IMG/VR virus record: IMGVR_UViG_3300005253_000948
Coordinates: 1 to 35,621 of that record
Length of the DNA: 35,621 nucleotides
Reading direction: 5' to 3' (one strand)
DNA from: a virus
The notes under the pieces were generated by a model. The model did not search any database, was not told where the DNA came from, and worked only from the letters and a program-made list of their open reading frames with translations. Of the stretch, positions 1-35,621 are shown in pieces (within the stretch, counting starts at the first letter, position 1; each line of letters starts with the position of its first letter). Both the position numbers and the translations under genes were made by a program.

Positions 1-383
1 GGCGCAGCCTCTCCTACCGACTCCAGCGGCTTAACGATCGGAATCTGTGCAGTAGCGGTAGATTGGAAAGCTGCGGAATTGACCGGAACGTTCGCCTGTT
101 CATAAATATCAGACTTGATTGTAGGCACGGGACGGTCGCCGGTCATAGGCATAACACCCATCTTTATCAGCTTCTTCATCAACTGCTTGGTCTTCTTGTC
201 CACGTGCGGGACGTAGGTGGCGGAAAGGGGAGTACTGTTTGCATACTCACCGCTAAACTGGTACTGACCGCAAATTCTCCGCTTCTTTACAGAGACTGAG
301 GTATTCTTGGCTGTACAAGTCTTACCAGAAAGCTTGGTGCAATCTATGCACCGAACCCTATTTCCGCCTTCAAATTGGGACAT
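1..383 (-). CDS. Cysteine-containing phage protein, 3' end cut by window
   Basis: This is an open frame of 127 codons with no stop before the window edge, so the C-terminus is missing. It begins MSQFEGGNRVRCIDC. Its ATG overlaps the TAA of the AT-hook gene by one base (TAATG), which fits translational coupling. Cysteines at about residues 12, 15, 23 and 38 (CIDC, C, C) could bind a metal. A basic stretch follows at about residues 61-72, then a Pro/Thr-rich part. I recognise no family. The reading frame and junction are convincing; the function is unknown. Confidence 0.75.
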   Translation of the reverse strand, partial: MSQFEGGNRVRCIDCTKLSGKTCTAKNTSVSVKKRRICGQYQFSGEYANSTPLSATYVPHVDKKTKQLMKKLIKMGVMPMTGDRPVPTIKSDIYEQANVPVNSAAFQSTATAQIPIVKPLESVGEAA

Positions 384-832
384 TAATCATCCTCTACTGA
401 AATATTAACGTTCGACTTCTTATGATTCTGGTCACCCAGAACATCCTCAGGCTTCCCCGCCTTGACACCATAGTTGGGGGGCGTTCGAGGTGTAGGATTA
501 AATCTACGGATAGCCTTCTGCTGGTCTTCTATTGTGCTACCCGACTGTCCTTCGGGAAGACTACCCTCAGCCTGCTCCCATAACGCATCCTTCGGGGCAT
601 TAGTATCTTTAGACGCTTTCTTGGCAGGCGTCTTCCTATTCTTTGAACCCCTCGGGCGGCCTCTTGCTCTCTTCTTAGCGGGAGCAGGGGCTTCGTCACC
701 AGTTTCTTCGGCGAGTAGTTCCTCGTAGGTCTCCATCTTGATGATGATACGGCTTAAAGCGTCTTCAAGCTCTTCCTTCTCATCATCCAAAGCAGAAATC
801 TTATCCCTTAGTACTTCTACTAGATCAGTCAT
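383..832 (-). CDS. AT-hook protein with acidic coiled-coil N-terminus
   Basis: The chosen start is the ATG inside the end of clpP (AATAATGACTGA), eight bases after a good AGAGGA site; a longer reading from within clpP is less likely. The 149-residue product has an acidic heptad-like helix at about residues 3-43, then a basic linker with an AT-hook core, RGRPRGSKNRK, at about residues 57-67. The tail is rich in Pro, Gly and charged residues. AT-hooks bind the minor groove of AT-rich DNA, so a DNA-binding or nucleoid-type role is plausible. The coiled coil suggests self-association. The gene is cotranscribed with clpP, but whether the protein is a partner or substrate of ClpP is not known. Confidence 0.7.
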   Translation of the reverse strand: MTDLVEVLRDKISALDDEKEELEDALSRIIIKMETYEELLAEETGDEAPAPAKKRARGRPRGSKNRKTPAKKASKDTNAPKDALWEQAEGSLPEGQSGSTIEDQQKAIRRFNPTPRTPPNYGVKAGKPEDVLGDQNHKKSNVNISVEDD

Positions 833-1436
833 TATTTCCTCTCGTACTTTCGGTCTTGATGGAATCAATAATTCCAAAACCCTTAGCTTCTTTTGCAGAC
901 ATCCACTTATCTCTATCGTAGAAGTCCTTACACTCTTCCACAGTCTTACCTGTGTTCTCTGCTAGGAGGCCCATCAAGACCTCGTTAACAGTCTCCATCT
1001 CACGCATGGTAATCTGAGCATCGGTAATATTACCGCGCACGCCACCAGATATCTGATGCATCATAATGCGAGAGTGGGGTAGGGAGTAACGCTTTCCCTT
1101 TGTACCTGCAGCCAAAAGAAAACACCCCATGCTAGCGGCAGACCCAACACACAGTGTGTGAATGTCGGGCTTCACGTAACGCATCGTATCATAGATACCG
1201 AGACCTGCGGACACCGACCCACCGGGTGAGTTGATGTACATAAAGATATCTTTATCGGAATCGTCATTCTCTAGAAAGAGAAGTTGACCAATGATAAGAT
1301 TAGCTACCGTGTCGTTAACAGGGGTGCCTAGGAATATGATTCTATCTTTTAGTAGTCTTGAGTAAAGATCGTATGCCTTCTCGCCGTTGCCGTCCTTTTC
1401 AATAACGACGGGCATAGGGATTCCTGCTTCAGCCAT
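825..1436 (-). CDS. clpP: ATP-dependent Clp protease proteolytic subunit ClpP
   Basis: The 203 residues match bacterial ClpP along the full length. Visible motifs are YSRLLKDRIIFLG near residue 25, YINSPGGSVSAG at 67-78, the nucleophile Ser102 in GSAASMG, His127 in SRIMMHQ, and Asp176 in DRDKWMS, giving a complete Ser-His-Asp triad. ClpP forms a tetradecameric chamber that degrades proteins fed by a Clp ATPase. No ClpX or ClpA homolog is visible here, so it may use a host unfoldase. In other phages ClpP-like enzymes serve as prohead proteases, but this gene sits in a small non-structural operon, so protein turnover in the host is equally possible. The SD overlaps the stop of the preceding zinc-knuckle gene. 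Confidence 0.95.
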   Translation of the reverse strand: MAEAGIPMPVVIEKDGNGEKAYDLYSRLLKDRIIFLGTPVNDTVANLIIGQLLFLENDDSDKDIFMYINSPGGSVSAGLGIYDTMRYVKPDIHTLCVGSAASMGCFLLAAGTKGKRYSLPHSRIMMHQISGGVRGNITDAQITMREMETVNEVLMGLLAENTGKTVEECKDFYDRDKWMSAKEAKGFGIIDSIKTESTRGNND

Positions 1437-1447
1437 CTATAGATTCC

Positions 1448-1615
1448 TCAGTTAGATACGGCGGCGGATTCGCCGGAAAGAATAAAACCTCTACCATCAC
1501 AGAAAGCACATTGCTCTGTTTCCGGCTTCAGAGGATCAGGGTTGTAAGCGTTATATACTGTAATCTGCCCATCCTCACAATCAGGGTTGGGGCAGGGGAT
1601 CAGGTTACTTAACAT
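1448..1615 (-). CDS. Zinc-knuckle miniprotein (DnaJ-type CxxC motif)
   Basis: This 55-codon frame starts at an ATG preceded by a strong AAGGAG site and lies just downstream of a consensus promoter. The product, MLSNLIPCPNPDCEDG to SAAVSN, carries two cysteine pairs: CPNPDC near residue 8 and CAFCDGRG near residue 36. The second resembles the CxxCxGxG zinc knuckle of DnaJ. It is the first gene of the clpP operon and ends 11 bases before clpP. The promoter, SD, cysteine spacing and tight fit support a real small gene. Its role is unknown; substrate or adaptor binding next to ClpP is only a guess. Confidence 0.75.
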   Translation of the reverse strand: MLSNLIPCPNPDCEDGQITVYNAYNPDPLKPETEQCAFCDGRGFILSGESAAVSN

Positions 1616-1639
1616 GAGATACTCCTTAAATACAAATCA

Positions 1640-1668
1640 ATAATAAGGGGAAGACCTCTAAATGTCAA
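1640..1668 (-). promoter_or_regulatory. Sigma70-type promoter for the clpP operon
   Basis: The minus strand reads TTGACA, a 17-base spacer, then TATTAT. This is a perfect -35 and a 5/6 -10 at optimal spacing, 25 bases upstream of the zinc-knuckle ATG. It lies between the end of an HNH endonuclease gene and the first gene of the clpP operon. Confidence 0.8.
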
Positions 1669-1676
1669 GTAACACT

Positions 1677-2486
1677 TCACTCATGGTAGGTTTTTATTTC
1701 ACCTACGTAATTGTTCTTCATGTGATCTTTGTGTACTTGGTACGCGGCCTCGCGAGCCTTTCTGATCTCGTCTTCTGAGGCGCTCTTCAATCTTCCGTCA
1801 GCCAGCATGTGGTGACGCCTACACAAAGGGAGCCAATTAGAACCATCCAAAGGATTGTTTTCATGATTACCATCTAAGTGGTGACAATCTACACTCTTAA
1901 CGTTCTCACCCTCAACCTTATCACAGTCAGGGAAGTAACATTTGATGGGGTCTCCAAAGATTTTCTTCAATCGGAACTTACCTTTACCGAAGTAAAGGTG
2001 ACGTGAGCGTCCTCCCTTCCAGGAGTTACTTTTCTCTGCGGACTGAGCTTCTGAAATTCTCCTCCGTCTCTCATCAGTAACAACAACGCTACTCAGCTTG
2101 AGTCGCGTCTCATCACTGACTTCGTGTCCTAACAAACCAGCACTGATGGCTAACTTGTGTTCTTCAGAAAGCTTCGAACCCAATCGAGCCTGTCGAATCT
2201 TCTCTTTAGTCTCCTCGGAGTGTTTCTTACCCGTGTTCGCAATAGATAGTTTAAGTGAACGACCAGTAAGCTCCTTACCCGGCGTTCTGCCTTTCTTCTT
2301 CAAGATAAACTTCAAGCGAGACAGCTGCATGCGCCTTCTTGTCAGCGGTGATACAACTGGTGCACCGGGAAACTGTTCCCTATATTTCTTTGCGTTCAGA
2401 CCGTGTGTTTTTAAATGGCCTGATAATGCCTTGTAACGGTTAAAACAAACTTCACATTTTACGGTTGGAGTTAATTTCTGTGCCAA
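1677..2486 (-). CDS. HNH homing endonuclease with zinc finger and NUMOD3 repeats
   Basis: The 269-residue protein starts at TTG; the next in-frame ATG would remove the zinc finger. The order is: a C2H2-like finger of MucR/Ros type (Cys11, Cys14, His24, His28 in CEVCFNRYKALSGHLKTHG), NUMOD3-type helical DNA-binding repeats at about residues 85-145 (GKKHSEETKEKIRQARLG and SKLSEEHKLAISAG), and a C-terminal HNH nuclease at about residues 183-228 (CYFPDC, DCHHLDGNHENN, LCRRHH). This matches free-standing phage homing endonucleases that cut related genomes lacking the gene. Only a weak purine-rich SD precedes the TTG. It lies between the DUF1508-like gene and the clpP promoter, in a patch rich in inverted repeats. 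Confidence 0.88.
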   Translation of the reverse strand: MAQKLTPTVKCEVCFNRYKALSGHLKTHGLNAKKYREQFPGAPVVSPLTRRRMQLSRLKFILKKKGRTPGKELTGRSLKLSIANTGKKHSEETKEKIRQARLGSKLSEEHKLAISAGLLGHEVSDETRLKLSSVVVTDERRRRISEAQSAEKSNSWKGGRSRHLYFGKGKFRLKKIFGDPIKCYFPDCDKVEGENVKSVDCHHLDGNHENNPLDGSNWLPLCRRHHMLADGRLKSASEDEIRKAREAAYQVHKDHMKNNYVGEIKTYHE

Positions 2487-2534
2487 ATCGTAGCACCGTC
2501 CTCTGCTCCCCGATAATTATAAATATCCCCTTAT

Positions 2535-2554
2535 AGGCAGGACTAATCCTGCCT
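2535..2554 (-). repeat. Perfect 8-bp inverted repeat, possible hairpin or terminator
   Basis: AGGCAGGA and TCCTGCCT flank a four-base loop. No clean T-tract follows on either strand, so a factor-independent terminator is not well supported. It lies in the leader of the HNH gene. The surrounding gene-free stretch 2487-2647 holds this and two further hairpins but no convincing ORF. Confidence 0.55.
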
Positions 2555-2576
2555 TTCTTGTGCCGCTGTAAAATAC

Positions 2577-2594
2577 GGGCGCAACGGCTCGCCC
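2577..2594 (-). repeat. GC-rich 5-bp stem hairpin beside an A/T run
   Basis: GGGCG and CGCCC enclose an eight-base loop. In the direction of transcription a run of seven T precedes the stem and GTATTTTAC follows it, so the polarity is poor for an intrinsic terminator. It is one of a cluster of inverted repeats. Confidence 0.4.
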
Positions 2595-2618
2595 AAAAAA
2601 AGGTTTTGCTGCAGAACA

Positions 2619-2636
2619 CCGGAGTTCCGAACCCGG
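2619..2636. repeat. CCGG-flanked inverted repeat
   Basis: CCGG arms enclose a nested GTTC/GAAC pair, an imperfect dyad just downstream of the DUF1508-like stop codon. It belongs to the inverted-repeat cluster of this region. Confidence 0.4.
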
Positions 2637-2647
2637 CTACTAACTAC

Positions 2648-2839
2648 TTAACGACGGATACCTGCGGTATCCAGAATCCATGGATTCTGGAGCATCGCGG
2701 CGCGTGCCTTTATAGCCTCGGCGACCGCGGTACTTTCAAGATACCAAAACTCATGGCTGGTTCCAAGAATCTCGGTGCCTGATACAAGTTTCCAGAAGAA
2801 TCTGTCATCACGTGCTTGCTCTATCTTTATTACGATCAT
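2648..2839 (-). CDS. Small DUF1508 (YegP)-like protein
   Basis: The product is 63 residues, with an ATG preceded by AAAGGAAC. It runs MIVIKIEQARDDRFFWKLVSG and then has an IL-x-x-S-x-x-x-W-Y-x-x-x-x-A-V-A-E-A-I pattern. This recalls the DUF1508/YegP fold, where a beta hairpin ending in W-x-L is followed by G-E-x-I and a helix. The family is small and poorly understood, often linked to stress. The last codons of the gene are built from the inverted repeats described separately, so the C-terminus (NPWILDTAGIRR) may have been altered by insertion or rearrangement. Confidence 0.6.
   Translation of the reverse strand: MIVIKIEQARDDRFFWKLVSGTEILGTSHEFWYLESTAVAEAIKARAAMLQNPWILDTAGIRR
2656..2672. repeat. 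Perfect 7-bp inverted repeat with 3-base loop
   Basis: GGATACC-TGC-GGTATCC lies inside the 3' end of the DUF1508-like gene and shares three bases with the larger palindrome next to it. Confidence 0.65.
2670..2691. repeat. Perfect 22-bp palindrome
   Basis: The 22 bases are their own reverse complement, centred on CCATGG. The palindrome lies within the last codons of the DUF1508-like gene. A perfect palindrome this long is not expected by chance in coding DNA and suggests a protein-binding, recombination or cleavage site, or the scar of an insertion. Confidence 0.85.
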
Positions 2840-2889
2840 GTAATTGTTCCTTTTGGGCTATAGGGTAGAAAACGGTACTTCTTATTTTA

Positions 2890-2919
2890 AGAATACCCTC
2901 ACCCTTCTGCCCTTGTCAG
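2890..2919 (-). promoter_or_regulatory. Weak candidate promoter before the DUF1508-like gene
   Basis: CTGACA, an 18-base spacer and TATTCT lie in the gap between an HNH gene and the DUF1508-like gene. Both boxes are 5/6 or less and the spacing is suboptimal, so this is a candidate only. Confidence 0.3.
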
Positions 2920-2934
2920 TTTTGGCTGCAAGCT

Positions 2935-3603
2935 TTATACCTTATTTCCTTTACGTAAATTATCTTCGGACCAAAGAGGCTGAAGATTTGCAAAATGGCA
3001 AACTTCCTTTACTTGTTCCTCCCTTAATAAATCAAAACTCGACAACGGTTTTACATGATCGATATGCCATTCTCCATAGTTTTCCCAGGACATACCTTGC
3101 TGAAACTGATTCTCCAAATGAACAATCAATTCCGACATGGTACATCCCAGGTTCTCTATAGCAGAACCTTTCTTGGGACTTCCTCCTGCTAATTGTGCTC
3201 TTGTGGCAGCCCGGAGACGACTCCGTAAACTCCCTGCTATTCTGAAGTTAATATCCTCTCGTCTCTTTTTCCTATACCACGCAGCGCGAGAAGGACGATT
3301 ACGTTCATGTTCCTTAATTCTGTCAGGATTCTTTTCACGCCACAGTTTAACATTTCTACGATGCCGTTCTGGATTAGCGTCCCGCCATTTCTTCATACGT
3401 TTCTTTTCACTGTCTATATTACTATGGTATCTTTCTTTGTCATACTCACTCTTACGAAGTTGACCTTCTTCCGAAGAGATCCACTTTTTATACATCGTCT
3501 TTGTACACAAACGACATGCAGATCTTAAGCCGTTCTTTCTATACTTATCCTTGTTAAACTCAGAGGATAATTTTTCTACCCCACACTTAGTACAAACTAC
3601 CAT
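2935..3603 (-). CDS. HNH endonuclease with N-terminal zinc ribbon
   Basis: I take the ATG that overlaps the nrdJ stop (TGATG) rather than the TTG one codon earlier, giving 222 residues. It has a CxxC-x22-CxxC ribbon (Cys4, Cys7, Cys30, Cys33), a long highly basic middle at about residues 36-140, and a C-terminal HNH domain with WHIDHVKPL (His180, Asp182, His183), NLQPLW and DNLRKGNK. This is typical of phage free-standing HNH homing nucleases. It sits directly behind nrdJ; ribonucleotide reductase genes are frequent homing targets in phages. No intron or intein is visible in nrdJ itself. Confidence 0.87.
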   Translation of the reverse strand: MVVCTKCGVEKLSSEFNKDKYRKNGLRSACRLCTKTMYKKWISSEEGQLRKSEYDKERYHSNIDSEKKRMKKWRDANPERHRRNVKLWREKNPDRIKEHERNRPSRAAWYRKKRREDINFRIAGSLRSRLRAATRAQLAGGSPKKGSAIENLGCTMSELIVHLENQFQQGMSWENYGEWHIDHVKPLSSFDLLREEQVKEVCHFANLQPLWSEDNLRKGNKV

Positions 3604-6161
3604 CAATCACACCCACTAAAACCACAGTGTGCGCATGACAAACAACCCTCTTTCATTTCCAAATCCTTCGAGCCGCAGGAGCGACACCTTGAAACCTCTA
3701 GGTACTCCTCATCTGTAATGTACTTCTTCAACACGCGTAAGATAGCTTTGCTGAAGGCAGTAACCTCCCCATCACACTTGGTCAACTGCGAGACCAACGC
3801 GTTAAGAGGTGCTCCGTGTCTCAGACTTGTGGACAGGAGACGTGTAATCATTCTATGTTCGTCATTTAAGAGGAGGTGTGCCACGTTCTTGATTGTCCAG
3901 GCGTCATCGTCTGTACCAATCACGAGGTTGTATCTTCCGTGACCATTCCTTTTAAGAATTCCATTGTGTTTGTTGGCTGAGATTTCTATATGTTCTTCCG
4001 GAAAACAGAAAATCTCATACGGTCTCCCGTGCAGAAGTCCCACCAGTACCTTCCACTTATCACCCTTCACGCTAACCGTATGAATATCAGCTTTTAGTTC
4101 ATCAGGTCGAACGGGGGCTTGCATATTAACCACCGTCTTTGGCCTTGATTCTTTGTTCTTGGAAGGGTTCTTCAGGGTCTCTAGGATCTGAGTCTTAGAA
4201 CCATCCCGATACACAGCTGTGGACTTAATATTAAGATCAAAGGCACCAATGTAAGCACCCATGATGTCCTCTACAGTCGCGTCAGACGGGAGATTAATGG
4301 TTTTGGATACCGAGCTATCAACTTGCTCCGCAAAGACCGCCTGCATCGCTAGGTGGTCTTGCCAGCAAATATCCTGAGCCTGCTCAAAATACTTAGGTAT
4401 CCTCTTGTGGCGCTTTAATTCCTTGAAGTCGAAATTGTACTCCGCAAAGTCGATACCTCTAGTCCCCATCCACTCTAAAAAGGAAGGACAACCATCCATA
4501 ATGGTACCTACATTAGAGTTTCGCTGATAAGCCATAGCGAAATAAGGCTCACAGCCAGAAGAGTACCCAGTAATAGTGCCTGTGGTACCGGTCGGGGCTT
4601 GAGTAAGAATCGTAACGTTGGCAATCCCATGAATTCGGAGTTCTTCTTCAAGATCGGGCCTCTCTTTCAGTAGTTGTTGGATGAACTTACTCTGCTTAAA
4701 CTTCTCAAAGTCGTATGCAGGGAACGGACCAATCTCTTTGGCCATATCAATGGACGCTTCGTACGCTGTATGCTTGATGAACTTGAGGATCTTCTTAGCC
4801 ATGGCTCGTCCAGAGTCCTGACTATAAACGTAATCTCTGTCTCCACGCATGGACATACGGATCAGAGCTTCGTGCATCCCGATAGTGCCCAGACCGATGC
4901 GCCTTTCTCGCTGGGCATTCTCATCAATCTTGTCTACACCTGTCTCATTTAACAAGGTGATCCAGTTCAGACTTCTGACCAGTGTAAAGATGGCTTCCTT
5001 TAGCCCCTCCCAATCTATTTCCCCATCCGCTTGGATGAACTCAGGAAGGACCAGACTGGACAAACAACACACCGACCACGGAGGAAGGACCTGCTCTGCA
5101 CAGGGGTTTAATGCATCCAGCGGGTTAAAATACTCCCCGTTATGGTATGCACGCGCCTTGTCCTCAAAGAAAATACCAGGACACCCATCTTCCCACGCGT
5201 TCGTGCAAATTCTTCGGAACCAATCATATGCAGTGAGATGATAGGGACCGTTGAGAAGTGTAAGATTCTCTGCGTTCCGGAAAGGTACCTGATTTTGTGC
5301 CTCATGGAACGCTATCTCCTCGTCAGGAGCACACACTGTTATAGGGATAGTAGTATCTATTGTTTCCCCATTAGGTAAACGGTCCTGCATCAGAAGTTCG
5401 AAGTCCCACAAGGGCCAGTCCACCCCGTTCCATCCCAGCTTCCATTCCTTCTTCATCTGACGCTTAGCTTGTCGCATAAAGTCATCTGAAATAGCGACAG
5501 ATACATTGAATGTCTGCCAGGGATACGGGTTAGACCACTGCCATTGCTTGAACTTACTCTCGTCTGTAATTACTGCAAACTTGCGAAGATTTTCCCAGTT
5601 AGATCGGGACTTCTTCGTAATAAACTTCAACAGTCCGGGGTGTTTATCATTGAGGATGCCCATATTAGCACCACTACGGTTACCTCCCTGTTGAATGTTA
5701 GAAGAGAGGTACCCCATAGCTGTAATGAATCCCTCAGGACCACTGGAGCGTGCGTTAGCGCCCTTACACCAGGAACCAGAGGGTCTTAGACTGGAGAAGT
5801 TAATCCCTGTCCCACCACCATGTGCCTGAATGTGGAAATGAATCCTCTGAGCCTCGGAAATTTCTTCCCGACTATCACCGATACCCAAGACAAAGCAGTT
5901 GAACATGTTCTTGATGCCGGTACCTGCCTGAGCAAGGGGTCGTCCGGCGTACATGATCTTCTTATCTTCGCACAACCGCTGCGCTAGGTCACGCTTCTCT
6001 TGGAGATCGTTCTGATAGATATAGTTATTCACCCTAGTGAACGACTCAAAGATATCCTGCTCCACTACCGCCCCGGTATCATCCTTAAGATAGTAGCGAG
6101 ATCGAGCGATATCTTCGTGAGCTGAATTGACGAAGTAAGTGTTAGCTGTGTAGCGGCCCAT
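3603..6161 (-). CDS. nrdJ: Class II (adenosylcobalamin-dependent) ribonucleotide reductase
   Basis: The 852-residue protein reduces ribonucleotides to deoxyribonucleotides using a B12-generated thiyl radical. Visible landmarks are Cys89 in MFNCFVLG, the finger-loop radical site NPCAEQ (Cys354, Glu356; most families have NPCGEQ), the partner Cys365/366, the phosphate loop PTGTTGTITGYSSGC at about 523-537, KTINLPSDATVED with the typical class II VYRDGSK, and a C-terminal CxxC-type tail (CRSCG, CSCAHCG) at about 826-852 for reductant exchange. It needs no partner subunit and no oxygen. The ATG is preceded by GGAGG embedded in a 14-bp palindrome. No cobalamin riboswitch is evident in the 35-base gap upstream. 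Confidence 0.96.
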   Translation of the reverse strand: MGRYTANTYFVNSAHEDIARSRYYLKDDTGAVVEQDIFESFTRVNNYIYQNDLQEKRDLAQRLCEDKKIMYAGRPLAQAGTGIKNMFNCFVLGIGDSREEISEAQRIHFHIQAHGGGTGINFSSLRPSGSWCKGANARSSGPEGFITAMGYLSSNIQQGGNRSGANMGILNDKHPGLLKFITKKSRSNWENLRKFAVITDESKFKQWQWSNPYPWQTFNVSVAISDDFMRQAKRQMKKEWKLGWNGVDWPLWDFELLMQDRLPNGETIDTTIPITVCAPDEEIAFHEAQNQVPFRNAENLTLLNGPYHLTAYDWFRRICTNAWEDGCPGIFFEDKARAYHNGEYFNPLDALNPCAEQVLPPWSVCCLSSLVLPEFIQADGEIDWEGLKEAIFTLVRSLNWITLLNETGVDKIDENAQRERRIGLGTIGMHEALIRMSMRGDRDYVYSQDSGRAMAKKILKFIKHTAYEASIDMAKEIGPFPAYDFEKFKQSKFIQQLLKERPDLEEELRIHGIANVTILTQAPTGTTGTITGYSSGCEPYFAMAYQRNSNVGTIMDGCPSFLEWMGTRGIDFAEYNFDFKELKRHKRIPKYFEQAQDICWQDHLAMQAVFAEQVDSSVSKTINLPSDATVEDIMGAYIGAFDLNIKSTAVYRDGSKTQILETLKNPSKNKESRPKTVVNMQAPVRPDELKADIHTVSVKGDKWKVLVGLLHGRPYEIFCFPEEHIEISANKHNGILKRNGHGRYNLVIGTDDDAWTIKNVAHLLLNDEHRMITRLLSTSLRHGAPLNALVSQLTKCDGEVTAFSKAILRVLKKYITDEEYLEVSRCRSCGSKDLEMKEGCLSCAHCGFSGCD

Positions 6162-6175
6162 AGGACAGCTGTCCT
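6162..6175 (-). promoter_or_regulatory. 14-bp palindrome between the SD and ATG of nrdJ
   Basis: AGGACAGCTGTCCT is a perfect palindrome directly abutting the nrdJ start codon. Its upstream arm shares bases with the AAGGAGG ribosome binding site. As RNA it could fold into a five-pair stem that masks or repositions the SD; as DNA it could be an operator. Either would act on nrdJ alone. Confidence 0.55.
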
Positions 6176-6196
6176 CCTTAATTTTGGGTTGATTTT

Positions 6197-6562
6197 TTAG
6201 AGATTAGAAATGGTATCACCGACACTAATTCCATTCTGTTCAAAAAAACCAACAGGGGCCTCTAGTGCGTAGCGTACTCTCATTGAGGATGATTGCGTAA
6301 ATCCATTAGCAGGGTCTAACGTCTTAATTTCTTCTACTTTCCCATCGCCGGAAATAAATGCAACGTCTAAGGGAATTAAACAACCCTTAGGGGTCATAAT
6401 AACTTCCATAATCATGCCGAAGTCAAACAGCATTGCGTCATAGGGGTCTAAACTTGCGACTCCTTTAAGTCCTGTCATCAATTCCATGCCGGTTTCCGCA
6501 AAGGACACCTCGTAAGTATTCTCGTTGATAACAATAGTCTTACCTTCTGGTAGTTCGGGCAT
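6197..6562 (-). CDS. DUF192 family protein
   Basis: This 121-residue protein shows the DUF192 layout: a central hydrophobic MLFDFG, then MTPKGCLIPLDVAFISGDGKV (the family usually has MKNT-x-IPLD-x-x-FI), a late YALEAPVGFFEQNGISVGD, and a short C-terminus. The family forms a small beta barrel of unclear function, common in bacteria, archaea and phages. The ATG has a clear AAGGAG site nine bases upstream and overlaps the end of the preceding gene by 23 bases. No signal peptide is present, so it should be cytoplasmic. It lies directly upstream of nrdJ and is probably cotranscribed with it. Confidence 0.85.
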   Translation of the reverse strand: MPELPEGKTIVINENTYEVSFAETGMELMTGLKGVASLDPYDAMLFDFGMIMEVIMTPKGCLIPLDVAFISGDGKVEEIKTLDPANGFTQSSSMRVRYALEAPVGFFEQNGISVGDTISNL

Positions 6563-7043
6563 CTATCAATCTCCTTCTGTCTATGTACCCTTGTATGTCG
6601 TGGCCTGTTAGCCTTAACCGTACACTGACATCATTAAGTGAATCCACAATTTGTGGGAAATTATCCGCTAACTCTTCAAATACTTCTGATTCGATGTTAT
6701 CATACGCAGCACGTCCAATATCTATGTAGTGGCCCATAGTATAAGCAGTCTTTTTGGTACGTGCATTAAAACTATCTGGGAAAATACCTGACACAAATAG
6801 AGCCAGGTCCCCAGCGACTCTTAAATATTCCTGCCGAATATGTCCTTCGGCGTCTAATCCTAAACGTAACAGATCCTCCAGTCGGAGTGATCTCGGATCT
6901 GCATTGGGAGCAGTGACACAGGTGCACAGCACCTCAACAACGTACCCCTCAGCTAGAGGACTGATTGTTTTGTCCTCCATTGCGGATCCTACTAAGTATG
7001 TGAAAGTCTCCTCTACGGTATCAAGTAGTATAGTCAGAACCAT
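6540..7043 (-). CDS. Unknown phage protein between polymerase and DUF192
   Basis: The product is 167 residues. The ATG is preceded by a strong AGGAGGT site that overlaps the polymerase stop. It looks soluble and mostly helical, with no membrane segment and no metal motif: acidic and hydrophobic in the middle (LRLEDLLRLGLDAEGHIRQEY near residues 52-72) and ending in the basic run DRRRLIDARTTRR. I do not recognise a family. The start, coding density and coupled position support a real gene; a role in DNA or nucleotide metabolism would rest only on its neighbours. Confidence 0.8.
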   Translation of the reverse strand: MVLTILLDTVEETFTYLVGSAMEDKTISPLAEGYVVEVLCTCVTAPNADPRSLRLEDLLRLGLDAEGHIRQEYLRVAGDLALFVSGIFPDSFNARTKKTAYTMGHYIDIGRAAYDNIESEVFEELADNFPQIVDSLNDVSVRLRLTGHDIQGYIDRRRLIDARTTRR

Positions 7044-7051
7044 ATTACCTC

Positions 7052-9001
7052 CTACTTGTTCCAGTGATCAGCGATCGTAACCCCCACTTCATCGTTGGTT
7101 CCTACTGGAACGGTCTGGACAAAGCGACGGAACGCTTGTCTCATGACCTCGGCTTTGATTTCTGCGATTTCTTCTGCCCTATCTTCAGGCACTTCGGAAA
7201 CAATTTCATCGTGGACCGTGAAGAGAAGCTTTGCACCTTCAATGTTGTCGTATACTCGCTGCAATTTATTCATAGCTTCCTTCGTAATGTCCGCGTTGGT
7301 CCCTTGGATGACAGCATTGTTGCCCGCTCTACGAGTTGCGTTGCGCGAGCGTCGGAACATCTGCTCATCTTCGGGATCGGCCAGAGTGTAATACCGCTTA
7401 CGTCCAAGGATAGTCTTGCTATATCGGAGCGCAATCGACTCATGGCTGTTGCTATCTAACCATTGTTTAATACCAAAGTATGTAGTGAAGTAATCATCAA
7501 GAATCTTTTCAGCTTCGTTCTGAGGAATCTTAAATCTCTCAGCTAAAGACCACGCACTTAGTCCGTATGCGATACCGAAGTTAATGACCTTTGTCTTGTT
7601 TCGGAAATCGTATACCCTATGATACATAGATACGTCAGATTCACTGTATAAGTCAAGTAGGTTCGCCGAGGGGTGGTCCTTTTTCTTAACTTCGTTGTAG
7701 ATATCTAACTCACTATCTGTGATCCCAAATACTTGTTGTGCCGTAATAATGTGGAGGTCCCCTCCTCCCTCAAAAATCTCAATAAAGCGACGGTCTTGTG
7801 AGACCTCCGCGAGGATGCGTAACTCACACTGACTATAATCAGCGGTTAGTATCTTGTTGCATGGTAGTGCTTTAAAGCACGAACGGAAAGAGACATTAAC
7901 GAACTCATCTTCTCTATCCTGAGGCATGTTCTGTAGGTTAGGCTTATCCGAACTTAGACGTCCAGTCGTAGTACCTAACTGATGAAATGTAGCGTGCAGT
8001 CGATTATCCTGTCGGGAAATCTTCCCCAACACAGCCTCACCATAGGTAGAAACTAGCTTATCATACCCTCTCCACTGCAGAAGGTGTGCGGCGAGGGGAT
8101 GGTCTACCCTCTTAAGGGTCTTTTCTTCCGTGTTATCCAACTTATGTCCAAGCTTCTCGAACGCGTCTAGGATCTGATCTTTACTGGATATATTTACCGT
8201 AGAAGCACCGAAGAGAGTGTTCTGATCCTGAAAGGGTTCCAGGATAACAGTAATCTCTTTTCTAATTACCTCCGCTTGCGCCTTCGCTTCCTGAATAATC
8301 CTTCGCCAATGATCCTGATCGATGGTGACCCCGTTAATCTCCATTTCTGCGCACGGTCGGATGAATTCAAACTCAAGAAGGGCTGTGTCAATTAGTCCCT
8401 CGTCTTGCAACATACTGCTAAGGATATCTACAAGAGGGTGGAGGAAGAGAACATCGTCTGCAGCGTATTGAAGCTGCCTGGGAGTGAACTCTTTGCGATA
8501 CTGGTGGTTGATGAAGCTAGTCCGGACAGACTTGTCCATGTTGATTCCTAAGAACTTCTTCGCTAGGAACGCCAATCCCTTGTAAGGGAACTGCTTCTTG
8601 TGCTTTTCTCCCATCGGAATGAAACCACCTTTGTGGTTATCGATCAAACCGGAGGTCAACAATCTATAAGCCAGCTGGGTGTCAAACATACCGTCCAACT
8701 GAACACCCAACTCTCTGCTGGTAGCCTGATAATCGAACTTAAGGTTGTGTCCTATCTTCAAGATGTTAGGATCCTCTAAGATAGGAGCTAACCTCTTCCC
8801 ATCTATCTTACGAGGATCAAATAGGTACGCGACCTCCTCGGTACCTAACTGCATTAGAAGAAGTTTGTCTTGGCCGTCGACCACCTTAAGTCCAGTAGTC
8901 TCAACGTCATATCCCAAACGAGAATATTGCGAAAGAAATTCTAATGCTTCGTCTACTTTATAATCATCATCCACGTACACATAGTTCAAATCATCTATCA
9001 C
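7052..9001 (-). CDS. polA: Family A DNA polymerase with 3'-5' exonuclease
   Basis: The 649-residue protein lacks the 5' nuclease domain of bacterial Pol I. The DnaQ-type proofreading domain (about 1-200) has Asp32 and Glu34 in YDVETTG, Asp90 in GHNLKFDY, and Tyr179/Asp183 in YAADD. The polymerase part has TTGRLSSDKPNLQNMP, motif A LTADYSQCELR (Asp388), motif B R467-x3-K471-x3-F475-x3-Y479 (KVINFGIAYG), and motif C TVHDE (Asp598). Phe475 aligns with E. coli Phe762. About 28 extra residues precede the O-helix, between FGI at 425 and Arg467. The start is GTG, overlapping the upstream stop as GTGA. It is the likely replicative polymerase of the phage. Confidence 0.96.
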   Translation of the reverse strand: MIDDLNYVYVDDDYKVDEALEFLSQYSRLGYDVETTGLKVVDGQDKLLLMQLGTEEVAYLFDPRKIDGKRLAPILEDPNILKIGHNLKFDYQATSRELGVQLDGMFDTQLAYRLLTSGLIDNHKGGFIPMGEKHKKQFPYKGLAFLAKKFLGINMDKSVRTSFINHQYRKEFTPRQLQYAADDVLFLHPLVDILSSMLQDEGLIDTALLEFEFIRPCAEMEINGVTIDQDHWRRIIQEAKAQAEVIRKEITVILEPFQDQNTLFGASTVNISSKDQILDAFEKLGHKLDNTEEKTLKRVDHPLAAHLLQWRGYDKLVSTYGEAVLGKISRQDNRLHATFHQLGTTTGRLSSDKPNLQNMPQDREDEFVNVSFRSCFKALPCNKILTADYSQCELRILAEVSQDRRFIEIFEGGGDLHIITAQQVFGITDSELDIYNEVKKKDHPSANLLDLYSESDVSMYHRVYDFRNKTKVINFGIAYGLSAWSLAERFKIPQNEAEKILDDYFTTYFGIKQWLDSNSHESIALRYSKTILGRKRYYTLADPEDEQMFRRSRNATRRAGNNAVIQGTNADITKEAMNKLQRVYDNIEGAKLLFTVHDEIVSEVPEDRAEEIAEIKAEVMRQAFRRFVQTVPVGTNDEVGVTIADHWNK

Positions 9002-9903
9002 TTCAATGCCCTCTTTCGCTTCTTAACCATGGCTGCCAACTCCTCCTCGAAGTCAGCCTCGCACTCAAAACCTAGTAACTCCTTAGCAGGCACCGTGTCT
9101 GCTACAGAATCAACTACCATAATACAAGGATCTTCTAGAAACTTCAACTGCCCCTGGAACCCGGTAGCCTCTTTAACAGCAGAAGCCACATTCTTTACAG
9201 GTACACCTACCCCGGTTCCAATATCTAGGCGACCCAAACCCTTAACGTCTGTGTTAATCACAAGTTCACATGCTTTTACAGCGTCGGAAATGTGGACCAT
9301 GTCCCGCTCTTTGTTCACATTATATAGAGCAACATCGGAGCCTAAGAGCATCGTATCTGTGAGGAAATTAACCATGCTATTGGAGGAGAAAGACTTACTC
9401 AGACCGTAGATCTCTGAGAAACGCATCGAAGTGGCCTCAATGCCCATCAGAGGAGCTATAAGATGAAGCAAGTCCTCAGATGCCCGCTTAGAAATACCAT
9501 GATGAGACAAAGGCTCACGTGCTGCCTCGGAGGAAGCAAAGATAATCTTAGACGGTCTGGGTTTTACTATACTACAGGCGTCTAACAAATTAGCCATACC
9601 TACATAGTTAATCTCAGAACAAGCTCTAAAGTTATCTACAGATTCAGGGCGGGTGATAAAGGCGGCGAGGTGGACAATCACATCAGGCTTGTAGCGGTCG
9701 ATGACTCGGAAAAAGTCGTAATAATTACGAACATTGCCTACCACTGCGGGGTGTACGTTCTTTCTTTTAGGTAACTTGTTGTTCAGTCCTGAACCATGGA
9801 GGAAGCTATCAAGGATGTAGATTTGATTACTACGAACCTTCGCCAAGCTAGCCACCAACTCCTGTCCTAAAAATCCTGCGCCTCCGGTGATTAGAATCTT
9901 CAC
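8998..9903 (-). CDS. NAD-dependent epimerase/dehydratase-like, catalytic Tyr replaced by His
   Basis: This 301-residue extended short-chain dehydrogenase starts at GTG behind an AGGAGG site. The Rossmann motif TGGAGFLG is at about residues 6-13, with VHLAAF at 78-83 and a Ser-Ser pair at 124-125. The active-site Y-x-x-x-K reads H135-G-I-S-K139: His (codon CAT) stands where Tyr normally acts as the general base. RFSEIYG and the later MVHISDA match the family. The cofactor site is intact, so it may bind NAD and a sugar nucleotide with altered chemistry, or be a non-catalytic partner. It is the last gene of the sugar cassette, directly before polA. Confidence 0.88.
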   Translation of the reverse strand: MKILITGGAGFLGQELVASLAKVRSNQIYILDSFLHGSGLNNKLPKRKNVHPAVVGNVRNYYDFFRVIDRYKPDVIVHLAAFITRPESVDNFRACSEINYVGMANLLDACSIVKPRPSKIIFASSEAAREPLSHHGISKRASEDLLHLIAPLMGIEATSMRFSEIYGLSKSFSSNSMVNFLTDTMLLGSDVALYNVNKERDMVHISDAVKACELVINTDVKGLGRLDIGTGVGVPVKNVASAVKEATGFQGQLKFLEDPCIMVVDSVADTVPAKELLGFECEADFEEELAAMVKKRKRALK

Positions 9904-9927
9904 CCTATCCTCCTAATAATACGACAA

Positions 9928-10911
9928 TTAGCACCCTACGACAACATCATCTCCATGAATTTTCTGCGCCTCGGAGACGTAGTCCATGTAATCCTTGTCC
10001 TCTTCAATAAGTGATAGGGAAAGCTCCTCGGGATGATACCATAAGAAATAGGTAAGAAACCCCTCTCTAACCTCAGTGAACTGGGGGTCATAGCTGGGCA
10101 ACCCGTACTTCCGATTTTCAATAAACCAGTCCTTGATTTCTTGGGCTATATTCCCTTGTCGGAAATACGCTTCGACGTCGAGCCAGTTATCAAACTCAAC
10201 ATGGTTGTTGATAAGCTTTCGGAAAGGCAACCACAGGGGGTTAGTCTCTCTCATGTTGTGTCCCCCACCACATGTGTAGAAATTCCTGATACCCCGGACC
10301 CAAACAAGGTTCTCCCGCTTAACGTGCTCGTAAACAATTTCCTGCTCGGTGTTGGCAAAGTCAGTGGCCTTGATTTCCTTTTGACCTGTAGGGAAAATTA
10401 GAGTCTCGTGTACTACATGTCCCGGATCTTCATAGTGAATACCCGGTTCCCAGATAAAAATCAAAGGCTTCCAGAAATCAGAGAGACGCTCGTTGATCCG
10501 GTTCCACTCACGGTCAAGAGTTACTACTCTGCACCTGACAGCAAGGGATGTTGCGCCGGATTGGAGCATTTGACGAGTAATTTCCTTGATGTTCTGCATC
10601 AAAGGCTCCGAAAAAAACTCATCATCGTCCGCTACACAACAGACAGAAATCTCACCAGGCTCTCTTAGTTCCCCAACCCTCTTGAAATATTGGTTGCGGC
10701 TCTTAGGAAAGTCATCACACCATTTGAAATCAACCACATCTACCTTATCCTGCTGCTCTAACCACTCAACTGTTCCATCTATGGAGCCTCCGTCTACGAT
10801 AACAAACTGGTCAAAGTAAGGGAACGCTCGCTCCAGATTTGGTTGCATAGTTGTAATACGGTCGGTTACCATCTGACAAAAATATGTCTTGATTTTTAGT
10901 GAATCCACCAT
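9928..10911 (-). CDS. Family 2-like glycosyltransferase, tandem paralog A
   Basis: I start at the ATG with GGAG six bases upstream rather than at an earlier in-frame TTG, giving 327 residues. The GT-A fold is seen as FVIVDGGSIDGTVEWL (about 36-51), a K-x-x-x-R-N-Q-Y segment, and a metal-binding acidic run VADDDEF at about 93-99. A long C-terminal half (WKPLIFIWEPG, RNFYTCGGGHN, PLWLPFRKLI) has no known name but is conserved in the next gene. It most likely transfers a sugar from a nucleotide donor. The paralog immediately upstream has the same architecture, which points to a tandem duplication. Acceptor unknown. Confidence 0.87.
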   Translation of the reverse strand: MVDSLKIKTYFCQMVTDRITTMQPNLERAFPYFDQFVIVDGGSIDGTVEWLEQQDKVDVVDFKWCDDFPKSRNQYFKRVGELREPGEISVCCVADDDEFFSEPLMQNIKEITRQMLQSGATSLAVRCRVVTLDREWNRINERLSDFWKPLIFIWEPGIHYEDPGHVVHETLIFPTGQKEIKATDFANTEQEIVYEHVKRENLVWVRGIRNFYTCGGGHNMRETNPLWLPFRKLINNHVEFDNWLDVEAYFRQGNIAQEIKDWFIENRKYGLPSYDPQFTEVREGFLTYFLWYHPEELSLSLIEEDKDYMDYVSEAQKIHGDDVVVGC

Positions 10912-10912
10912 G

Positions 10913-11923
10913 TTAAACTCCAATCCTCACATCGGGTCCGTGAATCTTACGGGCCTCGTTAGCATAATCCTTGTAGCTCTTATCATGCTCCAAAAGTTCT
11001 ACAGGAATCTCCTCCGGATGGAACCATACGAAATACGTCAGAAAACTCTCCCGGATTTCGGAAGCGCCATCATAGTTATACATACGCCCTTCGTGCTCAA
11101 AGCCCGTCTCCTCAGCAGAAAGCCCCTCGCAGCGATATTTAATCAACCAGTCCTTCAAATCCTGAGCAATGTTACCCTTAGCGAGGTACGCCTCGACCTC
11201 TGTCCAGTTTTCAAAAGAACCTACCTGCGCTAACAGCTGACGAAACGGCATCCACAGAGGCTGTTGGGGTCCTAGGTTAGGGCCTCCTCCAAAGGTATAA
11301 AAGTTACGCATCCCTCGGGGCCAAATAACATTCTCCTGCTTGATATGTTCGTATAGGATCTCATTGTCAGTATCTGCAAAATCCTGAGCCCGGGTTTGTC
11401 GTGTACCGGAAGGCATCTGCAACGCTTCATGGAGACGGGTATCTGCATACTGAATTTCCGGTTCCCAGAAGAAGATCAACGGCTTCCAAAACTCGTCCAA
11501 AGACTCCCACACTCGGGTACCCTCACGATCCACACTAACACTTCGGCAGCGGATCGCGAGCTGATTAAAGTTACCCTGTAGCATCTGGAGGCCGAAATCC
11601 TTAATATGCTCCATACAAAACTGCGAGTAAAACTCATCATCGTCCGCTACACAAATCAAAGAAGCTTCCCCGTCCTCACGTAGTTCGGTGACCTTATTTA
11701 TATACTGGTTACGACTAAGAGGAAAGTTGTCACACCACTTAAACTCTACAAGCTCCACCTTATCCTGTTCCTTGAGCCACTCTATTGTACCATCCGTAGA
11801 CCCACCGTCTATAATAACAAACTTATCAAAGTAGGGGTAAGCTCTCTCTATGTTTGCCCGCATCATGTCCAGACGGTCCGTTACCATCTGACAGAAATAC
11901 GTCTTGATGTTGACCTCGTTCAT
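10913..11923 (-). CDS. Family 2-like glycosyltransferase, tandem paralog B
   Basis: This 336-residue product starts at an ATG with AGGAG seven bases upstream. It parallels its downstream neighbour from the first residues (IKTYFCQMVTDR), through FVIIDGGSTDGTIEWL, CVADDDEF at about 91-98, and RNFYTFGGGPN, to the end (ESFLTYFVWFHPEE, KIHG). About half the residues look identical by eye. Paralog B has an additional segment near residues 268-290 (CEGLSAEETGFEHEGRMYNY). Both keep the acidic metal site, so both are probably active with different acceptors or donors. The two genes are separated by one base. Confidence 0.87.
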   Translation of the reverse strand: MNEVNIKTYFCQMVTDRLDMMRANIERAYPYFDKFVIIDGGSTDGTIEWLKEQDKVELVEFKWCDNFPLSRNQYINKVTELREDGEASLICVADDDEFYSQFCMEHIKDFGLQMLQGNFNQLAIRCRSVSVDREGTRVWESLDEFWKPLIFFWEPEIQYADTRLHEALQMPSGTRQTRAQDFADTDNEILYEHIKQENVIWPRGMRNFYTFGGGPNLGPQQPLWMPFRQLLAQVGSFENWTEVEAYLAKGNIAQDLKDWLIKYRCEGLSAEETGFEHEGRMYNYDGASEIRESFLTYFVWFHPEEIPVELLEHDKSYKDYANEARKIHGPDVRIGV

Positions 11924-11924
11924 C

Positions 11925-12938
11925 TTATAGCTCCTCAAAGAAGTTAACGATAAGCCTGCTGGCTCTATCTTGTGCGTGATCTACAATGGCTTCCTGTCCT
12001 AAAAGCACTGACTTCTCAAAGAAGTCTTTGTCTGTCCACGCTCTCGTAATAAACTCTACAATTTCAAACTCGCTGGAGTCTAAGGGAATGAAAGGAAAAT
12101 CACACTTATCAAACGGAGGACATTGCTTCTGGTTCTCAAAGATTATCGGTAGTGCCCCCGCCGCTACAGCTTCTGCCATTGAGGGCGCAGCTACTGGGTG
12201 ATGGACACCCACAAGCAATTTCGACATTCGAATAGACTCCTGAACATAATCGTAAGGTGCCCAGTTACTCAAACTCTCACTACCTCCGATCTGCATTATC
12301 TGAGTAAAGAGAGACTTCGCTTCTACTTCTGTCTCTGGGGTGCAGTTCCTGTAGTCATCGCTCATAATCCACGCACCGTCCACAAACAAACCACCCGACG
12401 CATGGCGGTCGGCAACCAAATCACGCAAACCTTTAAGCATCCCCACCAAATACTCAGGAATTTCATTAGGACGCTTACTATACCAATGAAATCGTGTCCT
12501 ATCAAATCCCGGAGGTGCTGTCGAAGAGTGAGTAATGATGGGAACAAAATGACCCTTACCCCAACTCCAAGGGTGGATCACAGGGATATGGTCATACACA
12601 GAGTCGTCCGTGGGAAAGAACAACGCTTGTACTCTCTTCGGTGCCTTTAAACGTGCTATCCAGGGCCCGCGATCGGTCTGCCCCAGGTGCGGCACGTCCA
12701 GGAATGCGTCCATTGACACCACGATATCACATTCCCTGTCCGAGCGGACGTTGAGGATGGAATCAAAAGCTACTCCCCGATCTGTATAGGGACGGACCAT
12801 GTCGTTACTGAAGATAGTAACATTATGCCCGGCAGCTGAAAGAACGCCAGCCATGTGGACCAACCAGCGTCCTTCACCTCTTAGCTTAGAATTGAAACCA
12901 TCGTAATAAAACCCAGGACTAGCTATGAAAATCTTCAT
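11925..12938 (-). CDS. GT-B glycosyltransferase-like protein
   Basis: This 337-residue protein opens with MKIFIASPGFYYDGFNSKLRG and has the layout of GT-B enzymes: an N-terminal Rossmann-like half with GRWLVHMAGVLSAAGHNVTIFS near 23-44, and a C-terminal donor-binding half with KLLVGVHHPVAAPSMAEAVA followed by GALPIIF. Glu256 sits where the donor-contacting acidic residue of the GT4 E-x7-E region lies. The usual first Glu of that motif is not obvious, so activity is less certain than for its neighbours. Its ATG overlaps the stop of the dehydratase gene (ATGA). It belongs to the sugar cassette. Confidence 0.72.
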   Translation of the reverse strand: MKIFIASPGFYYDGFNSKLRGEGRWLVHMAGVLSAAGHNVTIFSNDMVRPYTDRGVAFDSILNVRSDRECDIVVSMDAFLDVPHLGQTDRGPWIARLKAPKRVQALFFPTDDSVYDHIPVIHPWSWGKGHFVPIITHSSTAPPGFDRTRFHWYSKRPNEIPEYLVGMLKGLRDLVADRHASGGLFVDGAWIMSDDYRNCTPETEVEAKSLFTQIMQIGGSESLSNWAPYDYVQESIRMSKLLVGVHHPVAAPSMAEAVAAGALPIIFENQKQCPPFDKCDFPFIPLDSSEFEIVEFITRAWTDKDFFEKSVLLGQEAIVDHAQDRASRLIVNFFEEL

Positions 12939-13924
12939 TGCTCCGTCCGAAACTTGTTAAATTCTTTGTACCAATCTACTGTCATACGCAAACCGTCAGG
13001 CATCGTCACGTATTCGAAATCGGGAATAAAGGAGCGAAGCTTGGTAAGATCTAACCACTGCTTCTCAATTTCATGGAAGTTGTCTTGCTTCTCAACAACT
13101 TCGGGGGCCAGGTCGCTACCTGCGGCTGCGCAGATGTCCGACATAAGATCTCCAATCTGAAAAGTCTCACCAGATCCCAGGTTAATAGCATGTCCACGGG
13201 TGATGTCGATCTTCTCCATCAGCTGACAAATGATCTCTGCCGCATCACCTACGTAGATGAACTCCCGAACATAGTTAGCGACACCTCCGTAAAGAACCGG
13301 GGCTTCTCCGTTTAGAAGTCGAAGAATGGATCCTGGCAGGAGTCTACTCAGGTTCATGTCCCCAGGACCATAGAGGTTAGCACCTCGGATAGTATAGGTA
13401 GGCAGATCGTAGTTATTGTCATATGCCTTAGCAATCAATCCCGCACACGCTTTAGATACCTCATACACGGCAGAGGGCTTGAGCGCCTGATCCTCTCGAT
13501 ATGGAAGGTCGCGTGCGTCGAAGGACCCGTAAGCCTTATCACTCTCCATACACAGCACACCCTTCACCGTACCAACAGAACGTGCTGCCTCTAATACCCT
13601 GGCAGTGCCCATGATATTGGTCTCAAAACATCCAATGGGATCAAGGGAGCACTTCCTCACAATAGGATCGGCGGCAAGGTGAAATACAAACTCAATCTCA
13701 TAGTCTGCAATGACCCTCGTCATGTCCGCGAGAGATGTGATGTCCCCATTTACCAAATGATTCACAGGTAGTCCTTCAAATTTGACGTAACTATCCTTGT
13801 GCATGTCGTGTACCAAACCGACCACCTCTGCTCCGCGATCTAGAAGACGTTCAACAACATGTCCTCCCAAGAAACCAGAGGCACCGGTAACCAATACCAA
13901 CTTATTCTTAAGATCAACACCCAT
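12935..13924 (-). CDS. NAD-dependent nucleotide-sugar epimerase/dehydratase
   Basis: The 329-residue extended short-chain dehydrogenase has VTGASGFLGG at 12-21, FHLAADP at 81-87, SDKAYG at 128-133 and an intact Y154-E-V-S-K158 catalytic pair. ANLYGPGDMNLSRLLPG and a REFIYVGDAA stretch resemble CDP-glucose 4,6-dehydratase and GDP-mannose 4,6-dehydratase relatives, which make 4-keto-6-deoxy sugars. The exact substrate cannot be read from sequence. It probably supplies a modified nucleotide sugar to the neighbouring transferases. Junctions are TAATG upstream and ATGA downstream, so translation is likely coupled. Confidence 0.9.
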   Translation of the reverse strand: MGVDLKNKLVLVTGASGFLGGHVVERLLDRGAEVVGLVHDMHKDSYVKFEGLPVNHLVNGDITSLADMTRVIADYEIEFVFHLAADPIVRKCSLDPIGCFETNIMGTARVLEAARSVGTVKGVLCMESDKAYGSFDARDLPYREDQALKPSAVYEVSKACAGLIAKAYDNNYDLPTYTIRGANLYGPGDMNLSRLLPGSILRLLNGEAPVLYGGVANYVREFIYVGDAAEIICQLMEKIDITRGHAINLGSGETFQIGDLMSDICAAAGSDLAPEVVEKQDNFHEIEKQWLDLTKLRSFIPDFEYVTMPDGLRMTVDWYKEFNKFRTEQ

Positions 13925-14583
13925 TACTCATTCTCCTTTTTAATTATCTTGTAAAGATTGTTCTGCTCCTCTTGCTTACCACTGCTCTTGTAGTGTAGGA
14001 TATTCAAACGAGCAGGCTCTTCCATAGTATCACGTTTATAGTCTATTTCGGTGCGCCTCTCAAATCCCACAATCTCCTCGTGAACGGGGCCCTCAAAGCG
14101 ACAATACTTCCTAAACAACCGGTACTGGTAGTCGGGGTAAATATCCGTCTGAATCCCATCGATTATATTCTTTCGAGCAATACCAAAACAATCGTATTTG
14201 GCAGCTTCGCCCTCTTCCAAATCTCCCGGAATACAAAGGATGCCTGCCATCATTAATGCCCGCTGACCTTCAACATCGTCAATAAGCATAGATATAACCT
14301 CCAATAAAGGGGGGTCTAATCTCTCATCTGGGTCATGCAGGTAAACCCAATCCGTATCCAAAGCCTCAATTGCTCGATTCTTTTGAGCAGAAAAGTCATT
14401 CTCAAAAGGATGGTGAATCATACGTGCGCCAAGCCTCTCACACCACTGAACAGTGTCGTCCGTGGAACCTCCATCCACTACCACGATGTCATCCGCCACG
14501 TTATAAAACTGAGGAATGGTAGCAGGAATATGTATCTCTTCATTCAAGGTAATCATTGCCAATCCGAGAGTAGGCTTAGACAT
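13924..14583 (-). CDS. Family 2 glycosyltransferase
   Basis: The chosen ATG has GGGAGGT eight bases upstream and overlaps the previous gene by eight bases, giving 219 residues. It has the classic GT2 start LGLAMITLNEE, then IVVVDGGSTDDTVQWCE (33-49), an N-D-F-S-A-Q-K-N-R segment, and the DxD metal site HDPDE (Asp84, Asp86). YRLFRK near the middle and GPVHEEI match the lipopolysaccharide-core type of GT2. It is shorter than the two paralogous GT2 genes and not closely related to them. Probably cytoplasmic; no membrane anchor is seen. Confidence 0.92.
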   Translation of the reverse strand: MSKPTLGLAMITLNEEIHIPATIPQFYNVADDIVVVDGGSTDDTVQWCERLGARMIHHPFENDFSAQKNRAIEALDTDWVYLHDPDERLDPPLLEVISMLIDDVEGQRALMMAGILCIPGDLEEGEAAKYDCFGIARKNIIDGIQTDIYPDYQYRLFRKYCRFEGPVHEEIVGFERRTEIDYKRDTMEEPARLNILHYKSSGKQEEQNNLYKIIKKENE

Positions 14584-15712
14584 TATCAGCACCTCCCTGG
14601 TCAATTTCTACCAATCTCTTTACAATCATATCTCCTATCTTATCCCAAGTAAAGTTCTTCTGAATGTTTTCGCGAGACAGTAGCCCTTTAGCTTTAGCCT
14701 CGTCGCGGTTGTTGTACACGTGACGCATATAACCCATGGCTTGTCCAATATCAGGCTCACACCACATCTGATCTCCCTTATAGTAGGGGGACCAGGGCAT
14801 GCCGGCAACAGGTGTCATCGTATAATCGACAGGGTAGCTGTTCTCTTCATTCAGAAAGTCTGACTGTCCTCCATAAGAGGGGGTAATGATCGGATTACCC
14901 ATGGCGGCCGCTTCGAAATGGGGAAGTCCCCACCCCTCTGACCGCTGCATTAAGGCAAAGCAATCCCCCCGCTTGTGTAATCCCAAAATATCATCCCTAC
15001 TCATATTCTCCACGATTACATACATCTTAGGGAAATGATCCAAGGTTATGTACTTCTTGTAGTCCTTGATTAGACTAATAACCTTCTCTCTATCCCCTGC
15101 ATGATCGTGCATGTACGTCTTCAACACCAAGCATACGTCATCCACTCCAGTAAACGCAGCGGTGTACGCTGCCAGAAGACCGTAAGGATTCTTACGTTCC
15201 TGCCATTGAAAAATAGAGTAAAATAAGTAGTCGTTTGCGCCCACGCCGTCGATGTTAAAGTTCGGAACAGAGTCCAAATCGGGTACATCGATAGCATGCG
15301 GGATCTTATAAAGAGGCGTACGTACTCCTGAATCACGAAAGACATTCATGTTCCAGTCACAAGGTAGCCACACCTCGTTCACTCTATTACACGCCATGGT
15401 CCAGGCGGGATGGAGCTTGCTGGTCTCCCACACAGTGTACCCGATAATGTGCTTTTTGGTTTCAAACTTAGTCCAGTGTGCCCACAGATCGGGAGTGGAA
15501 TGGACAATAATCTTATCATAATCAATACTAGCATCGATCAGACTCTTCAAGATTTCGCCATCCTCTCCCAGATCTGGACGGGTCTGCTCGAAAGAAATAG
15601 GAGCCAACGTAATAGGATATCCCTTTCGATAGATGGAAAGGACATAATTCCTTGCCGCTTCCGCATACCCACTTCCGTCAAAGACAGGTCCTATGTATTT
15701 GACTCCCGACAT
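14576..15712 (-). CDS. Family 4-type glycosyltransferase
   Basis: This 378-residue GT-B retaining glycosyltransferase opens with YIGPVFDGSGYAEAAR, a phosphate-binding glycine loop. The donor-binding half has the Arg173/Lys174 pair in FQWQERKNP, then QRSEGWGLPHFEAAAMG at 256-272 holding the paired glutamates Glu259 and Glu267 (E-x7-E). GYTVWE near 91-96 is common in phage and environmental relatives. The ATG overlaps the stop of the upstream gene (TAATG). Its position between two other transferase genes supports action on a shared glycan. Confidence 0.92.
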   Translation of the reverse strand: MSGVKYIGPVFDGSGYAEAARNYVLSIYRKGYPITLAPISFEQTRPDLGEDGEILKSLIDASIDYDKIIVHSTPDLWAHWTKFETKKHIIGYTVWETSKLHPAWTMACNRVNEVWLPCDWNMNVFRDSGVRTPLYKIPHAIDVPDLDSVPNFNIDGVGANDYLFYSIFQWQERKNPYGLLAAYTAAFTGVDDVCLVLKTYMHDHAGDREKVISLIKDYKKYITLDHFPKMYVIVENMSRDDILGLHKRGDCFALMQRSEGWGLPHFEAAAMGNPIITPSYGGQSDFLNEENSYPVDYTMTPVAGMPWSPYYKGDQMWCEPDIGQAMGYMRHVYNNRDEAKAKGLLSRENIQKNFTWDKIGDMIVKRLVEIDQGGADNV

Positions 15713-17046
15713 TAGAGCATCTCTCCCTTAAATACGGGGGCATTGGTATCAACAGCAATCCCAGTCGGACTGCTGTGAGAATCCTCGACGATCTTATCAA
15801 AGATGTCTACCCACCGAGGGTTGATGTGTTCGTTCCAGAAAAGACCGTTCGAGACCATCTCAAATCCCGCATCTGCTCTCTTCTTCGCTTCCTCCGGACG
15901 ATCATGTACCAGCAGTAGCTGCTCTACCAGCTTATGAAGGTGACCTGTGGGGCGCGGCACCTCGTTATCGTTAGGCAGAACAGTGATATGATCAATGTCC
16001 CCACCACTAGGATACGGAAACCCAGTTTCCTCGGTAATGTATTCTCCCAAACAAGTGTTCTGCGGGAATACTACAGGAGTTTTACATGCCATGGCCTCTG
16101 TCCAAGACAGTCCCCAACCCTCACCAACTGTAGTACTCATAACCACATCGCTGGCGTTATAAATCATATTGACTACTTCTAACGGGAACCCATTAGAAGG
16201 GGTAAAGTTCTGAGGCAAAATGACATCTTCCTTAAGATCCAGACCGAAGCCCTTGATTACTTCAGGTAGATTCCAACCCTGATCCACAGCCGCCATATGT
16301 AAGTAAAGAATGGAGTTGGGGCGCTGCTTCTTAAACTCCTGGAAGGCTCGAATCGTAGCAGGAATATCCTTTCGCTGCTGGTTTCGGTTCACGTTAGTAA
16401 TAACAAACTTATCTGCAGAAGGACCAAAGAACTGCTGTCGAAACTGCTTGACCTGTGCTTCCGGCAGAGGGTGAAAAACATCAGGATTTACACCGTGAGG
16501 CATCACCTGAAGTTTATCTGCAATCTCCGGTACCTGGGCAATAGATTGCTTCCTAGCAAACTGCGAGTAGGTTATCGGGTAGTCCACAGCGTGCGCTGCC
16601 AGGATCCAAGCTTCCTTAGGAACACCATCTACAGGGTAGTAGAAAACGCTCTTGAAGCGCTTGCCTGACTTCTTTAGGTTCTCAAGCATCTGCGGGACGA
16701 AATCCAAGATGAAAGTGTCCTGCAAGAAAAACAGAATATCATAGTCAAGCTTGGGATCTAAAAGGTGCTGCTGTAGACGCTGGCGTCCGTAAGGATCACG
16801 CTGCTGATTGACAGCCATGGGCCAGATATTGAAAGGATACTCATGAGGATCTCCCCAGTAGTTAATTCCTAGAATATCAACCTCGTAGCGGCCAGAGTTA
16901 TGCAAGGCAGGTAGAATGTTCCGGGATACCTGACCAAATCCCGTTGCGCACGTAGGGGAATCCCCATAGAAGATAATCTTAGTCTTCTTTAGAGGCTTCG
17001 CTCCAATATTAGGATCAATTCTTTCGAGAAACTTTGGCTGCGCCAT
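15712..17046 (-). CDS. Family 4-type glycosyltransferase, first gene of the sugar cassette
   Basis: I start at the ATG of MAQPKF, which has GGAGGAG nine bases upstream; an earlier in-frame ATG lacks an SD. The 444-residue GT-B protein has a glycine loop in PTCATGFGQVSRNI (31-44), the Arg/Lys pair in NRNQQRKD (220-227), and the E-x7-E motif in GEGWGLSWTEAMAC (308-321). LPHGV-type MPHGVNPDVFHP near 182-193 is the usual GT4 interdomain stretch. It overlaps the LSm-like gene by 32 bases. It is a paralog in general plan of the next transferase, but only moderately similar. Confidence 0.92.
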   Translation of the reverse strand: MAQPKFLERIDPNIGAKPLKKTKIIFYGDSPTCATGFGQVSRNILPALHNSGRYEVDILGINYWGDPHEYPFNIWPMAVNQQRDPYGRQRLQQHLLDPKLDYDILFFLQDTFILDFVPQMLENLKKSGKRFKSVFYYPVDGVPKEAWILAAHAVDYPITYSQFARKQSIAQVPEIADKLQVMPHGVNPDVFHPLPEAQVKQFRQQFFGPSADKFVITNVNRNQQRKDIPATIRAFQEFKKQRPNSILYLHMAAVDQGWNLPEVIKGFGLDLKEDVILPQNFTPSNGFPLEVVNMIYNASDVVMSTTVGEGWGLSWTEAMACKTPVVFPQNTCLGEYITEETGFPYPSGGDIDHITVLPNDNEVPRPTGHLHKLVEQLLLVHDRPEEAKKRADAGFEMVSNGLFWNEHINPRWVDIFDKIVEDSHSSPTGIAVDTNAPVFKGEML

Positions 17047-17260
17047 CGTTGTCTTCTCCTCCATCTATGAGCAGGAATGCTCTCTTAATTATACGACGTG
17101 GAACGTCGATTATGTCTTTATTTTTGTCTTCAAGGTAGATTTTATACTGAGTGAACTTGACTACTTTACCAAAAATCTTTAGCCCGTCAGCACATTCTAT
17201 GCCTATGAACGGAAAACCAAGCGCTTTAAGCTGCGCTTGAGTTCTGTTCAGCGAAGTCAT
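17015..17260 (-). CDS. Small LSm/Hfq-like protein
   Basis: In this 81-residue protein about residues 17-62 follow the Sm-fold pattern. There is an amphipathic start helix (RTQAQLKALGF), then GIECADGLKIFGKVVKFTQYKIYLED, which fits the Sm1 pattern hydrophobic-x-L-x-N-G-x5-G-x5-F-x-x-(Y/F), and a second strand pair IIDVPRRIIKRAFLL in the Sm2 position. Host Hfq forms a hexamer that pairs small RNAs with mRNAs. Here the Sm1 Asn is Asp-like (ADG) and the Hfq YKHAI signature is absent, so it is Hfq-like at best. A plain SH3-like barrel of another kind is the main alternative. It overlaps both neighbours by 32-35 bases. Confidence 0.6.
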   Translation of the reverse strand: MTSLNRTQAQLKALGFPFIGIECADGLKIFGKVVKFTQYKIYLEDKNKDIIDVPRRIIKRAFLLIDGGEDNDGAAKVSRKN

Positions 17261-18395
17261 CGATCACCTTACGTTCCTTTACTCTAAAAACTGGGGCATT
17301 ATAACTGACCTTAGCTACCTTAGCTAGTGAGTCCTTCAACTCAGGATGATCCCTAACGAATCGGTCCAACTTAGCCTTGTTAACGGTCAGAACACTGTAC
17401 AGATCCTCTTCAGGTACTATACCAACCACGTCTTCGATATCGTAGTTGGTTCTTCCTGCTTGGGTACTGGAAAGTTCCTTGTTTGCAGCGATAATTGTCT
17501 CCCCAATCACTGCTTTTTCGGAAGCAATCATCTTCATCTCACGCTGACGACTCTCCAGGATACTCTTCTGTGCAGCGATGTCCTGCCAATGGTCCAAGAA
17601 TGCGGCAGGTTCCATGTCTGCTAGTGGTGTAAGCACCGTATCCTTAGAATTAACCAACTCTGCGTAAGCAGGGCAGTAATTCTTGTAATCACACCATCCA
17701 CAGAGATTATTAATTCGTCCTACGGTTTCCTCGTCAACGAGTTCATTCATCTGCTTCCAAATACTAACCAGGAACTGGCGGAAAGTGGCCCGCTGTTCCG
17801 CAGTTCTGTAAGAAGACACAGACTTGTCGATTCGAGGGTATTCCAGGGTCAAAATCCTGTTGGAATACTGAGGCCAAACGATGCTGGCCGCCAAATCATA
17901 CATAGAAAGCTGAAGATCATCCTTCAGCTGCCACGCAGTCAGTGCCTGTCGGGAAGTTTTGTAGTCTACAATCTCAATAGTATCGTCATTGATGATACGC
18001 ACCTTATCGATTGCACCGACAATAGGTACATCGTCGGGGGTGTTGATCTTAAAGAAGTGCTCAACCTCGATGACCTTTTCTGAAGGATCATACCGATCAA
18101 TCCACTCAGTAACCATATTCTTACCTTCGGTATAGAATCCCATATCAGTCAAACCTTCCAACGTCGCCTTGTTCATAAACGTGGTGACAGCAAATTCATA
18201 GTCTGACTGGTCAGGAAAACTCTGCTTAGACATCATACGACGTGTAAACTGCTCCAACGCCTCATGAACAGCAATTCCTACGCGGGCATGGTCGTTCATG
18301 ACGCGCACGATATCTCTATCGTAACGGAAAACTGTCTTCAACTGGCACTGAAGGAAGTCCTTCACGCCTGTTGCAGATAATCCTCTGAGTTCCAT
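17226..18395 (-). CDS. Cas4/RecB-like PD-(D/E)XK nuclease with Fe-S cysteines
   Basis: The 389-residue protein carries the RecB-type nuclease motifs in order: His44 in GIAVHEALE, Asp130 in GAIDKVR, Asp144 and Lys146 in EIVDYKTS, and QLSMYDLAA. Cys17, Cys232, Cys235 and Cys241 (LCGWCDYKNYC) match the 4Fe-4S staple of Cas4 and AddB. About 140 residues follow the last Cys, mostly helical, longer than typical Cas4 (about 200 residues in total). Family members are 5'-3' single-strand exonucleases. With RecA, RuvC-like and SSB genes nearby, a role in phage recombination or end processing is likely. No cas1 or cas2 is present, so a CRISPR role is not supported. Confidence 0.92.
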   Translation of the reverse strand: MELRGLSATGVKDFLQCQLKTVFRYDRDIVRVMNDHARVGIAVHEALEQFTRRMMSKQSFPDQSDYEFAVTTFMNKATLEGLTDMGFYTEGKNMVTEWIDRYDPSEKVIEVEHFFKINTPDDVPIVGAIDKVRIINDDTIEIVDYKTSRQALTAWQLKDDLQLSMYDLAASIVWPQYSNRILTLEYPRIDKSVSSYRTAEQRATFRQFLVSIWKQMNELVDEETVGRINNLCGWCDYKNYCPAYAELVNSKDTVLTPLADMEPAAFLDHWQDIAAQKSILESRQREMKMIASEKAVIGETIIAANKELSSTQAGRTNYDIEDVVGIVPEEDLYSVLTVNKAKLDRFVRDHPELKDSLAKVAKVSYNAPVFRVKERKVIDDFAEQNSSAA

Positions 18396-18770
18396 CTAAT
18401 TCTCCTCCTCTAGGTCATTTTTTTCCCATTCCTCAATGAGGGACCTGAGTATAGTTGCGTGCTCGTCCTTCTGAAACAGAGGGCATCGCTTGCAATAAGT
18501 GGTTTCTTTCACAAATTTCCGCATCGCACATACAGGAAGCGAAAGCATGTGGTTCGTGTACCAACAAATTACTGATTTGTCTGGCAATTGCTTCGCTATC
18601 TTTTTAATGGTGCAACCCCAGAAATGTTTGTAGTCTACGGTCCGTCCAAACGATCTCTTAGCCTTAACCGGGATGATATATTCAGGTGGTTTACTTCCGG
18701 GTTTTCTTCTTATCGCCCGTCTTTTTAACCCTTTGTATTTCACGATATCCCCATGACAAAGCCATTGCAT
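18396..18770 (-). CDS. Unknown basic protein with a cysteine cluster
   Basis: The longest frame is 124 residues and overlaps the end of the RuvC-like gene by 80 bases. A GTG nine codons later gives a shorter product and has a GGGGAT site, so the start is unsure. The N-terminal third is strongly basic (KGLKRRAIRRKPGSK). Cysteines at 69, 81, 93 and 96 (YCKRCPLF at the end of the cluster) suggest a zinc or Fe-S site. The C-terminus is acidic (EEWEKNDLEEEN). No family is recognised. It lies between the resolvase and the Cas4-like nuclease, so a role in DNA processing is possible but unproved. Confidence 0.65.
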   Translation of the reverse strand: MQWLCHGDIVKYKGLKRRAIRRKPGSKPPEYIIPVKAKRSFGRTVDYKHFWGCTIKKIAKQLPDKSVICWYTNHMLSLPVCAMRKFVKETTYCKRCPLFQKDEHATILRSLIEEWEKNDLEEEN

Positions 18771-19194
18771 CCGTTATATCATTGTGCTTCTGGAAAGTCC
18801 AGTCATCTAAATTATACTTCGTTTTGAAAAAGTTAAAGACCTCTTGCTTCTTAAACTTACCTTCTTGCGTACCACAGCAGTGTTTTCTTGCCGATGTGGC
18901 CGTTATAATTTCTGTTTTAATACCCTTACCTGCGCACAGTTCCTGCGCCACTCCGGCAAACTTTACTAATGCCTTTAGTGTGTGGATATTACCAAAACCA
19001 GGACGGTAGTATGCGTCCTCAATCACTACTACATCAGGCTTGTACTTATCTAAGATCTTACCCAACTCTTCTCGGAACCAGACTAACTTCTCCTCGAAGG
19101 ATAAAGCTGCATCCGGGGCGATTATACCACATGAAGGCTTAGTTATGAACCATCCCGTGCTTTTAGTTGAGACATCTAATCCTAGTACTTTCAT
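18691..19194 (-). CDS. ruvC: RuvC-like Holliday junction resolvase
   Basis: The 167-residue RNase H-fold nuclease begins MKVLGLDVSTKSTGW with catalytic Asp7. Glu59 lies in VVVIEDAYY, and the C-terminal acidic pair is in HNDITDAMALSWG (Asp139, Asp142). The basic tail KKTGDKKKTRK may contact DNA. RuvC cuts four-way junctions symmetrically; in phages it resolves replication intermediates before packaging. No RuvA or RuvB is seen, which is normal for phage enzymes. It overlaps dnaJ by four bases (ATGA). Confidence 0.9.
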   Translation of the reverse strand: MKVLGLDVSTKSTGWFITKPSCGIIAPDAALSFEEKLVWFREELGKILDKYKPDVVVIEDAYYRPGFGNIHTLKALVKFAGVAQELCAGKGIKTEIITATSARKHCCGTQEGKFKKQEVFNFFKTKYNLDDWTFQKHNDITDAMALSWGYREIQRVKKTGDKKKTRK

Positions 19195-19982
19195 TTAGTT
19201 AGCAGGCTCCTAAGTTGTTCCTTTTCCTCGTCACTAATCTTATCCATATCGGGGTATTTCAGCTGTACTATTACCTGAAGATCGCCCGGAGAGCCTCCAT
19301 TAAATCCGGCACCTCCCTGCCCCTGTAAAAGCATGGTGTTACCGTGCATAATACCCGGGGGCACGACGATATTGATACCCTTAATCTCTGGAACTACACC
19401 TCTTCCCTTACAAGGTTCGCAAGGAGTCTTAACAACTTGACCCTGTGCTCGACACTGACCACACCCTTGCTGCATAAACATACTGCCCTGCTGTGTCTGT
19501 GTAAAACCAGCCCCATGGCACGCACTACACGTCTCAAATTCTGTACCGCCGCGACCATGGCAAGCAGGACAACCCGAATTTAGGTGATATTCGAGTGATA
19601 TTTCTGCACCCAAGAGGGCGTCAGCAAGAGTTATCTCCAAAGGAATCTGAAGGCTCTGTCCTCGCATCGGTGGATTCGGCTGCTGACGGCGCAAGTGTTG
19701 TCGAAAGATATCAAACGGATCGCCAGTAGTTCTAAACCCCCCAAATCCACCACCAACGTCTCCAGTAGGGGAGCCCGTCATATCATAGGATCTTTTCCTA
19801 TCAGGATCGGACAGTATCGAGTAGGCTTCAGAGATTTCCTTGAACTTCTCCTCAGCCACCTCGATATTGTCCGGATTCTTGTCAGGATGGTGTTCGTGCG
19901 CGAGCGCTCGGTATGCTTTTTTCAACGCATCCGGCCCGGCATCCCTATCAACTCCAAGAATCTGATAGTAATCCTTAATCAT
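19191..19982 (-). CDS. dnaJ: Short DnaJ (Hsp40) co-chaperone
   Basis: The chosen ATG overlaps the stop of the zinc-ribbon gene and gives 263 residues. The J domain (3-68) has the HPD tripeptide at 32-34. A Gly/Phe-rich linker (73-90) follows, then four CxxC pairs at about 138-195 (CPACHGRG, CSACHGAG, CGQCRAQG, CEPCKGRG); the third departs from CxxCxGxG. Only one C-terminal beta domain is left (about 196-245), so the protein is about 110 residues shorter than E. coli DnaJ and lacks the second substrate domain and dimerisation helix. It should recruit host DnaK, possibly to replication complexes as lambda does through its own proteins. Confidence 0.95.
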   Translation of the reverse strand: MIKDYYQILGVDRDAGPDALKKAYRALAHEHHPDKNPDNIEVAEEKFKEISEAYSILSDPDRKRSYDMTGSPTGDVGGGFGGFRTTGDPFDIFRQHLRRQQPNPPMRGQSLQIPLEITLADALLGAEISLEYHLNSGCPACHGRGGTEFETCSACHGAGFTQTQQGSMFMQQGCGQCRAQGQVVKTPCEPCKGRGVVPEIKGINIVVPPGIMHGNTMLLQGQGGAGFNGGSPGDLQVIVQLKYPDMDKISDEEKEQLRSLLTK

Positions 19983-20112
19983 CAGTCGTCTCGACAACTA
20001 CAGTGTTCCCGCAACCGCCACAATGGTAGACAGTTTGCTCACCTTCACGGCTAATGAACCAGCAACCTGTATTATCACAGTGAATGCATAGTGGATAATC
20101 TCCCCGTCCCAT
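19975..20112 (-). CDS. Zinc-ribbon miniprotein
   Basis: This 45-residue frame has an ATG two bases after the upstream stop, with a GGGGGTG site before it, and ends within the dnaJ start (ATGATTAA). The sequence runs MGRGDYPLCIHC to TVVVETTDD, with LCIHC near residue 9 and HCGGCGN near residue 30, a CxxC-x18-CxxC ribbon typical of small nucleic-acid-binding or structural zinc ribbons. The aromatic-rich strand between the pairs (CWFISREGEQTVYH) fits a zinc beta ribbon. The perfect fit between two genes supports translation. Function unknown. Confidence 0.75.
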   Translation of the reverse strand: MGRGDYPLCIHCDNTGCWFISREGEQTVYHCGGCGNTVVVETTDD

Positions 20113-20114
20113 AA

Positions 20115-20456
20115 TTACACCCCCACCAACTTAATAATCTCACCATGGACTCGAATTACATTCTCGTCCGTCTCCAAAGCCACAACATTGAAGCACTCGT
20201 CCTCTTCCAGAGCGGGGTACTGGGCACCAGCGAAGAGTACCCGGACCAGCTCCGTAAGTTGAAAGACGCCCTCACTGAAAATCATGAAGTCATCCTCTCC
20301 AGGAATACTAGTACCCACCTCTAACTCGTGTTGAGTAAGAAGTTGACTAATCTTTCCCGTGAGAGGCACTTCAATAACGTGCCTGCCCTTCAATTCCCAC
20401 TCGTAATCCTTTGCAGGGAGTAGTACTAGGCTTGAAACGCCTCGTGCTGTACCCAT
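20115..20456 (-). CDS. Unknown small acidic protein after SSB
   Basis: I take the ATG of MGTARGVSSLVLL, which has AGGAG seven bases upstream and starts one base after the SSB stop, giving 113 residues. The longer frame into SSB is unlikely. The product is mostly predicted beta structure, with a hydrophobic start, acidic patches (GEDDF, LEEDECF) and no recognisable motif. Coupling to SSB suggests a related job, such as a replication accessory protein, but this is inference from position only. Confidence 0.75.
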   Translation of the reverse strand: MGTARGVSSLVLLPAKDYEWELKGRHVIEVPLTGKISQLLTQHELEVGTSIPGEDDFMIFSEGVFQLTELVRVLFAGAQYPALEEDECFNVVALETDENVIRVHGEIIKLVGV

Positions 20457-20457
20457 G

Positions 20458-21105
20458 TTATACTCCTGCAGTCCCACCGGCGGTAAAGTTGGTAACAACT
20501 GCGTCGGTGAAGACACGGGTCTGTCCATCAGGGGCATTCCACTTTCGCTCCTGAATGTGACCGGAAACCTTTACCGAACCCTGCTCACCGACTAGGGCAA
20601 GCTGCTCAGCAAGTTCATCCCATGCGGTGATACGGACATACGAATTTCGTAGGGTCTCCGGATCGTCTGCTCGGAAATAAGGGATCTTAACCTTAGCATG
20701 AAAAAGCGGCGTGCCTCTCTCACCTACATTCTTAAGCTCAGGCCACTGAAGGGTCCCCTCCAGAACGAAGAAGTTTGCCCCTTCGTTAGCTCCCTCTTCA
20801 ACGACCTCAGCGGAGTCTACCACAAGATCCGTGACATTGCGCTTCTTGCCCTCATGGGTGTAGCTGCGCTCGTTGATTCGGGTGTTCGCCTTGATGACGG
20901 TACCCTGAGAAAGGCTTCCTAACCATTCAGCCCAATCTTCCCACGCGGTGATGCGTAGGAGAGACTCACGGGCATCGCCGGATCGCTCATCCGTGGTGGG
21001 AATCTTCAGCTTGCACTTGAACAGGGCCTTACCACTGTTCGTGTACTTAAGCTCAGGCCACATGATAGAGCCCTGAAGTACTGCACTGTTTGTTCCTACT
21101 GTCAT
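20458..21105 (-). CDS. ssb: Single-stranded DNA-binding protein with two tandem OB folds
   Basis: I take the ATG with GGAGG seven bases upstream, giving 215 residues. Two homologous halves are visible. Residues 7-102 contain LQGSIMWPELKYTNSGKALF, LLRITAWEDWAEWL and NERSYTHEGKKRNVTDLVV. Residues 111-207 contain LEGTLQWPELKNVGERGTPLF, YVRITAWDELAEQL and QERKWNAPDGQTRVFTDAVV. Each half is one OB fold of the SSB kind, so a dimer could match the four OB folds of an E. coli SSB tetramer, as in Deinococcus SSB. The usual acidic DDDIPF-like tip is absent (the end is TAGGTAGV). It lies between primase and a small unknown gene. Confidence 0.87.
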   Translation of the reverse strand: MTVGTNSAVLQGSIMWPELKYTNSGKALFKCKLKIPTTDERSGDARESLLRITAWEDWAEWLGSLSQGTVIKANTRINERSYTHEGKKRNVTDLVVDSAEVVEEGANEGANFFVLEGTLQWPELKNVGERGTPLFHAKVKIPYFRADDPETLRNSYVRITAWDELAEQLALVGEQGSVKVSGHIQERKWNAPDGQTRVFTDAVVTNFTAGGTAGV

Positions 21106-21106
21106 T

Positions 21107-22117
21107 TTATCCTCCAAGATATGTTACCACATCTGTATAGGTAAAGTCTTTCGGATCTTTACCGTCTGGCAAGTCAACAATTGTCGTGTTGACAATTCGT
21201 TCGAGCATCTTATTTACGCGCTCTGCGCCTGCTCTGCCTGCCTTGTCTGCGTCCAACATGATGATCACGTTTTCCGCGTATTTAGAGAGAAGATCTCTCT
21301 GATTTGGTGTAATATCTGTTCCCATTGCGGCAACAACATTATACACGCCTTGCATTGCTAATCCCCAAACATCTACAAAACCTTCAACCAATATAAGGAT
21401 TCGGTCTGCACCTTCTTCTACGTTTCCTGTGTACCATTTAGCTACATCTAGGTTGTATAAGGTGGTTCCCTTGTTGATATTCTTCATCAGCAAGTATTTA
21501 GGGTCCTCGTTTGAATCTGTCCTCCGTCCGCTGATAGTAAGTAACGCACCGTCCTCATCACGAATAGGGATGGTCTCTCGGTGGATGCCCTTGCCGTCAG
21601 TAAATCCTCCAATTTCATAGAAGTCCAGCAATTCTGCAGGAAAACCACGATCTTCAAAGTAACTTGATCTCTGCGACTTTAGATCTTCCAAGACTAGCTC
21701 TGGAAAATGACTGGTAACGGCAGCGACAGTCTGGGACTTCTTAATCTCCTGCTGTATCTCCCGTTTTTGCTTCATTTCTAAGTACTGTTCGGACAGTTCC
21801 TCCTGGTTGTTGAGATCAACTCCTGCGATGTCGGCTAAGAATCGAACCGACTCAACGAACGAGGAGCCTGTTGCCTTCTGCACCAAACCTACGAGATCTC
21901 TGTCCCCCTCACCCTCACAGTGACGGGTGTAACAGCACCATGTACGGCTCTCCAAATTGAATCGGAAGCCAGTGATGTTGTCCCCGCCGTGGATTTTACA
22001 CGGACCACGTAGCTCTTTACTACCACGCTTGACTATGTTAAAACCAAGGTGATTAAGCACTGTTTCCGGATCCACAGTAAGTTTTATATTTGCAATAGTG
22101 GTAGGTTCTATTTTCAT
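21107..22117 (-). CDS. dnaG: DnaG-like DNA primase
   Basis: The 336-residue primase has an N-terminal CHC2-type zinc-binding domain (Cys40, His43, Cys61/62, Cys67) and a Toprim catalytic core with Glu245 in LILVEGFVDV, AAMGTDITPNQ, and MLDADKAGRAG (Asp289, Asp291). It lacks the roughly 150-residue helicase-binding C-terminus of bacterial DnaG, which is common in phages. It should make RNA primers for the lagging strand together with the DnaB-like helicase encoded upstream. Its ATG overlaps the stop of the GIY-YIG gene (ATGA), so the homing gene sits exactly between replication genes. Confidence 0.94.
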   Translation of the reverse strand: MKIEPTTIANIKLTVDPETVLNHLGFNIVKRGSKELRGPCKIHGGDNITGFRFNLESRTWCCYTRHCEGEGDRDLVGLVQKATGSSFVESVRFLADIAGVDLNNQEELSEQYLEMKQKREIQQEIKKSQTVAAVTSHFPELVLEDLKSQRSSYFEDRGFPAELLDFYEIGGFTDGKGIHRETIPIRDEDGALLTISGRRTDSNEDPKYLLMKNINKGTTLYNLDVAKWYTGNVEEGADRILILVEGFVDVWGLAMQGVYNVVAAMGTDITPNQRDLLSKYAENVIIMLDADKAGRAGAERVNKMLERIVNTTIVDLPDGKDPKDFTYTDVVTYLGG

Positions 22118-22797
22118 TTCTTTGCGTTTCTATTTCCTTGTAAAGCTTGGGAAATACAACTTTTATGTTCTACAGAAAGTTTTCTTCCGGACAAAGCTTT
22201 ACTCATCTTCAATCGGGTCTCTTCTGAGGGAGACTCACGGTGCTTTCCTTTCTGAGAAACACTCATCTTTTCTCTAGTTTCTACAGAAAGCTTCTTTCCT
22301 GTGTGCGATCTACTCATCTTTAAACGAGATTCTATAGAATGTGTCTGACCTAACTTAGCACGTCCCTTTCTTTGCCGAGTCTCTTCAGAATCTACCCTAC
22401 CCATAAGAGCTTTACTAATCGAATGCCTGTGCTCGATAGAAAGTTTCTTTCCTTTACGTGCTAAACTCATTTTATTTCTGGTCTCTTCAGAAGGTTTACC
22501 TGACTTACCACCTTCCTTTAAATTATACCCAGAAGGTGACAATGTATTGAGTTCTTCGATCCAATACTTCTCTCTCGTATTTAATTCCTTTTCCGAATCA
22601 CATGCTTCTAAAATAACAAAATCAAAATGTTGCGTACCGTATTTAGATATAGCCGCTTTGATTCCCCACGTACGAGAACTTTCAGAAAAATGAACGATTT
22701 CCCTTTTACGAAGATCAAGGGTTCTACCTACATAAATCTTATCGTTTAAATCGTTCTCGATAATATAGATATATCCGTAATTATTCTGAATTTTCAT
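22114..22797 (-). CDS. GIY-YIG homing endonuclease with seven NUMOD3 repeats
   Basis: The 227-residue protein has an N-terminal GIY-YIG nuclease (about 6-95). The motif reads G8-Y-I and I21-Y-V-G-R25, with a glutamate in REKYWI near residue 76 as the metal ligand. The rest, about 100-223, is seven copies of a roughly 17-residue NUMOD3 helix of the form K-L-S-x-E-x-R-x-K-M-S-x-A-x-x-G-K. These bind DNA in tandem, as in the tail of I-TevI-like enzymes. The start lies inside the end of the membrane-protein gene (17 bases) and the stop in the primase start. It is AT-richer and more Lys-rich than its neighbours, in keeping with transfer. Confidence 0.9.
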   Translation of the reverse strand: MKIQNNYGYIYIIENDLNDKIYVGRTLDLRKREIVHFSESSRTWGIKAAISKYGTQHFDFVILEACDSEKELNTREKYWIEELNTLSPSGYNLKEGGKSGKPSEETRNKMSLARKGKKLSIEHRHSISKALMGRVDSEETRQRKGRAKLGQTHSIESRLKMSRSHTGKKLSVETREKMSVSQKGKHRESPSEETRLKMSKALSGRKLSVEHKSCISQALQGNRNAKK

Positions 22798-23218
22798 GCA
22801 TAACCCTTACAATCTGCTCAAATACTACCTTAACATTGACTCTTAGCACGGCGTCACTAATATCAGGCACACCACGCACACCTGCGTTCTTGTACCGACT
22901 CAACTCTGTGCTAAGGAAAGCAAAAGTTTCCTCCTCAACGTCCTCAAAACTGGTATTTAGAGGATCATTGATCGTTTCTCTAAGAAAAACAGTGAGACGC
23001 TCGGAGACCTTCAACATGTCGTGAAGGTCGAACTCACCCTTCTTATCCTCAACCTTAGATGCTGCGAAGCGGAGCAAAGTGGCGACAGGGATCTTACTGA
23101 AGAAACCATCTACCCACTCCTTGACCCCAGGCTTCTTAAAATACCAATAGAAAAGAAGAGCAGTCCCTGTGACCGCACCTATTGTAGATACCAATTCTAG
23201 AATTTCTCTAATATCCAT
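22781..23218 (-). CDS. Single-pass membrane protein of unknown function
   Basis: The product is 145 residues. One hydrophobic segment, at about 8-27 (ELVSTIGAVTGTALLFYWYF), is followed by positive charges (KKPGVKEW), predicting an N-out single span with a cytoplasmic C-terminal domain of about 115 residues. The soluble part is acidic and helical (SERLTVFLRETINDP, EDVEEETFAFLSTEL). No family is recognised. It overlaps the helicase gene by 11 bases and lies between helicase and primase, so one could imagine a membrane tether for replication, but nothing in the sequence proves it. Confidence 0.78.
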   Translation of the reverse strand: MDIREILELVSTIGAVTGTALLFYWYFKKPGVKEWVDGFFSKIPVATLLRFAASKVEDKKGEFDLHDMLKVSERLTVFLRETINDPLNTSFEDVEEETFAFLSTELSRYKNAGVRGVPDISDAVLRVNVKVVFEQIVRVMHENSE

Positions 23219-24644
23219 CGTTTTCCTCCTCGCCGTTACCCTTCATCAAATCTCTTAACTGGGTACGGGATTCTTGCATTGTTAGAATTTGCTTTCGGAA
23301 ATACATGTCAATACCACCGAAATTGGTGCCACCGGCGCGGGTATCGAGGATCTGCAAACGATGTGTACCCATCGCAATTGCTGCGTCTCTACCGTACTGC
23401 TCCTCTAACTTCTTCATCTCGTCCTTGGTCTTGGGAGCCAGTCCCAAGAGAGTATTTGCGTACCTAAGGATACGATCTGAGTCGGCGAAGTCGGTCGCGG
23501 TGACGTGCCCTTTATTGGCACCCTCTCGACCAATCTGAGCGGCTGTTAGAACCGGTATCTCCAACTGTCCTGCTAGATTCTTGAGAGCCACGCACAAATA
23601 ACCAAGGGCTTGGTACTCTTTTACCTTCCCAATCTGCTGAAGGTCGGCATCTGGGAGCTTAATATAATCGAAAATTAAACAACCAATGTTGTGCTGATGC
23701 TTATACTTTCGCGTGAGAGCGCTCACCCCCTCAGCTGTGAAGTCGGGGTAGTACTTATGCAGTATCTTCCCGCTCCGAGCGATCTGGAGCGCCTCATCCA
23801 CTGCCTGGTCCCACTCCGGGTTGGTGGCGTAGGTTCCGTTCTTGATCTCTTTCTCTGGTACTCCAGATAAAATTGCCAAAAGACGGAATTGCTGCTCTTT
23901 GGTGCTCATTTCCGTATCTAGGTAGAGAATTGGGTGATCCGTCTGATACGCCATATGCTTAGCCATATTCATTAACGTGGCGGACTTACCTGCCTTCGGA
24001 CGAGCGCCCAAGACCGTCAAAGTTCCAGGCTCTAAACCATTAATGGCAACATCAAGCAGAGGGAATCCAGTTTCTAGACCGCGAACTTTGGTCGGGGCAG
24101 ATTTGGCTTCCTCCACCAACTCGGCAAGACCCTCAGAAATATCTACCGCATCGGTACCTTTGTTACTTTCCACTGAAATCTGCAGAAATCGCTCTTGTGC
24201 GTGACCTACAATGGTCTCCGCGTCCAAAGTGTCCGAGGAAAGGATACGGTTCTGATCAGTAAGATCCTGAATCTCGGTGGACGCCTTGATGATCTTGAAC
24301 TTGGTGCTGGCGTCAATAACCTTCTTGATGTAAAACTCAATATTATTAGGATCTACGCTCTTATCAAACAAAGCATTAACATAGTCGTACCCACCAATCT
24401 TATCATCCATGTTCATAGCGCTGGACTGCGTAAGAATGGCAGACGCGTCAAGGGTAGCCAGATCTTCCCGCATCAAACCTTTGATGATGATCCACAAAGC
24501 ACGATTGTGGGAGGTAAGAAAATCACCATCCCCCATTTTTGACTCGACTTCAAAAAAATTTGTAGGCTCTTTCAGGACACAAGCAATGATAGCAGCCTCG
24601 TTTCCTGCGTGAGCGAACCTAACCTTCGTCTGCTCTAGATCCAT
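23208..24644 (-). CDS. dnaB: DnaB-like replicative helicase
   Basis: This 478-residue RecA-fold hexameric helicase has an N-terminal DnaB-type domain (about 10-130, with EAAIIACVLKEP and LFDKSVDPNN). It is followed by the ATPase: GLETGFPLLDVAINGLEPG, Walker A GARPKAGKS at 213-221, LYLDTEMS, Walker B CLIFDYIKL, and the late AQIGREG with a glutamine-containing H3-like motif. It unwinds DNA ahead of the fork 5' to 3' and works with the phage primase. No separate loader is recognised; the upstream coiled-coil protein is a candidate by position. Its ATG overlaps the upstream stop (TAATG). Confidence 0.93.
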   Translation of the reverse strand: MDLEQTKVRFAHAGNEAAIIACVLKEPTNFFEVESKMGDGDFLTSHNRALWIIIKGLMREDLATLDASAILTQSSAMNMDDKIGGYDYVNALFDKSVDPNNIEFYIKKVIDASTKFKIIKASTEIQDLTDQNRILSSDTLDAETIVGHAQERFLQISVESNKGTDAVDISEGLAELVEEAKSAPTKVRGLETGFPLLDVAINGLEPGTLTVLGARPKAGKSATLMNMAKHMAYQTDHPILYLDTEMSTKEQQFRLLAILSGVPEKEIKNGTYATNPEWDQAVDEALQIARSGKILHKYYPDFTAEGVSALTRKYKHQHNIGCLIFDYIKLPDADLQQIGKVKEYQALGYLCVALKNLAGQLEIPVLTAAQIGREGANKGHVTATDFADSDRILRYANTLLGLAPKTKDEMKKLEEQYGRDAAIAMGTHRLQILDTRAGGTNFGGIDMYFRKQILTMQESRTQLRDLMKGNGEEENDGY

Positions 24645-25129
24645 TAACTACGTTCCCTAGAAATGATGGCTCTTTCGTCCCTTCTGCGATTATTTTCAGC
24701 CTTAATTGCGTTCATAAGCTCAATAATAGGTTTATCTACCCCGTCCAGGAGATCGCGTTCCGCAGATGCGATGTCAAGCTCCTGCTCTAGCATCTGTAAC
24801 TCAACATCAGACGCGATGGCGTTAGCTTCCCGCTCTGATAGGGTCTTTCCGGGTACATTTCCTGCCTGGAGAAGAGACTTAACCTTACGATCAAGTACCT
24901 TCTTTTTAGTGCTCGCCTCTACCCGAGACACGTTGTAGCGATACTGAAGAGTGATTAGATATTGACCTAACATAACCACATATTGGGACAAAACTTGAGG
25001 AGAAACAACCTCCATCTGACGCGCATTGAAATTAAACACCTCTTCGATGGCGGACGGCGGGGCAGCCGAGTGCAAGGACAGGTCGTCCGACACCTGCTTC
25101 AGTCTATCTCTTACAAGATCGTCAATCAT
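24644..25129 (-). CDS. Coiled-coil protein upstream of the helicase
   Basis: The product is 161 residues, almost entirely helical. Residues 70-155 are rich in Lys, Glu and Leu with heptad-like spacing (ASTKKKVLDRKVKSLLQ, VELQMLEQELDIASAERDLL). The N-terminal 30 residues are less ordered (DLSLHSAAPPSA). There are no cysteines, membrane segments or enzyme motifs. It is coupled to dnaB by TAATG. Phage helicase loaders and recombination mediators are often small helical proteins next to the helicase, so that is a possible role. I do not recognise a family. Confidence 0.75.
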   Translation of the reverse strand: MIDDLVRDRLKQVSDDLSLHSAAPPSAIEEVFNFNARQMEVVSPQVLSQYVVMLGQYLITLQYRYNVSRVEASTKKKVLDRKVKSLLQAGNVPGKTLSEREANAIASDVELQMLEQELDIASAERDLLDGVDKPIIELMNAIKAENNRRRDERAIISRERS

Positions 25130-25469
25130 TTTGTGCCTCTTCTATTTTGGTAAGTAACTCCCCCGCGGTTATAGGAATTTCATCATAATTCACACAAAGG
25201 AGAGTATTATCGTTCAGACTACACCACTCGCGTTTAAGGCCATCACGTTTCTTCTGACCTTTAAAAGCGGCAGCGTCGTTGTGAAAGTGCTTATTGAACT
25301 CAGTGTGCTGTACCCCCTGCACCTCAACGTAAAGATTGAGAGTAGGGAGATAAAAGTCGAAGAACAGTCGCTGTCCCTTGTAATTTACATACTCTTCATG
25401 TTTAATTAGAGTATTAGGAAGGGCCGCCTCTAACGACTCTCTGACACTCTTAGCTAAATGACTTATCAC
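25122..25469 (-). CDS. Small PD-(D/E)XK nuclease, VSR/DUF2726-like
   Basis: The 115-residue protein shows the core of a PD-(D/E)XK endonuclease: Asp38 in FFDFYLP, then Glu49-Val-Gln51 in YVEVQGVQH, with Gln replacing the usual Lys. This ExQ form is common in VSR-like and DUF2726/DUF559 relatives. A later KKRDGLKREW segment (Asp76, Lys79) and LLCVNYDEIP match the helix and strand that follow. Such proteins cut DNA at mismatches or act as homing or structure-specific nucleases. It lies next to an HNH homing gene and may be a phage repair enzyme or a second mobile nuclease. Confidence 0.75.
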   Translation of the reverse strand: MISHLAKSVRESLEAALPNTLIKHEEYVNYKGQRLFFDFYLPTLNLYVEVQGVQHTEFNKHFHNDAAAFKGQKKRDGLKREWCSLNDNTLLCVNYDEIPITAGELLTKIEEAQND

Positions 25470-26097
25470 GAGAAAGCTCCTTCACGTATTTCATGTACCT
25501 TTCGGACGCAGCTTCGACAGAGTCAAAGACTCCTAGATTTATCGTCTTCCGATCTACAGTTATGCGGCACTGGTACCTATCTCCTGTACGATAAACACCT
25601 ACAGGATAGTTCCTATTAAGCTGCGCTCGTGTATTTGAACAGTTGGTTCTCCTGTCTGACCATCTACAGTTTGACGCACTATATCCCTTTTCGTTATCTA
25701 TACGATCTAACTCTAATCCCTTTTCATACGAGTGTCGCATGTCATTGTAGAAGTTTTCGAATACAAGCCAATCCACACTAACGCTAATACCCCTACCTCC
25801 GTAATCTGAATACGCAGCAGCTTTAGTATTTAAGCAGCGTTGTTTCATATCCGACCAGGCCGTATAAATGGGAGTCTTACTCATGCCGTGCTTAGTGGAG
25901 TAATTTCTGCTTCTTTCGATCTGAATACAACCACAACTAGTGGTTAATCCCCTACGTAAACTAGCCCCTCGTACAATCTTAGTGACTCCGCAACTACATT
26001 CACACTCCCACAAAGCGGCACTGCTTTTATCCGAACCGGCTCGGCGTAAGGCCGTAAGGTTCGAGAATGTTTTTCCAGTCATATTTATTGCGGTCAT
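25450..26097 (-). CDS. HNH homing endonuclease with AP2 DNA-binding domain
   Basis: The product is 215 residues. A zinc-binding N-terminus (ECECSCGVTK and TSCGC, Cys32/34/36/55/57) leads into HGMSKTPIYTAWSDMKQRCLN, YGGRGI and LELDRIDNEKGYSASNCRW (about 128-146), the signature of a widespread phage HNH nuclease family. Residues 165-205 (GVYRTGDRYQCRITV, TINLGVFDSVEAASERY) form an AP2-type DNA-binding domain. The ATG has AAGG about eight bases upstream. It lies between recA and the small nuclease gene and overlaps the latter by 20 bases. It probably spreads by cutting recA-region DNA of related phages. Confidence 0.9.
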   Translation of the reverse strand: MTAINMTGKTFSNLTALRRAGSDKSSAALWECECSCGVTKIVRGASLRRGLTTSCGCIQIERSRNYSTKHGMSKTPIYTAWSDMKQRCLNTKAAAYSDYGGRGISVSVDWLVFENFYNDMRHSYEKGLELDRIDNEKGYSASNCRWSDRRTNCSNTRAQLNRNYPVGVYRTGDRYQCRITVDRKTINLGVFDSVEAASERYMKYVKELSRDKSFS

Positions 26098-26121
26098 TTT
26101 GTATACCTTAATTATATGTAT

Positions 26122-27243
26122 TTAAGAGGACTTCGCAGAGTTGGTCTTTTTCTTAGCGTCCTTGGTGGCTTTCCTTGACAACACTTCGGCATCTACTTCA
26201 TTTACGGTTTCGTTTTCCGCCTCTACAGGCTCTTCAACTACTTCCCCTGTAATAATAAGACGTATTTGCTTTTCCAGGGCGTCTCGCATAGGAATATCTT
26301 TCTGTAGGGCTAATTTTGCCTTCTCTTTACCCTGCCACTTGTATTCCCCATAGGTCAACCAGGCCCCGCCCTTCTCGATCAGGCCCATATCCACACCCAA
26401 ATCCAGTAATTCACCGTCCGTGTCATATCCGAGCCCATAAATCAAGTCTACCTCTGCCTGTCTCCAGGGAGCGGCTCGTTTATTCTTAACTACTTTAAAA
26501 ATAGTTCGATGCCCATACACCTCACCGCCGGCGTCCATCAACTTACTGCTTTTAGACTGACCACCGTGTACCTGCACACGATATGCTGCATAAAAAGGCA
26601 GGGCTTTACCCCCTGTGGTAGTCTCAGGATTACCATAAGATCCAATCTTATTTCGGATCTGATTGACAAAGATCAAAAGGGTATTAGTTCGTTTGACTAT
26701 TGGTAGAATCTTCTGAATTCCTGCACTTAGGAGCCGTGCGTGCAGTCCCATCGACTGCTGGTCGAAGTCTGCCTCCATACGTGCTTCGGGAACCAAAGCT
26801 GCTACGCTATCAATCATAACTACTGCAAATTCTCCAGTCTCCATCAAGCTCTGAGCAATACTAAGATTGGCTTCTCCAGTAGGTGCCCCGTCTGCGAGTA
26901 TAACCTGTTTTTCTGGAAGTCCAATTCGGAGCAAAAGTCCCGCATCAAGAGAACCTTCGGCATCTACAATGGCACACTTGTGTCCTATCTTACATGCCTC
27001 AAGCATTACGCTATAGCCAAGGAAACTCTTCCCGACACCCTCGTTCCCAAATATCTCAAGAATAAGACCACGTTCAAAGCCACCACGTCCTACAGCACTA
27101 TCCAAACCCAAACAACCAGTGGACAAATATTCACGCTTCTCCTCCGCTGCTTCTCCAAGCCATTTAATTACGTGACCATATTCCTTCTCAATCGCTTTGG
27201 TGGTCACACCAATAATCTGATTGCTTTCCTTAGCCGTTGTCAT
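26122..27243 (-). CDS. recA: RecA recombinase
   Basis: The 373-residue RecA has Walker A FGNEGVGKS at 65-73 (GPESSGKT in E. coli), VDAEGSLD, Walker B VVMIDSVAAL, loop L1 with DFDQQSMGLHARLLS, and LLIFVNQIRNKIG followed by loop L2 GNPETTTGGKALPFYAAYRV. The C-terminal domain is present and ends in a Lys/Ser-rich tail (KDAKKKTNSAKSS) instead of the acidic tail of host RecA. It should promote strand exchange in replication-linked recombination. The ATG has GGAG eight bases upstream and overlaps the preceding gene by 14 bases. Confidence 0.96.
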   Translation of the reverse strand: MTTAKESNQIIGVTTKAIEKEYGHVIKWLGEAAEEKREYLSTGCLGLDSAVGRGGFERGLILEIFGNEGVGKSFLGYSVMLEACKIGHKCAIVDAEGSLDAGLLLRIGLPEKQVILADGAPTGEANLSIAQSLMETGEFAVVMIDSVAALVPEARMEADFDQQSMGLHARLLSAGIQKILPIVKRTNTLLIFVNQIRNKIGSYGNPETTTGGKALPFYAAYRVQVHGGQSKSSKLMDAGGEVYGHRTIFKVVKNKRAAPWRQAEVDLIYGLGYDTDGELLDLGVDMGLIEKGGAWLTYGEYKWQGKEKAKLALQKDIPMRDALEKQIRLIITGEVVEEPVEAENETVNEVDAEVLSRKATKDAKKKTNSAKSS

Positions 27244-27766
27244 TTAATTTCTCCAAAATCTTCTTTCGTGATTCCGCAGCCTTTTCAAAGTCTCTCTGAG
27301 CATACTCCCGATCATAGATCTTGTTGATCTTATCAATATACTCACCAGTCTTGCACTCCTCTACCTCACTAACCTCTGCATTCATGTAGTTACAGATCCT
27401 ATCCATAACAGGACGGGATGTAAGAATGGTCAGGTGATTGATTGGCTCACGGAGCTTCAAAAAGCTCTCGTATTTAAACAATGCGTCAACCAGAGCGGCC
27501 GCTTCTCTGACCGCATCCTTCCTACTAAGACCTAATTTTTGTCTTGAACGTACTAAATCTGACGCGTAGAGGTTATCCTTCTTCCAATCTATGGAAGCAG
27601 GGAACTTACGATCAGAATTGTAAAAAAATCGGCGAGCATAAAAATACTCTACCAGCTTCTTCATGGTGGTGACCGACGCCGTGTCCGAAAAATCCACCTT
27701 AATAACCCGATAACCTCGATCCTGAAGAGTTTTAATAGCCTCCTCTTGATCGAAGTACAAACTCAT
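27230..27766 (-). CDS. Unknown protein between clamp and RecA
   Basis: The product is 178 residues, coupled to the clamp gene by TGATG. It is soluble, basic in the middle (ARRFFYNSDRKFPASIDWKKDN) and helical at the end (DREYAQRDFEKAAESRKKILEKL). No metal or nucleotide motif is seen. It could be a recombination or replication accessory protein judging from its neighbours, but I do not recognise a family. Confidence 0.78.
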   Translation of the reverse strand: MSLYFDQEEAIKTLQDRGYRVIKVDFSDTASVTTMKKLVEYFYARRFFYNSDRKFPASIDWKKDNLYASDLVRSRQKLGLSRKDAVREAAALVDALFKYESFLKLREPINHLTILTSRPVMDRICNYMNAEVSEVEECKTGEYIDKINKIYDREYAQRDFEKAAESRKKILEKLNDNG

Positions 27767-28923
27767 CAGTCAACCTTCTTAAGGGTACAAACAAACGCCT
27801 TGAAATCCTCATCCTTAGGCGACTTCAGCAACACACCACGTGCGTCCTGAGTGAAATAAAACTCAAACTCATCACCCTTCAGCTGCCGCAGAGAATTCTG
27901 AAGCAACATGGAGTCAAAGTGTAGAGTAAAGTCGTCAGGGGTATTAACCTCAAGGTCAGAGCTTTCCGCTTCCCCACTAATGCTGGAGGTAGAAAGACTG
28001 GCGTTACCCTTCTTAAAGGCATCGACTACAAGACGGTGGCTCTTTGCGTCCACAGTAGGCTGCATTCCCTGGAGGACAGACATGAACGCGTCTCGGGGGA
28101 AGGTAGCAAGCTTTAGGCCCTCAACATCCATGTAAGTGGTGTAGTCTGGGAACGCGGTACTAATCAAAGTACCCACCAAGACAGTACCACCACTCTTCAG
28201 GAAGAACTGATCATCCTCAACATACATATCAACAAAGTCAAATGTAGGATTAACCAGTTTGGAGGCTACGGTTGCAAACTTAAGCCCCAAACTGAAAGAG
28301 CCGCGAAGGCCTTTGACCTTGGCGGCTCGTCTGAACTCTGCGATTTGAATGCCGTCTGTTGCGGCGAAGACAACTTCGTTGTCCGTAAGAGTAAGTTGAA
28401 TACAGTTGAAGTGTAGTTTGGACGCGTCCTTGGAAGCAGCATGGCTTACCTTAGACATACCATCCATGAACTGCAAGGTCGGGAACTTGGTGGACAATGC
28501 GTCATTAAACTCAGGGGCCTCAATAAAGAAACCAGAGTTCAACAGCGGAAAGTTCCGCACGTGCTTGAGAGTCTGTTCCTCAGAAACACGATTACCACCA
28601 GAGATCTTAAGGGTACTCTTCGAGGTAGTTGACAACGTGACAATATTTGGCGCATTATCGAAACCAAAATCCTCAAAAGTGGCAGTAACAGAGGTTGTTA
28701 CCGGTCCTGCCTTTACCAAAGTATCTCCGGCTTCTTTAACGATGGCGGGTACCTGAACCCGAACACCTAAATTATCATCGGAAGAAGTGAAAACAACGGT
28801 GTCTCCTTCTGCGCGAACAAGGACGCCTGTCTTCTCTTCTGCGATAGCGGAGCTGACAGGTGCAATCTCGTTACACGTGTTCAGCGCGCGCTTTAAATCT
28901 TGCGCAGCAATCTCAATTTTCAT
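27766..28923 (-). CDS. dnaN: DnaN-like sliding clamp
   Basis: The 385-residue protein has the beta-clamp plan of three similar domains: MKIEIAAQDLKRALNTCNEIAP at the start, a mid-domain SKLHFNCIQLTLTDNEVVFAATDGIQIAEFRR (compare LNG-x-x-x-E-x-x-x-x-x-x-ATDGHRLA in bacteria), and a C-terminal FYFTQDARGVLLKSPKDEDFKAFV that matches the end of DnaN. It should form a ring that holds the polymerase on DNA. It is the first gene of the replication operon, behind a strong promoter. No clamp loader is visible, so host gamma complex use or a loader elsewhere in the genome is implied. Confidence 0.88.
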   Translation of the reverse strand: MKIEIAAQDLKRALNTCNEIAPVSSAIAEEKTGVLVRAEGDTVVFTSSDDNLGVRVQVPAIVKEAGDTLVKAGPVTTSVTATFEDFGFDNAPNIVTLSTTSKSTLKISGGNRVSEEQTLKHVRNFPLLNSGFFIEAPEFNDALSTKFPTLQFMDGMSKVSHAASKDASKLHFNCIQLTLTDNEVVFAATDGIQIAEFRRAAKVKGLRGSFSLGLKFATVASKLVNPTFDFVDMYVEDDQFFLKSGGTVLVGTLISTAFPDYTTYMDVEGLKLATFPRDAFMSVLQGMQPTVDAKSHRLVVDAFKKGNASLSTSSISGEAESSDLEVNTPDDFTLHFDSMLLQNSLRQLKGDEFEFYFTQDARGVLLKSPKDEDFKAFVCTLKKVD

Positions 28924-28946
28924 GTATGCCTCTCCATAAGTAATGC

Positions 28947-28964
28947 GACAGGGTCTGTCCTGTC
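28947..28964 (-). repeat. Six-pair hairpin in the leader of the clamp operon
   Basis: GACAGG and CCTGTC flank a six-base loop between the promoter and the GGAGAGG site of the clamp gene. It may be an operator or an mRNA-stabilising 5' stem. Confidence 0.45.
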
Positions 28965-28975
28965 TTTACGTATCA

Positions 28976-29004
28976 ACTATACGTCATTCTCCCCCAGATG
29001 TCAA
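28976..29004 (-). promoter_or_regulatory. Sigma70-type promoter for the replication operon
   Basis: TTGACA, a 17-base spacer and TATAGT lie about 50 bases upstream of the clamp ATG. With a perfect -35 and 5/6 -10, it is one of the two strongest promoter matches in the window. It is the only good promoter upstream of the long block that runs down to nrdJ. Confidence 0.82.
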
Positions 29005-29034
29005 GGAAAAAAATAAGAGAGATTTTTATATTCC
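29005..29034 (-). terminator. Weak AT-rich terminator candidate
   Basis: The transcript around the stop of the repeat-protein gene can pair AAAAAT with ATTTTT and outer GGAA with TTCC, and ends in a run of T. The stem is AT-rich, so it would be a weak terminator, but it lies directly before the next promoter. Confidence 0.35.
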
Positions 29035-31047
29035 GACTATACTTGCTGACAAGTCTAATGGCGGTATTGGTATTATACTTGTTGTCAAATCCACTGGGAA
29101 TACTCTGTTAACCAGAGCATTCATGTCTCCAAATGTGTCATTCGCAGACAATAAAGCAGGAAGGGATGAAGTACCACCGCTCGCGAACAGATTTGCACCC
29201 ATGTCCGCCTCTCCTGCCTGTCCGATAACTACAGCAATACAGTTTCGTACTGCCTCATCCAAGGTGGCGTAGGAAGTTAGTCCGCCCAGGCGACACACCC
29301 TTCCGGCTGCGAACTCGCCGAACAATCCTACTGCAATTTCTCGGAAAGATCTAATGTTGATCTTCCAATCCTTAGTACCATCGGCGATAAATGCGTTATC
29401 GGTACCATTTACATAGAAGTAGTCCAGAAGCTCGCCTTCCATCTGGAAGCGCAACTCCTGGGTGTCGAACTCCCGGTCCGGCCTAAGCTCCACGGCAGTC
29501 ATTCTGCTGACAGAAAGATCAACACGAGGCAGTAGTATAATCGCCTGGATAGTGGCTGCCAAATCTATACGAGGCTGTCCTGCTGTAATGACAGCGCCCA
29601 AATTCAACCCACGGAAAGGAGAGAATGTGACAGGAATAGTATCTGTGGTGCGGAATATAACAGGCCGATTGGCCCTGGGAGAGAAGGTCACACCGATAGT
29701 ATCCATGGCGTAGAAAATCTCTTTAAGATTTATTGTTGCGCCGAGATTTTTCTCAATAAACGACTGAATAAAACCACCCACATCCTTAGCATGCTGAGCA
29801 TTAGCATACGCGTTAAGGACGGCATTGGCAGAACCGCCGGCACATGCAGGGTTGCCTATGGTGGCCCTCAGATCGTAAGCATTTAAGGTACTTACTGTGA
29901 GTATAGCGGTAACAAAAGTCTCGGATGCGCGTAGAAACGCAGTAAGATCGGAAGTTCCCGCAAGGGCCTCGATGGTTGCGGATAAATTCTTAAGGTTCCC
30001 ATTGGCTTCAATGCTAGCGGGGATACTCACAGCGTGGACAGGCTGCAGTATTCCGGCCAAGAACCGATCGTAAACTCCCAGAGGAAGCGCGGTCATAGAA
30101 GCCGCTAGAGTAATCGCAGATAGGAAGTTAAGGCGGGCTTGTAAATCAAATTCAATCTCTGTCCTAATAGTAGCTCTGAGATCATTAACAAATTGGGCAG
30201 TGAGAAGAGCAAGCATGTCGCCTGAATCTTTGCTGGAATTAAGAAATGCAGATAATTCATCACCTGCGATACGTCCTGCAGTAATAGCGGCACCAAGTAC
30301 CTGTTCCAATCGAGAGAATAATACTGAAGGTAAATCTATCTGGGCAGAGGCAAAGCCTTTGATCCGGGCGAAAAGTTTCGGAGCAGGAATACCCAGCATC
30401 TGGGCAGGCATATCATCAAAATTGAATGCGAAAATGGCACCCGGGAGATCAGAGAAAACGACTGAAGTAATAATTGCAGGCAAATCCAGAGGGGACCAAA
30501 TAATGGCTCCCAGGTTTGGAGCCGCCTGGGAGAAAACACGACCTGCCAAATTTGGAGCCTCAATACCCAGAATGAATCCACCCAGATCTTCCTGAACAAT
30601 CTGGATGATAGCAGCAAGGTCCAACTGGGCAAGGATACCAAAGATGTCCGCACCAAGATCTTGTTCTATGTATGCAAAGATGAACGCACGCAGATCCGGT
30701 AGGAACGCTACCGGATAGGCGCATGCGGGCATGTCAAAGAATCTCTGAGCAAAGATGGTGGCGTCTAAATCGCGCCGACCCACCTGCATGACCCGCATGA
30801 CGGCTTTAAGATCTGGAAAGTTGTAACAAAGAGGGGGCTTGCGGACAACACCTTCGATAATAGTGAAGTCCGAGATAAAAGAAATCCCAGACTGGTTAGC
30901 AGGCAGCCTAGGATCAGCGCCCACGACGGCTTGAATGTGCGGACCAGTATGGGCCTGTATAATAGATCTAATAATCGCACCGGCATCATCTCGACCGGCA
31001 TTGTACAGGGCACTATTATATGTGTTTCTATTATATGTGCCTGCCAA
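29026..31047 (-). CDS. Virion-type protein built from 12-residue D-L-x-A-x-I repeats
   Basis: The product is 673 residues from a TTG start with AGGAG six bases upstream. From about residue 79 to 312 a D/N-L/M-x-A-x-I unit recurs every 12 residues (range 10-14), about 19 times in a row; isolated units recur later (near 354, 367, 392, 422, 434, 482, 495). Examples are DLGADIFGILAQ, DLGGFILGIEAP and DLPGAIFAFNFD. A short VTFSP doublet (DTIGVTFSP, DTIPVTFSP) lies at 449-476. A non-repeat part at about 520-600 (EFDTQELRFQMEGELLDYFY) follows, then two final units. It lies just downstream of two tail-fibre-like genes. A solenoid-like fibre or tail component is likely; no family is recognised. Confidence 0.8.
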   Translation of the reverse strand: MAGTYNRNTYNSALYNAGRDDAGAIIRSIIQAHTGPHIQAVVGADPRLPANQSGISFISDFTIIEGVVRKPPLCYNFPDLKAVMRVMQVGRRDLDATIFAQRFFDMPACAYPVAFLPDLRAFIFAYIEQDLGADIFGILAQLDLAAIIQIVQEDLGGFILGIEAPNLAGRVFSQAAPNLGAIIWSPLDLPAIITSVVFSDLPGAIFAFNFDDMPAQMLGIPAPKLFARIKGFASAQIDLPSVLFSRLEQVLGAAITAGRIAGDELSAFLNSSKDSGDMLALLTAQFVNDLRATIRTEIEFDLQARLNFLSAITLAASMTALPLGVYDRFLAGILQPVHAVSIPASIEANGNLKNLSATIEALAGTSDLTAFLRASETFVTAILTVSTLNAYDLRATIGNPACAGGSANAVLNAYANAQHAKDVGGFIQSFIEKNLGATINLKEIFYAMDTIGVTFSPRANRPVIFRTTDTIPVTFSPFRGLNLGAVITAGQPRIDLAATIQAIILLPRVDLSVSRMTAVELRPDREFDTQELRFQMEGELLDYFYVNGTDNAFIADGTKDWKINIRSFREIAVGLFGEFAAGRVCRLGGLTSYATLDEAVRNCIAVVIGQAGEADMGANLFASGGTSSLPALLSANDTFGDMNALVNRVFPVDLTTSIIPIPPLDLSASIVGI
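30112..30813 (-). repeat. Region coding for about 19 tandem 12-residue repeats
   Basis: The units share D/N-L-x-A-x-I/L/V at the protein level with six variable residues between. The DNA copies have diverged, so it is an old repeat rather than a recent expansion. Confidence 0.8.
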
Positions 31048-31098
31048 TTTAGTCTCCTAGTGTGATTATTGATAAAGAAAGGGCTATAAATACTCCTT

Positions 31099-33069
31099 TT
31101 ATGCGGGTGTTATTTTCAATGTGTGATCTGCCGCAATGTCTACCCAGAGTTCTCCTGGCTGTAAAGCGCCCGAGGCAGTCGGTAAGTTATCAAAAATAAT
31201 AGTAGTTCCTTGAACATTTAAATCTCCAGTGATAATTCCGCTGCCTGCAACATGAAGTCTCTCGCTTGGGGAAGTGGTTCCAATTCCTACGTCCCCACTG
31301 TCTCGGAAGACTGCTATCGTCGTCGGTGTAAATGAGACATCTTGGGTGGCTGCTCGGACAGGGCTGGTAATTATAGATACATCACCAAGAGATGGGTGAT
31401 TGAACCCAACACCCACACCACCGATAGATGGGTGAGTCCTCGAATACCGAAGTACATTACCGCCGCCAGCGTCTGTGTAGAAGTTTCCTCCGATGAAACC
31501 CCGACCCGATTGATTCGAGGCCATATCAATCCAGTCGTTGGCTTTGATTTGGCCTCCTGTAGAATTGACTACGTCTAACGCGGCAGTGGGGATAGTAGTT
31601 CCAATTCCAACGCGCGCGCCGGGAGAGTTGAAATAGGAGTTCCCGCCGCCGGTTGACAGTTGAATATCAATAGTTCCGCTTCCATCCCCCCGAAGCAATT
31701 CAACTCGCCTGGCGCCCGTTGTGTTAGTGGTCCGAAACACCCTGACGATAGCGCTGCTGCTCCCATCCGAAGGTCTGGCATTGATATCAATTAAAGATAT
31801 TCCAGACGCGGATATCTTCTGAAGAACGGTTTGCGTGGGACTGTTATCAAAGACTTCAAAATAACTGGTGCCTGCGCCGTCAGTGTCTTCGAGCCGTAGA
31901 TTGGCAGGATTCGCCACGATGTGAAGGTTGCCAACAGGATTAGTGATTCCAATTCCAACTCGACCGGTCGAGGAGTTTGTGAAAAAAGTGTTCGCAAGAT
32001 TGGTGTCTCCGACTACAGTGAGCATATCGGCAACTATTATTCCATCGGAGTCATCACCGGCTCCAGATATAGTAAGTCGCTTAGTTCCTCCGGCTGTAAA
32101 TCCTATGGTATCCCCGGCGATATTATACATTCCAGTATTGGGGTCACCCCAGAACGAGTAACCTGGAGTAGCGGCGGTCCCCGCCTTCACGTAGATAGGA
32201 GTTAGCGGGATGTTCAAACCGTCGGTAGATATATGCATGTAGGTGAAACCGTTTAACACTCCGTGAATGTCGGTGGATGTGGCCAGGTAGAATCCAGCAT
32301 TAGGGGTAGAAGCAAAGGAAATACTGGGAGCTGAGTCACTTCCATCTGGAACCGTCAATACACCTTGAACGTCAAGGTCACTAGTTATAATTCCACTACC
32401 TGTAACTTGGAAAGGCTTCGCGACGTCGGCAATAATAATTCCATCACCGTTGTCGTAAGCTTCTTGAAGAGTTACCGAGGAATCTATAGAGTCTATAGAA
32501 GACTGAAGAGACCCGGAAGCATTTACGAACTCTGTTCTATTAGTTGTTACGGTTGCATCGGTTGCGACACCGCTAGCTGCCAACGCGGATGTGGTGGGCT
32601 CAAGTGCAGCAATTGCTTCGCCGTCGGTGTATTTAGTGTGATGCGCGTCTGCTATCGCATCATGGGTAGCTATGTCGGCTGTGATTTGAGAAGCAAGACT
32701 TCCGCTTGCGTTTACAAATTCCGTGCGGAAACCTGAGATTGTATCCGTCGGATCACCGGAGGTCACCGTGATGCCGTCTGAACCTACCAAAGCATTAGCA
32801 GTACTTCCACCACCACCGCCGCCAGAAATAGTAATCGTTACCTGACCACCACCATCATCGGTAAGAGTACCGTCACTGACAACAATGGTATCTACATTAG
32901 CTACCGAAGGAGCGCCATCCACTTCCTTCACTGTAAGAGCAGAACCACCACCAACGTCACTGTCAGAAGTTAGGATACTAGCTCCAGATACGGTCACAGA
33001 ATCTGAGAAGATTCCGGACGGAACCGTGAGTGTTCCACTTACATTTAGATCTGCATTATATAGTGCCAT
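31099..33069 (-). CDS. Tail-fibre-like protein
   Basis: The 656-residue protein begins MALYNADLNVSGTLTVPSG, a common start for phage structural beta-rich proteins. It is Gly/Ser/Thr-rich with repeated short hydrophobic strands. The N-terminal module ALTVKEVDGAPSVANVDTIVV is shared with the gene upstream. Three VGIG-T-x-P motifs (GRVGIGITNP, ARVGIGTTIP, DVGIGTTSPSERLHV) recur in the second half, typical of fibres that end in an intramolecular chaperone, but no S74 peptidase follows; the end is GELWVDIAADHTLKITPA. It is probably a trimeric fibre or baseplate-appended protein that binds the host surface. A weak TTGCGT-17-TATTAT promoter precedes it. Confidence 0.83.
   Translation of the reverse strand: MALYNADLNVSGTLTVPSGIFSDSVTVSGASILTSDSDVGGGSALTVKEVDGAPSVANVDTIVVSDGTLTDDGGGQVTITISGGGGGGSTANALVGSDGITVTSGDPTDTISGFRTEFVNASGSLASQITADIATHDAIADAHHTKYTDGEAIAALEPTTSALAASGVATDATVTTNRTEFVNASGSLQSSIDSIDSSVTLQEAYDNGDGIIIADVAKPFQVTGSGIITSDLDVQGVLTVPDGSDSAPSISFASTPNAGFYLATSTDIHGVLNGFTYMHISTDGLNIPLTPIYVKAGTAATPGYSFWGDPNTGMYNIAGDTIGFTAGGTKRLTISGAGDDSDGIIVADMLTVVGDTNLANTFFTNSSTGRVGIGITNPVGNLHIVANPANLRLEDTDGAGTSYFEVFDNSPTQTVLQKISASGISLIDINARPSDGSSSAIVRVFRTTNTTGARRVELLRGDGSGTIDIQLSTGGGNSYFNSPGARVGIGTTIPTAALDVVNSTGGQIKANDWIDMASNQSGRGFIGGNFYTDAGGGNVLRYSRTHPSIGGVGVGFNHPSLGDVSIITSPVRAATQDVSFTPTTIAVFRDSGDVGIGTTSPSERLHVAGSGIITGDLNVQGTTIIFDNLPTASGALQPGELWVDIAADHTLKITPA
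32821..32952 (-). repeat. Fibre module copy 1
   Basis: It codes for G-G-S-A-L-T-V-K-E-V-D-G-A-P-S-V-A-N-V-D through VTITISG. A near-identical module lies about 780 bases away in the upstream fibre gene. Confidence 0.85.
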
Positions 33070-33108
33070 TATTCCTCATTGGGTAGAGGGTATTCCCCCA
33101 CCTCTCTA

Positions 33109-33137
33109 ATAATATTTCATCCGATCATAGTACGCAA
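33109..33137 (-). promoter_or_regulatory. Candidate promoter before the second fibre gene
   Basis: TTGCGT, a 17-base spacer and TATTAT lie in the 79-base gap between the two fibre genes. The -10 is good and the -35 matches only at TTG. It is plausible for an internal late promoter if late genes use host-type sigma. Confidence 0.4.
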
Positions 33138-33148
33138 CCCGACACCGA

Positions 33149-35621
33149 CTAACCTACCTTCTCAATAGAAAAGTATGTTCTGACCGCAAGAACATCAGCG
33201 TCATTGGTGCTGTCGTCCACCGCCAGCTCAAAATAATCTCCCTCGTTAACCGGAATAACTGGCGAATTCAATTGATAGACTATAGACTGGGCATTAGTTA
33301 TACCTTGATCCCAAACATGTTTAACCCTAACTTGAGGCTGCGTAATACTACCATTATGATAAAGAGATGCGCCAAATGTCTTATTTGCGGCAGGATTACT
33401 AGTCTTTATCAGGAGGTGAAACTGGCTGTCGGATCTAATATAATTTACGCCTGCGGGTACTGTAAATCTAGTACCTTCGGATATATTCCACCAACTACCA
33501 ACGTTATAATGCGCGCCAGACCAACTTACGATACCATTTATACCTGAGGTGTCCCAACCACTGGTAGTAACTACCGCCCCAGAGAAACTTATACTAGCAC
33601 TGCCAGAGATAGTAATAGTAACTTGACCTGAGCCGTCATCTGTTAGAGTACCGTTAGTAACAACAATAGTATCGACATTAGCTACCGAAGGGTCCCCATC
33701 TACTTCTTTAACAGTAAGGGCAGCGCCCCCACCACCGCCTGTACCTGTAGATACAGGGACACCGGATATAGTTAGAGACTGACTGAAAACACCAGAGGCT
33801 AATACTAGAGGGTCAGTTACGTCGCCGCCTCCTCCTCCGGAAATACATGGAAAAATATCCGCAGTACCTGCTTGTGGAACTACAAAGGTAATAGTAACCG
33901 AATCAGCATCATTAACGGTGAAGGTATCCGGAATAACCTCTACATCGCTATTGTCAAGAACAATATAGTTTACCGGAACCGATGCAAGATTGTGCGTGAT
34001 ATTCCAAGCAGCGGACGCGCTGGACTGAATATGAGTGTAACAGCCGCTAATTGTGACACCGCCCCCTCCCGAACCCTGAACATCTGTGCCGTCAATTGTA
34101 ATGGTGTTACCGGTAGTAATAACTCCTATGCCTGCGGTACCTGTGATAGTAATAGAAGGGCCCGTCTGCGCGTTAATATCGGTAATATTACCCGCACCGC
34201 CTCCTCCAGTTCCTGTAGAAACTGGCACTCCTGAAATGGTAAGAGACTCAGAAAACGTTCCACTGGCTGCAGTGAGTAAGCCTCCTGTTAAAGCTCCGGA
34301 AATAGTAATGTCTTCTGAGACAATCACATTTCGAATACTTGCAAGATCCGAGTTAATACTATGTGTGGTAATATCATTACCATCCACAGTGGTGAGAGGT
34401 ATATCGGGAACTACGACGGGGGGCGCTAAGCCCCAGGTAATCAACGAACCCTCGTTATGCTCTACTCCCTGGGCGTCACCTGAAGAATTACGGAAATGCA
34501 TCTGGAAAGTTTTAGAAGATGCTACGGCATCCAAGAGACGGAACATCAGAGTAGCATGATTTAATGCCCCGGAGCCCTGATTATATATCTGCATACCAGA
34601 ATCTAAAGAATAATCCTCAGCGTCAGTAGAATTGACAAGCTTGTAGGAGGCAGCGGTAACATTGGTAGAAGTACTAACGGTATTATAGGCACCAATTCCC
34701 AGGACTGCAACCTGTTGCTGTATCAATGGTACAAATGTTTGTTGTAGTGCTGACAAATGAGTGAATGAGGAGTCAGCGGTAACTACAGGCGTAGAATCCT
34801 CTGTATCTTGGATATTGTCAAATGCCGACGTCTTTAATACGAAAAAACGCATTCTATTCCAACGGGAGGTGGCACTTGAAGTATTATCGTGACCTTGTTG
34901 ATGGAGTAGGGTGTGGGGGCCGGCTGTTAAAGTTCTAATAACCGCGGCTGGGAAAGGGGAAGGAATATTGTTTCCAATCTCCTGTAAAGCCACCATGAGA
35001 GCCCCGTCCAATCTGTAACGAACACGGACCTCTCTTGTGCCTCTAGCTTCCAAGGATAGTAGGATTAGGTAATCCCCGGTCTCGGGCACGGTAAAGTTAA
35101 AAGTATTACGTGTATCAATCCCATTATCCCCCGTCGAAATCAGAACTTCCGTATCGCTACCATTATCGAACCAATAATCTGTATTTTCAACGAGACCTTT
35201 CGCGTCCAAAGGGATGGACATTATGCCTAATGCCCCGTATTCCGCTGTCGTAGATGCGCCAACGCTTCTCACCTGAATATCCGCCGTACTACCGGGGAGA
35301 TCCACCACCTTAAAACCCGCTATCTCTGCGGATTGTTGGTGTCCTAATTTCTCTATATTATCACCTCCACCAAATCCAATTACCGAGCCCGCCAAACGTG
35401 CTTGAATCTCTACATCGCCCGTGCTCGTACTTGATGAATCTAGACCTATATTCCCTCGATAAAATAGGAGGTGGGCGTCCGTCCCTAAAGATGCCGAGGT
35501 TAATACTGTCGTAAAGGTGGCGGAAGATGTGGTAGCGGGGGTATCGTCAAAGGTTCCAGCGGCGGCGGCGGCAGTTGCGTCCACAGGGGCTTGTCCAAAA
35601 GCGGCGACTCCAGATACGGTC
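33149..35621 (-). CDS. Tail-fibre-like protein, 5' end cut by window
   Basis: The frame is open to the right edge, so the true start is outside; the GTG at 35584 is an internal Val. About 823 residues are visible. The order is: an N-terminal beta-rich domain, a conserved phage module (CYTHIQSSASAAWNITHNLASVPVNY, VTITFVVPQAGTADIF) seen in many fibres, the shared ALTVKEVDG module, and a C-terminal jelly-roll-like end (TRFTVPAGVNYIRSDSQFHLLI, FELAVDD) resembling C1q/TNF-type receptor-binding heads. LTISGVPVSTGTGGGG occurs twice inside it. It is a likely receptor-binding or fibre protein. Confidence 0.83.
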   Translation of the reverse strand, partial: TVSGVAAFGQAPVDATAAAAAGTFDDTPATTSSATFTTVLTSASLGTDAHLLFYRGNIGLDSSSTSTGDVEIQARLAGSVIGFGGGDNIEKLGHQQSAEIAGFKVVDLPGSTADIQVRSVGASTTAEYGALGIMSIPLDAKGLVENTDYWFDNGSDTEVLISTGDNGIDTRNTFNFTVPETGDYLILLSLEARGTREVRVRYRLDGALMVALQEIGNNIPSPFPAAVIRTLTAGPHTLLHQQGHDNTSSATSRWNRMRFFVLKTSAFDNIQDTEDSTPVVTADSSFTHLSALQQTFVPLIQQQVAVLGIGAYNTVSTSTNVTAASYKLVNSTDAEDYSLDSGMQIYNQGSGALNHATLMFRLLDAVASSKTFQMHFRNSSGDAQGVEHNEGSLITWGLAPPVVVPDIPLTTVDGNDITTHSINSDLASIRNVIVSEDITISGALTGGLLTAASGTFSESLTISGVPVSTGTGGGGAGNITDINAQTGPSITITGTAGIGVITTGNTITIDGTDVQGSGGGGVTISGCYTHIQSSASAAWNITHNLASVPVNYIVLDNSDVEVIPDTFTVNDADSVTITFVVPQAGTADIFPCISGGGGGDVTDPLVLASGVFSQSLTISGVPVSTGTGGGGGAALTVKEVDGDPSVANVDTIVVTNGTLTDDGSGQVTITISGSASISFSGAVVTTSGWDTSGINGIVSWSGAHYNVGSWWNISEGTRFTVPAGVNYIRSDSQFHLLIKTSNPAANKTFGASLYHNGSITQPQVRVKHVWDQGITNAQSIVYQLNSPVIPVNEGDYFELAVDDSTNDADVLAVRTYFSIEKVG
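33600..33745 (-). repeat. Fibre module copy 2
   Basis: It codes for A-A-L-T-V-K-E-V-D-G-D-P-S-V-A-N-V-D through VTITISG, almost the same protein sequence as copy 1 in the neighbouring fibre gene, with many silent changes. Confidence 0.85.
33739..33794 (-). repeat. Fibre linker repeat, copy 1
   Basis: It codes for F-S-Q-S-L-T-I-S-G-V-P-V-S-T-G-T-G. A second copy about 465 bases away has F-S-E-S-L-T-I-S-G-V-P-V-S-T-G-T-G. Confidence 0.75.
34204..34260 (-). repeat. Fibre linker repeat, copy 2
   Basis: This is the partner of the copy nearer the fibre's C-terminus. Both precede a glycine run, suggesting a repeated hinge between beta domains. Confidence 0.75.

Follow-up and report, generated by a model that had tools for sequence, protein, structure and literature searches.

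The window analyzed here, a 35,621-nucleotide stretch of viral DNA (IMG/VR record IMGVR_UViG_3300005253_000948), carries the gene of a 673-aa protein, hereafter REP, in which a 12-residue unit with the consensus DLxAxI recurs far above chance; the repeat is real and represents a new family within a familiar type of architecture. Far from being an isolated case, REP has relatives at the same locus throughout an uncultured phage lineage, and together they define a family of repeat proteins wholly missed by current libraries. On balance, we favor the view that REP is a conserved tail protein of uncultured tailed phages, composed of an N-terminal anchor, a β-solenoid shaft, a conserved C-terminal domain and a lectin tip that is optional, and that it probably forms the shaft and contacts the host in this lineage. 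With its highly regular repeat, and with a unit count and tips that vary among relatives, the family could serve as a natural series for the study of fiber length in solenoid rods and of the gain and loss of lectin tips.

From the features described below we infer that REP is located in the virion, attached to it, elongated and in contact with the host. The relatives of REP fall into two groups, and attachment to the particle would be provided by a YN segment in group 1 and by a Y-PP...GY-P-DF segment in group 2. Each 12-residue unit would form one short β-strand, with Leu, Ala and Ile pointing inward and Asp/Asn at the turn, an arrangement read from the pattern of the unit only. Successive units would stack into a stiff β-solenoid shaft, probably a flattened one in which each turn takes two units (24 residues). 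The shaft would carry the conserved C-terminal domain, to which many members add LamG (ConA-like lectin) domains that may contact host sugars. The features of the locus, ordered from the upstream neighbor of REP to its downstream neighbor, are:

31099..33069, minus strand: upstream fiber-like protein of 656 aa with VGIGTTxP..LDV motifs (sequence; short matches to fiber-like proteins of relatives)
29026..31047, minus strand: REP gene, 673 aa (open reading frame; TTG start with Shine-Dalgarno sequence; homologues in both groups)
30853..31047, minus strand: conserved N-terminal segment of REP, residues 1-65 (YNRNTYNSALYN...HTGPHIQAVVG...ISFISDF), probable virion anchor (identity to relatives)
30298..30813, minus strand: first repeat array, residues ~79-250, 12-residue units (pattern and chain analysis)
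29518..30297, minus strand: second, irregular repeat region, residues ~251-510, with the conserved block ETFVTAILTVSTL..LRATIG.P.C.GGSA (pattern; relatives)
29212..29517, minus strand: C-terminal domain, residues ~511-612 (LRFQMEG..DYFYVNGT..AFI.D....WKINIRSF ... T.DEAVR.CI) (conservation; hhalign)
29029..29211, minus strand: terminal repeats, residues 613-673, followed by LamG extensions in some relatives (pattern; relatives)
27766..28923, minus strand: downstream sliding clamp, a fixed neighbor of the locus (phrog_947, E 4e-31; synteny)

The TTG start codon is preceded at ~7 nt by AGGAGA. The strict pattern [DN][LMV]xAx[IVLF] occurs 18 times in the window REP, compared with a mean of 0.60 (SD 0.75, maximum 4) in 5000 shuffles that kept the composition, and a looser pattern occurs 28 times, compared with 4.4 in shuffles. 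A, L and I are abundant in REP, as would be expected if the pattern reflected low complexity or chance composition; the excess over composition-preserving shuffles refutes this reading, and the sharing of the DLxAxI unit by highly diverged homologues likewise leaves it with a negligible probability. Units matched by the pattern start at residues 79, 93, 118, 130, 143, 154, 166, 178, 188, 200, 212, 238, 277, 289 and 301, weaker units are seen by eye only at 105, 224 and 250, and later ones start at 354, 367, 392, 422, 434, 482, 495, 615, 641 and 665. Across residues 79-301 the spacing is 10-14 with a mode of 12, and in the residue autocorrelation lag 12 is the sole lag above z 3 (z 3.9). The original prediction, made from the sequence by eye, thus placed the units correctly, counting the three weaker ones, and its spacing and mode were right. 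Its description of REP as a protein built from this repeat holds for the arrays, which are clean over residues ~79-250, irregular from 251 to ~510 and back again at the C-terminus, but not for the N-terminal segment and the C-terminal domain (~511-612), which are non-repeat.

With E values up to 1 admitted, the window REP has no match in Pfam or PHROGs, and profiles of the REP family match no chain of the PDB; in NCBIfam the window REP reaches only a sub-threshold entry. These results agree with the earlier statement that the unit corresponds to no known repeat. Members of the family searched against Pfam, PHROGs and NCBIfam gave LamG or isolated weak matches only. A tblastn search with the window REP and two relatives against 50,697 GenBank phage records returned nothing, as did a single-protein search of viral contigs, and in our literature searches a 12-residue DLxAxI repeat was nowhere described. 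Pentapeptide repeats, which have the consensus A(D/N)LXX and form a β-solenoid, share the [DN]L signature with the REP unit but have a period of 5 rather than 12; the autocorrelation and the absence of a Pfam match bear out the original distinction between the two. The Tenebrio-type antifreeze proteins also have a 12-residue repeat in a β-helix, but theirs is built on Thr and Cys and completes a full turn with each repeat, and the REP unit has neither signature.

Relatives were found by scanning IMG/VR at the DNA level for pairs of units spaced by 12 residues, which yielded 55 viral stretches, about 30 of which hold long open reading frames with 12-31 units at a mode-12 spacing. These ~30 further REP proteins are 480-1250 aa long with 12-31 copies each; three other candidates (L005, L025 and L030) were dropped because nothing but low-complexity runs of 6 residues had matched the pattern. 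Once the proteins from further scans are included, the relatives form two deeply diverged groups. Group 1 proteins are 41-67% identical to the window REP and begin with YNRxxYNSALYN, whereas group 2 proteins begin with YxPPxxNIPFxFxxGGYxxPDF. The two groups align by hhalign over 518 columns (E 5.5e-41, a score to which the repeats contribute in part), and the C-terminal domain aligns in order between them, its YFYV-GT...W-I...DEA-R motif keeping the same order in both. Within group 1, no part of REP is better conserved than residues 1-65, where mean identity to the window REP is 75%, followed by the C-terminal domain (511-612; 59%), residues 341-415 (58%), the first array (47%) and the irregular residues 251-340 (32%). 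The conserved N-terminal segment is the probable virion anchor. Arrays are cleaner in relatives than in the window, the REP of relative L006 having 29 unbroken units, and the positions at which unit length changes are conserved within the family. The N-terminal motif of group 2, GY-x-PP...x-F-x-F, is also seen at the C-terminal end of REP in L002, L020 and L040. Among cellular genomes a single match was found, a complete REP locus on contig L082 (WJJK01000056.1), which has been assigned to a Candidatus Altiarchaeales MAG; it is probably a misbinned phage rather than a host gene, and an archaeal host is possible.

Structure prediction bears unevenly on the proposed shaft. AlphaFold2 (AF2) run on the whole window REP with 17 homologues reached a pLDDT of 29.9, from which no fold claims were drawn. 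For the regular block of L006 (159 residues, 13 units, 17 alignment rows) the best of five models is a single-chain β-helix with 13 strands for 13 units, at a pLDDT of only 58 (pTM 0.51). The suggestion of a solenoid or stacked-turn fiber agrees, at this limited confidence, with the best model of the L006 block and draws nothing from the failed model of the window protein. Strand propensity exceeds helix propensity at unit positions 5, 6 and 9; in a comparison with tape-measure proteins, which are long and mostly helical, REP measures 673 aa and the L006 repeats are predicted, at low confidence, as strand and not helix. With moderate to low confidence, these predictions point to one β-strand per unit in a β-solenoid.

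The best structural matches of the L006 model are the core β-helices of SufB/SufD (PDB 5awg, 1vh4), which rank first by VIA-align (Z 9.7-11.9, 159/159 residues, rmsd ~3.0, where a Z below ~13 can reflect a common arrangement for repeats). The SufB/SufD β-helix is flattened with two strands per turn (PMC6006206). The resemblance is one of architecture only: identity to REP is 5-8%, there is no sequence match in the PDB, and Foldseek with the L006 model gave no hit at E <0.001 (best E 0.02). Lower VIA-align rows are mostly other β-helices, including, at Z 4-5, the parallel β-helix tailspikes of P22, CBA120 (TSP2/TSP3) and LKA1 (gp49). Like the proposed REP, these are solenoid shafts of tail proteins that contact the host; no sequence similarity to them was found, and we know of no 12-residue unit in any of them. 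Since β-solenoid tail spikes and fibers are already known, the original suggestion that REP may be a new type of elongated virion component goes too far.

How the strands are wound is less certain. With two units per turn, units two apart might be expected to resemble each other; they do not, lag 2 having z -2.4 in the full comparison and ~0 when the set is reduced, and the two-unit turn is thus unsupported by the sequence. Similarity is instead higher at lag 4, chiefly in L006 and L044; the homologues compared are not independent of one another. Phage fibers are usually trimers, and a rival architecture is known from the tail spike protein gp5 of T4, a repeat-built rod with an 8-residue repeat compared with 12 in REP. 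In gp5 three chains are wound as a triple-stranded β-helix (PMC4576200), and by this precedent each REP chain might contribute one strand per 12-residue unit to a trimeric fiber, so that the single-chain model would be only partly right. The unlikeness of units two apart, which disfavors a two-unit turn within one chain, fits such a trimer, as does the low AF2 confidence on single chains, which is frequent for trimer-dependent folds; the shallow alignment (17 rows) also explains that low confidence, however, and the regular L006 block still came out as a single-chain β-helix. We regard the trimer as a serious but unlikely alternative to the single-chain β-solenoid. A bolder possibility, to which we give somewhat less than even odds, is that REP represents a new class of phage shaft, namely a flattened two-sheet β-solenoid of 12-residue DLxAxI half-turns (24 residues per turn), encoded by a core gene and bearing LamG lectin tips that can be exchanged. 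The lineage concerned has no cultured members, and some of its contigs approach 300 kb.

The genomic position of REP is highly constant. In the loci examined, REP lies directly or closely upstream of a block in the order sliding clamp, F2, UvsX, F6, F4, DnaB and primase (F numbers denote our gene families), a block recognizable only in part in L021. The region upstream of REP contains large fiber-like genes, LamG domains encoded by separate genes and a few proteins whose PHROG matches are to structural or baseplate-wedge families, so that REP comes last after the fiber-like, LamG and structural genes and before the clamp. Most structural proteins upstream of REP have no database match, and the designation of this region as a tail module therefore rests on gene size, motifs, LamG domains and the few baseplate-wedge and structural matches. 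The claim that REP lies beside tail-fiber genes agrees with the fiber-like 656-aa gene directly upstream in the window and with the fiber-like genes upstream in relatives. A search for the tail sheath family PF04984 in 17 locus-linked records gave nothing above the cut-off; hence, we claim no contractile tail. The sliding clamp, the next gene downstream on the same strand, would suit a non-virion REP that serves the replication side as an early or accessory factor, or one that acts at the cell envelope. The LamG modules, the fiber-like genes directly upstream, the variable C-terminus and a repeat-built body ill-suited to a replication factor make this highly improbable.

To avoid the circularity of loci found by the repeat pattern, we used the sliding clamp as an independent probe. 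Of 26 clamp loci, 3 have too little upstream DNA; REP lies upstream in 20 of the 23 testable ones, a few of these contigs being near-duplicates, and in the remaining three the contig ends inside REP with its LamG extension present. REP or its extension is thus found upstream of the clamp in 23/23 testable contigs, which is the behavior of a core gene. The window clamp itself found no match among phage records by tblastn at E 1e-3, a sign of the isolation of the lineage.

The C-terminus of REP is variable. Several relatives have ~550 extra C-terminal residues with a putative LamG lectin (Laminin_G_3, 5.7e-30) that the window REP lacks. The REP of L106 has the extension, although the L106 and window clamps are 92% identical; the extension must therefore be gained or lost quickly. 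Such turnover between close relatives resembles that of host-contact tips and argues against the reading in which REP is a tail tip, baseplate or head decoration without host contact, its LamG domains serving virion stability or another use. We consider that reading quite unlikely, even though it draws on several observations: REP is present at a fixed locus in every testable member and diverges only moderately faster than the replication genes, a constancy that fits a core structural protein more than a swapped receptor-binding protein, and separate LamG genes also lie upstream. A host-contact role for REP remains the one we prefer.

Several other genes of the window and its relatives deserve mention. 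Inside the replication block, window positions 8998-17064 (minus strand) hold two nucleotide-sugar epimerases and about five glycosyltransferase-like genes, a cluster that perhaps serves glycosylation of DNA or virion. Homing-endonuclease-like genes lie at 22114-22797 and 1677-2486 (minus strand), the former separating F10 from the primase, two genes that in L066 and other relatives are direct neighbors. A 215-aa protein is encoded between UvsX and F6 (25450-26097, minus strand); among the loci it has one relative only, encoded on the upstream side of REP in L072 (1492-2127, plus strand), which suggests that the gene is mobile. Finally, genes of family F15 (~130-350 aa), possibly homing endonucleases, are scattered between the tail and replication genes of group 2 (L086, L088, L089 and L092).
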